Part shown: piece after piece, positions 1 through 64,000 of the stretch
How positions within the stretch are numbered: position 1 is the first letter of the stretch
Layout of the letters: every line of letters begins with the position of its first letter
NCBI GenBank assembly: GCA_903870275.1
Contig: CAIQCK010000034.1
Span: 1-64,000 of the forward strand
Origin: an uncultured bacterium
Lineage (GTDB): Bacteria > Verrucomicrobiota > Verrucomicrobiia > CAIQCK01
Direction: 5' to 3'
DNA length: 64,000 nucleotides
Notes under the pieces: generated by a model
Databases searched by the model: none
The model's input: only the letters and a program-made list of their open reading frames with translations
What the model was told of the DNA's origin: nothing
Translations under genes and position numbers: made by a program

Positions 1-281
1 CAGCGACCTACGCCGGGGAACTGGCCGGCGGCGATCTTCGCGTTGGTTTGACCCTCCGTCGTCTTCTTTGCCGCCTTCGTTCCCCAACGCTCCGACCACG
101 CTCTCAACCACCCCCCCGCTGAAAACTTTTGAGACAGTCTCTCACGCCGTGGGCTATTTTCTGGCGCGCCTACGGCGCTCCCTGATCACCACTGACTGGA
201 TGTTGAACAAACAAAGCATTTGGGCAACATGCCCTTCAGATCCGGGCTATTATCGCACCGTCCCTGACGGGACGATGCAGG
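1..281. other. Window edge, no confident gene
   Basis: No gene can be supported here. The plus strand has an open frame entering from the left edge that stops at TGA 49-51 (16 codons), which could be the tail of a truncated gene. The minus strand is also open, so neither is called. A small palindrome lies at 259-274 (6-bp arms CGTCCC and GGGACG, 4-nt loop), just past the stop of the GH2 gene. It has no T-run, so it is not a convincing terminator. Confidence 0.3.
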
Positions 282-2405
282 TCACGGCACTTTGAAGTCG
301 CGCAGGCTCAGGACGGGCGGCTCTTTGCGTTTGATCAATGCCGCCTCCAGCGTGTAACGGCCCGGGGCGCTGGGCACGGCGAGCGGGAACGTCAGCAGCT
401 TGTCGCCAAGCACGGCCACCGCGCAAGGCTGTGTTTCCTCCGAAAGGACCTTCGTGCCTTTCAAGAGGCGGAAACGCAGGTTGCCCTGCCACGGCAGGTA
501 GAGATCATTGATGACGATGACGGACACGTCGCGCTTCTCGCCCGCCGGCACTTCCTCGGCCCAGAAATCGAGCATCAGTCCCGTCGGCGCGAAGGCGTCT
601 TTCACGTATTTTTCAAAGAGCGGCTCGAACTTCAGCTTCTTCACGTCGAGCCAGTGGTCGCTGGTGGCGCCGCCTTCGGGCCGCGGCTTGTCGCCGGGGC
701 GCGAGTAGCCCAGGCCGCAGAAGTGGAGCACACCGGCGCATTCGCGGTGCGCCCGCCAGAACTCGGTCTTCGCCGCCAGCGCCCGCGCGTAAAACTCGCG
801 CCGCTGCTGGACGGTGGATTTTCCGCCGAAAATGTTCCGATACACGTTGGTGGTCAGGCACGTCGGCTGACCGTCGCGCGTGAGCCAGAGCCAGCCGTAT
901 TCGTTGATGATGATCGGCACGTCGAACGTTTGCTGGTCCTTCTGCAACTTCGGCTTGCCCGACATGCCGGCGAGTTCGCTCATCTTGAAGGGCTTTCCGC
1001 CCGAATGCCAATCGCGGATGTGCATGTAGGGGTGGGACTCGACGCAATCGGTCGGCGCCTGCGGGCCGGCCCAGCCGTTTTCCCACGGGCGGTTGGAGAG
1101 GTCGAGACTGCGCACCGCGGTGAGCGCCTTGCCGGTTTCCGGCGTGGAGCTTTCGTTTTGCGCGTCCCAGATGACGACGCACGGATGGTTCCAACGCTCC
1201 CGCATCCACTCGGTGTATTGCGGGATGATTTTCTCGGCGACGGGCCACTCCGGGCACTGGCTCCTCGCGCCGCCAAGCAGCCAGATGGGAAACTCGTCCT
1301 CGATCAAGACGCCCTCCTCGTCGGCGATCTCATACCAGAACTCCGGCGGGAACCCGATGCAGTAGCGCAGCGAGTTCCAGTGCATCGTCTTGAATTTCTG
1401 ATGCAGTTTCCGCACCCACTCGCGGTCCCACGGCAGGCTGCCGCGCGCGGAATCCTCAAAGAACCGGTAGAGCGTCACGTTGCTGCCTCGCATGAAGTAG
1501 GGCTTGCCATTGAGAATGGCGCGCTTGCTCACGGGGTCGAAGCTGAACGTCCGCATCCCGAAGCGCGTCCGGGTCGTGTCGGCACCGGTCGCGAGCTTCA
1601 GTTCGTAAAGGAACGGCTCCTCCGGCGACCACAGCCGGCTATCTTTGATCGGCACAACGAAGTCCACCGTCTTTCGCGCCTTGGCGCGTAGATAAATCTT
1701 CGGCGCGGTCAATGTGCCGTCCACCCGCGTGGAGCCGCGCAACGACACCGCCGCCTGCACCTCGGTCTCACACCCTTTCTCGCCGGCCGCCACTTCCGCA
1801 ATCACGCGCACCGACTTCGTTTCAATGTTCGGCACGGTCTGCACGTTCACGATGTAAGGCGCGCCGGTCAGGATCAATTCCACCGAATCGAAAAGGCCGG
1901 GGATGAACCGGTATTTCTCGAAGTCCCAGCCCGTCGGCGTGTCCTGCGGCATCGAATCGCGGTCCGCGCCGACGCGGATGATCAGTTCATTCGGCTGGCC
2001 GGGGCCTTTGAGCGCCGCCTTCGCGTCAAGCCACGCCAGCGTGAAACACGGCAGATGCTCGCCGATGACCTTGCCGTTGAGCCAGACCTTCGTGCCGAAC
2101 ATCGCCTTGTGAATCTTCAGCAGCGCGATCTCCGGCGCCGTTTCCTTCAGGGTGAACTCGCGCCGATACCAGAACGCCTGCCGCTTCTCGCTCTTCTTGC
2201 CGACCTCGGCGAACACAGGCTTGGCCATGTCCACCAGTCCTGGCACCGGCACGCGGTGCTTGAACGTCGCCGGCGGCGAGTCCATCGCGCCCTCGGCGAT
2301 CTGCCACTCGCCGTCGAGCGGGACGACCGTGCGAGCGCCGGCGGCGAAGGAGGTCTGGATAACGAGAAGGAGGGCGGCGGAGATGATGAAGCCAGTCAGT
2401 TTCAT
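282..2405 (-). CDS. Glycoside hydrolase family 2 protein, exported
   Basis: A 707-aa GH2-type exo-glycosidase (beta-galactosidase/glucuronidase clan). A hydrophobic signal peptide covers about residues 1-22. The order is the usual one: a galactose-binding-like jelly roll (about 25-185), an Ig-like sandwich (about 190-290), then the TIM barrel (about 295-610) and a C-terminal beta domain. The barrel shows the acid/base pair N417-E418 (in WDAQNES) and the nucleophile E502 (in NEYGW). The length fits a compact GH2 without an extra C-terminal CBM. Substrate cannot be read from sequence. It is the last of three minus-strand genes (DUF6259, GH20, GH2) beside plus-strand sulfatases, which suggests removal of neutral sugars from a sulfated or amino-sugar-containing glycan. 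That role is inferred from context. Confidence 0.88.
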   Translation of the reverse strand: MKLTGFIISAALLLVIQTSFAAGARTVVPLDGEWQIAEGAMDSPPATFKHRVPVPGLVDMAKPVFAEVGKKSEKRQAFWYRREFTLKETAPEIALLKIHKAMFGTKVWLNGKVIGEHLPCFTLAWLDAKAALKGPGQPNELIIRVGADRDSMPQDTPTGWDFEKYRFIPGLFDSVELILTGAPYIVNVQTVPNIETKSVRVIAEVAAGEKGCETEVQAAVSLRGSTRVDGTLTAPKIYLRAKARKTVDFVVPIKDSRLWSPEEPFLYELKLATGADTTRTRFGMRTFSFDPVSKRAILNGKPYFMRGSNVTLYRFFEDSARGSLPWDREWVRKLHQKFKTMHWNSLRYCIGFPPEFWYEIADEEGVLIEDEFPIWLLGGARSQCPEWPVAEKIIPQYTEWMRERWNHPCVVIWDAQNESSTPETGKALTAVRSLDLSNRPWENGWAGPQAPTDCVESHPYMHIRDWHSGGKPFKMSELAGMSGKPKLQKDQQTFDVPIIINEYGWLWLTRDGQPTCLTTNVYRNIFGGKSTVQQRREFYARALAAKTEFWRAHRECAGVLHFCGLGYSRPGDKPRPEGGATSDHWLDVKKLKFEPLFEKYVKDAFAPTGLMLDFWAEEVPAGEKRDVSVIVINDLYLPWQGNLRFRLLKGTKVLSEETQPCAVAVLGDKLLTFPLAVPSAPGRYTLEAALIKRKEPPVLSLRDFKVP

Positions 2406-2497
2406 AAGTGTGCGGGAGTTTGTATCAACTCACGGCCAATTTCCCAGCGAATCTTTTCACCATGAGCCGGGTTTCGCGCGTCAAGCGCTGCACGAAA

Positions 2498-4147
2498 TCA
2501 TTTTCGGTCGGCGGCGGGAGACGGCTTGCGATAGTTCACGCCGAGTTGGTCGAGACGGAGGAGATGGTCTTGCAAGCGGCGCTCGAAGCCGGCGAAATCC
2601 TTCTGCCCGGCGGGCGACCAGACGACCTCGGCCAGCGCTGTCGCGCGCGGAAAGGCGAAATACTCCACGTCGCGCGGCGTCCACATGTATTCGGTCCAGA
2701 GCGCGCCCTGTGCGCCGAGAATGTGGCGGCGCTTCGACTCCGGTAGTTCGGCGGGAACCGGCTCGTACTCATAGACGCGCGACAACGAAAGGAAGCCGCC
2801 GATGCACTCCGGTTCGCCGGGGTCTTTGGACTGCGCGTAGTCGAAGTAGCAGTGCGTGGTCGGCGCCATGACAACATCGTGGCCCGCGCTGGCGGCGGCG
2901 ATGCCGCCCTTGATGCCGCGCCAGGACATCACGGCTGCGCCGGGCGTGAGGCCGCCTTCGAGAATCTCGTCCCAGCCAAGCAGACGCCGGCCTTTGCCGG
3001 CGAGGAATTCCTCGACGCGATGGTTGAACCACGTCTGGAGCTGCGCCTCGCTCGTGAGGCCCTCAGCCCGGGTGCGCGCCTGGCATTTTGGGCAGCTCTT
3101 CCAGCGGTCGCGCGGGGATTCGTCGCCGCCGATGTGGATGAAGCGGCTGGGAAAGAGGCCGCAGACTTCGGCGAGCACGTCCTTGACGAACTCGATGGCC
3201 GCGTCGTTGCCGGGACAGAGAATGTCCGGCTCGATGCCCCAGCGTGTGCGCACCTCGAACGGCCCGCCGCGGCAGGACAACGCGGGATAGGCCACCATCG
3301 CCGCGAGAAAATGGCCCGGCATTTCGATCTCCGGCACGAGCGTCACGTGCCGCGCCTGCGCGTAGGCGACGAGGTCGCGGATTTGCCGCTGCGTGTAGAA
3401 GAACGGCCCGTAGCTTTTGCCGTCGCCGCGCTTGCGGTCGCCATGGATGGGCGATTCCTTGCGGATGGAGCCGAGCTGAGTAAGGAGCGGATGTTTTTTG
3501 ATCTCGATGCGCCACCCTTGATCGTCGGTCAGGTGAAGCTGGAGCGTGTTCAGCTTGTGGAGCGCCATCACGTCCACCAACTTCTTGACGAACTCCGGCG
3601 GCATGAAATGCCTCGCCGGGTCGAGAAGCAACCCGCGCCATGCAAACCGTGGCTGGTCCTCGATCTCGACACAAGGCGCACCCCATCCGCCGTCGGGCGC
3701 GCGCGCCACGCGTTTCGTCGCGAACACCTCCGGCGGCAGCAACTGCCGGAGCGTGACGCCGCCGTAAAACAACCCCGTCTCCGCCGCGGCGCAGATCGTG
3801 ACGCGCGCGGGTGTGACCGAGAGACGATAGCCTTCAGCGCCGAGTTGAGGCTCGAGCGAGCGGTCGAGTTTCAAGACGACGGCGCCCGGCTTGGGCTCAC
3901 CGGCCTTGACCGGCAGGGGCAGGCCGGTCGGCGTTCTCAGGGCGGCGGCCAACTTGCGAGCTTCTGCTTCCGCGCCCGCCCTGGCGCAGATCGAGGTCTC
4001 CCGGCCCAGCCGAAAGGTACCTTCCGCCACGGTCATCTTCGCCGGCGCGGGAACCAATGCCGGCGTCGCGGCCACCGCGCGCCATGAGTTTGTCAGCAAC
4101 GTCATACACGGAAGCAACAGGAGCGCAATGCGGCGGTGTTGCTTCAT
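2498..4147 (-). CDS. Beta-N-acetylhexosaminidase, family GH20, exported
   Basis: A 549-aa GH20 enzyme that releases terminal GlcNAc or GalNAc by substrate-assisted catalysis. The signal peptide lies in residues 1-27 (ending near AVAA). An N-terminal GH20b domain covers about 30-160 and the TIM barrel about 165-510. The catalytic pair D342-E343 sits in the signature HIGGDES, and the barrel opens with RGLLLDPARHF, typical of the family. The frame is open far upstream, but the start at 4147 is the one followed by a signal peptide; a longer start would run into the DUF6259 gene. It lies 62 bp downstream of the DUF6259 gene and 92 bp upstream of GH2 on the same strand, probably one transcription unit. 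With sulfatases nearby it suggests attack on mucin-like or GAG-like glycans (inference). Confidence 0.9.
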   Translation of the reverse strand: MKQHRRIALLLLPCMTLLTNSWRAVAATPALVPAPAKMTVAEGTFRLGRETSICARAGAEAEARKLAAALRTPTGLPLPVKAGEPKPGAVVLKLDRSLEPQLGAEGYRLSVTPARVTICAAAETGLFYGGVTLRQLLPPEVFATKRVARAPDGGWGAPCVEIEDQPRFAWRGLLLDPARHFMPPEFVKKLVDVMALHKLNTLQLHLTDDQGWRIEIKKHPLLTQLGSIRKESPIHGDRKRGDGKSYGPFFYTQRQIRDLVAYAQARHVTLVPEIEMPGHFLAAMVAYPALSCRGGPFEVRTRWGIEPDILCPGNDAAIEFVKDVLAEVCGLFPSRFIHIGGDESPRDRWKSCPKCQARTRAEGLTSEAQLQTWFNHRVEEFLAGKGRRLLGWDEILEGGLTPGAAVMSWRGIKGGIAAASAGHDVVMAPTTHCYFDYAQSKDPGEPECIGGFLSLSRVYEYEPVPAELPESKRRHILGAQGALWTEYMWTPRDVEYFAFPRATALAEVVWSPAGQKDFAGFERRLQDHLLRLDQLGVNYRKPSPAADRK

Positions 4148-4209
4148 GGTCTCTTCTTCGGTTTCGGGCGATCTGTTCTTGAAAGTCGCGGCCTCTTCAT
4201 GCGCGAGCG

Positions 4210-6309
4210 TCAGCGTGTGGTCAACGGCAAAAATTTCACATCGCCCGGCACCAGCTCGAACCGCTGCCCGAACGCCGTGAACGACACCGGCGCGTTGCCG
4301 ATGCACACGAACACCGCCGCCTCGCCACCGTCCGGCGTGCGCCATCGGCTGTGAAGCACCGCGGGCGTCTCCAACTCGCGCGACGGCCGTTTCGGACCCG
4401 CCCAAAACTTCACACGAATGGTGGGCACGCCTTGAATGAAATCCGGCGGCGTGGCGAGGCGTTTGCCAAAGACCAGACAGGCGCGCGAGAGGCTGTTGTC
4501 CTTCCACAGTTCCAGATGGCCGCGCATCAACCGCGCCTGCGCCGCGTCGGTCTTCGCCGGATCGTAAGCGCGACCCCACACGGCCACGCCCGGCGCTTTG
4601 CCGCAAACAAGATTCATCGCCTGCTGGTAGAGCGCCGTGGAATTGGGCTCTGGCGTGACGGCGCACGAATCGCCGCCGTAGCCGTGCATGAATTCGTGAT
4701 AGACATGCGTGAAGAGCGGCACGCCGATCACGCCCGCGCCGTCGCGCGGCCAGCGGCCCTGCTGGTAATCGCGCGCATGGTAGGTGTCGAGCACGGGGAT
4801 GAAGAACTCGCCCGGCTCCTCCATGGACCACGCGAAATTCAGGTCGCGCTTCTTTCCCTCGCGGCGAACTTCATCAAAAATCTTGTAGATCGCCTGCCCC
4901 GACCAGTTGCCGCCGCCGGGCGGATGACCGTGCTTGTCGCTGAAGCACGCCGGCATGCCGCCGCCAACGATCTGGTCCGCCTGCACGCAATCAATACCAA
5001 CCCGTTGGCACCCCAGCGCCGAGCCGAGCAGGATTTCGCGCGCGAGCGCCGTCGCGGGGCAAATCTGCGCGTGCTCACCGACATCCGCGTCGGGTTTGCC
5101 CCAATGCTGCGGCTGGCCGTCGGCGCCGCAGATGGCGCTCGCCGCGCCGCGTTGCTCGAAGGCCGCGGTGTCATCGAGCATCGTCGGATCGGGCGGATGC
5201 TGCTTGCGTAACGTCCAGTTCAGGCCGGAAAGAAAAACCAGCGAGTGATGGCCCTTCGCGTGCAACGCCGCCGTCGCCGCCTTGAAATCTTTCTCGCCAC
5301 CGAACGGCGGGAAGTAATCCGGTGTGAACCACGAATCGCGTTTCTCCCAGCTCATCAGCATGAACGTCGTCGGGCCGCCGAGCAGTTCACGCCACGCGGC
5401 GGCCTGCTGCGGCACCAGCGGCAGACGGTTGCCGATTTTCTTCGGCTCGACCTCGCCGCGCAAACTGTAGGCGTAGAACAAGGACGGCTCCGTGAGCCAG
5501 CGCGGCACGTCGCCATCGGCCACGCGCTGCGCGAGCGTGCGCCGGCACCATGGCTGTTTCAGCGCCCACTGTTTGTAAATGTCCGCCGCCGTCTGCCAGT
5601 CGCCGTGGAATGTGCCGATGACCACGTCGTATTCGGTTTGCCATTGGCCATGCGGTTCCCGCGCCGGGTGGTGCAGCATCGCCAGCCGGAAAGCGTCGCC
5701 GCGTTTCTCAACACCGAAACTTTTCGTGAAACACCGGTTGTCGTAGCTCGCGGCATACAAGCCGGCGCTGTCGTCGTAGTGCGCGAGGAACTGCATCGAA
5801 GCCGAGCCGGGATACGGGGCCGACGGCAGCCAGCCGATATTGCCGGGCGATTGGATGAGGCAGCCATCGTTGCGCGGCAGCACGAGGAACTCCCGCTCCG
5901 GCGCCGTGCCGAGTTGCTTCGCCCACGCCAGCGCGGGAAAACGCACGCTGGTGAGCGCGTGGCCGCTGTCGTTGCGCACGGCGATGCGGCCGAAGATCAG
6001 CGACGAGCGCGGTTCCGTGTGGAAACGGCACTCGACGGCGACGGCGGCGTTGGTGTGACGCGCGGCGGAGATGATGACAGAGTCGCCGTCGCGTTTGACG
6101 GTGACGCCAGCAGCGTCGGCCTCCGTCAACGACGGCGCGTTGGTGAAGCGCAGTTCATAGAGCAGCGGCGCGGCCGTTTTCGGCGCTGCGAAATCGCGGC
6201 CGGTGGCCTTGTCCACCACCGAGACGATGGCGCCGTTGCGGTCGGGATCAAATCCGACGCGCGTGGTGTCGGTTTCCAGAGTGACGATGGCGGCCAGCAG
6301 GAGAATCAT
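4210..6309 (-). CDS. DUF6259-type putative glycosidase
   Basis: A 699-aa protein. The start at 6309 is chosen because GGAG stands 8-11 nt upstream; the earlier in-frame start would overlap the oppositely oriented sulfatase leader. The short hydrophobic start (MILLLAAIV) is a weak export signal. The central part carries DCVQAD, GGGMPACF and HGHPPGGG (about residues 420-450), a pattern I associate with DUF6259, a TIM-barrel family found in polysaccharide-utilisation loci of Verrucomicrobiota and Planctomycetota. The N-terminal 250 residues look like a beta-sandwich, as in retaining glycosidases. Activity is unknown. It is the first gene of the minus-strand trio with GH20 and GH2 and is divergent from the sulfatase at 6447, with about 137 bp between for both promoters. 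Confidence 0.7.
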   Translation of the reverse strand: MILLLAAIVTLETDTTRVGFDPDRNGAIVSVVDKATGRDFAAPKTAAPLLYELRFTNAPSLTEADAAGVTVKRDGDSVIISAARHTNAAVAVECRFHTEPRSSLIFGRIAVRNDSGHALTSVRFPALAWAKQLGTAPEREFLVLPRNDGCLIQSPGNIGWLPSAPYPGSASMQFLAHYDDSAGLYAASYDNRCFTKSFGVEKRGDAFRLAMLHHPAREPHGQWQTEYDVVIGTFHGDWQTAADIYKQWALKQPWCRRTLAQRVADGDVPRWLTEPSLFYAYSLRGEVEPKKIGNRLPLVPQQAAAWRELLGGPTTFMLMSWEKRDSWFTPDYFPPFGGEKDFKAATAALHAKGHHSLVFLSGLNWTLRKQHPPDPTMLDDTAAFEQRGAASAICGADGQPQHWGKPDADVGEHAQICPATALAREILLGSALGCQRVGIDCVQADQIVGGGMPACFSDKHGHPPGGGNWSGQAIYKIFDEVRREGKKRDLNFAWSMEEPGEFFIPVLDTYHARDYQQGRWPRDGAGVIGVPLFTHVYHEFMHGYGGDSCAVTPEPNSTALYQQAMNLVCGKAPGVAVWGRAYDPAKTDAAQARLMRGHLELWKDNSLSRACLVFGKRLATPPDFIQGVPTIRVKFWAGPKRPSRELETPAVLHSRWRTPDGGEAAVFVCIGNAPVSFTAFGQRFELVPGDVKFLPLTTR

Positions 6310-6446
6310 GTGTTTGTCTCCGACAAAACAATGCCGACAGTGTGCTGACGGCCGCGCGCAGTTGCAAGCCGAAGGTGGCAATCGCATTGCCAGCTTGCGC
6401 GAGGCGTGATACAGGAAGGCGCGAGTTGAACCACGGAGCTGTCATC

Positions 6447-7964
<1,518 letters not shown>

Positions 7965-8004
7965 CGGCCAGGATGGTTGCCGCTCATCCAATGATGAGGT
8001 TCTC

Positions 8005-9309
8005 ATGAAGCAAACGAAATCGCTCCGCATCACCCGCCGTCAGTTTCTTCAACAAGCCGCGACCGCCCTGGCAGCGCCCATGATCGTGCCGGCGTCCGCG
8101 CTCGGCCTGAACGGCGCCGTTGCGCCAAGCAACCGCATCGTCTTCGCCAACATCGGGATCGGCAACCGTGCGCGCTACGTCATGCCCAGTTTCCTTGCGC
8201 AGACGGACCTTGTCTTTACCGCTGTCAGCGATTGTCGGGAAGACCGGCTGAAGTCGGCCAAGGAAATGATAGACCAGCACTACGGCAACGCCGATTGCCG
8301 CATGTATCCGGACTTCCAGGAATTGCTGGCGCAGAAGGATATTGACGCTGTGTTCATCGCCACCGGCGACCGCTGGCACACGACGGCTTCGATCTACGCG
8401 GCGCGCGCAGGCAAGGACATCTACAGCGAGAAGCCGATTTCGATGTGCATCAGCGAAGGCCGCTCGTTGGTCGAGGCTTGCCGCCGTTACGGCACGATCT
8501 ATCAGGCGGGCACGCAGCGCCGCTCGACCGCGTCGTATCGGTTCGCCGTCGAGATGGTCCGCCAGGGGCGGATCGGCCGCGTGCACACCGTGGAGATGCA
8601 GGTGTGGACCGGCCCGACCGTCCCGCACGACAAACCAGCGCCCGTTCCCAAAGGATGGGATTACGACACGTGGCTCGGCCCGGTGCAGTGGATGCCGTTC
8701 GTGCCGAAGCGCGTGGAGGGAACGAACTGGAATTACTTCTGGGACATGGGCGAGGGGCCGATCATCGGCATGGGCTGCCACTACACCGACCAGATGCAAT
8801 GGGCGCTCGATCACGACCACACCGGCCCGGTGGAGTTCGAGGGGCAATGCACGTGGCCCGACCCGGCCAAATTCATGAGCGAGACGCCGGTCACCGGCGA
8901 GGTCCGTTGCCGCTACCCGGACGGCGTCGCTGGCGTCATGTATCAAAGGAAGCACTCCGCCGACCGCTACATCCGCTACATCGGCGACGAAGGCTGGATT
9001 CAAGTGGACGACGACACCGACCTGGTCACCGCCGAGCCAAAGACGATCCTGAACCTGCGCGGGGCCGCCGACGCGAACTGGATCAACGCGGGCGGCCACG
9101 TCCGCAACCTGCTCGATTCCATCCGCAGCCGCCGCCCGACCATCTGTCATCCGGAAGCGGCCCATCGCGCACAGACCATCTGTCAGGCAATGAACATCGG
9201 CCTGCGCCTTGGCCGGAAACTGCGCTGGGACCCCGTGAAGGAAAGCTTCGATTGCGAAGAAGCCAACCGCATGCGCCACCGCGAACCGCGTCCCCCGTGG
9301 TTCATCTGA
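8005..9309 (+). CDS. Gfo/Idh/MocA family oxidoreductase, Tat-exported
   Basis: A 434-aa NAD(P)-dependent oxidoreductase of the sugar/inositol dehydrogenase family. A twin-arginine signal (TRRQFLQQ, residues 10-17) precedes an alanine-rich stretch to about residue 35, so it is probably exported with its cofactor. The Rossmann fold starts at residue 44 with an ANIGIGNRA loop, and the family EKP motif is at 142-144. The C-terminal alpha/beta domain covers about 165-420. GAGG lies upstream of the ATG. It follows the sulfatase by 40 bp, so it may act on a sugar released by the locus (inference). Its stop overlaps the first codons of a duplicated sulfatase tail, which indicates that a recombination breakpoint falls exactly at its 3' end. 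Confidence 0.88.
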   Translation: MKQTKSLRITRRQFLQQAATALAAPMIVPASALGLNGAVAPSNRIVFANIGIGNRARYVMPSFLAQTDLVFTAVSDCREDRLKSAKEMIDQHYGNADCRMYPDFQELLAQKDIDAVFIATGDRWHTTASIYAARAGKDIYSEKPISMCISEGRSLVEACRRYGTIYQAGTQRRSTASYRFAVEMVRQGRIGRVHTVEMQVWTGPTVPHDKPAPVPKGWDYDTWLGPVQWMPFVPKRVEGTNWNYFWDMGEGPIIGMGCHYTDQMQWALDHDHTGPVEFEGQCTWPDPAKFMSETPVTGEVRCRYPDGVAGVMYQRKHSADRYIRYIGDEGWIQVDDDTDLVTAEPKTILNLRGAADANWINAGGHVRNLLDSIRSRRPTICHPEAAHRAQTICQAMNIGLRLGRKLRWDPVKESFDCEEANRMRHREPRPPWFI

Positions 9310-9389
9310 AGGCGGAACTGTTCCGGTTGAAGAAGGAGTTGAAGGACGACAACCAGTTCGAGAACGGCCTGCCGAAAGACGAGATGTGA
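9306..9389 (+). pseudogene. Remnant: last 27 codons of a second sulfatase
   Basis: These 84 bases, with stop codon, match the last 84 bases of the sulfatase at 7881-7964. I count six differences; four of the five altered codons are synonymous and one changes E to D. The similarity runs a few bases past the stop. The encoded tail (LKAELFRLKKELKDD...PKDEM) has no start and no upstream sulfatase body. The synonymous bias implies that the source gene was under protein-level selection before being cut down, so this looks like the end of a former paralogous sulfatase, not a fresh duplication. Confidence 0.75.
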
Positions 9390-9451
9390 CGGCCAAGACG
9401 CGACCGGCCTGCCCGGACGCGCCCGCAACTAACGCGCCGGCTTTGCCGCCG

Positions 9452-9480
9452 TTGACGCTGGCCGTCGCTTTGCCTAGACT
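9452..9480 (+). promoter_or_regulatory. Putative promoter of the restriction-modification pair
   Basis: TTGACG (9452-9457) and TAGACT (9475-9480) are separated by 17 nt. The predicted transcription start falls at about 9487, directly at a small ORF (ATG 9488) and 54 nt before the methyltransferase start. Confidence 0.45.
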
Positions 9481-9487
9481 CGGCGGC

Positions 9488-9544
9488 ATGAACCGGCTGC
9501 TATTCGGCGACAGTATTTTGTTGCCCAGCCGAAGACATACATGA
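9488..9544 (+). other. Possible 18-aa leader ORF or gene-start remnant
   Basis: The ATG at 9488 sits where a transcript from the adjacent promoter would begin. The ORF (MNRLLFGDSILLPSRRHT) ends in a TGA overlapping the methyltransferase ATG (ATGA). The first eight residues resemble the N-terminus of many DNA methyltransferases (MNRLxFGDN), so it could be the stub of a displaced gene or a translationally coupled leader peptide. Neither reading is proven. Confidence 0.2.
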
Positions 9545-10560
9545 GCAAGACAAAATACGCGCGAGCGAAGACGACTGCGGGCCTCGTTCGAGAGCCGGTG
9601 GCCACGTATGCCCGCAACAAGGAAATACCAACCTTCTTTGGTCAGCCATTAGCGTCCGGTTCCTACACCCGTTTGGATCATGCCACGCTGAGCGCCGACA
9701 AACCGATGGTCTTATACTCCCATCCACACGGTGAGATTTGGATCGGCGACTCCATTGCATGGTTGCGAACCCTCAAAGAGCAAAGCGTGGACGTGGTTTT
9801 TGCCGACCCCCCATACAACATCAAGAAAGCAGAATGGGACACTTTTGAATCGCAGCAACATTATGTCGAGTGGTCCTTGCAATGGATCGAGCAGGCGGCG
9901 CGCATTCTGAAGCCAACAGGGACGCTTTTCATCTGTGGTTTCTCGGAAATACTCGCCGACTTGAAGCTTCCGGCCATGAAATTCTTCCGTGGATGTCGTT
10001 GGCTGGTTTGGCACTACAAGAACAAAGCCAACATGGGCCACGATTGGGGCCGGTCACACGAAAGCATCCTGCACTTGCGCAAGGCGCCGGACTTCACGTT
10101 CAACGTTGACGACGTTCGGATTCCTTACGGGAACCACACGTTGAAGTATCCCGAGCATCCGCAAGCCGAAACGAGCCAATACGGCAACGGCAAGCGCAGC
10201 AACGACCTTTGGGTGCCGAACCCCAAGGGAGCCAAGCCGCGCGATGTCCTCGAAATCCCGACGACCTGCAACGGGATGCACGAGAAAACGCCGCATCCGA
10301 CGCAGAAGCCGGAAGAGTTGCTGCGGAAACTGATCCTGGCCGCCTCGAACGCGGGAGAGTTGGTCGTTGATCCGTTTCTCGGCTCCGGCACTACGGCGGT
10401 CGTCGCGGAGCAATTGAAAAGGAGATGGAAGGGTTGCGACACAAGCATCGATTACTGCAAGTGGGCTGCGGAGCGAATCGAACTGGTCGAGGACTGGTCT
10501 GTGGAGAAGTGGATTCGTTACGACGCGGAGAACACCGAGAGGAGAAAGTCCATTCGATGA
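9541..10560 (+). CDS. Type II DNA methyltransferase, beta class (DPPY)
   Basis: A 339-aa S-adenosylmethionine-dependent DNA methyltransferase. Catalytic motif IV is DPPY at 89-92 (DPPYNI), typical of N6-adenine methylation, though N4-cytosine cannot be excluded. AdoMet-binding motif I (DPFLGSGTT) is at 277-285. Order IV, target recognition region, then X/I defines the beta class. The region between (about 130-250) is the presumed target recognition domain. HPTQKP just before motif I is usual for the class. The stop overlaps the ATG of the next gene (ATGA), a nuclease candidate, so the two form a type II restriction-modification pair. Codon use is visibly less GC-rich than in the flanking sulfatases, pointing to horizontal transfer. 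Confidence 0.9.
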   Translation: MSKTKYARAKTTAGLVREPVATYARNKEIPTFFGQPLASGSYTRLDHATLSADKPMVLYSHPHGEIWIGDSIAWLRTLKEQSVDVVFADPPYNIKKAEWDTFESQQHYVEWSLQWIEQAARILKPTGTLFICGFSEILADLKLPAMKFFRGCRWLVWHYKNKANMGHDWGRSHESILHLRKAPDFTFNVDDVRIPYGNHTLKYPEHPQAETSQYGNGKRSNDLWVPNPKGAKPRDVLEIPTTCNGMHEKTPHPTQKPEELLRKLILAASNAGELVVDPFLGSGTTAVVAEQLKRRWKGCDTSIDYCKWAAERIELVEDWSVEKWIRYDAENTERRKSIR

Positions 10561-11510
10561 AAAAACTTTCACTTGCCGACTTGCAGGCCAGTGTTCAAGA
10601 TAGGACCGCCTTCACCGCTTTGGAGGATTACACGAAACTGTCGGCGGCTTACCTCGACTTCCTCGCTCGGATCAAACCCACTCGCATCGTCTCGCCTTCT
10701 CATCACCACTACGTTTTTTACCAATATGGCAAGGACTACGCCCACAAGGTCACTCGCCCCCTCAACACGAACTTGTTTATCCCGACAGCCCACGAATTCG
10801 TTGCTGCTTTTGCGCGATTCGTTGCGTTTCTCGACGATCTGAAGAGACGACAAGGCGCACGCCGAGACACAAGCGCAACAACCTCTTATCTGGAATCCAA
10901 GGAAATCAACAAAGTCATTTATACCGCGCAGCAATCCATCGGCTGCGTCGGTGATTCCTTCGAAAACGAGAATCAGTCGAGGAAGCGAATCGGCCAGTTG
11001 TTCGAGACGCTTGTCAAACTCGTCATCAAGCGTTTGGGTTTGGATTGCGAGCCAAGGACGATCAACCTCCCCATTCCAGGATTCCCCGGTTACGAAATGT
11101 CCTACGAGTTGGACCTCGTTTTCTCCAGAAACAAAGCCATCATCGCGTCGGAAACGAAGTTTATTCACTCGTCTGAGGTGGTCGGCTCAGTGAAAACAAC
11201 GAGCAAAGATCGCATTGATAAAATCTTCCTGGACAAATTTCTTCTCCAGAGGTTGCTCGGCCGGCAAGTCCCAGTCGTTGCTATTTTCCTCCACGATGTG
11301 CAGAGGGCGCGCAGGGGTAACAGCATCTTCGGCATCAACTCCACCTTCAAAACCAATCACTTTCTCGGATACACTGTGGCGCTGAACAAGCTTGATGGCG
11401 TTTACTACGTTGACCCTCGCCCTGAGATGACAACTAACGAGCGACTGCGCGAGCAAATCCATGACTTCCAGCAATTCGTGACGGAAGATCTATGGAAATT
11501 GTCGAAATAA
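10557..11510 (+). CDS. Putative type II restriction endonuclease (PD-(D/E)XK)
   Basis: A 317-aa protein. The start at 10557 is preceded by GAGGAG inside the end of the methyltransferase and overlaps its stop, so the two are translationally coupled. A PD-(D/E)XK-like site is readable: D186 (YELDLVF), then E199 and K201 (SETK), with E150 as a possible further metal ligand. No AAA or helicase motifs are present, so it is not a type I/III subunit. The recognition site cannot be deduced. The assignment rests on the nuclease-like motif plus tight linkage to a methyltransferase. Its A/T-rich codons match its partner and differ from the neighbours, and the 3' end is followed by an A-run. It could alternatively be another nuclease-fold accessory protein. 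Confidence 0.72.
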   Translation: MKKLSLADLQASVQDRTAFTALEDYTKLSAAYLDFLARIKPTRIVSPSHHHYVFYQYGKDYAHKVTRPLNTNLFIPTAHEFVAAFARFVAFLDDLKRRQGARRDTSATTSYLESKEINKVIYTAQQSIGCVGDSFENENQSRKRIGQLFETLVKLVIKRLGLDCEPRTINLPIPGFPGYEMSYELDLVFSRNKAIIASETKFIHSSEVVGSVKTTSKDRIDKIFLDKFLLQRLLGRQVPVVAIFLHDVQRARRGNSIFGINSTFKTNHFLGYTVALNKLDGVYYVDPRPEMTTNERLREQIHDFQQFVTEDLWKLSK

Positions 11511-11589
11511 AAAAATCCCGGTTGCTCACGCAAAAGCCAGAGCCGAACCCCGTGCGTGATGTGAAATTGCTGACAGGAACCAAACGCCC

Positions 11590-13056
11590 ATGAAACACCT
11601 GCTGCAACGCCTCCTTGTTCTTGCGGTCCTCGGCCTCGCCTGCGCCGCGGGACGCGCCGCGGACAAACCCAACATCATCTTCATCCTCTCCGACGATCTC
11701 GGCTACGGCGACCTCGGTTGCTACGGGCAGAAGAAAATCCAGACGCCATGCCTCGACCGCATGGCGGCGGAAGGGACGCGGTTCACGCAGTTTTACGCCG
11801 GCTCGACCGTCTGCGCGCCGTCGCGCTGCGTGCTGATGACCGGCCAGCACACGGGACATTGCTGGGTGCGCGGCAACGCTGGCAAGAAGGACGCGCTCGG
11901 CCAGATTTTGCGCACGGAGGACGTCACGGTGGCCCGGGTGCTCCACGACGCCGGTTACGCCACGGCGCTCATCGGCAAATGGGGACTGGGCGAGCCTGAC
12001 TCCACCGGGCTGCCGACGCGGCAAGGCTTCGATTATTTCTTTGGCTATCTCAGCCAGCTCCACGCGCACAACTATTACCCGGCGTTTCTCTGGCGCAACG
12101 AGGAGCGCGTGACGCTGAAGAACGAAGTGCCGCCCGGCAACGTCGGCGGCGGCTACAGCGAGTTCGGCCAGGGCTGGGCGACGAAGAAGGTCGAATACAG
12201 CCACGATCTTTTCGCCGCCGAGGCGTTGAAGTGGGTCGGGCAAAAACGGAGCCAGCCATTTTTCCTCTACCTCGCCGTCACCATCCCGCACGCCAACAAC
12301 GAGGCCACGCGCGCCACCGGCAACGGCCAGGAAGTGCCCGATCTTGGCATTTACAAGGACAAGGATTGGACCGAGCCGAACAAAGGTTACGCGGCGATGA
12401 TCACGCGCATGGATACCGACATCGGCCGGTTGTTCGCGCTGGTGAAACGGCTCGGCCTCGACGAGCGCACGGTGGTGATGTTCAGCTCCGACAACGGCCC
12501 GCAGAAGGAAGGCGGCGGCGATTTCGCGTTCTTCGACTCCAACGGCCCGCTGCGCGGCATGAAGCGCGACCTCTACGACGGCGGCATCCGCATGCCGTTG
12601 CTCGCGCGCTGGCCCGGACGAATCAAGGCCGGCGCCGTCACCGATCACGTCGGCTACTTCGGCGATTTCATGGCCACCGCCGCGGAACTGGCCGGCGTCG
12701 AGCCGCCGCCCCACCTCGACAGCATCAGCCTCGCGCCGGTGCTGCTCGGCCAGCCGGAGCGGCAGAAGCAGCACGAGTATCTTTACTGGGAATTCCACGA
12801 GCGCGGCTTCGCACAGGCGGTGCGGATGGGCGACTGGAAAGGCGTCCGCCTCGGCACGAAGAAACCGGTGGAGCTTTACGATCTCAAGACCGACCTCGGC
12901 GAGCAGCACGACATCGCCGCGCAGCATCCGGAGGTCGTTGCCAAGGTGGAAGCCATCCTCAAATCCGCCCGCACGGATTCCCAATATTTTCCGATCCGCG
13001 AAGGCAGCCCGAAGAAAGCCGGCGCGCCGAAAAAGCCCGCCGCCAATCAACCATGA
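11590..13056 (+). CDS. Arylsulfatase, family S1, exported
   Basis: A 488-aa sulfatase with signal peptide 1-23. Metal ligands D35-D36 (SDDLGYGD), the C-A-P-S-R motif at 75-79 with formylglycine precursor C75, and [11 protein letters not shown] around residue 299 (the second metal-site D-N pair) give a complete active site. MPLLARWPG and the C-terminal [16 protein letters not shown] segment are typical of arylsulfatase A-like enzymes of marine and soil Verrucomicrobiota. AGGA stands about 10 nt before the ATG. It differs clearly from the sulfatase at 6447, so the two probably remove different sulfates. The C-terminus is lysine/proline rich. The stop overlaps the ATG of the downstream Nudix gene (ATGA), so translation is likely coupled. 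Confidence 0.92.
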
Positions 13057-13595
13057 CCGCTCCGATTGAGTTCTTCCACTGTTGCCCAAAGTGCGGCCAG
13101 CCGGTGCGCCGCGCCGCCTCGAACGCCATCCAATGCGCCGCTTGCGGCTTCCTTTATTATTTCAACCCGGTGGTCGCCGTCGGCGCGCTGGTGATGGACG
13201 GCGAAGGCCGGATGCTGTGGATCCGCCGCGCGAAGGAACCGGGCAAAGGCAAGCTGGGATTGCCCGGCGGTTTCGCGGACGTCGGCGAGACGGCCGAGGA
13301 CGCGTTGCGCCGAGAAGTGCGCGAGGAGGTGAACCTCGAATTGGACTCCCTGGAGTTTCTCTGCACCTGCGCCAACCGATATGTTTACGGAGGCGTCACG
13401 TATCCGGTGCTGGATGTCTTCTACACAGCCCGCCCGCGCGCCGGAGAATCCGCCGCGGCGCTGGAGGATGTGGAAAGTTTTTGCTGGTTGAAACCGCAGG
13501 AAGTCCCTCTCAACGAGATTGCGTTTCTGTCAGTGAAGACCGCGTTGGATTGCTGGCTCCGCCGCGCCGGTTTGGATGCCCGGCACGGCGCGTAA
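13053..13595 (+). CDS. Nudix hydrolase with N-terminal zinc ribbon
   Basis: A 180-aa protein. An N-terminal zinc ribbon (CPKC near residue 11 and CAAC near 29) is joined to a Nudix domain. The Nudix box starts with GGFADVGE and ends with REVREEV; the Gly normally following EEx is Asn here. Proteins of this plan hydrolyse nucleoside diphosphate derivatives such as NADH or ADP-ribose; the exact substrate is unknown. The ATG is inside the end of the sulfatase gene (ATGA overlap). The frame is open much further upstream, but that part is only the shadow of the sulfatase. Why a cytosolic Nudix enzyme is coupled to an exported sulfatase is unclear; simple operon packing is the plainest reading. Confidence 0.88.
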
Positions 13596-13663
13596 AGCTG
13601 ACGGCCCTGGACGGCCACAGGCAGGGCGCATCTCGTGTTTTGGACTGCTCCGCTCCGGCCGCA

Positions 13664-13882
13664 CCGAAGGTGCCGAAGTAAATCAGCCCAGGGCAAGCGA
13701 GTCCGCGAGCGCCGCCCCGGGTGGGAGCATCGCCCTCCGGCCGCCCTGAAAGGGCGGCGGTAACAACAACACGTCCGCGCTTTACCTGCGCCCCTTCAGG
13801 GCGCACCTCATTGCCTGCGGCTATCCCAGAGCGGCGCTCGCGGACTCGCTTGCCCTGGGCTGGATTACCGCAGCGCCTTCGG
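13664..13882. repeat. Long inverted-repeat element (MITE-like)
   Basis: A perfect 32-bp inverted repeat lies at 13684-13715 and 13831-13862. Imperfect arm similarity continues outward to CCGAAGG (13664-13670) and CCTTCGG (13876-13882). The interior holds two smaller palindromes around CGCCCTGAAAGGGCG and GCGCCCCTTCAGGGCGC. No transposase or gene is present. Elements of this sort, with spurious short ORFs, are widespread between genes in Verrucomicrobiota and Planctomycetota (general knowledge). It may be a non-autonomous mobile element or a structured RNA. Confidence 0.65.
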
Positions 13883-13981
13883 CGCGCTCGGAGAGCTTCG
13901 AAACACGCAGCAACAAAAAGCGTGGCTCAGACCCATCCACACATACGTTTCAAAAACTGAGATGCGTCCCTGCGAGCATCG

Positions 13982-14036
13982 CAGCTTTCTGAGAGACGAT
14001 CACTGCAACCGCTGCAGAAAGCTGTAGTTCCTACAG
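13982..14036. repeat. Small double-hairpin element
   Basis: A 10-bp arm at 13982-13991 pairs with 14015-14024, and an overlapping hairpin (CTGTAG-TTC-CTACAG) occupies 14022-14036. No ORF is credible here. It resembles a short interspersed palindromic repeat. The rest of 13596-14080 outside this and the long inverted repeat shows no gene. Confidence 0.4.
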
Positions 14037-14080
14037 CAGTCCAAAGCCTTCGGCTTCATGGAAGCTCATCCCCACAAACA

Positions 14081-14110
14081 ACAAGGGACAGCCCGGAGGC
14101 TGTCCCTTGT
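14081..14110 (-). terminator. Rho-independent terminator of ilvC
   Basis: A perfect 13-bp stem (14081-14093 with 14098-14110) closes on a 4-nt loop. On the minus strand it is followed by TTGTTTGT, and it begins 26 nt after the ilvC stop. Confidence 0.75.
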
Positions 14111-14135
14111 GAAACGATCTTGATGGATCAGGCGC

Positions 14136-15236
14136 TCAGTTGGCTCCGCGACCCGTGACGCCCCTGGTGCCTTTGGTGATGGCCTTTGCCAGCTCCTTCG
14201 GACGCAACGCGCGGACGGCCGCGCCGGCGCGCCACATTTCGGACTCGTGAATCTCGCTCAACTCCTTCTGCAACTGCACCTGGTAGTTGGGCGCGCCGCA
14301 GGCCTTGAGCACGCGGGTGCATTCCTCGCCCGTCTTGACGCGGCGATAGAGTTCCTTGAACACGGGCATCACGGCTTTCTTGAAACGCGGCTTCCAGTCG
14401 AGCGCGCCGCGCTGGGCGGTGGCGGAACAGTTCGAATACATCCAGTCCATCCCGTTCTCGTCCACGAGGCGGATGAGGCTCTGCGTGAGCTCTTCGACGG
14501 TCTCGTTGAACGCTTCGCTGGGCGTGTGGCCCTGGTGGCGGAGCACATCGTATTGCGCCTCCATGATGCCGGCCAGCGCGCCCATGAGCACGCCGCGTTC
14601 GCCGGTGAGATCGCTGAACACCTCGTGCTGGAACGTCGTCGGGAACAGGTAGCCGGAACCGATGCCAATGCCGACCGCGAGGCAACGCTCCTGCGCGCGG
14701 CCCGTGGCGTCCTGGCCGACGGCGAAGCTGGAGTTGATGCCCGCGCCGGTGAGGAAGTTGCGGCGGACGGAGGTGCCGCTGCCCTTCGGCGCGACCATGA
14801 TGACGTCCACGTTCTTCGGCGGGACCACGCCGGTCTGCTTCCTGTAGGCGATGGAGAAGCCGTGCGAGAAATACACCGCGTCGCCAGGCTTGAGGTTCTT
14901 TTTGACGGCCGGCCAGATGACGCGCTGGGCGGCGTCGGAGACGAGCATCTGGATGATCGTGCCGCGCTGCACCGCTTCCTCGATGTCGAACAATGTCTTG
15001 CCGGGCACCCAGCCGTCGGCAACGGCGCGGTCCCAATCGCGTTTGAACGACTTGGCCTGGCCAATGATGACGTTGAAGCCGTTGTCGCGGAGGTTCAACC
15101 CCTGCGCCGGCCCCTGCACGCCGTAGCCGATGATGGCAATGGTCTCGTTCTTGAGGACCTTGCGCGCCCGGGCCATCGGGAACTCCTGCCGCGTGATGAC
15201 CGTTTCCTTCGTTCCACCAAAATTAATGATTGCCAT
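14136..15236 (-). CDS. ilvC: Ketol-acid reductoisomerase
   Basis: A 366-aa NADPH-dependent enzyme converting 2-acetolactate or 2-aceto-2-hydroxybutyrate to the dihydroxy acid in valine, leucine and isoleucine synthesis. The Rossmann motif GYGVQGPAQGLNLRDNG lies at about residues 38-54. The metal-binding DLTGERG and the knotted C-terminal helical domain with EAQYDV and MYSNCSATAQRGALDW are clear. AAGGA lies about 9 nt before the ATG. It is monocistronic: a promoter about 100 bp upstream and a strong terminator downstream are both visible. No ilvB/ilvN lies next to it; the acetolactate-synthase-like gene of this window is 20 kb away in another context and probably not its partner. Confidence 0.96.
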   Translation of the reverse strand: MAIINFGGTKETVITRQEFPMARARKVLKNETIAIIGYGVQGPAQGLNLRDNGFNVIIGQAKSFKRDWDRAVADGWVPGKTLFDIEEAVQRGTIIQMLVSDAAQRVIWPAVKKNLKPGDAVYFSHGFSIAYRKQTGVVPPKNVDVIMVAPKGSGTSVRRNFLTGAGINSSFAVGQDATGRAQERCLAVGIGIGSGYLFPTTFQHEVFSDLTGERGVLMGALAGIMEAQYDVLRHQGHTPSEAFNETVEELTQSLIRLVDENGMDWMYSNCSATAQRGALDWKPRFKKAVMPVFKELYRRVKTGEECTRVLKACGAPNYQVQLQKELSEIHESEMWRAGAAVRALRPKELAKAITKGTRGVTGRGAN

Positions 15237-15336
15237 GATGTTTTGTCCTTCGCTTTGTTACCGCGCAGCGACCAACTCGACACACCGCCGGAACAATGTT
15301 TCTTTATCGTTTGCTTGCTTCCGATTGGAGCGCCGA

Positions 15337-15364
15337 ATCCTAGTGGCGAAACTCCGCCAGTCAA
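15337..15364 (-). promoter_or_regulatory. Putative ilvC promoter
   Basis: Read on the minus strand, TTGACT (15364-15359) and TAGGAT (15342-15337) are spaced 16 nt apart, about 100 bp upstream of ilvC. A short palindrome (GGCG...CGCC) lies between the hexamers and could be an operator, but this is speculative. Confidence 0.45.
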
Positions 15365-15410
15365 ATAGAAACTGACCACAAAATAGCACAGGATGGTGAA
15401 CCAGGGGCAT

Positions 15411-16121
15411 CTACTGGGCTTTCGCTTTTGTCGGCGGGCCGAGGTGCAGGCGCGTCAGCTGCACACGGATGTCGTAGCCGGCGGCGTTCGGGTGAAGGCG
15501 GTCGGCGACGAACAAGTCCTCGCGCGGCTGGCCGTCCGAACCGAGAAAGGCGTCGAAAATGTTGATGTAGTCCAGGTTCTTGCCGTAGGCGATATAGTCC
15601 TTGATGAGTTGGTTGGTGCGGCGCTGTTTTTCCATATCGGCGGCGCGCACCGGCGACGGGCTGATGGCGAAAAACGCGATGCGCGCGTCCGGCAAGGCGT
15701 CCCGGACTTTTTCAACGAACGCCTTGAAGTCCTCGGCCACCTGCTCCGGCGATTTGCCGGCGTGAAGGTCGTTGCCGCCCGCGCCAAGCACGATCAGCCG
15801 CGGTTTGTAGGGAATAACGATCCGGTCGGCGTAGAGGGTCGCGTCGGCAATCTGCGAACCGCCAAAGCCGCGGTTGATGATTTCGTGTTTTGGAAAATCC
15901 CTCGCGAGTGTTTTCCAAAGCCGGATGCTGGAGGAACCAATGAACAAGATCGCGTCGTGCGGCGGCGGGTTCTTCTGGTCAGCGGCCTCGAAGGCCTGGA
16001 TTTCCTTTTCCCATCGCTGGCCCGGCGCTTGATCAGCGGCAAACAACGCCGGGGCGCAAACGAGCAGCAGCGATGCGAGACCCACCCGGACCGAAAGCGG
16101 ACGGCAGCGGAAGTTGCTCAT
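15411..16121 (-). CDS. SGNH/GDSL-family hydrolase, exported
   Basis: A 236-aa esterase/lipase-fold protein. Signal peptide about 1-28 (ending ALFA). Block I has the nucleophile Ser in FIGSSSIRLW, block II the Gly in GGSQIAD, block III the GGND motif (GAGGNDLHAG), and block V the Asp-His pair in ADRLHPNAAGY, so the site is complete. Such proteins in this phylum usually act as carbohydrate (acetyl)esterases or platelet-activating-factor-acetylhydrolase-like enzymes; the substrate is not determinable. A TAGAAT -10-like box lies 12 nt before the ATG with no Shine-Dalgarno sequence, so the message may be nearly leaderless. It sits between ilvC and an isochorismatase-family gene on the same strand with no clear functional link. 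Confidence 0.88.
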   Translation of the reverse strand: MSNFRCRPLSVRVGLASLLLVCAPALFAADQAPGQRWEKEIQAFEAADQKNPPPHDAILFIGSSSIRLWKTLARDFPKHEIINRGFGGSQIADATLYADRIVIPYKPRLIVLGAGGNDLHAGKSPEQVAEDFKAFVEKVRDALPDARIAFFAISPSPVRAADMEKQRRTNQLIKDYIAYGKNLDYINIFDAFLGSDGQPREDLFVADRLHPNAAGYDIRVQLTRLHLGPPTKAKAQ

Positions 16122-16178
16122 AGTGTTGGCGGCATTCTACCGGCGCAGGCGTGCGCACTCACGCAAATTTTTTCGAGA

Positions 16179-16736
16179 TCATTTCACCAGCGGCAAAACC
16201 TGCTTGAACTCGTCGGTGCCGGCGCGGCTGAGCAGTTCGAAAAGCACCATCTCGGTGGAGGCGATGAGGGCGCCGGCGTCGCGCATCCTTTCGACGGCAA
16301 TGCGATGGTTCTCCGGCGTCCGCGACGAGATCGCGTCGGCCGCGATGCAGGCGCGGAAACCACGATCGAGAAGGTCCAGGCAGGTCTGGGCCACGCAGAC
16401 GTGCGCCTCGATGCCGCAGAGGATGACGTCGCGGACGCCCTTGGCTTCGAGCGCGGCAACGAACCCCTCCGCGCCGCACGAACTGAAGGCGAGCTTCTCC
16501 ATCGGCGCGAAGCCCGGCACGGCGGCGGCCACCTCCGGCACGGTCGGGCCGATGCCCTTGCGGTATTGCTCGGTCACGAAAATCGGCAGGCCCATGATCG
16601 CCGCGCCTTTGACAAGCCGCACGGCGTTGGCCACAACGCGATCCCTCTCGTGGATCGCAGGCAGCAGCCGCTCTTGAATGTCCACCACTACCAAACCGGC
16701 CTTGTCCCGCGCGATGCGATGCGAAGTCGTGTTCAC
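16179..16736 (-). CDS. Isochorismatase-family cysteine hydrolase
   Basis: A 185-aa alpha/beta hydrolase of the isochorismatase/nicotinamidase superfamily. The catalytic triad positions are visible: Asp in VVVDIQERL, Lys in MEKLAFSS and Cys in GIEAHVCVAQT. The cis-peptide region (GIEAH) is typical. The start is GTG (16736), supported by AGGAA 6 nt upstream. This subgroup (YcaC-like, about 180 aa) is poorly characterised; true isochorismatase or nicotinamidase activity should not be assumed. It lies 57 bp upstream of the SGNH gene on the same strand and is divergent from the large FAD protein. Confidence 0.87.
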   Translation of the reverse strand: MNTTSHRIARDKAGLVVVDIQERLLPAIHERDRVVANAVRLVKGAAIMGLPIFVTEQYRKGIGPTVPEVAAAVPGFAPMEKLAFSSCGAEGFVAALEAKGVRDVILCGIEAHVCVAQTCLDLLDRGFRACIAADAISSRTPENHRIAVERMRDAGALIASTEMVLFELLSRAGTDEFKQVLPLVK

Positions 16737-16808
16737 GGCGTTTCCTGTAGCTGTGCCGGCGTATTATTGCAAAGCCAAAACGGCGATGTTTCATCACTGT
16801 TTGCCGGG

Positions 16809-16837
16809 TTGACATCGCCGCGCGCAACGACCATAAA
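16809..16837 (+). promoter_or_regulatory. Strong promoter for the FAD protein, leaderless geometry
   Basis: A perfect TTGACA (16809-16814), 17-nt spacer and CATAAA (16832-16837). The ATG at 16846 begins 8 nt after the -10 box, so transcription should start at or within about 2 nt of the start codon. Confidence 0.65.
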
Positions 16838-16845
16838 TCGCGGCG

Positions 16846-19800
16846 ATGAAAGCTCACCACGATACTCTACGATTCCGTCCTTTCCACCTCGCCGGCAAGA
16901 TCGCGGCATTCGCGCTGCCGTGCCTGCTGAGTGTCGGCGCCGGATTGCTCGGCGCCAAAGATGTGCCCGAATCAGCCCGCTCGCTGCCGGTGGTTGCCAA
17001 CGTGGATGTCGTCGTCATCGGCGGCAGTTCCGGCGCGGTCGCCGCGGCGGTAGAAGCGGCGAAGAACGGCGCGAAGGTTTTTCTTGCCGCGCCGCGGCAT
17101 TATCTCGGCGAAGACCTGTGCGGTTCCTACCGGCTCTGGCTCGAGCCGGGCGAAACACCGGCGACGGAACTGGCACAGGAAATCTTCAAGCCCATGCCAC
17201 AGGTGGCGCCGCCGATGCGCAGTCTGCCGTTCACCTACACCGCCAGCAAACCGTCGAGCCGAGTCCACAAGGACACCACGCCACCGTCGTTGCTCGCGGA
17301 TGGCAAATACAGCAACTCCGCCAAGGAGAGCGTGCAGTTCGACGACGATGTCACGTTCGTGCTCGATCTCGGCAAGCCGCTAAGCCTTCAAACCGTTGCC
17401 GTCATGGCCTACCAGCGCACCGGCGATTTCGAGATGGACAAGGCCACGGTTTTTTCCAGCGACGACTGCAAGGGATGGACGCAGGTCGCCATCATCAAGA
17501 ACGAGGACCTCGACGCCGGCACCGTCGAGGAGCGGGCGCTGCCGGTGTTCGCGCCCGTCGGGATCAAGACGCGCTACCTGAAACTCGACGTGCGGAAAAC
17601 ATCGCGCGCCAAGCGACTGTTGCTGGGCGAAATCGTCGTCGAGCCGGCCGGCGCGCAACGGCCGCCGCCACCGATTGGCCCGCAAGCGGTCACGCCGATG
17701 CAGGTGAAACGCGCGCTGGATCAGGCGTTGCTAAAGGCGGGCGTGTCGTTCCTCTACGGCTGCTACGCCACTGAACTGCTCAAGGACAGCAGCGGCTATC
17801 CGGCCGGCATCGTCATGGCCAACCGCTCCGGCCGGCAAGCGGTGGTCGCGAAAATGATCATTGACGCCACCGAGCGCGGGACGGTGGCGCGCATGACCGA
17901 AGTGCCTTTCACCCGGTTTCCCGGCGGCGCAGCGACATTCGAACAAATCGTGGTCGGCGGCAAACCGCGCGCCGGCGCGAACGCCGAGTTGCTTCCGCGC
18001 GGGACGCCGGTCACGGTGACCGACCGCAAAGGCGAGAGCCACGCGGTTAACGAGTATCAGTTGCGGCTGCCAATGAAGGACGCGAGTTTCAAATCCTTCG
18101 CCGCCGCCGAGCAGCTCGCCCGCGACCGAACGTGGACGAAGGAACAGCTCGATGCCTCCGAGACGCCGTTCCAAGTGCCACCGGATTCGTTTCGCGGCAA
18201 GGAACAGCAGACCGGCGCGTGGCCCGGCGCTGACAAAATCCCGCTGGATGCTTTCCGGCCCGCGGCCATTGAGCGGATGTTCGTGTTGAACGGCTGCGCC
18301 GACCTCTCGCGCGAAGCGGCAGCAGAACTGTTGCGCCCGCTGAACTTCATGGATGTCGGCGCGCGTATTGGCAAGGCGGCGGCGTCATCGGCGAAAAACC
18401 AGCCCAAGCTCGAAGGCATCCGCCTTCCCGGCGGCGAAGTTACCGGCAAGATCAAAGGCGATGCGCGCGAAGTGGGCGCGGAGTTGAATCCGCGCGCCTC
18501 CAACGCTCCCGTGGTACCGGCGGAAGCGCGTGCGCTGCCCGTGCTTGGCGAATACGATGTGGTCGTGGTCGGTGGCGGCACCGGCGGCTCGCCAGCAGCC
18601 ATCGCGGCGGGCCGGCAGGGCGCGAAGACGCTGCTCATCGAGTATCTGCACCAGTTCGGCGGCGTCGGCACGGTGGGCTTGATCAGCACCTACTATCACG
18701 GCAACCGCGTCGGCTTCACCGCCGAGGTGGACGCCGGGCTGCAAACGATCGGCCCGAAGGATACGCGCTTCAAATCGGGCGCGTGGAACTCCGATTGGAA
18801 GAGCGAATGGTATCGGCGTGAGCTGCGCAAGGCGGGCGTGGACATCTGGTGCGGCGCGCTCGGCGCGGGCGCGTTCGTCGAGAACGGCCGCGTGCGCGGC
18901 GTGACGGTGGCGACGCCGCAGGGGCGCGGCGTGGTGCTGGCAAAAATGGTGGTGGACTCGACCGGCAACGCCGACATCGCCGCCGCGGCCGGCGCGGCTT
19001 GCCGTTACACCGGCGATGACGACGTGGCCGTGCAAGGCACCGGCCTGCCGCCACGCCAGCTCGGCCCCGGCTATACAAACACCGATTACACGTTCGTGGA
19101 CGAGACCGACATCACGGACATCTGGCGCTGCTTCGTCGCGGCGCGGGAAAAGTTCAAGGCGGCCTACGATCTCGGACAGTTGATTGACACGCGCGAGCGG
19201 CGGCAGATCGTCGGCGATTTCACAATTTCGCCGGTGGACGAGTGGGCGTGCCGCACGTTTCCCGACACGGTGGTCATCGCCAAGAGCAACTACGACACGC
19301 ACGGCTACACGGTCCATCCGATGTTCACGCTGCGGCCGCCGCATAAACAGGACATCTTCGTCCACGTGCCGTATCGCTGCCTGGTGCCGCGCGGGCTGGA
19401 CGGCATCCTCGTCACCGGCCTCGGCGTCAGCGCGCATCGCGACGCGTTGCCGCTGATCCGCATGCAGCCCGACGTGCAGAACCAGGGCTACGCCGCCGGC
19501 GTCGCCGCCGCGATGATCGCCCGCAAAGGCTGCGCCACGCGCGCGCTCGACATCAAATCGCTCCAGCGGCATCTCATCCGGAAAGGCAACCTGCCGGAAT
19601 CGGTGCTGACGGAAAGCGACTCGTTTCCGCTGCCGAAGGAGAAGATCGCCGACGCCGTCTCGCAACTCACCAACGACTTTAACGGCATTGAACTGGTGCT
19701 GGCGCACCAAGACACCGCCAAGCCGCTGCTGCGCGAGGCGCTCGCAAACGCCGGCTCCGACAGGACAAAGCTGGTCTATGCGCACGTTCTCGCCATGCTC

Positions 19801-20349
19801 GGCGACGCCGCCGGCGCGGACGCGCTCGCCAGGGCGGTCGCATCGGCGACGGCGTGGGACGAGGGATGGAAGTTTAAGGCCATGGGCCAGTTCGGCGCCA
19901 GCGTCAGCCCGCTCGACAGCCTTATCATCGCCCTCGGCCGCAGCCGCGACCCGCGCGCGCTGGAGCCGATCGTGGCGAAGGCCCGGCTGCTCGATGCTGA
20001 CAGCGATTTCTCGCATTTCCGCACTGTGGCCCTCGCGCTCGAATCGCTGGCGAATCCCGCCGCCGCCAAACCGCTGGCCGAGTTGCTGGAGAAGCCCGGC
20101 ATCAGCGGCCACGCGGTCACGACCATCGCCGTCACGCTGGCCACAACCCCGACGAACGCCACGGACAACGCCACCCGCGACCAGGCATTGAGGGAATTGT
20201 TCCTGGCGCGCGCGTTGTATCGCTGCGGCGATTGCGGCGGCCTCGGCGAAAAAATCCTCCGCCAGTATGCGCAGGACCTCCACGGCCACTACGCCCGCCA
20301 CGCACAAGCGATCTTGAAACAGAAACCCGGCGCGGCGGTGCTGAAATGA
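16846..20349 (+). CDS. Exported double FAD-oxidoreductase with discoidin insert and HEAT-like tail
   Basis: An 1167-aa protein with signal peptide about 1-38. First FAD_oxidored-type domain from residue 54 (VVVIGGSSGAVAAA; the third Gly of GxGxxG is Ser). Residues about 135-265 form a discoidin/F5-8C-like sandwich (LDLGKPLSLQTVAVMAYQ...TRYLKLDV) inserted in it. A second, canonical FAD domain begins near residue 565 (YDVVVVGGGTGGSPAA) and contains RRQIVGDFTISP. Residues about 950-1160 are helical HEAT-like repeats (DPRALEPIVAKAR, PAAAKPLAELLEKPG). Exported FAD-dependent oxidoreductases of this type are frequent in Planctomycetota/Verrucomicrobiota and presumed to oxidise sugars; substrate unknown. 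The first nucleotide-binding motif may be non-functional. Transcribed alone from a strong promoter. Confidence 0.85.
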   Translation: MKAHHDTLRFRPFHLAGKIAAFALPCLLSVGAGLLGAKDVPESARSLPVVANVDVVVIGGSSGAVAAAVEAAKNGAKVFLAAPRHYLGEDLCGSYRLWLEPGETPATELAQEIFKPMPQVAPPMRSLPFTYTASKPSSRVHKDTTPPSLLADGKYSNSAKESVQFDDDVTFVLDLGKPLSLQTVAVMAYQRTGDFEMDKATVFSSDDCKGWTQVAIIKNEDLDAGTVEERALPVFAPVGIKTRYLKLDVRKTSRAKRLLLGEIVVEPAGAQRPPPPIGPQAVTPMQVKRALDQALLKAGVSFLYGCYATELLKDSSGYPAGIVMANRSGRQAVVAKMIIDATERGTVARMTEVPFTRFPGGAATFEQIVVGGKPRAGANAELLPRGTPVTVTDRKGESHAVNEYQLRLPMKDASFKSFAAAEQLARDRTWTKEQLDASETPFQVPPDSFRGKEQQTGAWPGADKIPLDAFRPAAIERMFVLNGCADLSREAAAELLRPLNFMDVGARIGKAAASSAKNQPKLEGIRLPGGEVTGKIKGDAREVGAELNPRASNAPVVPAEARALPVLGEYDVVVVGGGTGGSPAAIAAGRQGAKTLLIEYLHQFGGVGTVGLISTYYHGNRVGFTAEVDAGLQTIGPKDTRFKSGAWNSDWKSEWYRRELRKAGVDIWCGALGAGAFVENGRVRGVTVATPQGRGVVLAKMVVDSTGNADIAAAAGAACRYTGDDDVAVQGTGLPPRQLGPGYTNTDYTFVDETDITDIWRCFVAAREKFKAAYDLGQLIDTRERRQIVGDFTISPVDEWACRTFPDTVVIAKSNYDTHGYTVHPMFTLRPPHKQDIFVHVPYRCLVPRGLDGILVTGLGVSAHRDALPLIRMQPDVQNQGYAAGVAAAMIARKGCATRALDIKSLQRHLIRKGNLPESVLTESDSFPLPKEKIADAVSQLTNDFNGIELVLAHQDTAKPLLREALANAGSDRTKLVYAHVLAMLGDAAGADALARAVASATAWDEGWKFKAMGQFGASVSPLDSLIIALGRSRDPRALEPIVAKARLLDADSDFSHFRTVALALESLANPAAAKPLAELLEKPGISGHAVTTIAVTLATTPTNATDNATRDQALRELFLARALYRCGDCGGLGEKILRQYAQDLHGHYARHAQAILKQKPGAAVLK

Positions 20350-20651
20350 CTTGTGGGCTCCGCCGGGCAACCATTAGAAACCGAGCCGGCACAAAGACAT
20401 CCCTCATCGAAGCATCCGATAGCCAGAACATGAACGGATCGGTCCTGCCGTGTCTCAACGACACGGATGCAACAGACGGCTCGATCCACATTACACCGGA
20501 AAGCCAATGACTTTTTGATTTTTCGTGGGGTCAGAGCGTACCCATGCCACGCCTCGCCCGCATCAACACACCCGTCCCCTGGGGCAGAGTGGCCCGGAAC
20601 CAATCCAGAACCACCATTTACGGTCGTCACCCCTCAATCGTCTCAACTGTT
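20350..20651. other. Intergenic, nothing recognised
   Basis: This 302-bp convergent gap lies between the FAD protein and the LRR protein. I see no credible ORF, hairpin with T-run, or repeat shared with the other gaps. Confidence 0.5.
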
Positions 20652-23600
20652 TTACTTCGCCTGCGGCGCGTCGCCTGCCGCCACGCGCTTCCAGAACTCC
20701 GTTGAACGCAAACCATTGATTTGCTCCAGCGTCTTAATGGACCGCAGAATCTTCGCGTCCCGTTCAAACACAAAATCGCAACGCAAAAGCTTGAGGTCGA
20801 ACGTCCTTAGCAGCAAAAGGTCCGTCACGTGACTTTGTTGACACACCAGCTTGGCGAGCGGCATCCCGACCAAGGGTGACAAATCGCTGACTTCCGTTTT
20901 CGCGACGTGAATTTCTCCCAACGGCATTCCTTTCAGCGGCGTGAGGTCCTTGATCGGATTGTCGCTGCAACGGAAGATTCGGAGCGGCATTCCTTCCAGC
21001 GGCGACAGACTGCTGATGCGATTGCCTTGCGCCTCAAAACACCAAAGGCTCAAGCCCTTGAGCGGTGACAAATCGGCAAAAGTTCTCTCATCTGCAACAG
21101 AGGATCCTTGAAGCCTAAGCACCTCCAAATACGGGAAATCACGAATCGGGGAGATATCGGTCACTCCCGTCGAAGAAAAAACCAACTCCACGACCTCACC
21201 GTCTTTAGTTTTGTGTTGCACCTCGCCGCTGAATTTTGGATTGAGGCTTTTCATTTTCTCGGCAAACCGCTGGATTTGCTGTTCGACTTGAAGCCCCGTC
21301 GCCTGTCCCACGACTGGCGGCGTGGCGCTGTCGCCTCGCACCGCGCGCCCCTTGCCGGTGACTTCGAGCAGGTCAATCTTGTAAAACTCGAAGAAACTGT
21401 CAGAGCTTCCAAGGGCCAAAAGCCGTTTATCTGGCAAGTCCCATACGCGGTCCAGACTGGCATCGCCATAGTCGGTGGTCCACTCGCTGATCAGCTTGCC
21501 ATCCAAATACGCTTTTACGCCGTTATTTCGAACTTTGAGAATGGATGTGTAGTCACGTCCGATTTCCAAACCGTTCTTCATCCAGGCGCATGTGCGGTTC
21601 TTAAATGCTGCCACGCCGGCAACCAACTGGAAGCCAAAGGCCGTATTCTTTTGCCCTCCCAATATCCACATGGCAGTTCGATTATAATGTGAAAAAATCT
21701 GAACGGCGCCATTGATGCCAGCAACCCGCCTCAGGATGATTCGAAAGTCATATTCCTCTGGCGGTTCATAGGGAATCAGGATGCGTGCGAAGCGGCTCGG
21801 TTCCACGATTAGCTTACCCGCTTCCAGCTTCCAGATTCCCTTGACGGTGTCCCTCGCAGGCAAAAGCAGCGACATCAGGTTGACGGCGTGCGACCACGCC
21901 GGGTCATTTGCCGGTAGATCTTTGGCTTGGATCGTCGCGGTGCTGGCAAGCAGCGGCATGTTGGACTGCGCTTTCTTGTCACGGCCCAACTCGTTGACTC
22001 GAATACTTTTGGCTGCAAGCTGCAATTCATAAGCTGACAGCCTGATCATTTCGCCCGCGAACACCTTGCGGCGAAAACAGAGGTTGATGTTGATGCCGCG
22101 TATGTCGCCGGCGGCGTTTTCCCATTTACTGACTTGGTCGGCGCCGATGAAATTCCAGGACGAAGTGTTCTTTTTGCCGCCGAAGGCGTAGAGAATCCCG
22201 TCCTGGTTGACGCGGATTTCATACGAGTTGATGATGCGCTGGGGAATGGATACGAATTGCCATTTCGACAATTCGGGGTTGATGCCTTCGATGATCCGCA
22301 GCGGCGTGGAATCATACAACCTCGGCTGTCCGGCCTCCAACGGCAGGATGCGCACTGCATCGGGAGTTGAGATGGCAATGGCGTCGTCCCCGGTATTTGC
22401 CAGCACCGGGATAGCCGCTGTCGGCGCAACAACTGTTGGCGTTGGCACAACGAGCATCGCCTGTACTGTCACCGATGCAGGCGCAACCGTTTGCAGGTCG
22501 GGTTGCGCTTTCCAGTCCCGCGCCAGTTCGTTGACGCATTCATCCCCGGCCAGCAACGCCTCGGCGCAGAGCATCAGCGATTGCTGAAGCTGGCTGCGGA
22601 ACGTCTGCTTGCGGCCCTGGTCGCCCGCCCGGTCGCCGTCCAAGGCCAACCGGTGCGCGTCGGTAATATTGGCGCTGACCTCACCCATCCGCTTCGCCAC
22701 GGCTACGAACTTCCCCAGCATCGTGCGGCTGTCGGTGATGTCGCCGACCAAAGCCGGTTGCGCCATCAGCCGCTGTTCCATCTCGCCGCGCGCGGCACCA
22801 ATGCCCGCTTGCAGTTGGCTGTAGCAACGCGCCGCGTCGGCATCCACGCCTTGCTCGACCATCGCCGCGAGTTTGTTGCCGTTGCGCAGATAAGCCATCG
22901 CCGCCCGCAGCGCCTCCAGCCGCTGCCGGCCTTCGGCAGAGTCCGCTTCGGCGCTCTTGAGGTCGTAGTAGTAAAGCGGCTTCGAGAGCAACTCGCGGCC
23001 CGCGACGGCATGGAAGGCGATCTTGCACCAGAGCGCCGACTGCTCGGCCTCCAGTTGACGGCGGCGCTCCAGGATCGCTGCGGCATTGTTGCCGAGGCGG
23101 GCCACTTCGGCTTGCGCGCGCCGCTCGGCGTCGGCGTTGGCGTGGTAGATGTAGTCGAACTGCGGCGGACGTTGGTGAACGGGCAGCCCTTGGGGGGATG
23201 GCACTCCTTTTCCAGACGCGACACGGCCCGACGGCGGCAGGCCCAGGATCGTCCACGTGTGGTAGTGCGTGTGTATGTCGATCGGATGATAGAAGAACTT
23301 CTCCGCCGTGTGTCCGTAGAAATCCGCCCACGGCACCGGCCCGCCGGCGTTGCGATCCATGGCCTCGTTGGCCTGGCGGGCGATGGTGGCGTTGCTCTGG
23401 TGAGTGACTTGTTGAATGCCGAGCGAGATCATCGCGCGGTTGAGGGCTGTCAGCGACGCTTCAACGCTGGAGAGTTGCACGGTGAGGAAAATCATCCGCT
23501 GGTCCATCTCCTGCCAACTGCCGCCGGCGGCGGCTTTCTTTGCTGCCTCGGCCTTGGCGGGATCGTAGCTGTATTTCTTGCGGACATCCTCCGGCAGATT

Positions 23601-23765
23601 GAGGAACTCGATTTTGCAGCCGCCTTCCGCGTGGGTGACGACGAGGCCGTCGGCTTCGACGCGGGTGACTGTAATATTGCGGTAGGTCTTGCCGTCGAGC
23701 GTGGTCAGATCGCCGGCAAAACAACAGGAGGATACCAAGAATATCAGACAAACAATCCGTTTCAT
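20652..23765 (-). CDS. Large exported LRR / lectin-like multidomain protein
   Basis: About 1037 aa with signal peptide 1-18 (ending CCFAG). Residues 20-65 are a small all-beta module (LDGKTYRNITVTRVEADG...KIEFLNLP) common at the N-terminus of exported verrucomicrobial proteins. A helical region (about 75-440) follows. Next come two beta-sandwich segments: one with WQFVSIPQRIINSYEIR (about 500-600) and one concanavalin-like (about 630-830, YDFRIILRRVAG...KAYLDGKLISEW). The C-terminal 180 residues are leucine-rich repeats of the DLSPLKGMPL type. The start may be 23765 or the ATG two codons earlier, which has AGGA at better spacing. No catalytic motif was seen; an extracellular binding role is inferred. 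The LRR type resembles that of Verrucomicrobiota/Planctomycetota Ser/Thr-kinase-linked proteins, but no kinase is present. Confidence 0.75.
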   Translation of the reverse strand: MKRIVCLIFLVSSCCFAGDLTTLDGKTYRNITVTRVEADGLVVTHAEGGCKIEFLNLPEDVRKKYSYDPAKAEAAKKAAAGGSWQEMDQRMIFLTVQLSSVEASLTALNRAMISLGIQQVTHQSNATIARQANEAMDRNAGGPVPWADFYGHTAEKFFYHPIDIHTHYHTWTILGLPPSGRVASGKGVPSPQGLPVHQRPPQFDYIYHANADAERRAQAEVARLGNNAAAILERRRQLEAEQSALWCKIAFHAVAGRELLSKPLYYYDLKSAEADSAEGRQRLEALRAAMAYLRNGNKLAAMVEQGVDADAARCYSQLQAGIGAARGEMEQRLMAQPALVGDITDSRTMLGKFVAVAKRMGEVSANITDAHRLALDGDRAGDQGRKQTFRSQLQQSLMLCAEALLAGDECVNELARDWKAQPDLQTVAPASVTVQAMLVVPTPTVVAPTAAIPVLANTGDDAIAISTPDAVRILPLEAGQPRLYDSTPLRIIEGINPELSKWQFVSIPQRIINSYEIRVNQDGILYAFGGKKNTSSWNFIGADQVSKWENAAGDIRGININLCFRRKVFAGEMIRLSAYELQLAAKSIRVNELGRDKKAQSNMPLLASTATIQAKDLPANDPAWSHAVNLMSLLLPARDTVKGIWKLEAGKLIVEPSRFARILIPYEPPEEYDFRIILRRVAGINGAVQIFSHYNRTAMWILGGQKNTAFGFQLVAGVAAFKNRTCAWMKNGLEIGRDYTSILKVRNNGVKAYLDGKLISEWTTDYGDASLDRVWDLPDKRLLALGSSDSFFEFYKIDLLEVTGKGRAVRGDSATPPVVGQATGLQVEQQIQRFAEKMKSLNPKFSGEVQHKTKDGEVVELVFSSTGVTDISPIRDFPYLEVLRLQGSSVADERTFADLSPLKGLSLWCFEAQGNRISSLSPLEGMPLRIFRCSDNPIKDLTPLKGMPLGEIHVAKTEVSDLSPLVGMPLAKLVCQQSHVTDLLLLRTFDLKLLRCDFVFERDAKILRSIKTLEQINGLRSTEFWKRVAAGDAPQAK

Positions 23766-23886
23766 GATCATACACATCCTACCGTTCCTCTGGAGCTTCA
23801 CCAACGCGCACAGATTACGACTGAGGCTCGTCGAGCATCAAGCAGCAAGTTGAGAAGCGCATCACGGTTTTTTGGACGGGTCGAAG

Positions 23887-23954
23887 CAACGGACTGGAAA
23901 GTCCGTGCTGCGACGTGGCGCGCGAAACCGTAGAACGGACTTTCCAGTCCGTTG
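23887..23954. repeat. 20-bp inverted repeat element
   Basis: A perfect 20-bp inverted repeat (23887-23906 and 23935-23954) with a 28-bp interior; each arm contains its own GGACT...AGTCC palindrome. It lies about 120 bp upstream of the LRR gene in the gene-poor stretch 23766-24740. It looks like a dispersed palindromic element. Confidence 0.6.
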
Positions 23955-24012
23955 TCCCAATCCGGCCCAAAACCGGGAGGCGCCCGCAGCCGAAAATATT
24001 AGTAAATTTCTC

Positions 24013-24039
24013 TTGACTTGATAGATAATTTGCTATACC
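24013..24039 (+). promoter_or_regulatory. Putative promoter before an orphan ORF
   Basis: TTGACT (24013-24018) and TATACC (24034-24039) with a 15-nt spacer in an A/T-rich stretch. The ATG at 24051 lies 11 nt after the -10 box, the same leaderless geometry seen at other genes here. Confidence 0.4.
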
Positions 24040-24050
24040 CTTGGCCCGCA

Positions 24051-24362
24051 ATGAAGACCGCCGTCCTGCAAGCAGAGGCAGTCCCGCCGGAGGCCCCAAA
24101 GGGCAACCGGAAACAATCCACGGATTGCACGGAAAGACCCAAAGCGGAAGACAGAGGACAGAAGCAAATTGGAAAACAGGGAGGCAGCCATGAGGAGAAA
24201 GACGGAGGAGAGCGCAAAATCATGATTCCATACTCGATGGTTCTGCGCCCAAGTTCCGCGGCCGGAAACCGGTGCTGCCGGCGTTACGGCAGATATGCAA
24301 AACGAACCCAAATAAAGAATGCGTTCAAAACCCGAAAACATCGTTTTCCAATGGAAAATTAA
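24051..24362 (+). CDS. Hypothetical 103-aa ORF, doubtful
   Basis: An open frame starting directly after the promoter-like sequence at 24013-24039. The product is very hydrophilic and rich in K, R, Q and E (KQSTDCTERPKAEDRG), with no recognisable domain, signal or membrane segment. The codon pattern is unlike the neighbouring genes and the sequence looks like decayed intergenic text. It may be a degenerate gene whose promoter and start survive, or simply a chance ORF. Confidence 0.2.
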   Translation: MKTAVLQAEAVPPEAPKGNRKQSTDCTERPKAEDRGQKQIGKQGGSHEEKDGGERKIMIPYSMVLRPSSAAGNRCCRRYGRYAKRTQIKNAFKTRKHRFPMEN

Positions 24363-24495
24363 CATTTTGATTCGCATCGGTGCTGGTGATGAACTTTATT
24401 TTTACGAAACGAACCCAAATGGAAAACATCAAGACGCGAGATTGCAGTATGTTGTGAAAAGGCCCGACGGAGAGAAAAACACAACGAACCCAAAT
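24301..24495. repeat. Three spaced direct repeats
   Basis: The 13-mer AACGAACCCAAAT occurs exactly at 24301-24313, 24408-24420 and 24483-24495 in an A/T-rich segment without a credible gene. The spacing is irregular (107 and 75 nt), so it is not a CRISPR array. Function unknown. Confidence 0.6.
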
Positions 24496-24584
24496 AAGGA
24501 AATCGAAACAGGCAACACCTTGCACGGCAGGCAGTTTCATCCGAGGCCAGAACGCCGAAACCAGTTCACGAAGCGGTTCGGCTG

Positions 24585-24640
24585 TCCGACCCGATCCGAC
24601 CCGATCCGACTAAATCCGGCTGGATCCGACCCAATCTGGG
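24585..24640. repeat. Period-10 tandem repeat
   Basis: Five to six imperfect copies of the decamer TCCGACCCGA run from 24585 to about 24640, decaying toward the right end. The array ends about 100 bp before the PQQ-propeller gene at 24741. The rest of the 23766-24740 gap shows no gene. Confidence 0.6.
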
Positions 24641-24740
24641 TCCGTCTTCTCAATCCGGCCAAAACGGGGATGCGCCCCATAAGAGCAACGCCTGTTCATT
24701 AAGCTTGACGATCTCGGATTTTTGCCGACTCTTTACCACC

Positions 24741-26045
24741 ATGAAATTTGATTCTTCGGCCAATGCCGTTTCCAAAAAAAGCCTCAGCCTTCTCATGCCC
24801 GCAGCGGTCGGCTGTTTGCTGCTTGCCAGCGCGACGCTCGCCTCGGGCGGCGATTGGGCGCAATACCGCGGCGCGAATCACGACGGCATCTGCACGGAGG
24901 AACTTCTTGCGACGTGGCCGAAGAAGGGGCCGCGCATCGTTTGGAATGCGCCGACGCCCGGCGGATTCAGTTGTTTCTCGGTGGGCGGCGGTCTGGCTTG
25001 CACGCTGGTGCTGAACGGCGATCAGGAAGCATGCGTCGCGCTCAATGCCGCCACCGGCAAGCAGGTCTGGTCCGTGCAGTTGGGTTCGTCCAAATATGAT
25101 GGCGGCGGCGACACGGGCGCCAAGGACAACAAAGGCGGCGACGGCCCGCGCTCGACGCCGACGATTGACGGCGGACGCGTCTATGTGTTGTCCGCCCAAC
25201 TCGCGCTCTTTTGCCTCGACGCCAAGACCGGCAAGGAGATTTGGAAGAAGGACCTTTGCCAGGAACTCGGCGGCAAAATGATCCGCTGGCAGAACGCGAC
25301 ATCGCCGGTGATGGACGGCGATCTCATCTTCGTCTGCGGCGGCGATGGCGGCGCGCTGGCGGCGATCAACAAGAAGGACGGCAGCGTGGCTTGGAAAGGC
25401 TCGACTGAAACGCTGACACACGCCTCGCCGATCGTCGCGACGATCCTGGGCGTGAAGCAGGTGATTTTCTTCGTGAAGTCCGGTCTGGTGTCGGTGGAGC
25501 CGGCAACCGGCAAGGAACTCTGGCGCTACGCGTTTTCGTTCAAGGTTTCGACGGCGGCGTCGCCAGTGGTGTCGGGTGACATCGTCTATTGCGCGGCCGG
25601 CTACGGCGTCGGCTCTGGCGCGGCAAAGATCGCCAAGTCGGGCGACAAGTTCACCGCGACGGAACTCTGGCGCAAGGAAGGCAAGGAGGCGCTCTGCAAT
25701 CACTGGAGCACGCCAGTCTGCAAGGACGGCTACCTCTACGGGGCGTTCAGCTTCAAGCAATTTGGCACCGGCCCGCTCAAGTGCGTCGAGGTGGCCACAG
25801 GCAAAGAGATGTGGTCCAAGGACGGCTTCGGCCCCGGCGGCGTCGTGCTGGTCGGCAACAACTTCCTGGGGCTGAGCGACACCGGTGAACTGGTGCTGGT
25901 CGAAGCTTCGCCGGAGGGCTACAAGGAACTCGGCAAGTTTCAGGCAGTCCAGGGCAAGTGCTGGAACACCTTCGCCATCAGCAACGGCTGCGTTTACGTC
26001 CGCAGCACCAAGGAAGGCGCCTGCCTCAACGTGTCGGGGAGGTAA
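24741..26045 (+). CDS. Exported PQQ-like beta-propeller protein
   Basis: A 434-aa protein with a signal peptide in about 1-37. The mature part starts GGDWAQYRGANHDGI, the usual opening of verrucomicrobial/planctomycete PQQ-like proteins. Repeats of the form ALNAATGKQVWSV, CLDAKTGKEIWKK, AINKKDGSVAWKG, SVEPATGKELWRY and CVEVATGKEMWSK give at least five blades of a predicted seven- or eight-bladed propeller. There is no dehydrogenase active-site domain, so enzymatic PQQ dependence should not be assumed. The start at 24741 has no Shine-Dalgarno sequence; TTGACG (24705-24710) with a weak ACTCTT (24728-24733) would give a leaderless mRNA. A homologous but divergent gene of the same family is convergent at 26163-27473. 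Confidence 0.85.
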   Translation: MKFDSSANAVSKKSLSLLMPAAVGCLLLASATLASGGDWAQYRGANHDGICTEELLATWPKKGPRIVWNAPTPGGFSCFSVGGGLACTLVLNGDQEACVALNAATGKQVWSVQLGSSKYDGGGDTGAKDNKGGDGPRSTPTIDGGRVYVLSAQLALFCLDAKTGKEIWKKDLCQELGGKMIRWQNATSPVMDGDLIFVCGGDGGALAAINKKDGSVAWKGSTETLTHASPIVATILGVKQVIFFVKSGLVSVEPATGKELWRYAFSFKVSTAASPVVSGDIVYCAAGYGVGSGAAKIAKSGDKFTATELWRKEGKEALCNHWSTPVCKDGYLYGAFSFKQFGTGPLKCVEVATGKEMWSKDGFGPGGVVLVGNNFLGLSDTGELVLVEASPEGYKELGKFQAVQGKCWNTFAISNGCVYVRSTKEGACLNVSGR

Positions 26046-26070
26046 GAAACGCACCGGCGGTGCATCAACG

Positions 26071-26142
26071 AGGCAGGGACGGCGCGCTGTGCCGTCCGTC
26101 CTCGTAACGGAGAAAGCGGTTCGGACGCCGCAGCGCGGCGTC
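26071..26142. repeat. Dispersed palindromic repeat, copy 1
   Basis: This segment (AGGCAGGGACGGCGC ... TCGGACGCCGCAGCGCGGCGTC) recurs with small differences at 51303-51380. It contains two internal hairpins (GGACGGC...GCCGTCC and GACGCCGC...GCGGCGTC) and lies between convergent genes, where it could also act as a bidirectional terminator. Confidence 0.65.
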
Positions 26143-26162
26143 ATCACCCGGTTTCCGCAACA

Positions 26163-27473
26163 CTATTTCTTCCCACCGACGCAGTAGAGACTGCTTGCGG
26201 TGCGGATGAACAGCCGGCCGTTGGCGGCGACAATGGAGGAAAGCACCGGCACCTCGTCCATCGAAAAGGTGGCGAGGATTTTGAACTCGTCACCGGCCGA
26301 GAGCACCACGACCGTGCCGCGCTCGCCGATGCAGTAGATTTTTCCGTCCGCGCCGGTCGGCGACGCGCTGTAGGTTTCCTTCTTGCCGATGCTGCCCTGC
26401 CACTTTTCCGCGCCGGTTTTCGGATCGAGACATGCCAGCGTCTGTTTGTCGCCGTTCAACACAAACAATTTTCCCCGGTAAAAAAGCGGCGTGCAAACAT
26501 CCGGCGAGTCAGGAAGCTGCCAGGCAATCTGCGCGGCCGGATCGGGACCGGCGCTGTCGGCCTTGATCGCCAGCATCGGGTCCTTGCGGCGCGGCAGGCA
26601 GGCGTAGATGAGGCCCGGCGATGCGACGGGCGACGTGACGGTGCGCCAAACCTTGATCTTCTGCGGATTCAACGAGCCGCACCGCCAGAGTTCCGCGCCG
26701 GTGTCGGGGTGGTGGGCGGTGACGTAGTCCGCGCCAAAGACAATGATCTCAGCGCCATGGGCTCCTTCGTAGGGGAGCGGTGTGGAGTAGGCTTCCTGCG
26801 ACTCATCCACCGCGTCAGACTTGCGGACACAACGCCAGAGCGTTTTGCCGGTTTGTGGATTGAGGCAAAGCAGGAATGATTCGCGGTTTGGCTTGTCGTC
26901 GAGCACGTGTTTGTAAGTCGGCGGATCGTGTTGGAGCACCTGCACGTAAAGTTTTCCCCGGTAAAGCAGCGGGCTGGAGCCGTAAATCCACATGAGGGAG
27001 AACTTGCCGTATTCCGTCGTCAGATTGCGCGACCAGATTTTCCGCCCGGCGAAATCAAACGCCGCGATGTCGCCCGTGGCAAACGTCGCGATGGCCAGCT
27101 TGCCGTCGGTGACGACCGACGGCGAACAGGCGTTGTTCTTGCCGTGCGTGATATCGCCACCCGCCACGACGCATTGTTGCCAGCGCGTCTTGCCGTTGGC
27201 GGCGTTGATGCAAAACAGCAGCAGGTTTTTTTCCGCGTCGGGACTGGTGACGAAGACCGAGTCGCCCCATACCACCGGCGTCGAGCTGCCTTTACCTGGC
27301 AGCGGCGCGATCCACGCGACGTTTTCGGTTTTGCTCCACTGCGCCGGCAGGCCGGTCTCCGTCGTGGAGCCGTTGAAGAACGGCCCGCGCCACTGCGGCC
27401 AGTTTTCCGCGCGCAGCGTCAGCGGCGCGAGCGAGGCGAGTGCGAGCAACAGGGTGATGAGGCGATGAAACAT
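26163..27473 (-). CDS. Exported PQQ-like beta-propeller protein
   Basis: A 436-aa protein with signal peptide 1-21 (ending LRAEN). It opens with NWPQWRGPFFNGSTTETGLP, then shows repeated propeller motifs such as INAANGKTRWQQ, LNPQTGKTLWRC, HHPDTGAELWRC and LDPKTGAEKWQG. The start at 27473 is chosen because GGAG stands 10-13 nt upstream and a signal peptide follows; the longer frame adds an Arg-rich stretch without meaning. It probably binds a ligand or partner in the periplasm or outside the cell; no catalytic residues are recognised. It is convergent with the related propeller gene at 24741 and divergent from the lactonase at 27605. Confidence 0.87.
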   Translation of the reverse strand: MFHRLITLLLALASLAPLTLRAENWPQWRGPFFNGSTTETGLPAQWSKTENVAWIAPLPGKGSSTPVVWGDSVFVTSPDAEKNLLLFCINAANGKTRWQQCVVAGGDITHGKNNACSPSVVTDGKLAIATFATGDIAAFDFAGRKIWSRNLTTEYGKFSLMWIYGSSPLLYRGKLYVQVLQHDPPTYKHVLDDKPNRESFLLCLNPQTGKTLWRCVRKSDAVDESQEAYSTPLPYEGAHGAEIIVFGADYVTAHHPDTGAELWRCGSLNPQKIKVWRTVTSPVASPGLIYACLPRRKDPMLAIKADSAGPDPAAQIAWQLPDSPDVCTPLFYRGKLFVLNGDKQTLACLDPKTGAEKWQGSIGKKETYSASPTGADGKIYCIGERGTVVVLSAGDEFKILATFSMDEVPVLSSIVAANGRLFIRTASSLYCVGGKK

Positions 27474-27604
27474 GGTTTTGGGTTCTCCAATAAATCGTTG
27501 CGCCGACTTTCCCAGAAACCGCCGCCGCCGCAAAGCGGATTCTGCTCAACGGTTCCAACAAGAACCAGCTTGAACACTCGGGCCGGCTGGTGTCTCATGG
27601 CGGC

Positions 27605-28795
27605 ATGAAAATGTGTCCCTTCCTCCGCGGCGCAAGCATCGGCCTGATCATCCCAACGCTCTTCGCAGCATCGGCATCTTTTGGAGAAACCACCATGACT
27701 TCATCCGGCAAGAACCAGTGTTTCGTTTACTTCGGCACCTACACGGGAGCCAAGAGCCAGGGCATCTATGTGAGCCGCTTCGATCTGGCGACCGGTCAGC
27801 TCGGCGCGCCCGAACTGGCCGCAGCGACGAAGAACCCTTCGTTCGTGGCGATACACCCGAACCACCGTTTCCTTTACGCCGTCGGCGAGTTCTCCAGCGG
27901 GGACGGCAAGAAGGGCGGCGTAGTCAGCGCTTTTGCGATCGACCCGGCGTCGGGCAAACTCACGCTGCTCAACCAGCAGCCGGCGGGCGCCGGCGGCGCG
28001 CCGTGTTACGTCAGCGTGGACAAGGCCGGCGAGCACGCGCTGGCGGCAAACTACGGGGGCGGCAGCGTCGTGGTGCTCGCCATCAACAAAGACGGCTCGC
28101 TCGGCGAGACCGCGGCGTTTGTCCAGCACACCGGCTCGAGCGTCAATCCGAAACGCCAGGCCGGCCCGCACGCCCACGCCATCAACCTCGACGCCGCGAA
28201 CCGCTTCGCCTTCGTGCCCGACCTCGGCCTCGACAAGGTCATGATTTATCGTTACGGCCCGAAAGGCGCGCTGACGCCGAACGACCCGGCGTTTGCCACC
28301 GTCGCGCCCGGCTCCGGCCCGCGGCACATCGCGTTTCACCCCAATGGCCGTTTCGCCTATGTGATCAACGAGATAGCGTGCACGATGACTGCGTTCAGTT
28401 ACGACGCGAAACGCGGCGAGTTGAGGGAGTTGCAAACGCTCTCGACGCTGCCTGCCGGCGAATCCGTCCTACCTAGTTACAGCACGGCAGAGGTGCTGGT
28501 GCATCCGTCGGGAAAGTTCGTCTATGGCTCCAACCGCGGCCACGACACCATCGTGATTTTTGCCGCAGACCCGAAGAGCGGCAAGCTGACGCTCCTCGGC
28601 CACGAATCCACGCAAGGCAAGATTCCCCGCTGTTTCGGCATCGACCCGACCGGCGCGTACCTGCTGGCGGCAAACATGGACACACACAATGTGGCTGTTT
28701 TCCGCATTGATTTCCAAACCGGCCGGCTGACTCCGACAGGTCAGAGCATCGAGGTGGGCGCGCCGGTGTGCGTGCAGTTTCTACGAATCCAATAA
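27605..28795 (+). CDS. Lactonase family beta-propeller protein, exported
   Basis: A 396-aa member of the 6-phosphogluconolactonase-like lactonase family (seven-bladed propeller). A signal peptide covers about residues 1-27 (ending ASFGE). Family motifs include FGTYTGAKSQGIYVSRFD at the start of the mature protein, NPSFVAIHPNHRFLYAV, GSGPRHIAFHPNGRFAYVINE and VHPSGKFVYGSNRGHDTIVIF. It likely opens sugar lactones such as gluconolactone in the periplasm. The ATG at 27605 lacks a Shine-Dalgarno sequence; TTGAAC (27570-27575) and TCTCAT (27593-27598), 17 nt apart, would place transcription at the ATG. An upstream ATG at 27590 is possible but would lie outside that transcript. Confidence 0.88.
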   Translation: MKMCPFLRGASIGLIIPTLFAASASFGETTMTSSGKNQCFVYFGTYTGAKSQGIYVSRFDLATGQLGAPELAAATKNPSFVAIHPNHRFLYAVGEFSSGDGKKGGVVSAFAIDPASGKLTLLNQQPAGAGGAPCYVSVDKAGEHALAANYGGGSVVVLAINKDGSLGETAAFVQHTGSSVNPKRQAGPHAHAINLDAANRFAFVPDLGLDKVMIYRYGPKGALTPNDPAFATVAPGSGPRHIAFHPNGRFAYVINEIACTMTAFSYDAKRGELRELQTLSTLPAGESVLPSYSTAEVLVHPSGKFVYGSNRGHDTIVIFAADPKSGKLTLLGHESTQGKIPRCFGIDPTGAYLLAANMDTHNVAVFRIDFQTGRLTPTGQSIEVGAPVCVQFLRIQ

Positions 28796-28828
28796 CCGGC
28801 GGGCCGGCGGTGCGGGGCATTCGCCCGT

Positions 28829-30526
28829 CTACTGCTCTTCCGGTTGCGCGGCGCCTTTGCCTTCGGCAGGCTGACGGGCCGGCTCAATGTTGGCGTTGCG
28901 GGCCTCCGCTTCGAGCCACGCATTGAAGGCAAGTTCGCGCTCGCCGGGCTGGCCGTAGCCAAAGAAATGTTCGCCGAACAGCAACCGATGGCGCAGCGAT
29001 TTCTCGTCGTCGGCCAGTTTCTTCGGATCAGCCGGCGTACGCTGCTTGACCTGCACGAGCAGGCCGCCCGCGGCGGTATCAACAAACTCGCTCAGTTCGC
29101 CCGGCGCCAGGAAATCGCACGCGGACAACACCAGCCGCCCGTAAGGCAGATCGCGCGGCGGATCCGACAGCGTGAACGCCGGCGGCGTCACCGCCTTGAG
29201 ACCCGCGGCGGTCGCAAGCTGGTCCAGCGCCGGCTTGGGCTTGGCCGCGGAATCGATGGCGGCCTTGAACTTCGCATACTTCTCGTGGCCGTCCTTGCGC
29301 GCCAGTTCCTGGGAGCGCATCCGCTTGAGATCTTCGACCACTTTCGGGCGCGCGGCGTCGAACGCCGGCAGTTCGCTGGGCTTCCGCGCGACGAACTGTA
29401 TGAAATAGACGCCGTCCGGCGCGGGCACCAATTCGTAAGGACTGTCCGCGCTGAGCGTCATGGCGGCGCGCTGGAATTTCGGCGCCGAGATGTATTTCAA
29501 CTCCTCCTTCTCGCTGAAGAAATCCGTCGTGGCCAGCGCCAGGCCGCGCTGCTGGGCGACGGCGGCGAGGTCGGGCTTCTTCTCGGTCGGGTTGCGCGGG
29601 TCGGGCAGGACGGCGTCGTTGATCTGGCTGGCCGCCTCGTTGACCATCTTCATCGCGCGCGGCCGGGCAATCTCTTTGCGGATGTCGTCGCGCACGGCGT
29701 CGAGCGGCTTGGCCTGTTTGGTCTTGGGATCGGTGAGAGCTTCTTTTTCCTTTTCGTAGCGTTCCTTGATCTCGGCGTCGGTGACCTGCGCTTTCGGCAA
29801 ATAATCGTCGAGGCTGAGCTTCAGGTAGCGGACCTTGACGCGCTCCGGAATGCGGTAGGTTTCCTTGTTTTTCTCGAACTCGTCCTGAATCTCCTTGTCC
29901 GCCAGCTTGACCTGCGCGGTGTAGTTGGTGGCGCTGAACTCGACCACGGCGATGGAAAGTTTTTCGTTGGCCTCGTCGTAAGCCTGCCGCACGTCGAGCG
30001 GTGTCACTTTCGCCGTGCTGGAAATGATGTCCTGCAGCTTGTCAATCGCGAGCTGTTCGGCGACGGCGACGACGAAGTCTTCCTCCGTCATTCCCCACTG
30101 CTGCGGCAGGATCGCGTCCTTAAACCGATTGTAACGCTCCGAGTCGAACCCTTTGTCGGTCTGGAACTGGGGCAGTTGGCGGATGAACTCCGCAGCATTT
30201 TCCTCCGGCACATCAAGCCCCAGCTCCTGCACTTTGCGTGACATCAGCAGCCGCTGCCACGTGGGCGCCTGTAGCTGCTGCTCCATGCGGCGACGGTCAA
30301 TCATCTGGCCCTGGCGCAAATAATACATCAGGCAAAACGCGCGCTGTTGGCGGTCAAACTCCGCGTAGGCAACCGCCTTGCCATTCATGCGGCCGGGGCT
30401 GGGCCGCGCGAGCCGGCCGCCGGAGCCGCCGCCGGTTTGCGAACCCCAAAACACGAACGTGATGATCACCACGACGGCGATCACGGACCAAATGATTTTT
30501 TGATGACGACGAAAGATGTGCAACAT
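28829..30526 (-). CDS. SurA/PpiD-like membrane-anchored periplasmic chaperone
   Basis: A 565-aa protein. After a basic N-terminus (HIFRRHQK) one transmembrane segment spans about 11-28, leaving the rest in the periplasm. Residues about 45-200 match SurA_N/PpiD-like helical chaperone domains (MNGKAVAYAEFDRQQ...). The middle is highly charged and helical (about 210-310), followed by a parvulin-like region (about 330-400, with PYELVPAPDGVYFIQFVARK) that looks degenerate for prolyl isomerase motifs. The tail is low-complexity. Such proteins help fold outer-membrane or secreted proteins. The isomerase activity is doubtful; the chaperone role is inferred from architecture. It stands alone, divergent from the RelE-like gene. 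Confidence 0.82.
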   Translation of the reverse strand: MLHIFRRHQKIIWSVIAVVVIITFVFWGSQTGGGSGGRLARPSPGRMNGKAVAYAEFDRQQRAFCLMYYLRQGQMIDRRRMEQQLQAPTWQRLLMSRKVQELGLDVPEENAAEFIRQLPQFQTDKGFDSERYNRFKDAILPQQWGMTEEDFVVAVAEQLAIDKLQDIISSTAKVTPLDVRQAYDEANEKLSIAVVEFSATNYTAQVKLADKEIQDEFEKNKETYRIPERVKVRYLKLSLDDYLPKAQVTDAEIKERYEKEKEALTDPKTKQAKPLDAVRDDIRKEIARPRAMKMVNEAASQINDAVLPDPRNPTEKKPDLAAVAQQRGLALATTDFFSEKEELKYISAPKFQRAAMTLSADSPYELVPAPDGVYFIQFVARKPSELPAFDAARPKVVEDLKRMRSQELARKDGHEKYAKFKAAIDSAAKPKPALDQLATAAGLKAVTPPAFTLSDPPRDLPYGRLVLSACDFLAPGELSEFVDTAAGGLLVQVKQRTPADPKKLADDEKSLRHRLLFGEHFFGYGQPGERELAFNAWLEAEARNANIEPARQPAEGKGAAQPEEQ

Positions 30527-30623
30527 AAAGGCTGGCGAAGTTAGCGATGCCGCCGGGAACGGTCAACGAAAAAGGCGGAACGAAAAACGGCACGGACGGC
30601 CTGTGAGGCAATCACCCCGCGTC

Positions 30624-30651
30624 TTGACTCCGCCGCGCCGGGTGCTAGGCT
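30624..30651 (+). promoter_or_regulatory. Putative promoter of the RelE-like gene
   Basis: TTGACT (30624-30629), 16-nt spacer, TAGGCT (30646-30651). The same hexamer types and spacing occur before ilvC. The predicted start is about 10 nt before the ATG at 30669. Confidence 0.4.
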
Positions 30652-30668
30652 GTGCGCGGACAAGAGCT

Positions 30669-31022
30669 ATGTTTCAAATCATCTTCAACCCAACGAGCGC
30701 CGCGGAACTGGCGAAACTGCCGAAAGATAAACAACTTTTGTTGATGAGCCGGTTCGACGAGGTGCCCAAGGACCTCGCCACCGACAACACCGCCAAATAC
30801 GGCCGGTTCTCCCGCCAGGGCCGGCATCTCTACCGGTTGCGCGAGGGTGATTACCGCATCTACTTCGAGCGCGCCGAGGCGGGCATCGTCGTGCACCGCG
30901 TCCTGAGTAAGAACACGCTGAAGGATTTCCTGTTCCGCTCCAAACTCGACGCCGGCGAGGAAACCGAGTTGGAGGAACGCCCCGAATTTTGGAAGATGAT
31001 TGGCGACACCGGCAAGAAGTAG
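30669..31022 (+). CDS. RelE/ParE-fold protein, orphan
   Basis: A 117-aa protein. Its core (LAKLPKDKQ near residue 15, then GRHLYRLREGDYRIYFERAEAG at about 50-71) follows the RelE superfamily pattern of a small toxin that cleaves ribosome-bound mRNA. The C-terminus extends past the fold (EETELEERPEFWKM). No antitoxin gene lies within 150 bp on either side, so it is an orphan; in Verrucomicrobiota this subtype is often found alone, so toxicity should not be assumed. The longer open frame upstream is rejected because the promoter-like sequence lies inside it. No obvious Shine-Dalgarno sequence. Confidence 0.7.
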   Translation: MFQIIFNPTSAAELAKLPKDKQLLLMSRFDEVPKDLATDNTAKYGRFSRQGRHLYRLREGDYRIYFERAEAGIVVHRVLSKNTLKDFLFRSKLDAGEETELEERPEFWKMIGDTGKK

Positions 31023-31046
31023 CCCAATGCTGTCGCCCCGCCCGGT

Positions 31047-31931
31047 TTACTCGGACTTGAAGTAGTTTCGCATCTTCGGCGTGATGGGTCGGCCAAGCCT
31101 CTCCAGCACTTGCAGCATGTCTTCCCAGATGGCGCGGCGGTTTTGCAGCGTGTAGGCGCGCAACACGTAGGCCGGATGATAGGTCGGCATCAGCGGGATG
31201 TTGCTGTACAGCAGCCAGTGGCCGCGCAGCTTCGTGATGCCGGTGCTGATGTCCGGCATCAATCCCCGCATGGCGACCGCGCCGAGCGCCACGATCACCT
31301 TGGGCTGGATGATGTCAATCTGCGCCTGAAGCCACGGCAGGCACGTTTTCATTTCGTCGCCGGTCGGCTGGCGGTTGCCGCTCTCGCCTGCGGGCATGTT
31401 CGGCCGGCACTTCAGGACGTTGCCGATGTAAATGTCGCTGCGCTTGTAGCCCATCGTCTCGATGATCTTGGTGAGCAACTGCCCGGCGCGACCGACGAAC
31501 GGCTCGCCCTTCGCGTCTTCGTCGGCACCCGGCGCTTCGCCAACAAACATCAGCTCCGATTCCGGATTGCCAACGCCGAACACCACCTGCGTGCGCGACG
31601 CGGCAAGATGCTTGCATTTCACGCACGCCAGCGCCTGCTGGCGCAACGAAGCGAGTTTTTCGGTCTTCGTCGTCCCGGCCACGTGGATGCGCTCGGCAAA
31701 CATGTCGGGTGGTTCGGTACGCGAAGCGGGGACGGGCGGCGGAATTTTCATGGCGGGTGAGGGCATGCCGGATGATGTGGGATGTGTAACAGGAGACCCC
31801 GCCGCGACGGCGACGGGCCGGTTCAACGCCTCTAGCGTCTCGCGGCGCACGGGCACGTGCGTGACGCCGGCGCGCTTCATCTCTTCCAGATGGCGAATAG
31901 TGACGTCGAGCGCTTCCTGAAATGGGTTCAT
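31047..31931 (-). CDS. Uracil-DNA glycosylase, family 4 (Fe-S)
   Basis: A 294-aa enzyme removing uracil from DNA. Motif A GEAPGADEDAKGEPFVGRAG (residues 131-150) and motif B HPAYVLR are intact. Four Cys positions (C103, C106, C175 and C197) fit the 4Fe-4S cluster of family 4. About 80 residues precede the core and are proline-rich and probably disordered, longer than in a minimal family-4 enzyme. The ATG at 31931 overlaps the stop of the upstream rluD (ATGA), so the two are coupled in an lgt-rluD-UDG operon. A longer upstream frame is only the shadow of rluD. Confidence 0.93.
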   Translation of the reverse strand: MNPFQEALDVTIRHLEEMKRAGVTHVPVRRETLEALNRPVAVAAGSPVTHPTSSGMPSPAMKIPPPVPASRTEPPDMFAERIHVAGTTKTEKLASLRQQALACVKCKHLAASRTQVVFGVGNPESELMFVGEAPGADEDAKGEPFVGRAGQLLTKIIETMGYKRSDIYIGNVLKCRPNMPAGESGNRQPTGDEMKTCLPWLQAQIDIIQPKVIVALGAVAMRGLMPDISTGITKLRGHWLLYSNIPLMPTYHPAYVLRAYTLQNRRAIWEDMLQVLERLGRPITPKMRNYFKSE

Positions 31932-32899
31932 GTTGTTTTGTCGCCGGCTTCCAACTGCCGGATCAACGCTGCCATATCCTGCGGAAGCGGCGCGGTAAAT
32001 TCCAGCCGTTTGTTGGCGCGTGGATGGTCGAACGCCAGCGTTTGCGCGTGAAGCATCTGGCGGCCGGCCTGTTTCGCCAGCGGATGCTTGCGCGCGCCGC
32101 CGTAAACCCTGTCGCCGACGATCGGATGGCCCATGGCGGCAAGATGGACGCGAATCTGGTGCGTGCGACCGGTGTGCAGCGTGCAAAGCACCAACGCGAC
32201 GTCGCCGAAAACTTTGACAACCTCAAACTCCGTGAGAGCCTCGCGTCCGCCGTGACTGACGATACGCATTTTTTTGCGGTCGCTGGAGCTGCGGGCGATG
32301 GCGCCCTCGATAAAACCACTTTGCCGCCGGGGCACGCCCCAAACCAGCGCCAGATAGCGTTTGGTGACGGTGCGCGCTTTGAACTGCGCCTGCAACGACT
32401 GGTGCGCCGCGTCGCGCTTGGCCGCCACGATGCAACCGCTGGTGCCGCCGTCGAGACGATGGACGATGCCCGGCCGCTCGACGCCGCCGATACCACTGAG
32501 TTGGCCACGGCAATGGTGCAGCAGCGCGTTCACCAGCGTGTGCGAGCGGTGACCCACAGCCGGGTGGACCACCAACCCCGGCGGTTTGTTAACCACGATC
32601 ACGTCGGCGTCCTCGTAGAGCACATCGAGTGGAATCGCCTCGGCCTCGACCCCACTTGGTTCCGGAGGCGGGATGACGACCTCGACGATTTCGCCGGGTT
32701 GGACGGGGTGGTTGGGCTTGGGATTTGAAATTTGAGATTTGAAATTTGAAATCACAACGCGACCGTCGCGGATCAATTTTTGCAGGAAGGCGCGTGAACG
32801 GTCGGGCAACTGGTTGTGCAACCAAATATCCAGCCGCTGGCCGCCGACGTCAGCGCCGGCAACGAACTTCAACCGTTGCTCGTTTGGTTTCGTCCCCAT
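31928..32899 (-). CDS. rluD: RluA-family 23S rRNA pseudouridine synthase
   Basis: A 323-aa enzyme with an N-terminal S4 RNA-binding domain (about 10-70: GGQRLDIWLHNQLPDRSRAFLQKLIRDGR) and a catalytic domain whose HRLD motif (D150) sits in GIVHRLDGGTSG. RLDG takes the place of the more common RLDxxTSG context, but the Asp is present. The RTHQIRVHL motif follows. Best match by arrangement is RluD; RluC cannot be excluded. The ATG at 32899 with GGTGG upstream is preferred over a TTG seven codons earlier. The stretch after the S4 domain (ISNFKSQISNPKPN) is encoded by a low-complexity repeat at 32721-32752, an odd in-frame insertion. Middle gene of an lgt-rluD-UDG operon. Confidence 0.9.
   Translation of the reverse strand: MGTKPNEQRLKFVAGADVGGQRLDIWLHNQLPDRSRAFLQKLIRDGRVVISNFKSQISNPKPNHPVQPGEIVEVVIPPPEPSGVEAEAIPLDVLYEDADVIVVNKPPGLVVHPAVGHRSHTLVNALLHHCRGQLSGIGGVERPGIVHRLDGGTSGCIVAAKRDAAHQSLQAQFKARTVTKRYLALVWGVPRRQSGFIEGAIARSSSDRKKMRIVSHGGREALTEFEVVKVFGDVALVLCTLHTGRTHQIRVHLAAMGHPIVGDRVYGGARKHPLAKQAGRQMLHAQTLAFDHPRANKRLEFTAPLPQDMAALIRQLEAGDKTT
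32721..32752. repeat. Low-complexity repeat inside rluD
   Basis: A run built from GATTTGAAATTTGA-type units (32721-32752), unlike the GC-rich gene around it. A related A/T-rich run (CCAATCCAAAATCCAAAATCT, 32905-32925) lies just upstream of the rluD start. Both look like the short AT-rich junk repeats often seen between genes in this phylum; here one copy is translated within rluD. Confidence 0.6.
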
Positions 32900-32932
32900 T
32901 TCCACCAATCCAAAATCCAAAATCTAAAATCG

Positions 32933-33691
32933 CTACGCCTTCCGCGTCCGGGGCAGCCGCCACAGGAAGATCGCTGCAGCGAACAGCCAGAAGAGGGCGG
33001 TGACCTGCGAGTTGGTCAGATGGCCCGGCCACTGGCGCGGGTTGTCGCCGCGGATGAATTCGATGCTGAAGCGCATCACGGCGTAGAGAATCGCGTAGAT
33101 CCAAAACACCTGGCCGTCGAACTTGCGGCGCGGGTAGAACCATGACAGCGCGGCGCAAAACGCGAGGTTGGCGGCGGCTTCGTAGAGCTGCGTCGGATGC
33201 ACGCCGTCGGGAAACGTAGGATGCTTCGCCGGAAAATGCACCGCCCACGGAAACGAGCAATGGTCGCCGTAGCAGCAACCTTCCATGAAGCATCCGAGCC
33301 GCCCGAACGCGTGCCCCAGCGGCAGCGCCGGCGTGAACAGGTCCGCCATCCGCCAGTGGGCGATGCCGTGCCGCCGCGCATACCCGATGGTGACAATGAC
33401 CGCGCAGATAAAGCCGCCGTAGAAAACGAACCCGCTCCGCAACGCGTTGAAGCCGTCGCGATCGTAGTCGCGCAAGAAATCGTGCCAGTAGGCGATGAGG
33501 TAAAACAGTTTGCCGCCCAGCATGCCGAAGATGAGCAGGTAGAGCGACAGGTCGAAGATCAGCTCCGTGGGAATGTTTTGCTGGCGGGCGCGCCAGGCCG
33601 TCATCCAGATGCCCGCGAGAAAACCGCAGGCGACGAAAACGCCATACCAGTGGACAACGAAACCGCCGAATTGGATCGCAATCGGATGCAC
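32933..33691 (-). CDS. lgt: Prolipoprotein diacylglyceryl transferase
   Basis: A 252-aa polytopic membrane enzyme that attaches diacylglycerol to the lipobox Cys of prolipoproteins. Several hydrophobic segments (about 15-30, 48-65, 88-105, 185-200 and 230-247) match the seven-helix family plan. The signature block is present as GHAFGRLGCFMEGCCYG (about 126-142), with the essential His103-type region YGGF preceding it. HPTQLYEA follows. The start is GTG (33691); no clear Shine-Dalgarno sequence is seen. It is the first gene of an operon with rluD and a family-4 UDG, 34 bp before rluD. Confidence 0.94.
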   Translation of the reverse strand: MHPIAIQFGGFVVHWYGVFVACGFLAGIWMTAWRARQQNIPTELIFDLSLYLLIFGMLGGKLFYLIAYWHDFLRDYDRDGFNALRSGFVFYGGFICAVIVTIGYARRHGIAHWRMADLFTPALPLGHAFGRLGCFMEGCCYGDHCSFPWAVHFPAKHPTFPDGVHPTQLYEAAANLAFCAALSWFYPRRKFDGQVFWIYAILYAVMRFSIEFIRGDNPRQWPGHLTNSQVTALFWLFAAAIFLWRLPRTRKA

Positions 33692-33781
33692 GACGTTTAC
33701 TTAGCAGAATGCCGCGCCCGGCGAAAGGGGGATCGCTGTTTTTTCGCCGCAGTTGCCCCCGACCACATACCAATGATCCGT

Positions 33782-35020
33782 CTATCCCGCCGCATGGATT
33801 GCCACCAGAGTCACATCATCATCCTGCTCTGCGCCGCCACGATAGGTCAGCAGAGTTGTCACCAAAGCATCGCAGGCCGCCTGCGCTTTGGCACCGGCCA
33901 GATCACCGAGGACTTTGCCCAACCGTTCACGGCCAAAATCCTCCCCTTGGAGATTCCGACAATCACACATCCCGTCCGTGAAAAGCAGGAGCGTGTCGCC
34001 GGAAACGAGCGTGACGGATTGTTCGTCGAGGTCGAAATCGGGAACGACTCCTATCGGCATGCCCGGATTGTATGGAAGTTCGGTGACTTGTCCATGAGCG
34101 CTGACCTTGAGCGGAATCTCGTGCCCTGCGCGGGCATAAATGAGTTCCCCGGTACGGTAATTCAGGATGCCATAGATCACCGTCACAAACAGATCGGTCT
34201 GTTCGAGACGCGTCAGATACTGGTTGACGTGACGCAGAACCGCGCCGGGCGCTCCGCCGCGCAGGGCTTCCGCGGTGATGAGCGCATGGGTCCGAGCCAT
34301 ATAGATGGCCGCTGGCACTCCCTTGCCTGCGACGTCGCCAATCAACACCCCGATGCGATCGTCGTCCAGCGGGAACACATCGTAGAAGTCACCGCCTACG
34401 ACGCGCGCCGGGTCCATGCGAGCGCCGAACTCAAAACCCGGGACCTGGGGCAGCGTGTGAGGCAGGATCGAAACCTGGATTCCGGCGGCGAGTTGAAGAT
34501 CGCGTTCGAGGCGTTCCTTTTCAATGATCTGCGCCTGGGCGGCCTTGAGTTCATCGTAAGCCTTCTGAAGCTGGCGGTTCTTTTCAACCAGATCCCGAAA
34601 AGCGGCCGTATCGGAATTCGCCAGCCGCCCGCTCAACACCTTTCCCATGTTATAGGCCATGCGCGGCTGGCGTTGCAAAAGTCCCTCAAAATCGAGGCGG
34701 GTCATCACCCACAACTGGCAACGATCTTTGGCCCGGGCGCCAGCGGAACGCTGCCCTTGGAACGTCAGAAGGCTCATTTCGCCCAGGTATTCACCCGGCC
34801 CGATGGTCTGGAGAATGCGCTCTTCCGGGGTGTTCATGCCCTTGACCACCTCGACGTGACCGGCAATCACCACGAACAACTCGTTGCCAGCCTCTTGTTC
34901 CTGGAAGAGCACGGCCCCCGGCGTCATATCCAGCACACGCAAGGTGGCGGCGAGACGTTCCAGTTCACTGGCCGGCAATCCACTGAAGAGAGGAACGCGA
35001 AGCAGCAGGTCTGTATTCAT
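33782..35020 (-). CDS. cNMP-binding-domain SpoIIE/RsbU-type Ser phosphatase
   Basis: A 412-aa cytosolic protein. An N-terminal cyclic-nucleotide-binding-like domain (about 5-125, GNELFVVIAGHVEVV and GPGEYLGEMSLL) is joined by a coiled coil (about 140-175, KNRQLQKAYDELKAAQAQIIEKERLERDL) to a PP2C-type SpoIIE phosphatase (about 180-408). Metal-binding signatures are GGDFYDV, IGDVAGKGVPAA and LFTDGMCD. Such enzymes dephosphorylate Ser on STAS anti-anti-sigma proteins and so turn on partner switching. It is the last gene of a minus-strand operon with a STAS protein and an RsbW-like kinase, so those are its likely partners. Whether the N-domain binds cAMP, c-di-GMP or nothing is open. Confidence 0.9.
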   Translation of the reverse strand: MNTDLLLRVPLFSGLPASELERLAATLRVLDMTPGAVLFQEQEAGNELFVVIAGHVEVVKGMNTPEERILQTIGPGEYLGEMSLLTFQGQRSAGARAKDRCQLWVMTRLDFEGLLQRQPRMAYNMGKVLSGRLANSDTAAFRDLVEKNRQLQKAYDELKAAQAQIIEKERLERDLQLAAGIQVSILPHTLPQVPGFEFGARMDPARVVGGDFYDVFPLDDDRIGVLIGDVAGKGVPAAIYMARTHALITAEALRGGAPGAVLRHVNQYLTRLEQTDLFVTVIYGILNYRTGELIYARAGHEIPLKVSAHGQVTELPYNPGMPIGVVPDFDLDEQSVTLVSGDTLLLFTDGMCDCRNLQGEDFGRERLGKVLGDLAGAKAQAACDALVTTLLTYRGGAEQDDDVTLVAIHAAG

Positions 35021-35114
35021 AATTCACGCCGCCGAATCGCACTCAATGGGAGCCATGATCACAAGGCATTCTTATGGGTATAAACGACGTCTCACGAAAT
35101 CCGCCGGCTGGCTT

Positions 35115-36836
35115 TCAGTCCAAATGCCGAAGGAACTGTTTTGCAGCCTCCACGAAAGGCGACAGCGGCGGAACTTCGTTCGGATCAATGATGCAGTCAA
35201 TGACGGTGGTCTTGCCCGAAGCAATTGCTTCCGGCAGGAGGCGTTTGAGTTCGCCGGGCTTCTCGACCACGTGCCCCACCGCGCCCAAGCCTTCCGCCAC
35301 TTTCGCCGCGTTGATTTTGCGAAACCGGGTGGCGACGGTGTTCTGACCCAGGCTGAAGGTCTGGAGATCATGAACCAAGCCGAGCTTCTGGTTGTTCAAG
35401 ATGACATAAACCACCGGGATGTCATTATGGACCGCCGTGGCGATTTCCATGCCGTTCATGAGGAAGCAGCCGTCGCCGGCAAGACAAACCACGGGACGCC
35501 GGCCGGCCGCCAGTTTGCCTCCGACCGCCGCGGCAATCCCATAGCCCATGGTGAGCATGCCGAACGGTGTGATGACCGAGCCGGGCCGACGAAACTTCAT
35601 GTAGTGGATCACCCAGTTGATCGAATTGCCCACGTCCACAAAGAGAATCGCATCGTCGGGCAGGGTTTCTTGCAGCTCCCGAATGATGCGCTGGGGTTTG
35701 AGCGGCACGCTGTCCGAATCGAGTTTCGCCGGATCGAGGCACGTGCCCACTTTGGCCCGGAGTTCTTCCACGGCCTTCACCCGCTCTTCCCATTGCGTCT
35801 GGCTCCCGGCGAGATGACGCAACACGCGAAACGCAATCTCATTGGCGATGGTGCGCGCGTCGCCAACCAGCGGAATCTGCGTGAGGTAGTTCTTGCCGAT
35901 TTCGGCCGGATCAATATTGACGTGGATAAGGCATTTCGACGGCGCCAGACGCGGGTCCCACGACAGGGTGGTCATTTGATTCAAACTCGCCCCCACGACG
36001 AGGAGCACGTCCGTCTGGCCGGACCGCAGGTAGTTTTCCGCCAGTGGCGAGCCGCATAGACCCAGCACGCCCAGCGCCAGCGGATGGTCCTCGGGGAACG
36101 CGCCCTTGGCCTTGGGCGTGGTGGCCACGGGCAGGTTGAGCATCTCCGCGAGTTCCTTCAGGTCGTCACAGGCCCCGGAAGAGATGGCGCCGGAACCAAT
36201 CAGCATGGCGGGATGCCGGGCCTGAACGAGTTGTTCGGCAGCATCAATCACCAATCGCCGGTCGAAGTATTCCGCTGGCACGCGAAAGGTGGAGGTGGCC
36301 ACGGCGTCAAATTCGATCTCCGCCATCTGAATGTCCTTGGGCAGGCTGAGATGGACGGGCCCTTTCTTGCCTGTCATGGCCACGCGCAGCGCGGCCTGCA
36401 AATCCTCGACCGCCTTGTGCCGGGAGATGATCATGCTCGAGTGTTTGGTGATCGGCTCGAACATCTTGACCGAGTCAATGCCTTCCTTGGAAGAATCCTG
36501 AAAGGCGCCTTTGCCATACATGGAAGTCTCGACCTGGCCGGTCAGAACAAGGATCGGCACATTGTCCATGTAGGCGTTGGCCACACCGCTGACGAGGTTG
36601 GTGGCGCCGGGACCGGAGGTGGCAAAGCAGGCGCCAAACCCGCCTTTGACGCGCGCGTAGCCATCCGCCATGAAGGCCGCGCCCTCCTCGTGTTTGGCCA
36701 GGATGGGGCGAACGACCTTGTTGCGGTTCGTGGCGGCCAGCAGCGGCACGATGGTGGTGCCTGGAATTCCGAACATGTATTCCACACCCTCGGATTCCAA
36801 AAACTTCAGGATGACGTCGGCAACCGTGGTTTTCAT
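35115..36836 (-). CDS. ThDP-dependent enzyme, acetolactate-synthase-like large subunit
   Basis: A 573-aa three-domain ThDP enzyme. The catalytic Glu is E50 in KHEEGAAFMADGYAR. The central domain with GSGAISSG and the C-terminal ThDP motif GDGCFLMNG...NN (about 435-465) are intact. It resembles acetolactate synthase/oxoacid decarboxylases. There is no ilvN regulatory subunit nearby and ilvC is 20 kb away, so valine/isoleucine synthesis is doubtful; sulfopyruvate-, benzoylformate- or oxalyl-type activities are possible. It sits 19 bp downstream of a STAS antagonist gene and 94 bp upstream of a SpoIIE-type phosphatase, which suggests a signalling-linked metabolic role, but the connection is unexplained. 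Confidence 0.82.
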   Translation of the reverse strand: MKTTVADVILKFLESEGVEYMFGIPGTTIVPLLAATNRNKVVRPILAKHEEGAAFMADGYARVKGGFGACFATSGPGATNLVSGVANAYMDNVPILVLTGQVETSMYGKGAFQDSSKEGIDSVKMFEPITKHSSMIISRHKAVEDLQAALRVAMTGKKGPVHLSLPKDIQMAEIEFDAVATSTFRVPAEYFDRRLVIDAAEQLVQARHPAMLIGSGAISSGACDDLKELAEMLNLPVATTPKAKGAFPEDHPLALGVLGLCGSPLAENYLRSGQTDVLLVVGASLNQMTTLSWDPRLAPSKCLIHVNIDPAEIGKNYLTQIPLVGDARTIANEIAFRVLRHLAGSQTQWEERVKAVEELRAKVGTCLDPAKLDSDSVPLKPQRIIRELQETLPDDAILFVDVGNSINWVIHYMKFRRPGSVITPFGMLTMGYGIAAAVGGKLAAGRRPVVCLAGDGCFLMNGMEIATAVHNDIPVVYVILNNQKLGLVHDLQTFSLGQNTVATRFRKINAAKVAEGLGAVGHVVEKPGELKRLLPEAIASGKTTVIDCIIDPNEVPPLSPFVEAAKQFLRHLD

Positions 36837-36855
36837 GGGGAGAAAAGATCAGAGG

Positions 36856-37188
36856 TCAGGCCGCGCTCTGTGCGGCTTCTTCGACGGATGGGAACACAGG
36901 AATAATATTGGTGAATCCAGCAGTCTCCAGAACTTCATAGACATATCCGGTCTTGGCGCACACGATCAGCAACTGGCCTCCGGCCTTTTTGAGCGCCTTG
37001 GCCACGACCAACAGCACGCGCAGTCCGGCACTGGAGATGTATTTGGTCGCGGCGCAATCGCAAATGATGTTGCGCGCGCCGCCGGCTACAATGGCCTGGA
37101 GGGTGGCTTCAATGTCTCGAGACGAGAGAGAGTCAACCCGTTCTAATAACTTGACGACGGTGGCGTTGGGCAGGTTTTGAGTCTCCAT
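36856..37188 (-). CDS. STAS-domain anti-sigma-factor antagonist
   Basis: A 110-aa single-domain STAS protein (SpoIIAA/RsbV fold). The phosphoacceptor region reads TKYISSAGLRVL, with S53 aligning with SpoIIAA Ser58. In partner switching the unphosphorylated form binds an RsbW-type kinase and frees its target; phosphorylation by the kinase and dephosphorylation by a SpoIIE phosphatase set the balance. Both partner types flank it in the same operon. The start is well supported by GAGGTGA just upstream. Confidence 0.92.
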   Translation of the reverse strand: METQNLPNATVVKLLERVDSLSSRDIEATLQAIVAGGARNIICDCAATKYISSAGLRVLLVVAKALKKAGGQLLIVCAKTGYVYEVLETAGFTNIIPVFPSVEEAAQSAA

Positions 37189-37320
37189 AAATCACCTCAA
37201 TCCGATCGCCGCAAAAAGAACACGACCCGGAGTCGCTGGGGTGCGGCTGATGCTCGCCAGTCTGAGCGTTGCCACGAAGGCTGACAAGGGAAATATCGAG
37301 CCATCACCCGCCGTGCGCCC

Positions 37321-37746
37321 TCAGCATCGAATGGCAATGATGAGGCGGTTGCGTCCGTCGCGGCGTTCGTAGCGCATGTCTTCAGCGAACTTGCGGACCA
37401 GATGAATTCCAAGGCCGCCGGGGGTGCGTTGTTCGGCCGGAAGATGGACGTCCGGATCCGGGGCGGTGAGGGGATTGAACTCGTGGCCGTCGTCTTCGAT
37501 GGTCAGGACAAGCCGTTGGGGCAAAACTTCCACGCGCAGTAATATTTCGTGTGTGGCGTCGTCCTTGTAGCCGAACTTGAGAGTATTCGTGACCATCTCC
37601 TCGATGGCGAGGTTGGCGACGTAAGACGCCTGTCCGTTGACGCCGTGCGCTTCGATGAAGCGCATGGCCTCTTCCGTCACACGGCCAAGATCGGGCAGAC
37701 TGTTTGGGAAGCGGCGTTCAAAAACGTTTGGCGGCTCCGTGTTCAT
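37321..37746 (-). CDS. RsbW/SpoIIAB-like serine kinase (HATPase_c_2)
   Basis: About 141 aa with the GHKL ATPase motifs: N-box IEEMVTNTLKFGY, G1 IEDDGHEFNP and G2 TPGGLGIHLVRKFAED. It lacks a histidine-kinase dimerisation domain, as expected for an anti-sigma or STAS-directed Ser/Thr kinase. The start could be 37746 or the ATG at 37767; the latter overlaps a GAGGAG that would serve the former at 13-nt spacing. First gene of a minus-strand operon (kinase, STAS, ThDP enzyme, phosphatase) divergent from the ABC-transporter operon. No sigma factor gene lies in the window, so the final target is unknown. Confidence 0.87.
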   Translation of the reverse strand: MNTEPPNVFERRFPNSLPDLGRVTEEAMRFIEAHGVNGQASYVANLAIEEMVTNTLKFGYKDDATHEILLRVEVLPQRLVLTIEDDGHEFNPLTAPDPDVHLPAEQRTPGGLGIHLVRKFAEDMRYERRDGRNRLIIAIRC

Positions 37747-38040
37747 CGAAACAGGCGATCTCCTCATTCACGGTCCGGCACACAAGGTCCCGGACGCTTT
37801 GCGAGCCAGGCAGATCGCGCTTGCGGGTTTCTGCGCTGGCCTTGACATGGTGTTTTAATGGACGCAGCCAGTCTATGAGTCCCGCGATGAACCGACAACC
37901 GAAAAGAGCGCGGCGCAGATTCTCCATCCTGGCGCCCGCCGTTGCCGGTTGATCATGCGTGGCAGTCGGGGGACGGTTGCGCTTGCTTCCGGTGGCGCAA
38001 ATCAAGTATCAGTTTTGTCCACGGCTTCAACGCGAATATA
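37747..38040. other. Divergent control region between the two signalling operons
   Basis: These 294 bp separate the kinase gene (minus) from the substrate-binding protein gene (plus). It should hold both promoters. A TTGACA at 37844-37849 on the plus strand has no good -10 partner. No clear operator palindrome was found. No gene is credible inside it. Confidence 0.4.
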
Positions 38041-40995
38041 ATGCAAGTTCTCAAACGAATCCTGCTGTCGCTGGTCCTGCTGGGAGCGGCGGCATCGACG
38101 CTGCTGCTGTCCGATCTCCACTCGCGAGAAGGTGAGCGCGCCAAAAACCAGTCGATCCGGACCAGGATTCCTGTGGCGATGCTCAAGCACGCCTCGAACC
38201 TGTTGCTGGACGAGGTCGAGCGCGGCGTACTGCAGAAGCTCGCCGCCGAAGGTTACAAGGACGGCGAGCAAATCGCGTTGCAACGGTTCACCGCCGAGGG
38301 GGATTTGCCCACCGCAAACGCCATTGCCCAACATGTCGCGGACGGCAGTTTCAAGCTGGCCATTACCATCAGCACGCTCTCGCTCCAATGCGTGGCCAAC
38401 GCCAACAAGAACGGCCGCGTCATTCACGTCTTCGGCGGTGTGACGGATCCGGCCGGCGCGGGCGTGGGTATTCAGCAAATGAACTCGACCAACAAGCCGC
38501 CGTGGCTGGCCGGCATCGGCACGTTCCAGCCCGTGGAACAAATCTTCCGCGAGGCCAAGCGGCTATGGCCCGGCTTGAAAGTCGTCGGCGTGGTGTGGAA
38601 CCCCGCCGAGCGCAACTCGGAGGCCTGCACGCTCAAGGCCCGCCAGATTTGCCGCGAACTGGGCATGGAACTTCTCGAAGCGAACGTGGACCAGAGCAAG
38701 GACGTGCGCGAGGCCGCCGATTCGCTGGTGTCCCGCGGCGCGCAGGCATTCTGGACCGGGGCGGATGTCACCGTAATGAGCGCCACCGCCGCGCTGTGCG
38801 AAACGGCCCTCAAGGCGAAAGTTCCCGTCTTCTCCAACACCAGCGGTCAGGTGCGTGAAGGCACGCTGTTCGATCTTGGCGCGAACTATCTGGAGGTGGG
38901 CCAGCGCATCGCTGAAATCGCCTCCGCCATCCTCGGCGGACAGAATCCCGCGACCATGGTCGTCACCAACTTCATGCCGGAGCGGGTCATGCTGAACAAG
39001 CAGGTCCTGAAAAAGATGCGCGACCCGTGGCGATTCACCGACGACATTGTTTCACGCGCCGCCTTGATCCTTGGCAAGGATGGCAGCGTCGAAAAAGATA
39101 TCAGCAAGTCCGCATCGGCTGCCGCCGTGCCCGGGCCGCGCGCTGTTGTTTCACCGACGGAGCATCCGTTCAAGATTGGCCTTGCCTACTTCGGCCCCGA
39201 TGAGGGCACGGACAGCGCCATCGCTGGGCTGATGGACGGGTTGCGCAAACTCGGAATTGTCGAGGGGCGCAACCTCACGGTTCAAAAGGTCCACGCCAAC
39301 GGCGAGATTAGCGGCATCCCAACCATGATCCAATCGCTCGAAGCGGGTGACGTGGACGTCATCGTTCCGTTTTCGACGCCGGTGATCACTGGCGCTTGCG
39401 CCACCGTGCGCCGCAAGCCGGTCGTGTTCACCTATTGCTCCGACCCGATTGCCGCCGGCACGGGCAGGAGTTTCGAGGATCACCTGCCGTTTGTGACCGG
39501 CATCGGCTCCTTCCCGCCCGTCGAGGACGGGGTCGCCGTGTTGAAGCTGATCTTCCCCAAGCTCCAGCGGCTCGGCACGCTCTACAATAACGCCGAGGCC
39601 AATTCGGTGAAGGTCGTTTCGGTGCTGCGCGAGATCTGCGGCAAGAACGGCATCCAACTGATCGAGGCCATCGCCAACAATACGAGCGAGGTGGTGCAAG
39701 CGGCGCAATCGCTCGGCGCTCGCGGCGCGGAGGCGGTGTATCTTCCCGGCGACAATACCGCTTACCAGGCGTTCGATGGTCTTGTGGGCCAACTGACCAC
39801 GGCAAAAATCCCGTTGGTGATTGATGCGCCGGAATACAGCCATCGCGGCGCACTGGCGGTGGTGGGCGTCGGCTACTACCAGAGCGGTGTTGCCGCCGCC
39901 GAGCCGTTGGCGCGCGTGCTGCGGGGCGAGACGCCGGCAAAGATTCCGATGCGAAATGTCACGGACAAGAAGGTGATCTTCAACCAGGACGTGGCGCGCA
40001 AACTGGCTGTGCGATTCCCGCCGGAGGTGCTGGCCATGCAAACGGTTGAAACGCCCGCCGCAACCCCGGCCGCGCCACCGCTGGCAAAACCCTGGCTGAT
40101 TCAGCAGGTGTCTTACATCGAATCGGTCCTGGTAGAAGACGCGATGCATGGATTTGCAGACGGTTTGAAGGAGGCGGGTTTGAGAGAGGGAACAGATTTC
40201 AAGATCAAGACACTCAGCGCGCAAGGCGACATGGCCTCTTTGGGCATGCTTTACGATTCCGCCAAAACCGCCAATGTTGATCTTTACATGGTCTATGGCA
40301 CGCCGACGCTCCAGACCGCCGTCCAGAAAGTCCGGAACACGCCCGTCATGTTTACGGTGGTGGCAGACCCGTTCGTGGCGGGCGCGGGCAAGTCCGACCA
40401 GGACCATCTGCCGAACATCACCGGCGTTTACACGCTAGGCCCCTATCGAGAGATGGCGGAGTTGTTGCGAACACACTTCCCGCAGATCAAGCGCGTCGGC
40501 ACGTTGTTTTGTCCCGCGGAGGTCAACTCGGTGGTTAACAAGTACATGTTCACCCGCGAAGCCGTCCGCTGCGGGTTGACGGTGGAGACCGTTGCGGCCA
40601 ATACCGCGAGCGAGTTGCCCGACGCGGCGATGGCCTTGTGCGGCCGCCACATTGATGCTGTGGTTCAGGTCATTGACAACCTTTCCAGCGCCGGCTTTCC
40701 CACCATCGCGCGGGCGGCGGCGCAAGCGCGGTTGCCCGTGTTCGCCTGCCACGGTGACGGCGTCAAACATGGCGCGGCAGTCGCCTTGGCGCGCGACTAT
40801 TACGACGCGGGGCGCGAAACGGCGCTCAAGGCGGCGCGCGTGATGCGCGGCGAAAGCCCGGCGCAGATTCCGTTTTCACCGCCGACCAAGGTGCTGAAGC
40901 TGGTAAACCTGAAGAGCGCCCAAGACAGCCATCTGGTCATTCCCGAAGCATGGCTTCGAGAAGCAAAACAAGTCACCGGCACGACCCAACCTTGA
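38041..40995 (+). CDS. ABC substrate-binding protein with three tandem domains
   Basis: A 984-aa exported protein with a hydrophobic signal/anchor at about 5-25. It contains three successive copies of the periplasmic binding domain of the TrpX/COG2984 type (ABC_sub_bind), at about 41-345, 378-668 and 685-980, separated by Pro/Ala linkers. Each has the family landmarks: a start like IGLAYFGPDEG, a block with VFTYCSDP or FTVVADPFVAGAG, and a GTLFCPAEVNS-like segment. Family members are usually about 320 aa with one domain and bind aromatic amino acids or related compounds; three in one chain is unusual. No Shine-Dalgarno sequence is clear at 38041. It heads the operon with STAS fusion, permease, ATPase and kinases, so it probably delivers ligands or senses them. 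Confidence 0.88.
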   Translation: MQVLKRILLSLVLLGAAASTLLLSDLHSREGERAKNQSIRTRIPVAMLKHASNLLLDEVERGVLQKLAAEGYKDGEQIALQRFTAEGDLPTANAIAQHVADGSFKLAITISTLSLQCVANANKNGRVIHVFGGVTDPAGAGVGIQQMNSTNKPPWLAGIGTFQPVEQIFREAKRLWPGLKVVGVVWNPAERNSEACTLKARQICRELGMELLEANVDQSKDVREAADSLVSRGAQAFWTGADVTVMSATAALCETALKAKVPVFSNTSGQVREGTLFDLGANYLEVGQRIAEIASAILGGQNPATMVVTNFMPERVMLNKQVLKKMRDPWRFTDDIVSRAALILGKDGSVEKDISKSASAAAVPGPRAVVSPTEHPFKIGLAYFGPDEGTDSAIAGLMDGLRKLGIVEGRNLTVQKVHANGEISGIPTMIQSLEAGDVDVIVPFSTPVITGACATVRRKPVVFTYCSDPIAAGTGRSFEDHLPFVTGIGSFPPVEDGVAVLKLIFPKLQRLGTLYNNAEANSVKVVSVLREICGKNGIQLIEAIANNTSEVVQAAQSLGARGAEAVYLPGDNTAYQAFDGLVGQLTTAKIPLVIDAPEYSHRGALAVVGVGYYQSGVAAAEPLARVLRGETPAKIPMRNVTDKKVIFNQDVARKLAVRFPPEVLAMQTVETPAATPAAPPLAKPWLIQQVSYIESVLVEDAMHGFADGLKEAGLREGTDFKIKTLSAQGDMASLGMLYDSAKTANVDLYMVYGTPTLQTAVQKVRNTPVMFTVVADPFVAGAGKSDQDHLPNITGVYTLGPYREMAELLRTHFPQIKRVGTLFCPAEVNSVVNKYMFTREAVRCGLTVETVAANTASELPDAAMALCGRHIDAVVQVIDNLSSAGFPTIARAAAQARLPVFACHGDGVKHGAAVALARDYYDAGRETALKAARVMRGESPAQIPFSPPTKVLKLVNLKSAQDSHLVIPEAWLREAKQVTGTTQP

Positions 40996-41007
40996 CCCGC
41001 GCCGCCT

Positions 41008-42258
41008 ATGGAAATCACCCGCACAGCCCGCGCCGACCAATTCGAGATCAAGCTGAAAGGCCGGATGGACGCCATGTGGAGCGACCACGTCGCCAGCGCG
41101 CTGGCCGAATGCGTGCGCGGCGGGCAACACGCCATCGCGGTAGACATGGCGGAAGTGGATTACATCAGCTCTGCCGGCATTCGCATCCTCGTGCTCTACG
41201 CACGGCAGATCAAGGGCATCCAGGGGCGGTTTGTTGTCATTAATGCTTCAGTCAACGTCCGGAAGGTTCTGGAGCTAGCCGGACTCAAGGCGCTGCTGCA
41301 CGCCGAAGGCGGACTGGCAGCGAAATCGCCGACCACCGCCACCGAACCTTGCGCGCGGAAAATCGCATTCCCGCAAGCCGGCGCGATGGCGAATGTGTTC
41401 GATTTGCAGGAAGGCGCGGTGCTGCGCGTTCAAGGGCTCGGCAACCCCGTGCCGTGGCTCGAAGGCAGGGCGCAGCCCGACGCGTATTCTGCGATTGAGT
41501 TCCCCGCCAACGTCATGGGCATCGGCCTGGGCGCTTTCAGTTCCGGCGATCCATCGGACACCGGGCACTTCGGGGAATTTCTTGCCGCCGCAGGGGCCGC
41601 GGTTTGCCAGCCGGCCGACGGTTCGAACAAGCCCGACTACATGCTGGTCCAGGGCGCGCTGACCCCGGCGATGAAGGTGGCTTATGGCATGTCCGGACGC
41701 GGCGCTTTCGCGCGACTGGTGCGGTTCGACAAGGGCGCGCCGCATTCGAGTTTGCCGCTGAGTGCCGTTGCGAAGACCTGTCTGGAGGCCGTCAACAGCG
41801 ACGCCGTTGGCATCGTCATGGTGGCGGAGACGGCTGCATTGGTGGGCGCGTCGCTCCAAAAAACTCCGTCGAGCCAGACGGCAGAAGGCCATGCGAAGAA
41901 CATCTTCGCCTTTCCCGAAATTCGCGACTGGCTGAGCTTCACCGCTGAGGCGGCATTTGCCAATTCCACTTGTCTCATCGTCGGCTTCGCTGCCAGCAAG
42001 GCCCGCAGTTCCGGTTTCAATCTGCTCAAGCCGCTGGTGGCGTCGGGTGAACTTTACGGCCATTTTCACGCGGCGGCGTTTCCGTATCGTCCGTTGCGCA
42101 AAGGCAAGGTGGACCTGAGCGAAGCCGTCCAGCCACTGTTTGAGACCGAGAACGTCCTCGGCCTGCTGCATCTCCTGAACGATTGGCGTGAGGTCAGCGG
42201 CGCGGGCGAGAGCCGTTTCCTGCGCGGCGCCTGCTGGTGCGCGCCGTTGGCGACCTGA
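41008..42258 (+). CDS. STAS domain fused to an uncharacterised domain
   Basis: A 416-aa cytosolic protein. Residues 1-100 are a STAS domain with VDYISSAGIRIL; S55 aligns with the phosphoacceptor Ser. After a linker (about 101-118) comes a domain of about 295 residues that I do not recognise; it has PANVMGIGLGAFSSGDPSDTG (split here by nothing, residues about 170-190), several conserved-looking Gly/Pro turns, and ends in RGACWCAPL. It lies between the substrate-binding protein and the permease, 13 bp from each, so it must belong to the transporter or its control. A plausible reading is that STAS phosphorylation by the RsbW-like kinase of the divergent operon gates the transporter. The C-terminal role is unknown. 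Confidence 0.75.
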   Translation: MEITRTARADQFEIKLKGRMDAMWSDHVASALAECVRGGQHAIAVDMAEVDYISSAGIRILVLYARQIKGIQGRFVVINASVNVRKVLELAGLKALLHAEGGLAAKSPTTATEPCARKIAFPQAGAMANVFDLQEGAVLRVQGLGNPVPWLEGRAQPDAYSAIEFPANVMGIGLGAFSSGDPSDTGHFGEFLAAAGAAVCQPADGSNKPDYMLVQGALTPAMKVAYGMSGRGAFARLVRFDKGAPHSSLPLSAVAKTCLEAVNSDAVGIVMVAETAALVGASLQKTPSSQTAEGHAKNIFAFPEIRDWLSFTAEAAFANSTCLIVGFAASKARSSGFNLLKPLVASGELYGHFHAAAFPYRPLRKGKVDLSEAVQPLFETENVLGLLHLLNDWREVSGAGESRFLRGACWCAPLAT

Positions 42259-42271
42259 ACTAAAAACTGTC

Positions 42272-43216
42272 ATGACCCTGTTGCTTGGAGCACTGACTAT
42301 CGGCCTGATCCTGTCGCTGTTGGCGCTGGGCGTCTATATCAGCTACCGCGTTTTCGACATTGCCGATATCACCGTGGATGGATCCATCACGTTCGGCGCG
42401 GCCATCTGCGCCGTGTTGCTTGTCAACCGGGTCAATCCGCTGCTCGCCACGTTTGCCGGCTTTTCCGGGGGCGTGTTGGCGGGCACCGTCACTGGCATCT
42501 TGCAGGCGAAGTTCAAGATCAACCCACTGCTGTCGGGCATCCTGGTCATGACGGGCCTTTACTCGGTGAATCTGCACGTCATGGGCAAGAGCAACATCCC
42601 GCTCCTGTCGGCCGGCAGTTTAACCACGTGGGCGGACACGGCGGGCCAGGCATGGTTCGGCTCGCAGGAGGTCAATGTCATAGGCTGGATGATCAGTGCG
42701 CGCGACCTCGTCACATTGATCATGGTCATCGTCATCATCATAGTCGCCTGTCTGGCTCTGTATTGGTTCTTACGCACCGACCTGGGCACGGCCATGCGCG
42801 CTTCGGGCGACAATCCGCAAATGGTTCGCGCCTTGGGCGTCAACGTCGAACGTTACCGCATCATGGGCCTGGCGCTCTCCAACGGCCTCGTCGCGCTCTC
42901 CGGCGCGTTGCTGGCCCAGTATCAAGGCTTTGCTGACGCGCAAATGGGCATCGGCACGATCGTCTGGGGTCTGGCCAGTGTCATCATCGGCGAGTCGCTC
43001 ACCGGCTCGCGCAGCCTCGGTCTGGCAATTTACGGGGCGATCGCAGGGTCCGTGCTATTCCGATTGCTCGTCGCCATCGCGCTGCGCTGGGGATTGAACC
43101 CGAACGACCTCAAGCTGGTGACGGCGTTGTTCGTTTTCGCGGCGCTGGTGCTGCCGCGACTGTTGAAACGAAGGAAACATTCCGCCGCCGTCGCCAAGCC
43201 GCAAAAACAGCCCTAA
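42272..43216 (+). CDS. ABC transporter permease, TrpY/COG4120 type
   Basis: A 314-aa integral membrane protein with about eight hydrophobic segments from residue 4 onward (LLLGALTIGLILSLLALGVY, then segments near 45, 70, 95, 165, 220, 260 and 290). It matches branched-chain/sugar-type (BPD_transp_2) permeases; DITVDGSITFGAAICAVL and ALGVNVERYRIMGLALSNGL are characteristic of the branch paired with COG2984 binding proteins. The start at 42272 is chosen because the hydrophobic N-terminus begins there and the upstream part overlaps the STAS gene. The ATPase gene follows 8 bp downstream. Basic C-terminal tail (KRRKHSAAVAKPQKQ). Confidence 0.92.
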   Translation: MTLLLGALTIGLILSLLALGVYISYRVFDIADITVDGSITFGAAICAVLLVNRVNPLLATFAGFSGGVLAGTVTGILQAKFKINPLLSGILVMTGLYSVNLHVMGKSNIPLLSAGSLTTWADTAGQAWFGSQEVNVIGWMISARDLVTLIMVIVIIIVACLALYWFLRTDLGTAMRASGDNPQMVRALGVNVERYRIMGLALSNGLVALSGALLAQYQGFADAQMGIGTIVWGLASVIIGESLTGSRSLGLAIYGAIAGSVLFRLLVAIALRWGLNPNDLKLVTALFVFAALVLPRLLKRRKHSAAVAKPQKQP

Positions 43217-43224
43217 GGGATGCC

Positions 43225-44037
43225 ATGCTTACCATCCGCAACATCCGCAAGACCTTCAACGCCGGCACCGTCAATGAGGTTCGCGCACTGCGCGGCGTCA
43301 GCATCGACATTCCCGATGGAGCGTTTCTGGTCATTCTCGGCGGCAACGGCTCTGGCAAATCCACCCTCTTGAACGCCGTCGCTGGCGCCTACCCGCTGGA
43401 CGAAGGCGAGATTCACCTCGCTGGCCACAATGTCACGCGCTGGCAGGAACATCAACGCGCGCGGCTGATCGGGCGCGTTTTTCAAAACCCGTTTACCGGC
43501 ACCGCGCCGAACATGTCCATCGCCGAAAACTTCGCGCTCGCCGCCCGGCGCGGCCAGAAACGCGGATTGCGCTGGGCGCTCTCAAAGGGTCTTTTGAACG
43601 ATCTGCGCGATCAGGTAAAACAGTTGAGAATGGGCCTCGAAGACCGGCTCGACAACTCCATCGGCACCCTTTCCGGCGGCCAACGGCAGGCGCTCACGCT
43701 TCTGATGGCCACGTGGATCAAACCGACGCTGCTGTTGCTCGACGAACACACCGCCGCGCTCGACCCCAAGACCGCCGACCAGCTCATCCGCGTCACCGAG
43801 GAAATCGTCACCCGCCACAAGCTCACCACACTCATGGTGACGCACTCCATGCAGCAGGCCGTCAACCTCGGCGACCTCATCGTCATGATGCACCGGGGTT
43901 CTGTGGCCTACCGATTCGAAGGCGCAGACAAGCAACGGCTGCGCGTCGAGGACCTGCTGGCACGCTTCGAAGAATTGCGCCGGCGGGAAATGCTGGACGA
44001 AAGCGTCGCGAATTTGCTAGAGGAAACCTACATTTAG
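43225..44037 (+). CDS. ABC transporter ATP-binding protein, COG1101 type
   Basis: A 270-aa ABC ATPase. Walker A is GGNGSGKSTLL (about 38-48), the signature LSGGQRQALTL, Walker B LLLLDEHTAALDP with catalytic Glu, and the H-loop MVTHSM. LDEHTAALDPKTA is characteristic of the ATPases paired with TrpX-like systems. It powers import through the permease encoded just upstream. AAGGGA precedes the ATG. The downstream STAS gene starts 66 bp later with a small hairpin between. Confidence 0.95.
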   Translation: MLTIRNIRKTFNAGTVNEVRALRGVSIDIPDGAFLVILGGNGSGKSTLLNAVAGAYPLDEGEIHLAGHNVTRWQEHQRARLIGRVFQNPFTGTAPNMSIAENFALAARRGQKRGLRWALSKGLLNDLRDQVKQLRMGLEDRLDNSIGTLSGGQRQALTLLMATWIKPTLLLLDEHTAALDPKTADQLIRVTEEIVTRHKLTTLMVTHSMQQAVNLGDLIVMMHRGSVAYRFEGADKQRLRVEDLLARFEELRRREMLDESVANLLEETYI

Positions 44038-44069
44038 GTAGAACGTCCATGCAACAAGCCCATGCAAAC

Positions 44070-44087
44070 CTCCCGTTGAACCGGGAG
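44070..44087 (+). other. Intercistronic hairpin
   Basis: CTCCCG (44070-44075) pairs with CGGGAG (44082-44087) around a 6-nt loop, between the ATPase and STAS genes. No T-run follows, so it is not a terminator; it may mark an RNA-processing or stability site. Confidence 0.35.
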
Positions 44088-44103
44088 TAGCGAAAGGAAA
44101 TCC

Positions 44104-44499
44104 ATGCTGGAGATCACCGTCGAAAATCAACCGGAAGGACGCGTTCGGGTCGCTCTGAGCGGTCGTTTGGACACCCAGACCTACGCCCAGTGCGAAGAGC
44201 GCCTACAACCACTGCTCACAGCCAGAACCCGCGTGCTGATCCTGGACATGGCCGGCCTTGACTACATCAGCAGCATGGGACTGCGGGTTTTGATGAAGAC
44301 CACCCGGGCTCTTGGCGCGGTTGGCGGCAAGTGCATCCTCACGCGTCTCCAGCCGCCGATCCGCAAGGTCATTGAGATCGCCAACGCCCTGCCGAAGGAA
44401 GCCGTCTTCGCCAGCGTCGAGGAAGCCGATCGTTATCTGGATATCATGCAGCAACGCGCGCGCGAGGAAGCCTCGAAACCCGCAAGGCCCGGGCAATGA
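44104..44499 (+). CDS. STAS-domain protein
   Basis: A 131-aa STAS (SpoIIAA-like) protein. The conserved site is LDYISSMGLRVL with S57 at the phosphoacceptor position. The last 25 residues are a charged tail absent from minimal antagonists. GGAAA lies 4-8 nt before the ATG. It is the third STAS domain of this island and lies between the ABC transporter genes and a hybrid histidine kinase, so it may link the partner-switching module to that kinase. Its cognate kinase and phosphatase could be those of the divergent operon. Confidence 0.9.
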   Translation: MLEITVENQPEGRVRVALSGRLDTQTYAQCEERLQPLLTARTRVLILDMAGLDYISSMGLRVLMKTTRALGAVGGKCILTRLQPPIRKVIEIANALPKEAVFASVEEADRYLDIMQQRAREEASKPARPGQ

Positions 44500-44621
44500 A
44501 CTTGCGTCCCCAAGGCAAGGGGATAGGGTGTCCGTGTCATCAGGTGGTCCATAGCATCCGAGCGGCGCGCGTTTAAAAAAGCGAGTTCGTGTGGCAGCAA
44601 GAACCGTGCAAAAAGGTTGAT

Positions 44622-47033
44622 ATGCAGTGGTTTCGCGACCTGCCGATCAAACAGAAGTTGTCGCTGGTGGTCATGCTTGCCAGCACCGTGGCCTTGTCAC
44701 TGGCATGCATGATCCTGATCGCGACGGAGATCATTACCTTCCGGCGGGAGATGGCCAACAGCTGGATCGTGCTGGCCCAAGGCATTGGTTACAACGCCAC
44801 CGCCGCCCTGGCCCGCAACGATTCGGCAGCCGCCACAGAGACCCTGAGCGCTCTCAGGGTCGAGTCGCACGTCATCTGCGCCTGTCTCTACGCGAAGGAC
44901 GGCACCCTCTTTGCCCAATACGTCCGCGGAGAATCGAAGATCGCCTTTCCCGCCAAGCCGGGGCCGGATGGCTACGTGTTTGAGAAAGACTGCCTGACGT
45001 TGTTCCGGCCTGTCACTCAAAACAAGCAACGGGTGGCGACGATCTACGTTCGGGCCGACCTCGAAGCCATGTATGCCCGGCTTGGATTGTATGCGGGCGT
45101 CGTCGTCCTGGTGCTCCTGGCGGCCTTGTTCGTGGCTTTCGCCTTCTCCGCCATCCTGCAACGAATCATCGCACAGCCGATCCTGACGCTGGCGGCCACC
45201 GCCAAGATGATTTCGGAAAGGAAAGACTACTCCGTCCGCGCCGAGGCGCGCGGCCAGGACGAATTGGGCGTGCTCACCAACGGTTTCAACCAGATGCTCG
45301 CCAGCATCCAGGAGCGCGAGACCGCCTTGAGCCAGACCAACATGGCCTTCCGGCAGGAGATCGCCGAGCGCATTCGCGCGCAGGAAGAGTTGACCCGGCT
45401 CAACGAAACCCTCGAACAGCGCGTCGCGGAGCGGACCCGCGAAGCCGTCGAAGCCAACCGCGCCAAGAGCGAATTCCTGGCCAACATGAGCCATGAACTG
45501 CGCACGCCGCTGAACTCGGTTATCGGCTTCGCCAACATCCTGCTCAAGAACAAGAACAACAACCTGCGCCAAGACGAGCTGACGTTCCTGGACCGCATTG
45601 CCGCCAACGGAAAACACCTCCTCAATCTCATCAATCAGATTCTCGACCTATCCAAGATTGAAGCCCGAAAGGTGGAATTGGAACTCGCCGCGGTCGCGTT
45701 GGACGTGATGGTTCGCGAGGTGCTCGCGCAACTGGAGGGCCAGGTCCGCGGCCGAGATGTTCGCCTGGTCGCCGAACTGCCGCCGTCCGTCGCCTCCTTC
45801 GAAACCGATGGCGTCAAGCTCCGGCAAGTCCTGATCAATCTCGTGGGTAACGCCCTGAAGTTCACGGAAACCGGCCGCGTTGCCGTTCGCCTCATTACCG
45901 ACCCCGCCACGGGCCGCCCCACGCGCATCGATGTCGCCGATACCGGCATCGGCATCCCGAAGGAACGGCTCGGCGTGATCTTCGAAGCGTTCCAGCAAGC
46001 CGACGTCAGCACCGCGCGCAAATACGGCGGCACCGGCTTGGGGTTGACGATCTCGCAAGCCCTTTGCCAACTCATGGGCTACCACATCGAAGTCACCAGC
46101 GAAGTGGACAAAGGTTCCACCTTCAGCATTCTCCTGACGCCGTCCGCCGCGCGTCCGCCGGGCCAGTCCGGCGCCCCTCCGGGCGCGGCACACGCTGGGG
46201 TCAGAGGTTTCTCGACCGTGCATGGGAAAACCCTGCATGAGTGGAGCGGCCTGAAAACTAAAATCGTGCTCGTCATTGACGACGAACCGGATGCGCGCCT
46301 GTTGCTGACGCACATCATTGAGGACTGCGACTGCCGAGTCCTCACCGCCGGCTCCGGCCAGGAAGGTCTCCGCATGGCCAGGGAAATCCAGCCGGATCTC
46401 ATCACCCTCGACCTCCTGATGCCGCGGATGGACGGCTGGCAGGTGCTGCACGCGATCAAAACCGACCCGCAGCTCGCCCACATCCCGGTCGTGGTCATCA
46501 GCGTGGCGGCCCGCGAGAAAAGAGGCGCTGTCTTCGGCGCGATGGATGTGCTTCAAAAGCCCGTCACCCGCGAGGACTTTCTGCCCGTGCTCAAACGGAT
46601 GTTGCGGGCCGGACGAGGGAGGGTTCTGGTGGTGGACGATGCCGCCGACGACCGCCGCATCTTGACCAACTACCTGTCGGAAGAAGACGTGGAAATCGAA
46701 ACCGCTGTCAACGGTTTGGACGGTCTGGGGAAACTCGAACGATTTGCGCCCGACCTCATCATCCTCGACCTCCTCATGCCAGGCATGGACGGGATGACCT
46801 TCCTCAACAGAATCCGCAACGATACCCGCTATCGCCAGACGCCCGTCATCATCTGCACCGTCAAGGAGTTGAATCCGACGGAAAAACTGCGCCTCGATCA
46901 GCAAGCCCAAGCCGTCCTTCAAAAGGCCGAAGATCTGGAAAGAGAACTCAAGCGCGTTTTGCACGAACTGTTGAGGCACCCGTCTGCCGGCGGCTGGCGA
47001 CCGGCGGCCGGGAGGGCTTCGCCGTCCGGCTGA
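44622..47033 (+). CDS. Membrane hybrid histidine kinase with CHASE-type sensor and two receivers
   Basis: An 803-aa membrane protein. Transmembrane helices at about 15-37 and 150-175 flank a short CHASE8-like periplasmic sensor (NSWIVLAQGIGYNATAAL at its start). HAMP (about 175-228), a coiled coil, then HisKA with H291 in MSHELRTPLNS, and HATPase_c (NLVGNALKFTE, DTGIGIP, GGTGLGLTI). Two receivers follow: D597 (LDLLMPRMDG) and D716 (LDLLMPGMDG). In the second the position following the Thr/Ser is less typical. The start at 44622 has AAAGG upstream; an earlier ATG/GTG region does not. It phosphorylates its own receivers and probably the CheY-like protein encoded next. Ligand unknown; it may sense the state of the ABC system. 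Confidence 0.92.
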   Translation: MQWFRDLPIKQKLSLVVMLASTVALSLACMILIATEIITFRREMANSWIVLAQGIGYNATAALARNDSAAATETLSALRVESHVICACLYAKDGTLFAQYVRGESKIAFPAKPGPDGYVFEKDCLTLFRPVTQNKQRVATIYVRADLEAMYARLGLYAGVVVLVLLAALFVAFAFSAILQRIIAQPILTLAATAKMISERKDYSVRAEARGQDELGVLTNGFNQMLASIQERETALSQTNMAFRQEIAERIRAQEELTRLNETLEQRVAERTREAVEANRAKSEFLANMSHELRTPLNSVIGFANILLKNKNNNLRQDELTFLDRIAANGKHLLNLINQILDLSKIEARKVELELAAVALDVMVREVLAQLEGQVRGRDVRLVAELPPSVASFETDGVKLRQVLINLVGNALKFTETGRVAVRLITDPATGRPTRIDVADTGIGIPKERLGVIFEAFQQADVSTARKYGGTGLGLTISQALCQLMGYHIEVTSEVDKGSTFSILLTPSAARPPGQSGAPPGAAHAGVRGFSTVHGKTLHEWSGLKTKIVLVIDDEPDARLLLTHIIEDCDCRVLTAGSGQEGLRMAREIQPDLITLDLLMPRMDGWQVLHAIKTDPQLAHIPVVVISVAAREKRGAVFGAMDVLQKPVTREDFLPVLKRMLRAGRGRVLVVDDAADDRRILTNYLSEEDVEIETAVNGLDGLGKLERFAPDLIILDLLMPGMDGMTFLNRIRNDTRYRQTPVIICTVKELNPTEKLRLDQQAQAVLQKAEDLERELKRVLHELLRHPSAGGWRPAAGRASPSG

Positions 47034-47069
47034 TGCTCATCGCAAACCCGTAAACAATCCTGCGGCATT

Positions 47070-47444
47070 ATGAAAAAGATTGCTGTAGTCGAGGACAACC
47101 CGGACAACCGCCTTCTCGTGCGGGTCATGCTGGAAGGTTTTTACGATGTTACCGCCTACGAAACCGGTGTCGAGGCGCTGGGCGGATTCAAACGCCAGAA
47201 ACCCGACCTGATCTTGCTCGACATATCGCTGCCGCAAATGGATGGCACGGAAGTTCTGCGCCGTCTTCGCGCCGACAGCGGTCTGCGCGGTATTCCCGTC
47301 ATCGCCCTCACGGCCCACGCCATGGCGGGAGACCGCGAGAAATATCTCGGCGCGGGCTTCAACGATTACATCGCCAAGCCGATCCTCGACGGAAACCTCT
47401 TCCTGACCGCCATCGAGCGCGCCCTGCCCGGCGCCGCCGCCTGA
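47070..47444 (+). CDS. CheY/DivK-like single-domain response regulator
   Basis: A 124-aa receiver without output domain. The acidic pocket is E8-D9, phosphoacceptor D51 (LLDISLPQMDG), Thr in IALTAHAM and Lys in YIAKPI. It resembles DivK. It lies 36 bp downstream of the hybrid kinase, which is its likely phosphodonor. It probably acts by protein-protein interaction; no methylesterase, GGDEF or DNA-binding partner is in the operon. Last gene of the signalling operon. Confidence 0.92.
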   Translation: MKKIAVVEDNPDNRLLVRVMLEGFYDVTAYETGVEALGGFKRQKPDLILLDISLPQMDGTEVLRRLRADSGLRGIPVIALTAHAMAGDREKYLGAGFNDYIAKPILDGNLFLTAIERALPGAAA

Positions 47445-47516
47445 ACGCCCCAGCCTCGTTTTGCAGACAACGAATCCTTGAACCGCGCCCAATATTGTCC
47501 GACACTTCACGCCGAT

Positions 47517-48452
47517 ATGAACAACCGCACTGGCCTTTCCCGCAGAGACTTCATCGCGCGCGCCGCGCTCGGCGCCTCCGCTGCCGCGTTCTGGCGCGGC
47601 GTTCCACGCGCGTTCGGCGCGGAGCCATTCCCACCGCCGATTGCCCTGTTCAGCAAAGTCTATCAAGAGTTGAAACTCGACTTCGACCAGGCTGCCGAAC
47701 TGACGGCGGAAGCCGGCCTCGACGGCGTGGACTGCCCTGTGCGGCCGAAGGGTGAGATCGAGCCGGAGCGCGCGGCCGATGACATGCCGCGTTACGCCGA
47801 AGCGCTGCGGAAACACCGCGTGGGCCTGCTGTTGTTGACCACCGGGATCAGCAGCGTCGCCACGCCGCACACGGAATCCGTCCTGCGCACGGCCAAGCAA
47901 CTCGGCATCCGTTACTATCGGCTCGGTTTCAGCACGGTCACCAAACAGAAGCTCTCCGGAACGCCTTTATCCGAAATCAAAGCCCAGTTGCGCGAACTGG
48001 CCGCATTGAACCAACAGCTCGGTCTCACCGGCGTGATCCAGAATCACTCGCCGTCCGGGCGCAGCACCTACGTCGGCGGCGATCTCAATGAGATGTTCGA
48101 GATCGTGAAGGATTTCAATCCCGACCAGATCGGCGTCGCGTTCGACCTGGGCCACGCCCTCGTCGTCCACGGCGACGACTGGCCCGCTCGTTTCGAGCTG
48201 CTCAAACCGCACATCAAGCTCGCCTACGTCAAAGACGTGAAGCGTCCGCACGACTTCTGCCGCTTCGGCGACGGCGAGTTCGGCCAAACCGACTTCTTCA
48301 AGCGGCTCAAGCGGATGGGCCTCACCGCGCCGCTCTCCATGCACATCGAGTATGAGTGGATCCCCAAAGGCCAGCCGAAGACGCGCGCCGACCTGTTGAA
48401 AGTGCTGCAACACAGCCAGCGCACGCTCCGCCGCTGGTTGGCTGACGCGTGA
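47517..48452 (+). CDS. Tat-exported sugar phosphate isomerase/epimerase-like TIM barrel
   Basis: A 311-aa protein of the xylose isomerase-like/AP endonuclease 2 superfamily. A Tat signal is present (LSRRDFIARAAL, residues 7-18) ending near FGAEP. Metal-ligand positions for the family appear as HSPSGR, FDLGHALVVHG, YVKDVKRPHDF and the Glu in MHIEYEW. Exported members in Verrucomicrobiota/Planctomycetota are presumed to act on sugars such as inosose or ketosugars; no activity can be assigned. The longer frame upstream lacks meaning and would displace the Tat signal. It stands just after the signalling operon but lacks an obvious link to it. Confidence 0.85.
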   Translation: MNNRTGLSRRDFIARAALGASAAAFWRGVPRAFGAEPFPPPIALFSKVYQELKLDFDQAAELTAEAGLDGVDCPVRPKGEIEPERAADDMPRYAEALRKHRVGLLLLTTGISSVATPHTESVLRTAKQLGIRYYRLGFSTVTKQKLSGTPLSEIKAQLRELAALNQQLGLTGVIQNHSPSGRSTYVGGDLNEMFEIVKDFNPDQIGVAFDLGHALVVHGDDWPARFELLKPHIKLAYVKDVKRPHDFCRFGDGEFGQTDFFKRLKRMGLTAPLSMHIEYEWIPKGQPKTRADLLKVLQHSQRTLRRWLADA

Positions 48453-48526
48453 GACGGGCGAAGCTGTCGCGCCTTTGTCGTGCTTGTTCGCGTGGCGGTC
48501 CGGCCAAAGCTTGGTTGGTGAAATCC

Positions 48527-48555
48527 TTGCATTGGCGGACGGCTTTCGCTACAGT
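48527..48555 (+). promoter_or_regulatory. Putative promoter of the TPR protein
   Basis: TTGCAT (48527-48532), 17-nt spacer, TACAGT (48550-48555). The predicted start lies about 9 nt before the ATG at 48571, and no Shine-Dalgarno sequence is seen. Confidence 0.4.
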
Positions 48556-48570
48556 CCGCGCCGAAAATTC

Positions 48571-51282
48571 ATGAAAAAACTTGTTGTTTCCGCAATTTTT
48601 TTGGCAGCGTTCGTCATCGCGAGCGGGCCGCTCTTCGCCGCCGGGCCGGCGCGCGACGCCTCGGACCTTTTCCTGCGCGCCTACCTTCAGATTCAAGAAG
48701 GTGACAATGCCTTCGAGAAAGGCGATTACGCCGCCGCCCAGACGCGTTTCAAGGACGCGCTCGCCGTGCTCAAGGACATTGAGTCCGTTCAACCCGATTG
48801 GAACCCGCACATCATCAGCTTCCGCGAGCGTTACTGCGACCAGCGCATCGCCGAAGCCAAGGCGCGGCTCGCCGGCGGCTCGCCGCCGGCGCAAAAACCG
48901 GCCGCAACCGTCCAGACGCCGGCCTTGCCGCCGCGACCGATGACGGCTGCCGCCGCCGGACCGCCCGGATCGGAGCAGTCCCGCGACCTTTCGATGGAAG
49001 TGGAACGTTTGCGCGAGCAGGTTCGCCGCATGCAGGCCGAGCGCGCCGGCGCGACGCCGGCCGGCCCGTCAACATCCGCGCCCGCGCCGTCGCCGGCAGC
49101 CGCTGACAACGACCACGTGCGGAAGTTGGAAACCGAACTGGCCGACATGCGGAAACAGTTGCAGGAATTCATCGGCGAAAAAAATCAAGCGCCGCCGCCC
49201 ATGCCGCTGCCGAGTGGCGACACGCAACGCGTGACCGAGATGGCCGACCGGATGGCGACGCTGCGTTCGCAGCTCCAGCAATTGCTCGCCGAGCGTTCGC
49301 AGTGGGAACAGTCGCGTCAGGATTTGGCGCGGCTGCAAGCCGAGCGTGCCTCGCTGCTCAGCCAGTTGCAGGAAAAAGACCAGCACATTGCCGCCGGCCC
49401 CTCCGCGCTGGATGCCAGCCAGTCGAAGGCTCTCTCGGAACAGTTGGCGCAATCGGCCCGCGCCATTCAGGTGTTGCGCTCCGAAAGCAAACAGCTCTCG
49501 CTCGAACTCAGCGCCGCCCAAAACGAGGCGCGCGACCAGGCCGCCAAGGCCGCCCAACTTGCGCCGGCCGCCAGCCAGCTTGCCGCCTCGAAGGCGGAGA
49601 TCGCGAAGATGCGCGAGGAGCTTGCCGCCAAACAACAAGCCCTCGCCGTCAAGAGCCAGGAGACCGCCCGCGCGCAGCAGCAGGTTCAGGATGTCGCCGC
49701 GCTTCAGCAAACCAACGCCATCCTCCAGCTTTCGCTCGGTAAAGTGGAATCGATCGCCGTTCGCAGCAAGTCACACGAACAGGAATCGGTTGCGCAACTT
49801 GACCGGCTCAAGCGGCAGGTGCAGGAAGCGCAAGCCCAGCTCGCCGCAGCCCAGGGCAAGGAGGCGGAGACCGCGAAGATGCGCGAGCAACTCGCCGCCA
49901 AGAGCCGCGAGGCGGCGCGCGCGCAGGAACAGGCGCAGGACGTTGCCGCGCTCCGGCGGACCAATGCCAGTTTTCGCCTCTCCATGAGCAAAGCCGACGC
50001 GCTCGCCTCCGTCGCGCTGGCCCGCGAGCAGGAGTCAGCAGCGCAACTCGACCGGGTCAAGCAACAGGTGCAGGAAGCGCAAGCCCATCTCGCCGATGCC
50101 CGGCGCGTGAAGGAAAAATCCAGTTCGACGGAGTCCGCCGACCGCGCACGGCTGGCGCAACTCGACGCTTTGAAGCGGAAGCTGGAAGAGGCCGAACATC
50201 GCGCCGCCGCCGCCGCGGAGGATCGGGCGGTGCTGGCAAGAGAAAGAGACGTGCTCCGCCAGGCGGTCGAAAAGAAGACGACCGAATACCAAAAACTCAC
50301 CGACAGCACCGCCGCCGACCGCAAGAAATCGGCTGAGTTGGAAAAGAATCTTTCTGAGCTGAACCGCCACATCGCCGCGCTGGAGCTGACCAGCCGCCGG
50401 CTCCTGCCGGACGAAGAAGCATTCCTGAATAAAACCGAGGTGCTGGTTCAGCCGCCCACCGGCACCGGTGTCAACGGTGAGATCACTGCCAATGTCCGCC
50501 GCGCCAAGGAACGCGCTCTGGCGCAGGTTGCCGCGTTGGATTCAAACGCCCACCTTCCATCCCGTCCCGCGCCGACGTTCGCCCAGGCGCCGGCCGCGCC
50601 CGACTCAAACCGCGTCGGCAGCGACGCCACCAACACCACCGCCCGGCCCGGCCCGTCACAAGCGGCAACGCCCTCGCCGCAGTCCGCAGCGCCTTCCGCG
50701 GTGTCGCAGCTTCCGGCGGAGTTGAAGCCGCTGGTGGATGAAGCCCGCGCCCTTTACACCCAGAAAAAATTCGAGGAGGCCGCCGCCAAATACCGAGAGC
50801 TTCTCAAGCGCGACCCGGAAAACCTCTATGGCCTCTCCAATCTCGCAGTCATCCGCTTCCAGCAGGACCGGCTCGAAGAAGCCGAGCATCTGCTCAACCG
50901 CGCGCTCCAGATCGCGCCCAACGATGCTTTTTCCCACGCCACCATCGGCTCCATTTACTTCAAGCTGAACCGCATTGACGAGGCGATTGATGAGTTGGGT
51001 CTCGCGATCAAACTGAATCGCAACAATGCGGAAGCTTATAATTACTACGGCATCGCGTGTTGGAAAAAGGGCTGGCATTCCGCGGCAGTGAACGCGCTGT
51101 ATAGCGCCATCGAAATCAAGCCCGACTATGCCGATGCTCACTATAATCTTGCCCTTATCTTCTCCGAGAAACAATCGGACACCCCGCTTGCCAAATTCCA
51201 CTACCGCAAAGCGCTCGACCTTGGCCGTCCGCGCGATCTCAATCTGGAAAAAATCCTGGTTGGCAATAGGTCGGCGCCGTAA
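48571..51282 (+). CDS. Exported TPR / long coiled-coil protein
   Basis: A 903-aa protein with signal peptide 1-24 (ending LFAAG). A TPR-like pair lies at about 30-75 (GDNAFEKGDYAAAQTRFKDAL). Residues about 130-660 are a long Gln/Ala/Arg/Glu-rich coiled coil. Within it, about 90 residues are duplicated: QEQESVAQLDRLKRQVQEAQ recurs as REQESAAQLDRVKQQVQEAQ, and AAKSQETARAQQQVQDVAALQ as AAKSREAARAQEQAQDVAALR. The C-terminal 200 residues hold about five TPRs (LYTQKKFEEAAAKYRELLKR, DRLEEAEHLLNRALQIAPND and so on). It is probably a periplasmic scaffold. Ala/Pro-rich linkers at about 690-750. No enzyme motif seen. The ATG at 48571 is chosen for the signal peptide. Confidence 0.82.
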   Translation: MKKLVVSAIFLAAFVIASGPLFAAGPARDASDLFLRAYLQIQEGDNAFEKGDYAAAQTRFKDALAVLKDIESVQPDWNPHIISFRERYCDQRIAEAKARLAGGSPPAQKPAATVQTPALPPRPMTAAAAGPPGSEQSRDLSMEVERLREQVRRMQAERAGATPAGPSTSAPAPSPAAADNDHVRKLETELADMRKQLQEFIGEKNQAPPPMPLPSGDTQRVTEMADRMATLRSQLQQLLAERSQWEQSRQDLARLQAERASLLSQLQEKDQHIAAGPSALDASQSKALSEQLAQSARAIQVLRSESKQLSLELSAAQNEARDQAAKAAQLAPAASQLAASKAEIAKMREELAAKQQALAVKSQETARAQQQVQDVAALQQTNAILQLSLGKVESIAVRSKSHEQESVAQLDRLKRQVQEAQAQLAAAQGKEAETAKMREQLAAKSREAARAQEQAQDVAALRRTNASFRLSMSKADALASVALAREQESAAQLDRVKQQVQEAQAHLADARRVKEKSSSTESADRARLAQLDALKRKLEEAEHRAAAAAEDRAVLARERDVLRQAVEKKTTEYQKLTDSTAADRKKSAELEKNLSELNRHIAALELTSRRLLPDEEAFLNKTEVLVQPPTGTGVNGEITANVRRAKERALAQVAALDSNAHLPSRPAPTFAQAPAAPDSNRVGSDATNTTARPGPSQAATPSPQSAAPSAVSQLPAELKPLVDEARALYTQKKFEEAAAKYRELLKRDPENLYGLSNLAVIRFQQDRLEEAEHLLNRALQIAPNDAFSHATIGSIYFKLNRIDEAIDELGLAIKLNRNNAEAYNYYGIACWKKGWHSAAVNALYSAIEIKPDYADAHYNLALIFSEKQSDTPLAKFHYRKALDLGRPRDLNLEKILVGNRSAP

Positions 51283-51302
51283 GCCGGAACCGGCGGCGCG
51301 TC

Positions 51303-51380
51303 AGGCAGGGACGGCGCCGCTGCGCCGTTCGCGCACTCTTCGCGGATGACAACAGCCTTCGGACGCCGCAGCGTGGCGTC
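51303..51380. repeat. Dispersed palindromic repeat, copy 2
   Basis: The second copy of the element at 26071-26142: both begin AGGCAGGGACGGCGC, have a hairpin, and end with TTCGGACGCCGCAGCG and a GGCGTC arm. The middle differs. The rest of the 51283-51529 gap shows no gene. Confidence 0.62.
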
Positions 51381-51529
51381 CCCTTCCCCGTTTTGGACCG
51401 CCATGTAAAATGTCCGGTCCAGATCTTCCGCGACAGCCGCAGACAACTGCCGGCTCGCTTTAGTGCCGCGAATCCGCCAGACTCCGCGCTGAGGAGGCAA
51501 CCGACTCCGGCAACCATTGGGAGACGACG

Positions 51530-54208
51530 ATGAAGATAAACGCGCGAAGCTTGTGGATGACGATGGTGGTGGCGATGTTTGCGCATCACGCCGGCACGGC
51601 GGCGGAATCGGAGCGATGGACGCCGTTCCACCTGCCGTGGGAATCGCCGGACGGCTCGGTGACGGACGCGCGGTTTCTGCTCGACGCGCCAGCCGGCAAG
51701 CACGGTTTCATCCAAGTTCGCGACGGCCATTTTTATTTTCCGCATGCCGGGCACGCGCGGTTTTGGGCCGTCAATCTTTCCGGCGAGGCCAACTTCCCGC
51801 CGCCGGAGTCCGCGCCGCGCGTGGCCGAACGGCTTGCGCGGTTCGGCTTCAACCTGGTGCGGATGCACGGACTCGACGCGCCGTGGGGCAAGACGTTTTT
51901 CCGCTGGGGCGCGCCCGACACGCAGCACATCGAGCCCGAGCAGTTCGAGAAGTTCGACAACTTCGTCGCGGAACTGGAAAAGCGCGGCATCTACCTCAAC
52001 CTTAACCTCCACGTCGGCCGGCATTTCACCGCCAGCGACGGCGTTGCGCAGGCGGAGTGCCTCGGCTATGGGAAATACTGTGTCATCTTCGACCCGCGGA
52101 TGATCGAATTGCAGAAGGATTACGCCCGCCAACTGCTGACGCATCGCAACACGCGCACCGGCCGCACCTACGCCGGCGACCCGGCGGTCGTCATCATCGA
52201 GTTGACGAACGAGGACTCGCTCTTCCTCGCGTGGACCTCCGGTTTCCTGCGCGGCCGTCAAACCACGCGGGCCGCTTCCGATTGGTGCGACATCCCGCCG
52301 TTCTACGGCGAGGAGTTGACGCGGTTTTACAACCAATGGCTGGCAAAGCGTTATCCGACGCGCGAGGCGCTCGTCGCGGCGTGGAAGGAAGGCTCCCGCG
52401 CACCTGGCACGCCGATTTTGCGCAATGGCGACTTCGCCGGCGGCGCGACGGGTTGGGAATTGTCGAAATCTGGAAAAGCGGCGGCATCGCTGGAGACGAC
52501 GCACGATGCGCTCGGCGGCACAGCGTGCGCAAAAATCACCGTGGCCACCGTGGACGGCACACCCTGGCACGTCATGCTGACGCAGAAGTCGTTGAAACTG
52601 CAAAAAGGAATGAAGTATCGCGTGGCGTTCCGCGCGCGGGCGTCGGCGGCGCGGCAGGTGAACGCGGAGGTGTGCCACAGCTCGCCGTATCGCGGTTGCG
52701 GCAACGCGAGGTTCGACGTCGGATCGGAATGGCGCGACTGCCAGTTCACCTTCACCGCGCCGGAAGACGACGATCAGGTGCGGCTCAGTTTCCAGTTCGG
52801 CGAAGCGACCGGCGCAACGTGGATCAGCGACGTGATTTTGCACGAAGCACCGATCCACGGCTTGCGCGACGACGAGGACGCGGCGCGCGACACGGTGCGG
52901 CGGCTCGATCCCACGGAGTTTGGCAGCGCCACGACGGAGCGGTTCCGCGACGAAGGCCGGTTTTACTTTGAGATGGAGCGCCACTACTACGCGACGATGC
53001 GACAGTTCCTCCGCGTCGAGTTGCACGTGCGCGCGCTCATCGAGGGCACCAACGAGAATTACGGCCTGCCGAACCTGCGCGCGCAGACCACACAAGACCT
53101 GATGGATTGCCACGCCTACTGGCAGCATCCGTCATTTCCGCGCCAGCCGTGGTCGCGCACCGACTGGACGATCGGCAACACGCCGATGCTCGACGCGCCC
53201 GAACGTTGCACGCTCAGCGCGCTCAGCCGTTCCGCCGTCGCCGGCAAACCGATGACCGTCAGCGAATACAATCATCCGTTCCCGAGCGAATACGGCTGCG
53301 AAATGCCTCTGCTGCTGGCCGCCTACGCGAGCTTGCAGGATTGGGACGCGGTCTATGGCTACACGTTTGGCCACCACTGGACGGAGCGTGAACTGAGCGG
53401 CGACGCCGTCACCGGCTATTTCGATCTCTGCAACGAAATCGGCAAACTGGCGCAGATGCCAACGGCGTCGTTGATATTCCAGCGCGGCGACGTGCGGCCC
53501 GCGAAAAAACTGGTGAGCGTCGCCTACGACGAACACCAGTGCTACGACAGCTTGAAGTTGCCGCGCTGGGAACGGACGCGCTTCCATCTCGACGGCGAAC
53601 TCTCGCCGCTGCTGCCGCTTGTCCACCGCTTCCGCATTGAGCGGTTTGACGCGTCGCGCACCACGCGCGCCGCCGACCTCGGATTCACGCCGCCGGAAGG
53701 CCGCATCGCCAGCGACACGGGCGAGTTGCTGTGGGAAGCGACCGAGAAACGCGCGGGCCGGCTGACGATCAACACGCCGCGCGCACAGGCCGCCATCGGC
53801 TGGGTCGGCGGACGGACGCTCAAGACCGACGACGCGGAATTTCAACTCAAGACACCGTTCTGCGCCGTCAGCCTCGTCGCGCTCGACGGCCAGCCGCTCG
53901 CGCGCTCGAAGAAAATATTGCTCGTCGCCGCGGCGCGCTACGCCAACACCGGCATGGAGTGGAACGCGGAACGCACCAGTGTCGGCGACAAATGGGGTGG
54001 ACCGCCGCTGTTGATCGAAGCCGTCGAAGGCGAGATCGTCCTGCGTCGCGCGGCGGGCACTGCCGCGTTGCAGGCGGTTCCGTTGGACGGCTGCGGCCGG
54101 CCGCGGACGGAGCGTCCGGCGGAACCGGCGAAGCGCGACGCGGGAATCGTCGTCCCGCTGCACGCGAACGATGCGACCGTCTGGTATGTCCTGCAGCCCG
54201 CGCCGTAA
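51530..54208 (+). CDS. GH-A clan glycoside hydrolase with inserted CBM, exported
   Basis: An 892-aa protein with signal peptide about 1-24. A TIM barrel begins near residue 95 (RVAERLARFGFNLVRMHG); the acid/base is N227-E228 (IELTNEDS) and the likely nucleophile E579 (TVSEYNHPF). Between them, about 298-445, a carbohydrate-binding beta sandwich of CBM4/9 type is inserted (NGDFAGGATGWELS...WISDVILHEAP). The C-terminal 250 residues are beta-rich. The fold fits cellulase-like GH-A enzymes acting on beta-glycans; the exact GH family is not assigned. GGGAGA lies 6 nt upstream of the ATG. Not in an operon; the next gene is on the same strand 158 bp away. Confidence 0.82.
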   Translation: MKINARSLWMTMVVAMFAHHAGTAAESERWTPFHLPWESPDGSVTDARFLLDAPAGKHGFIQVRDGHFYFPHAGHARFWAVNLSGEANFPPPESAPRVAERLARFGFNLVRMHGLDAPWGKTFFRWGAPDTQHIEPEQFEKFDNFVAELEKRGIYLNLNLHVGRHFTASDGVAQAECLGYGKYCVIFDPRMIELQKDYARQLLTHRNTRTGRTYAGDPAVVIIELTNEDSLFLAWTSGFLRGRQTTRAASDWCDIPPFYGEELTRFYNQWLAKRYPTREALVAAWKEGSRAPGTPILRNGDFAGGATGWELSKSGKAAASLETTHDALGGTACAKITVATVDGTPWHVMLTQKSLKLQKGMKYRVAFRARASAARQVNAEVCHSSPYRGCGNARFDVGSEWRDCQFTFTAPEDDDQVRLSFQFGEATGATWISDVILHEAPIHGLRDDEDAARDTVRRLDPTEFGSATTERFRDEGRFYFEMERHYYATMRQFLRVELHVRALIEGTNENYGLPNLRAQTTQDLMDCHAYWQHPSFPRQPWSRTDWTIGNTPMLDAPERCTLSALSRSAVAGKPMTVSEYNHPFPSEYGCEMPLLLAAYASLQDWDAVYGYTFGHHWTERELSGDAVTGYFDLCNEIGKLAQMPTASLIFQRGDVRPAKKLVSVAYDEHQCYDSLKLPRWERTRFHLDGELSPLLPLVHRFRIERFDASRTTRAADLGFTPPEGRIASDTGELLWEATEKRAGRLTINTPRAQAAIGWVGGRTLKTDDAEFQLKTPFCAVSLVALDGQPLARSKKILLVAAARYANTGMEWNAERTSVGDKWGGPPLLIEAVEGEIVLRRAAGTAALQAVPLDGCGRPRTERPAEPAKRDAGIVVPLHANDATVWYVLQPAP

Positions 54209-54325
54209 CGAGAGGCGGCGATGAAAGTCCGCCCCCCGGCATCGCGAGCGTCCGCCTGCCGGCAGCAAACCGAAAACATGGTCTTTGGCTGCTGCGTTGA
54301 GGCTGTTTCCGTGTCAGGAACAATT

Positions 54326-54354
54326 TGCGCTCCAGCCGGTTTTCGCGTATAAAA
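54326..54354 (+). promoter_or_regulatory. Promoter of the TlpA-like selenoprotein candidate
   Basis: TTGCGC (54326-54331), 17-nt spacer, TATAAA (54349-54354). The ATG at 54367 is 12 nt past the -10 box, giving a 5' leader of only about 5-6 nt and no Shine-Dalgarno sequence. The same TTGCGC-N17 arrangement recurs before the pyr operon. Confidence 0.55.
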
Positions 54355-54366
54355 AGTGTCGTCGCC

Positions 54367-54894
54367 ATGAAGCTTCACATCATTTCCCTCAGTGTGGTTG
54401 CCGCGATGTTGTTGCTGACGCCGGTATCGCGGGCGGCCAGTCCCTCCTCAGGTTTCGCCGTTGGCCAGACGGCCCCGGAAATCACCGGCAAAGACCTCGA
54501 CGGCAAACCGATGAAATTGAGCGAGTTTCGCGGCAAGGTCGTGGTGCTGGATTTCTGGGGGCATTGGTGACCACCCTGCCGGGCGATGATCCCGCACGAG
54601 CGGTCGCTCGTGAAACGACTCGAAGGCAAACCGTTCGCGCTCCTCGGCATCAACAGCGACCGGGACCGTTTTGAAATCCGGCGCACCTGCAAAGCGGAGC
54701 AAATCACCTGGCGGTGTTGGTTTGACGGTGGCGGCACCAGCGGCCCGATCGCGAGCTCTTGGGGTGTGCGCATGTGGCCGACGATCTACGTGCTCGATGC
54801 CAAAGGCGTGATTCGCTACAAGGACGTCCGCGGCGAAGCAATGGATCAAGCCGTGGATACGCTTCTTGCCGAGCTGCCCAAAGGCGGCAAATAG
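54367..54894 (+). CDS. TlpA-like thioredoxin with in-frame TGA at the active site (selenoprotein candidate)
   Basis: An exported thiol-disulfide oxidoreductase of the TlpA/AhpC-TSA type, 175 residues if the TGA at 54568-54570 is read through. Signal peptide about 1-23 (ending SRAAS). The N-terminal half runs APEITGKDLDGKPMKL to VVVLDFWGHW. The next codon, residue 68, is TGA exactly where the first Cys of W-C-P-P-C belongs, so the site reads W-U-P-P-C-R-A-M. The frame continues without break for 107 codons with clear homology (IPHERSLVKRL, LLGINSDRDR, WPTIYVLDAKGVIRYKD). A 7-bp hairpin with a GGUC loop lies 24-41 nt after the TGA, as in bacterial SECIS elements. A TGC-to-TGA nonsense mutation is the alternative. 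No selA/B/C/D gene is in the window. Confidence 0.68.
54568..54612 (+). promoter_or_regulatory. In-frame UGA with SECIS-like hairpin
   Basis: TGA 54568-54570 is followed by a perfect 7-bp stem, CACGAGC (54595-54601) with GCTCGTG (54606-54612), closed by the tetraloop GGTC (54602-54605). The loop lies 31 nt after the TGA, within the range reported for bacterial SECIS elements, and shares the GGUC loop with E. coli fdhF. The same bases also encode the conserved H-E-R-S-L-V, so part of the pairing could be chance. Confidence 0.55.
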
Positions 54895-54964
54895 CTGGGG
54901 TCAAAGACGTTCTCTTCCTTCGTCGTGTCTTTTCTCCAGCGCGGAGTTTTTCACGGTTTTTTTC

Positions 54965-54993
54965 TTGCGCGGTCCAAAACACGCCGCTATGGT
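54965..54993 (+). promoter_or_regulatory. Putative promoter of the pyrimidine operon
   Basis: TTGCGC (54965-54970), 17-nt spacer, TATGGT (54988-54993). Transcription from about 55000 would include the whole PyrR-type leader that follows. Confidence 0.45.
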
Positions 54994-55019
54994 CGGCGCG
55001 CTGTAAAACACCTTTAAGT

Positions 55020-55037
55020 CCGGTCCAGTGAGACCGG
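55020..55037 (+). promoter_or_regulatory. PyrR-binding hairpin in the pyr leader
   Basis: CCGGTC (55020-55025) pairs with GACCGG (55032-55037) around the hexaloop CAGTGA, which fits the CNGNGA loop consensus of PyrR binding sites described in Bacillus. It lies about 20 nt after the predicted transcription start and 36 nt before the attenuator. Confidence 0.75.
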
Positions 55038-55072
55038 GAAGGCAACATGAAAAAGATCGGAGTTCAAATTCG

Positions 55073-55114
55073 CCGTGCGACTGCGGCTGCAAGCCGGGTC
55101 GGCACGGTTTTTTT
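55073..55114 (+). terminator. Attenuator terminator before pyrR
   Basis: CCGTGC-GAC (55073-55081) pairs with GTC-GCACGG (55098-55107, one bulged G) over an inner CGGC/GCCG stem, followed by seven T residues (55108-55114). It ends 6 nt before the pyrR ATG. With the PyrR-binding hairpin upstream it forms a UMP-responsive attenuation switch (inference from the known mechanism). Confidence 0.8.
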
Positions 55115-55120
55115 GTGCCT

Positions 55121-55630
55121 ATGAAACAGACATGTGTCATGGATGCCGTGGCGATTGACCGGGCGCTGACGCGCATGGCGCACGAGATCGTCGAGCGTTC
55201 GGAGGACGCCGGCAAGATCGCGCTGGTGGGAATCCAAGGCGGCGGCGTGCGGCTCGCGCAGCGGCTGGCCGCCAAGCTGCAGGAGATCCTCGGCAAATCG
55301 GTGCCGTGCGGCGCGCTGGACATCACAATGCACCGCGACGACCTTTCCTTGCATAAGAAACCGCCAGTAGCCCGCCTGACGAACATCCAGTTCGACGTGA
55401 CCGGCAAGCACATCATCTTCGTGGACGACGTGCTCTACACCGGCCGCTCCACGCGCGCGGCAATGAGCGAGATCACCGATTTCGGCCGGCCGGCGCGCAT
55501 CCAGCTCGCCGTGCTGGTGGACCGCGGTCACCGCGAACTGCCGATCCGGGCCGATTATGTCGGCAAGAACATCCCGACATCGAAAGATCAAAAGGTCCGC
55601 GTCCTCGCGGACGAGGTGATTGTCGAATGA
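55121..55630 (+). CDS. pyrR: PyrR: pyr operon attenuator / uracil phosphoribosyltransferase-like
   Basis: A 169-aa PyrR. It aligns closely with Bacillus PyrR through [12 protein letters not shown], the PRPP-binding [14 protein letters not shown], and the C-terminal block [21 protein letters not shown] that is nearly invariant in the family. In the presence of UMP it binds the leader hairpin and promotes termination. The ATG at 55121 follows the attenuator T-run directly, with no Shine-Dalgarno sequence. A second ATG at 55139 is possible. The stop overlaps the pyrB ATG (ATGA). Confidence 0.95.
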
Positions 55631-56565
55631 ACTGGACCCGCAAAGACCTTATCGCCATCCAGGATCTCCAGCCGGAGGAGATTATTCACATTCTCGACAC
55701 GGCGCTGACGTTCGAGGAGGTCGGCCAGCGCGACGTGAAAAAGGTGCCGGCGTTGCGCGGCAAGACACTGGTGAACCTGTTCATCGAGCCGAGTACGCGC
55801 ACGCGCACGAGCTTCGAACTGGCGGCGTACCGGCTCTCGGCGGATGTGGTGAACATCACCGCCACCGCCTCCAGCATCACCAAGGGTGAGACGCTCAAGG
55901 ATACGGCGCTGAACTTGCAGGCGCTGCATGCCGACATCATCGTCATCCGCCACTCGTCGGCGGGCGCGGCGAAGTTTCTCGCTGACCGCCTCGACGTGTC
56001 GGTCATCAACGCCGGCGACGGCGCGCACGAGCATCCGACGCAAGCGCTGCTGGACGCGTTCACGATCCGTCAGAAAAAAGGGCGTATCGCCGGCCTGAAC
56101 GTCACCATCCTCGGCGACATCCTTTACAGCCGCGTCGCGCGCTCGAACATCCACCTGCTGACCAAGCTCGGCGCGCGCGTGACGCTCGCCGGCCCCAGCA
56201 CGCTGGTGCCGCGCGTGTTCGAGGAGATGGGCTGCCGCGTCTGTTACGACATCGAGGAAGCCATCGCCGACGCCGACGTGATCAACCTCCTGCGCATCCA
56301 GCACGAGCGGCAGCGGCAGACGATGTTCCCCAGCATCGGCGAATACGCCGCCATCTTCGGCCTGACGAAAGAGCGGTTCGACCGCACCAAGCCCGACGCG
56401 CTCATCATGCATCCGGGCCCGATCAACCGCGGCGTGGAAATTGACAGCGACCTGGCGGACTGCAAGCGCAGCGTGATCCTGCAACAGGTCACGCACGGCC
56501 TCGCGGTGCGGATGGCGGTGCTTTACCTGTGCGCCGGCGCGCAACCGGCGGAGGAGGCGGCATGA
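55627..56565 (+). CDS. pyrB: Aspartate carbamoyltransferase, catalytic chain
   Basis: A 312-aa enzyme forming carbamoyl aspartate from carbamoyl phosphate and aspartate, the first committed step of pyrimidine synthesis. The carbamoyl-phosphate loop [11 protein letters not shown] (about 54-64), [12 protein letters not shown] and the aspartate-binding [10 protein letters not shown] are intact. No pyrI regulatory chain is adjacent. Coupled by ATGA overlaps to pyrR before and pyrC after. Control is through the PyrR leader. Confidence 0.96.
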
Positions 56566-57830
56566 ACGATCTGACGATTCGCAACGGGCGGGTAATTGAC
56601 CCGGCCAACCAGGTGGACGCCGTGCGCGATGTTTGCGTGCGCGACGGCAAAATCGCCGCCGAGCCCGCGCTGGACGCGCCGGTGCTGGACGCGACGGGCC
56701 TGGTCGTGACGCCGGGCCTGATTGATCTCCACGTGCACTTGCGCGAGCCGGGCCGCAGCGACAAGGAAACCATCGAGACCGGCACGCGTTGCGCCGCGTG
56801 CGGCGGTTTCACCACCGTCGTCTGCATGCCGAACACGTCGCCGCCGGCCGACAATGCCGGCAGCATCGCTTTCATCAAGCAGCGCGCCGAAGCCGTCGGA
56901 TGCGTCAACGTCTTTCCGACGGGCACCATCTCAAAGAACCTCGAAGGTGCCGAGATGGCGCCGATCGGCTCGCTCAAACGCGCCGGCGTCGTGGCCATCA
57001 CCGATGACGGCCATTGCGTGCAGAACAACGAGCTGATGCGGCGCGCGCTGGAATACGCGAAGATGTTCGAGCTGCCGCTGATGGACCATTGCCAGGACAA
57101 CAGTCTCGTCAGCGACGGCGTGATGCACGAGGGCTACTGGAGCCACCTGCTCGGCCTCAAGGGCTGGCCGAGTGTCGGCGAGGAAGTCATCGTCGCCCGC
57201 AACATCATGCTCGCGGAACTGGCGGATTGGCACATCCACTGCCAACACCTCAGCAGCGCCAGGAGCGTACGCCTGGTGCGCGAGGCCAAAAAGCGCGGCG
57301 TGAAAATCTCCGCCGAGGCGTGTCCGCATCACTTCACGCTGACCGATGAGAACTGCAAGGGCTACGACACCAATTTCAAGATGAACCCGCCGCTGCGGAC
57401 ACCGCGTGACGTGGAGGCGATTCTGGAAGGTCTCGCCGACGGCACCATCGAGGTCATCTGCAGCGACCACGCCCCGCACTGCGCCTTTGAGAAAGAGGTG
57501 GAGTTCGACAAGGCGCCGTTCGGCATCATCGGCTTGGAAACGGAACTGGCGTTGTCACTGATGGCGCTGGTTCACAAGAAGCTGCTGACGCTGCCGCAAC
57601 TCGTCGAGAAATTCACGACCGGCCCGGCGCGGCTGCTGCGGCTGAACAAGGGCACGTTGTCGGTCGGCGCCGACGCGGACATCACCGTGATGGATCCGTC
57701 GCGCGAGTGGGTCTATGACGTGAACCAGACGGCGAGCAAGTCGCGCAACACGCCGTTCCACGGCCGGTCGCTGAAAGGCAAGGCCGTGGCGACCATCGTC
57801 GGCGGCCGTGTGGCGTGGCAGGAAAAGTGA
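56562..57830 (+). CDS. pyrC: Dihydroorotase, class I
   Basis: A 422-aa zinc amidohydrolase cyclising carbamoyl aspartate to dihydroorotate. The first metal motif is H57-V-H59 in [13 protein letters not shown]; further ligands lie in [14 protein letters not shown] and [21 protein letters not shown] and the C-terminal amidohydrolase beta domain are typical of the long class I form that pairs with pyrB. The ATG overlaps the pyrB stop; the longer upstream frame is only shadow. It is followed by 1 nt and a DUF4230 gene. Confidence 0.95.
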
Positions 57831-57831
57831 C

Positions 57832-58407
57832 ATGAAAACGCTAATCGGCTATCTCTTCGCCGCAGCGGCGGGCGCGCTGGGCATGCTGTTGTGGTTGAAC
57901 CAGACGACGCACCGCGAGATCAATCAGGATTTTGCCGCTGCCGAGATCAAGCGGGTGGCGAAGGCGTTTTCGGCCGAGCAGGTCATCGTGTTCAACTATA
58001 AGCACAAGCGGTCGGACCTGATCAGCACGGCGCAGGTCTCGATCCTCGGCAAGGCGCGCGTGTTTGCCGGGTTTGACCTATCGAAGCACCTGCGCGTCGT
58101 CGTGGACCAGCGGAAGCGGCGGGTGATGGTCGAGCTGGGACAGCCGGAAATCGCCGGCGTGGATGTGTTTGACCAGACTTACCAATACGAGAAAGATTGG
58201 TTGTGGAACCGGTTCTCGGAAGAAGACCGGGACGCCATCGCGCGCGGCATGCGCCAAAGCGTGCTGAACGAGGCGCAGGCCAGTCCGTTGCTGCGCGAGG
58301 CGCGCGAGAGCATGAAAGATTTTTTGACCGCGATGATGCGCGGTCACGGCTATGCGGCGGACGTGGAATTCGTGGGTCCGGAAAAGCCGCTGCCAGCGAA
58401 AGGATAA
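57832..58407 (+). CDS. DUF4230-family membrane-anchored protein
   Basis: A 191-aa protein with one N-terminal transmembrane helix (about 4-22, LIGYLFAAAAGALGMLLW) and an extracytoplasmic domain. The body resembles DUF4230: EQVIVFNYKHKRSDL, then VFAGFDLSKHLRVVVD and VELGQPEIAGVDVF. Function unknown. It is inserted between pyrC (1 nt gap) and carA (0 nt gap) in the pyrimidine operon and must be co-regulated by PyrR, though no metabolic reason is known. Its presence may be operon hitch-hiking. Confidence 0.75.
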   Translation: MKTLIGYLFAAAAGALGMLLWLNQTTHREINQDFAAAEIKRVAKAFSAEQVIVFNYKHKRSDLISTAQVSILGKARVFAGFDLSKHLRVVVDQRKRRVMVELGQPEIAGVDVFDQTYQYEKDWLWNRFSEEDRDAIARGMRQSVLNEAQASPLLREARESMKDFLTAMMRGHGYAADVEFVGPEKPLPAKG

Positions 58408-59607
58408 ATGGACGCAGTTTTGGCACTTGAAGATGGATTGGTGTTCCGGGGCCAGGGATTTGGCGCCCGCACGTCGGCTTGCGGCGAGGCGGTATTCAAC
58501 ACCTCGATGACCGGCTACCAGGAAATCCTCACCGATCCGTCCTACAAGGGACAGATCGTGGCGATGACCTATCCGGAGATCGGCAACTACGGCGTCAACT
58601 CGCTCGACGTGGAAAGCTGGCAGCCGCATGTCGCCGGCTTTGTCATCCGGCAGCTCAGCCCGGTCGCGTCGAATTGGCGCGCGGAGTACACGCTGGACGA
58701 GTATTTGAAAAAATACAAACTGCCCGGCATTCAAGGCGTGGACACGCGCCGGCTCACCAAGCACCTGCGCACGCGCGGCGCGATGAAGGCGTTCATCTCC
58801 ACCGAGCCGGTCAGCGACGCCGACGCCATCAAGCGGGCGAACGAGTGGAAAGGCATCGTCGGCGTGGATTACGCGGTCGAGGTCACGCACAAGAAAGCGT
58901 TTCATTGGGAAGGCTACGGCCAGTGGAGCGCCAACTGGGACATCCCGCGCGGCGCCACGATAGACGAAACGCGCGCCGCCAAAGGCGAGACCGGTTTGTT
59001 CCAAGGCATGTTTGACGCGCTGCCCGCTCCGGGTTATCGCGTCGTGGCGCTCGACTACGGCATCAAATACAACATCCTGCGCCGGCTTCGGCAGCGGGGT
59101 TTCGATGTGTATGTCCTCCCTGCAACCGCAACGGCGCACGATGTGATGGCGCTGAAGCCCGACGGCGTGTTTCTCAGCAACGGCCCGGGCGATCCCGAAC
59201 CGTTGACCTATGCCCACCGCACAGTGCGGGATTTGCTGGGCGAAGTGCCCATCTTCGGCATCTGCCAGGGACAACACATTCTCTGCCACGCGTTCGGCGG
59301 GCGGACGTTCAAACTCAAGTTCGGCCATCGCGGCGCCAACCAGCCAGTGAAGGATTTGCGCACCGGCAAGGTGCTCATCACCGCGCAGAACCATGGTTTC
59401 GCCTCGGACCCGAAATCGCTGAACCCTGAGGAAGTGGAGATCACGCAGATCAACCTGAACGATCAGACCGTCGAGGGCATGCGGCATAAGAAGCACCCGG
59501 CTTTCTGTGTCCAGTATCACCCCGAAGCGTCGCCTGGCCCGCACGACGCCGGTTATCTGTTCGAGGAATTCAAGCGCCTGATCGAGCAGTATCGGCGGCA
59601 GAAGTAA
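58408..59607 (+). CDS. carA: Carbamoyl-phosphate synthase, small (glutaminase) subunit
   Basis: A 399-aa CarA. The N-terminal CPSase_sm domain (about 1-135, with FNTSMTGYQEILTDPSY) is joined to a class I glutamine amidotransferase domain. The nucleophile is C286, and His/Glu are in QYHPEASPGPHD. The nucleophile elbow reads GICQGQH where the family has GICLGHQ, i.e. the His-Gln order is swapped. Everything else, including FGHRGANQPVKD and ITAQNHGF, is canonical. It supplies ammonia for carbamoyl phosphate used by PyrB. AAAGGA overlaps the end of the DUF4230 gene. The large subunit gene (carB) is not adjacent. Confidence 0.95.
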   Translation: MDAVLALEDGLVFRGQGFGARTSACGEAVFNTSMTGYQEILTDPSYKGQIVAMTYPEIGNYGVNSLDVESWQPHVAGFVIRQLSPVASNWRAEYTLDEYLKKYKLPGIQGVDTRRLTKHLRTRGAMKAFISTEPVSDADAIKRANEWKGIVGVDYAVEVTHKKAFHWEGYGQWSANWDIPRGATIDETRAAKGETGLFQGMFDALPAPGYRVVALDYGIKYNILRRLRQRGFDVYVLPATATAHDVMALKPDGVFLSNGPGDPEPLTYAHRTVRDLLGEVPIFGICQGQHILCHAFGGRTFKLKFGHRGANQPVKDLRTGKVLITAQNHGFASDPKSLNPEEVEITQINLNDQTVEGMRHKKHPAFCVQYHPEASPGPHDAGYLFEEFKRLIEQYRRQK

Positions 59608-59694
59608 TCGCGGCTGGCAAGGCAGGGCGAGGCTTCAGAAAATCCGCGTGGCGTCCAGTGTCACGGAGCGACCCCGATGATTTGCAAATGGTCG

Positions 59695-60672
59695 TTAATT
59701 TGCCATGGCTTCCTTCAAGCACGACGGGCAAAGCGATTTCGATCCAAGAGAACCGTCAAATGGATTGAAAAACTCAGCCAATTCACTCACTGGGAACTGC
59801 CCTCCGCATCTACGACAAGGCCGCTTAAGTTCCGTTCCGCAAAGCGCGCATTTGTCGAAGTCTTTGGACCAGTCGTGCCCGTTGCTTCGTGTCTTGCCAC
59901 ACTTACTGCATTTCTCGCAATCAGACTTCCAATCGTGCCCGACGTCACGTGTCTTGCCGCACTTTTGGCAAATACAGCCATCCCAAGCGTGTGCGATGGT
60001 GTGAGCCTCATTCGATGCGCCATCGTATACAACGAAACACTTGGCTTCTCCACCTTTGAGTCCGATATGCAGAATGCGATATGTATATTTACTAGAATCC
60101 ATTATGTGGCTGCCAAAGGTTTTCATCGCTAAAGACGGCACATCTACTGAATGCATTGGTTTGGTAACCCACAAAAAACCAACTTTCCCTGTGTCTTTGT
60201 CCTGTGCCTTGAACTCCGGCAAAATATCCATCAAGAAGGCCGCCATTTGCTCGGTGCTAGGTTTGATGGGATGAGATGTGACCAATAGCACAAACCGAAT
60301 CGTGCCTTGTGGTTTACACCTACCGCATGACCCACACTTGCAGCCGCTCCATTGGTGTGCATCCATTCGCTCTGACCCGCAGCGGGTGCATTTCTCGCAA
60401 TCCTTGCTCCAATCGTGTCCCCCATCTCGCGTCTTACCACATTTCGAACACTTTTCACAATTCTTGCCCCAGTCATGCTGGTCGTTTCGGGTCTTGCCAC
60501 ACTTTGAGCATTTGCAGCCGTCCCATGTGTGAGCATCCGGTCGGGTGGTTCCGCAAACAGAGCACTCGTTGCAGTCATCGCTCCAATCATGTTGTTCGTT
60601 CCGAATCTTCCCGCACTTGGAACACTGACAGCCTTCCCAAGCGTGTATGCCAAAGGTGCATCCGATGCTCAT
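59695..60672 (-). CDS. Cys-rich tandem zinc-ribbon-repeat protein
   Basis: A 325-aa cytosolic protein with no signal. Residues about 10-118 contain six units of C-x2-C-G-x-x-R-x4-H-x-W (C17-C20 to W30, C37-C40 to W50, C55-C58 to W68, C75-C78 to W88, C95-C98 to W108, C113-C116). A central alpha/beta-like domain of about 105 residues follows (IRFVLLVTSHPIKP ... FVVYDGA), then three more units from about 235 and a last CRRCGGQF...CPSC knuckle. Repeat units of this form probably bind zinc. I do not recognise the central domain. Codon use is less GC-rich than in the neighbours, suggesting transfer. GGGAG precedes the ATG. Confidence 0.75.
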   Translation of the reverse strand: MSIGCTFGIHAWEGCQCSKCGKIRNEQHDWSDDCNECSVCGTTRPDAHTWDGCKCSKCGKTRNDQHDWGKNCEKCSKCGKTRDGGHDWSKDCEKCTRCGSERMDAHQWSGCKCGSCGRCKPQGTIRFVLLVTSHPIKPSTEQMAAFLMDILPEFKAQDKDTGKVGFLWVTKPMHSVDVPSLAMKTFGSHIMDSSKYTYRILHIGLKGGEAKCFVVYDGASNEAHTIAHAWDGCICQKCGKTRDVGHDWKSDCEKCSKCGKTRSNGHDWSKDFDKCALCGTELKRPCRRCGGQFPVSELAEFFNPFDGSLGSKSLCPSCLKEAMAN

Positions 60673-60813
60673 GATTCTTCTCCCATTTATTCATTTCTTG
60701 TTGTTTACGCGGCCAAACCAATTATCAATCACCACCTCCACTACGTCACCGTCACTTCGACTTCGGGGCTGAAGGGGCCGACGTTGGTGTCGTTGACGCC
60801 GCAGACTTTCCAT

Positions 60814-61674
60814 TTATCCTCCCACCGCGATGCTCTTCTCGTCGCTCCAGAGGCCGACTTGCTGGTCGTTGACGCGGTAGATGGCGCGGTATTTCCATTT
60901 CACGGGGGTGGTCGGCCGCGGGGTGGTGTCCACGTAGCCGGGGGTGGTGTCGAAGGCAAGGGGCACGAAGCCTTTGCTGTCGTTGCGGTCCACTTGGATT
61001 TCGATCATGTCCAGGAACGCGCTGTAGCCGCCCCAGCCCCAGTCAATGTTGACGCCGGTGGCGAGGATCGTGGGAGTAAAGTCCGGCTTGAGGGTGGTGA
61101 AGTCGGGGCCGGTTTGTTGCGCGCCGACGATGCCGATGTCGGAGCCGATGGCTTCGGTGTAGCCGCTGCTGTCCTTGATGGTCTGGACGAGGGCAAAGAT
61201 GCGGTTGAGCGCACCGGTGTTCACGGCCACGACACCGGTTGGCAGCGTTGGCGGGGTAAAGACGGGCAGCACCATGAGCGCGGAGCCGTCGCCGCTCTGC
61301 GCATCGGAGGCGGCGTCGGTGCAGGCCAGCGACCACGCGCGGGCGGCGGGGAGCCAGGACTGGAGGACATAGAGCAACCAGCGGGCGTCAGCGACGGCGG
61401 CGGTGACTTGAGAGGAGTCGAGGCCGAGGACGGTGGCGTAGCCAGCCAGTTTGTTGCGGAAGTTCTCCAACCAGATGATCTGGTCGGCGACGCGGATGGG
61501 ATAATAGACTTGCCTTCTCATTTTCTTTCCTTTCTTTGGCGGTTGATTGGTCGGTGGCGGGTTGACTGGCGGCACGTAACCGGGGTCGCCCGGCTCAAGT
61601 TGGTAGCTGGGGTCGCCCCAGCGGCTGTTCGGGTCGTCGAACTTGAACCCGGAGTCGAATTTGATGATTTTCAT
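60814..61674 (-). CDS. Hypothetical verrucomicrobial protein, two possible starts
   Basis: 286 aa from 61674, or 235 aa from an internal ATG at 61519-61521 (residue 52), which has a much stronger Shine-Dalgarno sequence (AAAGGAAAG) 4 nt upstream. The first 51 residues are Pro/Gly rich (GDPSYQLEPGDPGYVPP). From residue 52 the protein starts MRRQVYYPIRVADQIIWLENF, a helical region follows to about 120, then a beta-rich C-terminal part ending in WKYRAIYRVNDQQVGLWSDE, reminiscent of a fibronectin III-like domain. Similar proteins occur in Verrucomicrobiota and Bacteroidota but I know of no function. Its first ATG overlaps the stop of the repeat-containing ORF upstream (ATGA). Confidence 0.55.
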   Translation of the reverse strand: MKIIKFDSGFKFDDPNSRWGDPSYQLEPGDPGYVPPVNPPPTNQPPKKGKKMRRQVYYPIRVADQIIWLENFRNKLAGYATVLGLDSSQVTAAVADARWLLYVLQSWLPAARAWSLACTDAASDAQSGDGSALMVLPVFTPPTLPTGVVAVNTGALNRIFALVQTIKDSSGYTEAIGSDIGIVGAQQTGPDFTTLKPDFTPTILATGVNIDWGWGGYSAFLDMIEIQVDRNDSKGFVPLAFDTTPGYVDTTPRPTTPVKWKYRAIYRVNDQQVGLWSDEKSIAVGG

Positions 61675-62309
61675 GCATAAGTGGCGTATTTCCTATCAAT
61701 TGGGATGAATCCCCTGCGGCGGGTAATGCATCCCCCGCCGTAGGTGAGCAATCCCTCGCGGCAGGTGATGAATCCCCTGGGGTTGGTGATGCATCCCTTG
61801 GCGCAAGGGATCAATCCCTCGGCGCTGGTGATGCATCCCCCGGCATAAGGGATGAATCCCTTGAGACAGGTGATGAATCTCCCGGCGCTGGTGATGCGTC
61901 CCTTGCCGCAAGTGATCAATCTCCTGGCGCTGGAGATGAATCCCTTTTCGTCGGAGATGAATCCCCCGGCGCAGGAGATCAATCCCTTGACGCAAGGGAT
62001 GAAGCCCCGGAGGCCGGACGACCATTCCTCGCGCTGGCAGGAAAAAACCTTGGGGCGGGGGATGAATCTTCGGGAACAGAAAAGCAATCCCGCGCGTTGG
62101 CTGGTGAATCGTTCGCGTCGAGGGATGAATGCGGCGCGGCGCGGGATGCATCCCGCGAGAGGCGCTATGCGCCGGATGCCCCGAAAGCTTTCGCTGTTGC
62201 GCTGTTGCGCTGTTGCGCTGTTGCGCTGTTGCGCTGTTGCGCTGTTGCGCTGTTGCGCTGTTGCGCTGTTGCGCTGTTGCGCTGTTGCGCTGTTGTAACA
62301 GGTTATCAT
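61671..62309 (-). CDS. Repeat-encoded 212-aa ORF, possibly phase-variable
   Basis: A minus-strand frame with AGGAG 6 nt upstream of the ATG at 62309. Residues about 7-39 are octapeptide repeats NSATAQQR, encoded by thirteen 8-bp units. The rest consists of heptads of the pattern G-(F/C/L)-I-(T/P/S)-x3, encoded by twenty-two 21-bp units. The stop overlaps the ATG of the next gene (ATGA), which favours translation. Against it: no known domain, and two alternative minus-strand and plus-strand frames are also open over the 21-bp array, as expected for any stop-free repeat. A change in the number of 8-bp units would shift the frame. Confidence 0.35.
   Translation of the reverse strand: MITCYNSATAQQRNSATAQQRNSATAQQRNSATAQQRNSESFRGIRRIAPLAGCIPRRAAFIPRRERFTSQRAGLLFCSRRFIPRPKVFSCQREEWSSGLRGFIPCVKGLISCAGGFISDEKGFISSARRLITCGKGRITSAGRFITCLKGFIPYAGGCITSAEGLIPCAKGCITNPRGFITCREGLLTYGGGCITRRRGFIPIDRKYATYA
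61704..62165. repeat. Twenty-two tandem copies of a 21-bp repeat
   Basis: Units of exactly 21 bp run without a break from 61704 to 62165 (462 bp). The consensus begins GATGAATCCC and ends near GGCGCTGGT; the first 15 copies are close, the last seven more diverged. The unit is a multiple of three, so all frames give heptapeptide repeats (D-x-S-x-G-x-G in the plus frame beginning at 61704). There are no spacers, so it is not CRISPR. Confidence 0.9.
62193..62296. repeat. Thirteen tandem copies of an 8-bp repeat
   Basis: The octamer GCTGTTGC is repeated 13 times (12 perfect; the last ends in T). The unit is not a multiple of three, so slippage changes reading frame. It lies 28-131 nt past the 21-bp array and inside the 5' part of the minus-strand ORF 61671-62309. 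The array also lies 133 nt upstream of the Gfo/Idh gene at 62430. Confidence 0.92.
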
Positions 62310-62429
62310 CCTCGGCTCCTATTCCTGCTTCGGGTTTTATAGGACCAAGACGAAGGCGCGCGCAAGGACATTTTTCAATGACAGCGCGTAGCGCGAGTGC
62401 TTATGGTAGCGGAAACGAAAGGCACTGAC

Positions 62430-63779
62430 ATGAACCGGCGAAACTTCATCACGACTTCCGTCGCGGCAGCGTTCAGCCTGCCGGCGTTCTCCATCCTCGG
62501 CGCGGAATCGCCGGCGAAGAAATACCGCACCGCGCTCATCGGCTGCGGCTGGTGGGGCGGCAACATCCTGCGCGAGGCGCTGGCCAGCGGCGCGTGCGAT
62601 GTTGTCGCTCTCTGCGACGTGGACACGCGGCAGATGGACCGGCTGTTCGAGAACGTCACGCAGCTCGCCGGCCAGCAGCCGAAGCGTTACAAGGATTACC
62701 GCGAGCTGCTCGCGAAGGAGAAACCGGAGATCGCCATCGTCGCCACGCCGGACCATTGGCACGCGCTGCCGATGATCGCCGCCGTGCAGGCCGGCGCGCA
62801 CGTCTATGTCGAGAAGCCCATCAGCCACACCATCAACGAAGGCCGGGCGATGGTGAAGGCCGCGCGCGACGCCGGCCGCGTCGTGCAGGTCGGCACGCAT
62901 CGGCGCATCTCACCGCACAACGTCTCGGGCCGCGAGTTCATCCGCTCCGGCAAGCTCGGCAAGCTCGGCATGGTGCGCTGCTTCATTGCCTACGGTGGCG
63001 GACCGGAGACGCCGCTCAAGAACAGTGAGCCGCCGAAGGAACTCGATTGGGACTTCTGGTGCGGCCCCGCGCCGTTGCGGCCGTTCAACGGCGGCGGTGA
63101 CGCGAGAAATCCGTGGCGCGGCGCGCTCCATCCGCGCGGTTTCCGCAACTACCTCGATTACGCCAACGGCCAGCTCGGCGACTGGGGCATCCACTGGCTC
63201 GACCAGGTCCTCTGGATTACCGGCGAGCAATGGCCGCGCAAGGTTTATTCCACCGGCGGCCGGCCGGTCAAAGGCCCGCCCGTGTTGACGAAGGAGGAGC
63301 AGACCTCCGACGCGCCCGACCATCAGGTCGCCACGTTCGAATTCGAACCGTTTACGGTGCTCTGGGAACACCGCCTCTTCGCCGGCAACGACGCCGAGAA
63401 GGGCGAGAACGTCGGCTGCTACTTCTACGGCGAGAATGGCACCTTCCACATGGCCTGGCAAAAAGGCTGGACGTTCTATCCCTCCGCCAAAGGCGAGCCG
63501 GTCCGGCACGAAGAGCCGCGCCTCAATCAGCCCGACGGCCAGAACATCAAGGAACTCTGGGCCGACTTCCTCGGCGCAATCCAGACTGGCCGCCGTCCCA
63601 TCAGCCACATCGAGGACATCCAGCGCTCCACCAACTGCGCGCTGCTGGGCATGCTCTCCTACAAGCTCGGCCGCAGCGTCCAGTGGGACGGCGCGACGCA
63701 AACCATCGTCGGCGACGCCGAGGCGAACAAACTCCTCAGCCGCCCCTACCGCGGCTCGTGGAAGTATCCAGTGGTTTGA
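62430..63779 (+). CDS. Gfo/Idh/MocA family oxidoreductase, Tat-exported
   Basis: A 449-aa NAD(P)-dependent oxidoreductase. Tat signal NRRNFITTS (2-10), ending near residue 25 (ILGAE). Rossmann start ALIGCGWWGG (about 35-44) and EKP motif at E128-K129-P130, followed by ISHTINEG. The C-terminal domain includes WDFWCGPAP and GDWGIHWLDQVLW, typical of the exported planctomycete/verrucomicrobial subfamily. The ATG at 62430 has AAAGG upstream. It is only distantly related to the Gfo/Idh protein at 8005. Substrate unknown; probably a sugar or sugar lactone. Confidence 0.9.
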   Translation: MNRRNFITTSVAAAFSLPAFSILGAESPAKKYRTALIGCGWWGGNILREALASGACDVVALCDVDTRQMDRLFENVTQLAGQQPKRYKDYRELLAKEKPEIAIVATPDHWHALPMIAAVQAGAHVYVEKPISHTINEGRAMVKAARDAGRVVQVGTHRRISPHNVSGREFIRSGKLGKLGMVRCFIAYGGGPETPLKNSEPPKELDWDFWCGPAPLRPFNGGGDARNPWRGALHPRGFRNYLDYANGQLGDWGIHWLDQVLWITGEQWPRKVYSTGGRPVKGPPVLTKEEQTSDAPDHQVATFEFEPFTVLWEHRLFAGNDAEKGENVGCYFYGENGTFHMAWQKGWTFYPSAKGEPVRHEEPRLNQPDGQNIKELWADFLGAIQTGRRPISHIEDIQRSTNCALLGMLSYKLGRSVQWDGATQTIVGDAEANKLLSRPYRGSWKYPVV

Positions 63780-63989
63780 AGCGGGAGAACGCTGAGGTTT
63801 ATCTCACGCAAAGACGCAAAGTCGCCAAGACACTTTGCGTCGTTGCGTCGTTGCGTGACACATACCGTTTATCCTCTGCGTCTCCGCGTCCTCTGCATCT
63901 CTGCGTTGAATTCCGCCATGCAGGAAATAGACGGGCGCAACGGGACGGAATGTGCTAGCCTCGCCACCCGAAATCGGAGATTACGAAAA
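63780..63989. other. Intergenic repeat-like text
   Basis: The gap carries phrases such as CGCAAAGACGCAAAG and CTGCGTCTCCGCGTCCTCTGC, which look like the short dispersed repeats common between genes of this phylum. A hairpin (CGCAAAG 63815-63821 with CTTTGCG 63833-63839) may end the Gfo/Idh transcript, but it lacks a T-run. Confidence 0.4.
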
Positions 63990-64000
63990 ATGAAAACGAC
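63990..64000 (+). CDS. Start of a gene cut by the window edge
   Basis: ATG at 63990 preceded by GGAGA about 9 nt upstream; only MKT can be read before the window ends. Nothing can be said of the product. Confidence 0.3.

Follow-up and report, generated by a model that had tools for sequence, protein, structure and literature searches.

What is a STAS protein with a long C-terminal extension doing in the middle of an ABC importer operon? The question is raised by the window, that is, the whole stretch of 64,000 nucleotides analysed here from a contig of an uncultured verrucomicrobial bacterium, in which such a gene lies between the genes for a substrate-binding protein and a permease. The features concerned, in window positions, are:

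33782-35020, reverse strand: one protein combining a CRP-like (cNMP-binding) region with a PP2C-type phosphatase region
35115-36836, reverse strand: TPP enzyme of the acetolactate-synthase family, scoring under the cut-offs of the families listed
36856-37188, reverse strand: stand-alone STAS antagonist (STAS_A, E 2.2e-16)
37321-37767, reverse strand: RsbW-like serine kinase (HATPase_c_2, E 1.1e-22), divergent from the ABC operon
38041-40995, forward strand: substrate-binding protein with three tandem PF04392 domains (Pfam)
41008-42258, forward strand: fusion gene, STAS plus predicted ALDC/PTD012-fold domain, 416 aa
41008-41343, forward strand: STAS domain, aa 1-112 (Pfam, NCBIfam), with the Ser55 codon at 41170-41172
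41344-42255, forward strand: C-terminal domain, aa 113-416, predicted ALDC/PTD012-like fold (models, fold searches, conservation, profile comparison)
41575-41577, 42061-42063, 42067-42069 and 42169-42171, forward strand: candidate metal-site codons for Glu190, His352, His354 and His388, respectively
42272-43216, forward strand: permease (BPD_transp_2, Pfam E 3.9e-32)
43225-44037, forward strand: ABC ATPase (ABC_tran, E 7.8e-29)
44104-44499, forward strand: stand-alone STAS protein (STAS_B, E 2.5e-17)
44589-47033, forward strand: hybrid histidine kinase, CHASE8-HAMP-HisKA-HATPase-2x receiver
47070-47444, forward strand: response-regulator receiver protein, 124 aa

The initial annotation had recognised an ABC transporter operon here, and its parts were confirmed by Pfam: the PF04392 binding protein (three domains), the BPD_transp_2 permease and the ABC_tran ATPase together give the make-up of a COG2984 importer. 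By eye, the binding protein starts with a hydrophobic stretch, either a signal or an anchor. Its reading frame ends at 40995 and the ATG of the fusion gene is at 41008, leaving 12 bp between them; another 13 bp separate the end of the fusion gene's stop codon (42258) from the permease ATG (42272). The 13-bp spacings given earlier, and the roughly 295 residues counted after the STAS domain, were right to within a base or so.

The fusion gene was found to hold the same position in distant relatives. A one-genome-per-species scan gave 92 relatives, of which 80, with 74-31% identity, were analysed; their record titles name Verrucomicrobia, Planctomycetes, Acidobacteria, Deltaproteobacteria, Sumerlaeota, Armatimonadetes, Bacteroidetes and Elusimicrobia, and because nearly all of the relatives are metagenome bins, some of these titles may be wrong. 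The permease gene is directly downstream in 78 of the 80 loci, and in the other two the contig ends there. The binding-protein gene is directly upstream in 68/80 loci and downstream of the ATPase gene in 5/80; in two loci (L034 and L092) no binding protein was recognised in the approximately 10 kb upstream. An ATPase gene was found downstream in 73/80. Since homologues ranging from 74% to 31% identity occupy the same position, the fusion gene is not a chance open reading frame. When 93 genomes were searched for the C-terminal part alone, eight were positive, the window's own genome included, and the STAS part was present in all eight proteins; one genome of the same genus (G002) lacked the C-terminal domain. 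No relative was found on plasmids at E 1e-5. An apparent fusion of this protein to the permease in one relative was rejected: the reading frame crosses a masked stretch, so the case carries no weight.

Co-occurrence was then scored in 387 genomes of the phylum, from the first four fusion-protein, five permease and six PF04392 candidates per genome. The protein, in the form here called type I, was present in 13, and permeases of this clade (at least 56% identity) were present in the same 13 genomes; one further genome has a permease of 41% identity and no fusion protein. The two genes adjoin in 12 of the 13, and in the other (G418, locus L157) they are about 4 kb apart. Fourteen genomes had matched the fusion protein at E ≤ 1e-89; one (G075) was dropped because its protein is of a distant type (23% identity), was itself in the query alignment and has no such ABC genes alongside. 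The 80 loci and the genome set overlap (L016/G003, L025/G052, L033/G088, L037/G011, L091/G030), and so the two samples are not independent. These results make the gene a conserved, position-locked part of the importer operon, as had been proposed. They do not extend to COG2984 systems at large, for which a constant association had been suggested as a check: PF04392 matches at E ≤ 1e-20 were found in 21/387 genomes, and 8 of the 21 lack the fusion, which therefore marks one clade of COG2984 importers rather than all of them. In the 8 fusion-less genomes the PF04392 frames are 284-404 aa, the size of a single domain, whereas in the 13 fusion-bearing genomes the longest frames are 658-1355 aa, as expected of tandem domains. 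Tandem binding domains are not universal, as two of the loci (L033 and L091) show one domain. Elsewhere in the genome set up to four PF04392 matches were seen in one frame, the frames reaching 1355 aa.

Beyond the type I proteins is a distant set, called type II, with 21-25% identity to the window protein; type I rows have 29-42% or more. The identity ranges are separate, so the division does not depend on the genes alongside. Our type II sample comprised ten loci of ten genomes (L015, L126-L134), four of which also carry type I, and no COG2984-type ABC genes were recognised beside the type II homologues at these ten loci.

The N-terminal STAS assignment was upheld. Pfam places PF01740 at aa 14-97 (E 1.4e-10; 41.3 bits, cut-off 22.6), and in NCBIfam the protein passes TIGR00377, the anti-sigma antagonist family (58.1 bits, cut-off 53.45); the STAS domain is nearest to anti-sigma factor antagonists. 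In the predicted model this part matches 3f43 by VIA with Z 16.6 over 109 residues at 2.0 Å. The alignment for modelling consisted of the window protein and 70 of the 80 relatives, ten having been excluded because of a stop codon, a frameshift, masking, an unusual start, truncation or near-duplication; that for the C-terminal model had 68 rows. A Pfam scan of the 71 rows found STAS families in 71/71 and each other family in one or two rows, never with an E-value better than 0.07. In the alignment with SpoIIAA, Ser55 falls on the first Ser of the DSSG motif, a position occupied by Ala in chain 1tid_B; we take this Ser to be the phosphorylated Ser58 of SpoIIAA. Ser54 and Ser55 are kept in 71/71 type I rows and in 10/10 type II rows.

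The C-terminal part, by comparison of sequences, resembles no family that we searched, in agreement with the initial annotation. There was no Pfam match at E ≤ 1, no PHROGs match at E ≤ 1 and no NCBIfam match at E ≤ 0.1, all three NCBIfam matches falling in the STAS part; the PDB sequences gave a single chance match of 28 residues (E 0.63). The ALDC profiles (PF03306/TIGR01252) matched neither the window protein (Pfam, NCBIfam) nor any of the 71 rows (Pfam), and genome G000 has no PF03306 match at E ≤ 1e-10. PF08925 likewise matched neither the window protein nor the 71 rows in Pfam; a genome search with PF08925 gave nothing, controls included, and is uninformative. AlphaFold models of the whole protein (mean pLDDT 91.7, pTM 0.91) and of the C-terminal part alone (pLDDT 91.7, pTM 0.92) were obtained, and a Foldseek search of the PDB with the latter gave ALDC (5yho_A, E 2.4e-5) and PTD012 (1xcr_A, E 1.1e-4). 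The TM-scores are modest: the 12 matches with E ≤ 0.001 have 0.42-0.46 when normalised by query length and 0.44-0.64 by target length. Rows ranked under the ALDC and PTD012 chains, with probability 0.10 or less, were treated as background. With VIA the same C-terminal predicted model matched ALDC 6j92_A at Z 16.8 (198 residues, 3.0 Å, 14% identity) and PTD012/C11orf54 1xcr_A at Z 13.9 (232 residues, 4.4 Å). The next ranks were four small proteins at Z 9.8-7.5, one titled PPC and one AF0104, and then HutD at 4.6 and below; all four small proteins presumably belong to the PPC/DUF296 group. A suggestion made by eye, that the C-terminal part is an inactive PP2C phosphatase, was ruled out by the fold searches, which lead to ALDC/PTD012.

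Profile comparison gives weak support for the relation to ALDC. An 81-row alignment of the domain scored 36.2 by hhalign against 20 ALDC sequences, a score reached by none of 100 column-shuffled ALDC profiles (maximum 24.6) or by the reversed profile (20.5). The hhalign probability is low, 39.5 at best and 13.5 for type II alone, and the type I rows alone are weak (E 0.011 and 0.0079, probability 3.8 and 5.0). The alignment spans the first half, with the GE of the STAS-fusion family falling on the GE of ALDC; in a forced full-length alignment, the HxH does not fall on the HxH of ALDC. For the ALDC profile, 18 of 20 loci with the pattern HxHF...GGH were used, plus L018 and L155, so that GGH is in the profile by construction. 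On the predicted models, then, the C-terminal domain is a divergent ALDC/PTD012-fold domain, and what had been called an unknown domain has a known enzyme fold. The shared fold by itself shows no function. The initial annotation would have been refuted by a C-terminal part that is a known enzyme domain unrelated to transport; this applies in part, as the enzyme fold is there, although the link to transport is conserved.

Several of the residues conserved in this domain make up a candidate metal site. Glu190, Asp210, His352 and His354 are found in 71/71 type I rows and His388 in 69/71, the other two rows having gaps there. Invariant in the 68-row C-terminal alignment are E190, D210, R306, H352, H354, R361, H388, D392 and R394, eight of which were also counted in the 71 rows. 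The ten distant type II rows have E190 in 10, D210 in 10, H352 in 8, H354 in 9 and H388 in 9. R306 and R361, present in 71/71 type I rows, occur in only 0 and 1, respectively, of the ten type II rows; being almost confined to type I, they may serve to recognise the ligand in the type that goes with the importer. The metal ligands of ALDC are the Glu of GE, the HxH, a third His and a C-terminal Glu. In ALDC sequences, chosen here by the HxHF...GGH pattern, the third His is close behind the HxH, as part of GGH. In our model the HxH is on strand 349-358, helix 370-380 comes next, and His388 is on the following strand, 385-389; we infer that His388 takes the place of the third His, from a strand beyond an inserted helix. 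The chain of the model ends at the position of ALDC residue 230, so that the C-terminal tail of ALDC, which carries the additional ligand Glu, is missing. The model thus suggests that Glu190, His352, His354 and His388 form a metal site, the equivalence to ALDC being one of strand order in a predicted model.

What could act on Ser55? The window segment 33782-37767 brings together an RsbW-type kinase, a STAS antagonist and a PP2C-type phosphatase, so that each of the three components of a partner switch has a candidate here. The phosphatase is named for a similarity to SiaA (aa 146-408, E 1.6e-18) which, like that of its CRP-like part (aa 32-137, E 1.8e-12), is below the equivalog cut-off. The RsbW-like kinase is below every NCBIfam equivalog cut-off, and its own sequence is the sole match at E ≤ 1e-6 in its genome. 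For 40 loci, here called well-flanked, 6.5 kb or more of upstream and 3 kb or more of downstream sequence was available; of these, 18 have an RsbW-like match within 8 kb, 20 another STAS match and 13 a PP2C-type match. No RsbW was found within 8 kb in 22 of the 40, or in 10 of 18 genomes; the partner switch is therefore not an obligate neighbour. Nonetheless, 9 of the 34 RsbW matches in the 18 type I genomes (9 matches in 8 genomes) are within 8 kb, where about 0.12 would be expected. Near the 80 loci there are 27 RsbW matches, 14 of them on the operon strand, and the closest is 12 bp before the binding-protein match. Given the kept Ser55, the adjacent RsbW-like kinase and PP2C-type phosphatase, and the fixed position of the gene, a phospho-switchable cytosolic component of the importer is a reasonable proposal. 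At a locus of the same genus (L010:13989-16929) two genes that by eye resemble those for an NMT1-type binding protein and a sensor-type phosphatase are located between the ABC operon and RsbW.

Genes for acetolactate enzymes are found at few of the loci; they are nevertheless the ones that the fold would predict. ALS-family genes are near 4/80 relatives (L018, L019, L023 and L033), and also in the window and in genome G001. The TPP enzyme of the window scores best against NF004919 (468.6 bits, cut-off 866), with 457.9 bits against TIGR00118 (cut-off 538.35). At L018 and L023 the TPP enzymes beside the locus are AlsS above curated cut-offs (694 bits, cut-off 551). An ALDC gene is near 1/80 relatives, L018, where it follows the ABC ATPase gene on the same strand and matches the ALDC profile at E 1e-74. 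In this planctomycete the ALDC gene (13118-13828, forward) is convergent with genes for AlsS (13976-15754), RsbW (15751-16269) and STAS (16202-16531), all on the reverse strand. Among the 20 ALDC loci, only L149 (G140) has an RsbW-type match within the short flanks. Two further arrangements were seen. At L155:5037-8771 (G156) genes for PP2C, STAS, RsbW and ALDC follow one another on one strand, the ALDC being over the TIGR01252 cut-off and the PP2C being named by similarity to the phosphatase of the window; no such ABC genes are in the part listed for that locus. At L159:6844-8802 (G140) an RsbW match and a gene that is STAS-like by eye only converge on an ALDC gene.

How does this protein compare with known systems? 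With ALDC (AlsD, PF03306, TIGR01252) it shares the C-terminal fold, the GE and HxH, and, in a few loci, AlsS or ALDC genes alongside; unlike ALDC, it has no family-level sequence match, has its third His past an inserted helix, ends sooner, is joined to STAS and is placed in an ABC operon. With PTD012/C11orf54 (DUF1907, PF08925) it shares the fold over the 232 residues matched, but not the PF08925 profile, and C11orf54 has no STAS domain and is an enzyme of sugar-acid metabolism. We know of no transport link for PTD012/C11orf54. C11orf54 is reported to be a 3-dehydro-L-gulonate decarboxylase whose Zn is held by three His and whose structure is related to ALDC (PMC12435205). SpoIIAA/RsbV-RsbW-RsbU systems also have a STAS protein with an invariant Ser at the phosphoacceptor position, and kinase and PP2C-type phosphatase genes such as those of the window; here the STAS domain carries a large enzyme-fold domain and lies inside an importer operon. 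TrpXYZ-type COG2984 importers (e.g., Streptococcus suis TrpX) have the PF04392 binding protein, and we take their permease and ATPase to be of the same general kind as here, but the present operons often have tandem binding domains and, in all loci seen, the STAS fusion protein.

The closest precedent is MlaB. It had been supposed that a STAS subunit on an ABC system would be new; in MlaFEDB the STAS protein MlaB binds the ATPase MlaF, in an ABC transporter of another type, and at the interface is MlaB Thr52, at the position used for phosphoregulation in other STAS proteins, phosphorylation of MlaB itself not being shown there (PMC7367683). By this precedent, an ABC ATPase can carry a STAS protein whose phosphoacceptor-type residue is located where the two meet. 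In common with MlaB, the fusion protein is a STAS protein encoded with an ABC transporter (78/80 loci). MlaB is a single minimal STAS domain serving a lipid transporter, with no second domain. In the literature searched, from which subscription papers were mostly absent, so that the search is no proof of absence, we found no description of the STAS-ALDC combination, nor, judging by titles and within the same limit, of this operon. As far as we have seen, the parts are of known kinds, and their combination and fixed place in an importer operon are new.

We tentatively favour, at somewhat short of an even chance, the reading that the protein works in the cytosol as a switchable subunit or regulator of the importer, its metal-dependent domain binding a keto acid or possibly acting on it. 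The fusion protein would serve specifically one clade of COG2984-type ABC importers. Phosphate would be placed on Ser55 by the RsbW-like kinase encoded nearby and taken off by the PP2C phosphatase; the state of Ser55 would decide whether the STAS domain engages its partner, the simplest partner being the ABC ATPase, as with MlaB on MlaF. The ATPase contact is thus presumptive, as is the direction of control. The C-terminal domain, with its probable Glu/three-His metal site, would bind, and perhaps decarboxylate, an acetolactate-like beta-keto or 2-hydroxy-3-keto acid; alternatively, its ligand might be the imported solute or the first product thereof. The fusion protein would thus tie both the activity of the importer and the partner-switch pathway to the level of a cytosolic metabolite. 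The conserved pairing of the two domains suggests an importer under the control of a metabolite and of a stress-type switch. A bolder version, which we think unlikely, is that these operons encode ABC importers of a new kind, in which a fourth component is obligate: a STAS subunit bearing a decarboxylase-fold metabolite sensor, so that transport is gated by a kinase/phosphatase partner switch and by a keto-acid (acetolactate-type) signal. If true, acetoin-type overflow metabolism would be linked to nutrient uptake in several phyla. To our knowledge, little is understood of how ABC importers are switched after synthesis. MlaB being the STAS precedent found, this operon would add a second, testable case in another type of transporter, and with its decarboxylase-fold domain it would show the ALDC fold employed beyond acetoin and sugar-acid metabolism. 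Because the protein co-occurs exactly with one permease clade, the claim that it is a subunit can be tested directly.

In the main rival reading the protein is an enzyme: its C-terminal domain would be active on the imported solute as a metal-dependent decarboxylase or lyase, and STAS would only dock it to the transporter or set its activity. This is possible but doubtful. In its favour are the nine invariant residues, E190 to R394, and the two closest folds, ALDC and C11orf54, both of beta-keto acid decarboxylases (for C11orf54, PMC12435205). Against an active enzyme, neither the GGH spacing nor the C-terminal tail of ALDC is kept, Pfam and NCBIfam give no ALDC match, and at L018, with an ALDC gene alongside, a second decarboxylase of the same substrate would be redundant.

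Next in line is a role confined to transcription, the protein being an anti-sigma antagonist that reports the importer's ligand without contacting the transporter proteins. The kinship of its STAS domain to anti-sigma factor antagonists, the RsbW and PP2C genes nearby, and the ten type II loci at which COG2984-type ABC genes were not recognised are all in keeping with such a role, but a permease gene next door in 78/80 loci and presence in the same 13/387 genomes are more than a reporter needs, and RsbW was not found near 22 of the 40 well-flanked loci; we consider it quite improbable. As for an accidental or lineage-specific insertion with no role in the system, we found nothing in favour of it, and it is refuted by the conserved position and by homologues of 31-74% identity across the eight titled groups, leaving it a negligible chance. 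The switchable importer subunit thus remains our preferred reading.

Some features of the type II homologues remain to be described. They keep the STAS domain and most of the metal-type residues, one protein (L130) being without two of the three His. At L127 and L128, both of one genus, genes that by eye resemble those for a sugar-type ABC permease and a binding-protein fusion adjoin the type II gene, and no neighbour common to the remaining type II loci was seen. The 5.6-kb contig G095:C252 (L133) has two type II copies with identical scores, at 796-2046 on the reverse strand and 3599-4849 on the forward strand; this inverted pair is perhaps an assembly palindrome.

Follow-up and report, generated by a model that had tools for sequence, protein, structure and literature searches.

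The window (the whole stretch of DNA that was analysed, 64,000 nucleotides) carries on its forward strand a TlpA/ResA-like gene with an in-frame TGA. The frame begins with ATG at 54367, reaches the TGA at 54568-54570, continues for 107 sense codons and ends with TAG at 54892-54894. When the TGA is translated as selenocysteine (Sec, U), the active site reads DFWGHW-U-PPC. The features of the locus are as follows.

54367..54894, + strand: TlpA/ResA-like gene, predicted selenoprotein of 175 aa with U68, stop TAG (translation; Pfam PF00578/PF08534)
54367..54435, + strand: predicted N-terminal export signal, with a hydrophobic core and an SRA|A site, read by eye
54568..54570, + strand: predicted UGA codon for Sec (U68), the residue that opens the UPPC motif; TGA is kept in close homologues
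54577..54579, + strand: Cys71 (TGC), second active-site residue, present at codon +3 in 89/89 TGA forms counted
54595..54612, + strand: putative SECIS hairpin with a stem of 7 bp and a GGUC loop (54602-54605), -10.5 kcal/mol (homologue conservation, covariation and synonymous-site freezing)
54778..54780, + strand: Pro138, in the conserved W-P-T motif; it does not vary in alignments A1 and A3

The Pfam matches span the UGA (PF00578, 81 bits with a gathering threshold of 26; PF08534, 81 bits). Each half alone also matches the PF00578/PF08534 families, in the correct order (5e-7 upstream and 4e-9 downstream). The sequence-only reading had described a TGA at the first Cys of a TlpA-like thioredoxin followed by 107 further codons, and this description was exact, with homology crossing the UGA. 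It had also expected gene callers to split the gene, and the mechanical list of open reading frames indeed cuts it into products of 81 aa and 102 aa. As in a selenoprotein gene, the UGA lies in frame at a functional position and the frame behind it is intact.

The AlphaFold2 model had a pLDDT of 87 overall and of about 97 over most of the TlpA-like domain, with a pTM of 0.80; residues 7-26 had low pLDDT. In this model, the first active-site helix starts at residue 69, directly behind U68, and Cys71 is the partner of U68. The nearest solved folds, by Foldseek and sequence-profile matches, were ResA and other thiol-disulfide oxidoreductases. The features that define TlpA/ResA-like proteins were all found: a thioredoxin fold, a redox pair where helix 1 begins (U68/C71) and a loop with a conserved Pro (P138). 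By analogy, Pro138 is expected to be the cis-Pro of the thioredoxin fold. The N-terminus, judged by eye, reads like a cleavable export signal. The predicted function is most likely extracytoplasmic thiol-disulfide exchange in which Sec makes the attack.

The window's genome (7.13 Mb, 93% complete) was searched for selA, selB, selD and tRNA-Sec, whose lack had been named as grounds for giving up the selenoprotein reading. All four were found; the Sec machinery is not absent. The genes selA (506 bits), selB (293 bits, above the cut-off) and selD (390 bits) are clustered on one contig, and the tRNA-SeC gene, with anticodon tca, is on a different contig from selD-selA-selB. The selB product has the SelB-specific beta-barrel and both C-terminal winged-helix domains. 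The selD gene of this genome (L018, contig C69:81191-82111) likewise contains an in-frame TGA (SCAGUAAK). The hairpin behind it has 9 bp, a GUG loop and a spacing of 33, or, in an alternative pairing, 8 bp, a GGUGC loop and a spacing of 32. The genome therefore holds, besides tlpA, another UGA-containing selenoprotein gene, a canonical one whose geometry is similar. A standard ORF call shortens the SelD of this genome, itself a predicted selenoprotein.

The hairpin behind the tlpA UGA has the sequence CACGAGC-GGUC-GCUCGUG. A 7-bp GGUC hairpin had been reported from the sequence at 31 nt behind the TGA; the hairpin was confirmed, and the 31 nt hold for its loop, but the stem already starts 24 nt past the UGA. 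The published bacterial SECIS model has a loop of 3-9 nt, a stem of 4-16 bp and an energy of <= -7.5 kcal/mol (PMC13188914), with a G in the first two loop positions and a spacing of 16-37 nt from the UGA (PMC13188914). Scoring with such a model had been proposed, and the hairpin fits it (4-nt GGUC loop, 7 bp, 31 nt, -10.5 kcal/mol). In single-sequence folding, the hairpin alone was not beyond chance (z = -0.55, 51/200 shuffles as stable), and of the 180 UGAs in this GC-rich window that have an open frame both before and after them, 8 are followed by a comparable hairpin. By itself, then, the hairpin does not stand out in GC-rich DNA; therefore, the case rests on the comparison of homologues. 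An Rfam scan of the region gave no SECIS or other family above threshold. When the other hairpin-bearing UGAs of the window were translated as Sec, a Pfam match was obtained in 0/7, so no additional selenoprotein was found in the window by that route.

Among 93 related genomes, all six intact close Verrucomicrobia homologues carry TGA at this codon (five from the same family and one from the same class). The 18-nt hairpin is identical in all six and in most Planctomycetota TGA forms. A sixth genome of the same family (G004) has only a decayed fragment (L072:3235-3690, G004:C288), which has lost the 5' half and the active site and in which the hairpin is disrupted; selA and tRNA-Sec are still present in that genome. 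tRNA-Sec was found in 7/7 Verrucomicrobiota relatives that carry the TGA form or what remains of it. When 388 genomes were sampled evenly from the phylum, no TGA form beyond that of the window's genome was found at the threshold used.

In Planctomycetota, 86 of the 392 sampled genomes had a strong match, and 82 of these 86 had the TGA form, some of them in several copies (four at most). selA was found in 78/82 TGA carriers versus 164/310 other Planctomycetota genomes (one-sided Fisher p = 1.3e-14, from species counts with phylogeny ignored). The other four TGA-carrying genomes had no selA match, perhaps because their assemblies are incomplete. Cys forms (TGC/TGT) with intact frames occur in Mariniblastus/Pirellulaceae and elsewhere, and most of the genomes that carry them retain selA. 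The homologues had been proposed as a check on this codon, and they bore it out: close intact copies have TGA, and more distant ones have TGC or TGT with an intact frame. Cys homologues at the Sec position, a further mark of selenoproteins, are thus present, and the close TGA and distant TGC/TGT forms are, judged by their codons, a classic Sec/Cys pair.

In one relative (G022), tRNA-Sec, selD(U), selA, a SelW-like gene (U), selB and tlpA(U) lie on one strand within 7 kb (L074:518-7330). The SelW-like selenoprotein has a CSSU motif and matches PF10262 (L074:3516-3752). The neighbours of the window gene, namely the 892-aa ORF upstream, pyrR and pyrB, were not beside the relatives' copies in the flanks examined. 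Two or three TGA-form copies lie close together on one stretch of contig at several Planctomycetota loci (L112, L116, L148, L135, L092 and L158), as tandem selenoprotein duplications. One selenoprotein paralogue (L071, G006:C206) has neither Cys nor Sec at the first active-site position (A-D-T-C), and from its sequence it is probably not a conventional thiol oxidoreductase.

Of the 92 TGA forms, 79 fitted the SECIS model; of the 46 Cys forms, none did. Among these 79, a GGUC loop at a spacing of 31 was found in 78; 13/92 TGA forms did not fit the model at the standard spacing. Synonymous positions in the hairpin are nearly frozen: Arg+11 is CGG in 78/79, Ser+12 is TCG in 79/79, and Leu+13 is CTC in 82/83. 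The observed/expected ratio of these codons, with expectation from codon usage, was 2.4-4, whereas most other codons of the gene are near 1. Outside this trio, Arg+4 is a further exception, being CGG in 62 sequences. RNAalifold gave no consensus pairs for the mixed set of 92 sequences; therefore, the specified helix was tested explicitly, and it scored well. Double changes were seen in four of the seven stem pairs (8 cells); 0/500 shuffles scored as high, and the slid controls were all lower. The shuffle control ignores the relatedness of the sequences, so the covariation supports the helix rather than proving it by itself. Compensatory examples are CAU..AUG in L147, AAC..GUU in L150 and GAAC..GUUC in L154/L158.

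In one subgroup, PHEK mostly replaces PHERS, and six of its sequences have a 7-bp hairpin, a CGUGA loop and a spacing of 38. The stems of these hairpins differ in sequence with pairing preserved, and several other members of the subgroup have no clear hairpin. From its sequence, the CGUGA hairpin looks like a re-sited SECIS. TGA forms with this hairpin include L121, L122, L111, L135 and L155.

We consider it almost certain that the gene encodes an exported thioredoxin-fold oxidoreductase of the TlpA/ResA/DsbE type with Sec as the nucleophile, where Sec insertion and export are predicted steps. SelB with Sec-tRNA-Sec would bind the GGUC-loop hairpin that starts 24 nt past the UGA, and Sec would be inserted at U68. 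Translation would then continue in frame through the complete thioredoxin domain, the product would be exported, and the U68-C71 selenenylsulfide/selenol pair would carry out extracytoplasmic thiol-disulfide exchange. Support for the selenoprotein reading is strong: the frame, the two-sided homology, the conservation of TGA and hairpin in two phyla, the compensatory changes and the Sec genes all agree with it. The sequence-only reading had proposed the gene as a candidate selenoprotein, and the sel genes, tRNA-Sec, TGA conservation and the SECIS model now give that proposal strong backing.

A pseudogene, made by a nonsense TGC->TGA change in an ordinary TlpA gene or by a sequencing error, is very improbable. 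A single base separates TGA from TGC, the phylum commonly has ordinary TlpA proteins with Cys, and decay does happen, as the fragment in G004 of the same family illustrates; against this, the same codon is TGA in independently assembled genomes of two phyla, the protein sequence past the UGA is conserved, the hairpin codons are frozen, and tlpA is linked to the Sec machinery in G022. This reading was rejected, being refuted by the conservation of TGA across many genomes. We give just as little credence to a UGA that is a true stop, with a separate 102-aa product and a regulatory hairpin in between. A mechanical 102-aa ORF does begin at ATG 54586, and most members have Met at codon +6. However, the two halves together form one thioredoxin fold, the second half alone lacks the active site and the first strands, and the hairpin is absent from every Cys form tested. 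Codes in which UGA is recoded or read through occur in other bacteria, but Trp/Gly recoding or suppressor read-through is the least credible reading here, since the UGA is at the catalytic Cys position where Cys forms have TGC/TGT, the genome has tRNA-Sec, SelA, SelB and SelD, and TGA ends 23/40 long open frames in the window as the commonest stop (weak evidence, with many chance frames among them).

With the Sec-containing oxidoreductase as the preferred reading, the gene can be compared with known systems. A UxxC/UxxU Prx-like thiol:disulfide oxidoreductase selenoprotein (PF00578, WP_010940744.1) and a UxxC Redoxin family selenoprotein (PF08534, with representatives HEU0032618.1 and MBA3499694.1) are both catalogued (PMC9312934, PMC13188914), and Planctomycetes are known as Sec users (PMC4807772). 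The window gene falls in the class of PF00578 proteins with UxxC (81 bits, UPPC). By description, which is the level at which WP_010940744.1 was compared, the Prx-like selenoprotein shares the Pfam family, UxxC and Sec in first position; in contrast, the present clade occurs in Planctomycetota/Verrucomicrobiota, with a near-invariant SECIS of its own. The Redoxin family selenoprotein, also compared by description, shares its Pfam family with a nearly equal score and UxxC, and it may be the same family as the present clade under a loose name.

The nearest Sec model in NCBIfam is NF041054 (ResA-like WAxxUGC), which likewise describes a ResA-like thioredoxin fold with an active-site Sec. However, the window protein reached only 33 bits with a cut-off of 300, and its motif is UPPC, whereas that of NF041054 is UGC. 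ResA, TlpA and DsbE (CcmG) proteins (4nmu, 1st9, 1jfu, 2b1k) have the same fold, with strong profile and Foldseek matches, but they carry CxxC where the window protein carries UPPC. The scores for their NCBIfam models were below the cut-offs (ResA 72/170, TlpA 55/230 and DsbE 43/123 bits); thus, the window protein resembles ResA/TlpA/DsbE in its working and is not classed as any of them. None of the NCBIfam models covers the window protein. The gene is likely broken in two by standard callers and no NCBIfam model exists for it; therefore, it is probably widely mis-annotated.

UxxC selenoproteins of PF00578/PF08534 are already known as a broad class, and the abundance in Planctomycetota and the SECIS record raise the interest of this one. 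On the sequences sampled, the centre of the clade is Planctomycetota, not Verrucomicrobiota. What looks new from these sequences is a large Planctomycetota/Verrucomicrobiota clade with a near-invariant SECIS and, in one subgroup, a second SECIS-like hairpin at a shifted position; a published description of the clade was not found in the main texts of the open-access literature. The redox protein occurs in about a fifth of the sampled Planctomycetota genomes, often in several copies. The alignment is of value for SECIS rules: two phyla share one frozen hairpin, compensatory changes are present, Cys forms lack the hairpin, and in one subgroup it seems to have moved. Position and loop requirements of the SECIS become directly testable through this natural alignment.

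In a quick tree (130 columns, many weak forks), the verrucomicrobial TGA clade lies within the TGA diversity of Planctomycetota, the G022 copy stands apart from that clade, and the Mariniblastus Cys clade is a nested branch. Such a topology suggests that the gene was transferred into Verrucomicrobiota and that Cys took the place of Sec; the direction of transfer and the number of Sec/Cys switches are only suggestions because of the 130 columns and the many weak forks. A broader account seems to us about evenly balanced between right and wrong. It holds that these genes would form a distinct exported Sec-TlpA family centred on Planctomycetota, with Sec ancestral and several Sec-to-Cys replacements. 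Some Verrucomicrobiota would have received a near-invariant SECIS cassette of 18 nt, and the SECIS of one subgroup would have been re-sited 7 nt downstream with a CGUGA loop.

Downstream of the gene, window:55007-55067 gave a sub-threshold Rfam match to the PyrR binding site (28.5 bits with a threshold of 54). Behind the match come a GC-rich stretch and a run of T, and a pyrR-pyrB-pyrC-like gene cluster lies directly downstream. This region is possibly a pyrimidine attenuator.

Follow-up and report, generated by a model that had tools for sequence, protein, structure and literature searches.

Repeats as possible switches and as satellites

SSR contingency loci are phase-variable genes in which repeats with units of four to eight nucleotides lie close to the start codon, as in Haemophilus and Neisseria. 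The locus described here shares with them a perfect non-triplet repeat beside a start codon, with a copy number that sets the reading frame (here by sequence only), and the occurrence of homologous loci in both on and off states. However, the switched ORF is here a repetitive leader without a conserved peptide that stands before a cargo gene, and it travels as the leader of a cassette in Verrucomicrobia. The locus lies in a window of 64,000 nucleotides, the whole stretch of DNA that was analysed (an uncultured bacterium of the Verrucomicrobiota, assembly GCA_903870275.1, contig CAIQCK010000034.1, positions 1 to 64,000).

Bacterial tandem repeats of constant 20-21 nt size and variable sequence were described by Subirana and Messeguer (PMC8161180) as having no known function; many families with unrelated sequences occur per genome, the correspondence to two turns of DNA was noted, and palindromes are not mentioned. 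By their unit length and diversity the 21-bp arrays of the window and of the cargo gene family belong to this satellite class, sharing the 20-21 nt unit and the many unrelated families in one genome. They differ in that many units contain a 12-bp palindrome, many arrays run with a stop-free sense frame into the genes of one particular family, and some are preceded by an 8-bp array. The loci link the 20-21 nt satellites to a reading frame, a slippage tract by a start codon, a gene family and a mobile block, and a role of such satellites thereby becomes testable by a simple reporter. It is proposed, with about as much confidence as doubt, that the two repeats form a translated leader that is phase-variable and to which a mobile cargo gene is coupled, i.e. 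the control leader of a dispersed cassette.

Anatomy of the locus

Read 5' to 3' on the minus strand, the block consists of a promoter-like TTGCGC-18-TATAAA (62336-62365), an AGGAG Shine-Dalgarno-like sequence (62316-62320), an ATG at 62309, the 8-bp array, the 21-bp array, and an ATGA overlap (61674-61671) with the following 286-aa gene (60814-61674). The putative promoter was read by eye and recurs in a paralogous copy on contig C43; a consensus promoter scan did not call it, and it is weak by consensus. The Shine-Dalgarno-like box, AGGAGCCGAGNATGAT, is found at three genome sites: the window locus, C43 and C7. The leader ORF (61671-62309, minus strand, 212 aa) spans both arrays. A first, sequence-only reading had described 13 units of 8 bp followed by 22 units of 21 bp within an AGGAG-preceded minus-strand ORF that runs into the ATGA overlap, and this anatomy is borne out throughout. 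TRF finds CGCTGTTG in 13.0 copies with 100% match at 62192-62295 (minus strand; CAACAGCG in the sense orientation), and for the 21-bp array a strict core of 14.5 copies (61704-62008) that unit stacking extends to 22 units (61698-62159, minus strand), with a consensus consisting of the palindrome GGGATTCATCMC and a 9-bp linker. The 21-bp array is, as that reading also held, free of stops in several frames, being open in two of the three sense frames and in one antisense frame.

The 8-bp array and the reading frame

The 7.1-Mb assembly has no 8-bp array of this kind other than that of the window. In the background, perfect 8-bp arrays of at least four copies occur once per 1.90 Mb sampled, and the sole example (L160 in G241) itself has a 21-bp array no more than about 200 nt away. 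Upstream of the family genes they are present in 9 of about 40 regions, a count that, like the frame counts below, is not fully independent because the loci are related. Most family members are without a perfect 8-bp array, so that the switch would be confined to part of the family; the 21-bp array, by contrast, is nearly universal in it. The 8-bp units of different loci, AACAGCGC, AGGAGCGC, CCCAGCGC, GGCTCCAC and GACTCCGC, appear related. Among homologous loci of the same unit copy number varies from 13 in the window to one in C43 and four in L049; it is 7 and 8 in G018 and 11 to 14 in G394, all of these being differences between paralogues rather than strains. Two of the G394 arrays are cut by contig ends, and assembled copy numbers therefore need caution. 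The contigs of L029, L039 and L040 likewise start inside an 8-bp array, and these three, together with L045, L046, L064 and L066, have contigs that start or stop within the gene family or the arrays, a sign of assembly-breaking repeats.

In most loci with the 5' side available the start codon is 14-21 nt 5' of the 8-bp array. The perfect 13 x 8 bp repeat of the window begins 14 nt past the A of the ATG, and the distance is 15 nt in L072 and 14 nt in L085. L038, L232 and L233, which are copies within one genome, have one common distance of 20-21 nt, according to which base counts as the first of the repeat; ATG and distance are kept among them while the intervening codons differ. In L061 no in-frame ATG was found near the 8-bp array.

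In each of the four loci tested, one unit more or less decides whether the ORF is long or stops early, in a frame test that, like the stop test below, was designed after the data were seen. At n-1, n and n+1 units the ORF has 201, 212 and 50 codons in the window (n=13), 117, 30 and 29 in L072, 26, 127 and 155 in L085, and 58, 42 and 229 in L038; as assembled, the window and L085 are on, L072 and L038 off. In each of the four, one or two frames are long, crossing the 21-bp array and terminating closer to the next gene; L029, L039 and L040 have one long frame each behind the 8-bp array. The test fails in L037, where every frame is stopped between the two arrays. The leader ORF overlaps the next gene as ATGA in the window, and it ends at -13, +5 and -6 nt relative to the main ATG in L038, L040 and L057, respectively; in the remaining loci it ends 24-205 nt away.

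The 21-bp arrays

A lag-21 peak is found upstream of almost every family member with enough upstream DNA. Unit sequences are mostly unrelated between loci and often palindromic, e.g. GGGATGCATCCC, GGAGACATGTCTCC, GGTATCGATACC and CGTTCCCGGGAACG. In the sampled genomes 21 clearly dominates among degenerate periods; G001, G003 and G241 have about 12-23 such arrays per Mb, the window genome and others fewer. CRISPR-like or guide arrays were discarded, there being no spacers, and REP elements were dropped since these are arrays of tandem 21-bp units rather than dispersed single palindromes. Intergenic 21-bp arrays, many of them palindromic, are also seen on contigs C16 of G001 and C54 and C10 of G003 (L094-L133) with no FN3 gene nearby, some of them beside distant relatives or collagen-like genes.

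Most arrays carry their own 12-bp palindrome, which is significant (p<=0.05) in 24 of 49, and conservation is about 0.7 (0.73) in palindrome columns against 0.45 in the linker, with a sharp 12-bp edge. Such features, with a spacing of 21 bp in 460 of 489 cases and some of +/-1, a lack of codon-phase conservation and the location of many arrays away from any family gene, would suit a DNA element that is not translated, in which 12-bp dyads at a spacing of two helical turns form a ladder for a two-fold-symmetric protein, nucleoid-associated or regulatory, with the ORF incidental. This explanation is nevertheless unlikely. The consensus sequences are nearly all different (17 arrays in 0.8 Mb), which would require many specificities, strand-specific avoidance of stops is not expected of such an element, and the 8-bp array behind a start codon is left unexplained. 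A single DNA-binding regulator is disfavoured for the same reason, that the consensus differs from array to array.

The palindrome arms of 4-5 bp around a centre of 2-4 nt, with a tendency to GGGA-N4-TCCC, could also form hairpins acting directly in the leader RNA, on stability or termination, independent of translation. However, G.U-type mismatches are no more frequent than those of A.C type (64 vs 54), only a few arrays show compensatory change within units and the effect is weak (1784 observed against 1736 +/- 14), and an Rfam search gave no match at the gathering threshold. Selection for RNA hairpins is unsupported by the compensatory-change and G.U-asymmetry tests, and this explanation appears highly improbable. 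Neutral minisatellites, born by slippage and riding without function on a selfish cassette, would account for the higher-order 42/63-bp periodicity of the arrays and for decayed copies such as C43 and L049, but not for a single fixed period over unrelated sequences, for conservation specific to the palindrome, or for stop avoidance in the sense strand only; such an origin is considered very unlikely.

Proposed translation of the arrays

A stop-free sense frame crosses 31 of 35 family arrays, against 22.9 +/- 2.5 expected, and none of 300 column shuffles reached 31. The antisense count is 21 with 20.1 expected, and discordant loci are divided 11:1. The test covers the family arrays only, those away from the family being unoriented. 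Against the proposed leader stand L058, L061, L070 and L080, whose arrays are closed by stops in every sense frame, and the +/-1 spacing in some arrays. Purely non-coding arrays had been entertained because some have stops in all six frames and because of the missing codon-phase signal; the stop and frame tests have partly overturned this.

A codon-phase signal was sought in 49 arrays and found in none, with no third-position relaxation, and unit peptides are unrelated between loci. Since codon-level conservation is absent, the peptide appears irrelevant, and the simplest reading would be that the array is translated while the peptide itself does not matter. The sequence-only reading had held that slippage in the 8-bp array switches between different heptapeptide-repeat proteins. 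The switching part stands for the window, where n=12 and n=13 each open a heptapeptide frame of their own, while n=14 gives an early stop; the heptapeptides as the product do not fare as well, the codon signal being absent and two of three other loci having a single long frame. The dN/dS-like comparison of 21-bp units by frame, proposed with that reading, went against it, there being no synonymous excess in open frames (0.29, vs 0.32 in closed frames and 0.28 in antisense). A functional phase-variable heptapeptide-repeat protein, for which the long ORFs that span both arrays of the window locus and of L180, the two alternative long frames of the window and the sense-strand stop avoidance may be cited, is accordingly quite unlikely in view of open frames that lack these codon-level signs and of the unrelated unit peptides. 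The downstream gene is more likely to be the output of the putative switch than the heptapeptide itself.

A proposed leader switch

In the proposed phase-variable leader, translation would begin at the ATG just 5' of the 8-bp array, and the gain or loss of 8-bp units by slippage would select among the three reading frames. Ribosomes in the on frame would traverse the 21-bp array, whose seven-codon unit preserves the frame, and stop at or near the cargo start, so that cargo translation would be coupled and the long leader covered by translation. Those in the off frame would meet a stop soon past the 8-bp array, and about 0.5 kb of untranslated palindrome-rich RNA would then precede the gene and should reduce its expression. 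The peptide made en route is probably irrelevant, and the palindromes may matter where ribosomes are absent. Comparison of loci shows the anatomy and its recurrence, the position of the start, the effect of n on the frame, the avoidance of stops in the sense strand and the insertion; slippage in vivo, an output through coupling or polarity and a role of the palindromes are inferred.

The arrangement resembles leader-peptide control (translational coupling or attenuation), as a functional analogy only, in that an upstream ORF ends at the next start with self-complementary sequence between; it differs in that no ligand or stalling motif is seen and the toggle would be repeat number. The recurrence of the two-repeat leader before related genes of several Verrucomicrobia suggests an on/off switch that can be reused. 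A broader form, a sequence-agnostic and widespread switch in which the 8-bp array would decide ribosome passage over 21-bp palindromes, and in which passage rather than the peptide would control the mobile cargo, is possible but doubtful. In this broader form, the 20-21 nt bacterial satellites would in part be translated leader elements. If the proposal is right, Verrucomicrobia would hold many copies of a portable on/off leader, of which contig breaks at the arrays would be a sign.

The cargo gene and its family

The cargo gene (60814-61674, minus strand) encodes a short W/D/P-rich leader peptide, a helical domain and a predicted C-terminal FN3 fold. Pfam, NCBIfam, PADLOC and PDB sequence searches gave no significant match to the protein, and a search of viral contigs found no relative. 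Its AlphaFold model (mean pLDDT 79.5, pTM 0.49) consists of helices and a C-terminal beta domain, which as modelled matches fibronectin type III folds. Homologues are found at 27 loci in Verrucomicrobia. Of 388 genomes sampled from the phylum 6 have them, often in several copies, so that the distribution is patchy and multi-copy; nearly all homologues have a 21-bp array upstream. The W/D/P-rich leader, the first ~50 residues, is a separable module, since it is fused to an unrelated protein in L065 and L068. It is missing in some homologues and is split off by a stop in L057; because of these leaderless homologues and of the stop between the two parts, the main part probably has an alternative start at 61521. 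Just past the cargo stop (about 60760-60813, minus strand) is an FN3-tail-like sequence, GVNDTNVGPFSPEV, that is also present in the C43 copy and is a probable remnant of recombination between copies.

Insertion and dispersal of the cassette

In the window carA (58408-59607) and a Gfo/Idh oxidoreductase gene (from about 62430) are separated by 2.8 kb, whereas they are adjacent in the sister species G001 and G003, about 60-80 bp apart. By this comparison the whole block of two minus-strand genes and leader is inserted between them, at approximately 59617-62405, its ends being located to about 30 bp; at these ends no target-site duplication was recognised. The second gene of the block (59695-60672, minus strand), also not between carA and the oxidoreductase gene in the sister species, encodes a Cys/His-rich protein with repeated CxxCGxxR...HxW units, for which a double-zinc-ribbon match was weak and below the cutoff.

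The C43 copy, in the window genome, retains the 5' box with a single 8-bp unit; its 21-bp array is gone, as is the N-terminal part of its gene. L032 and L033, in another genome, have the 5' box, array and gene in common and diverge right past the stop codon. L180 (contig C7, 286-1668, minus strand) is a second intact cassette with the same 5' box, the 8-bp unit CAGGAGCG and a 21-bp array, and its 238-codon ORF runs into the next gene. The cargo gene of L180 is different, with a similar W/D leader, and is followed by a collagen-like gene; collagen-like genes are also found downstream of the family gene in L026, L027, L028 and L034.
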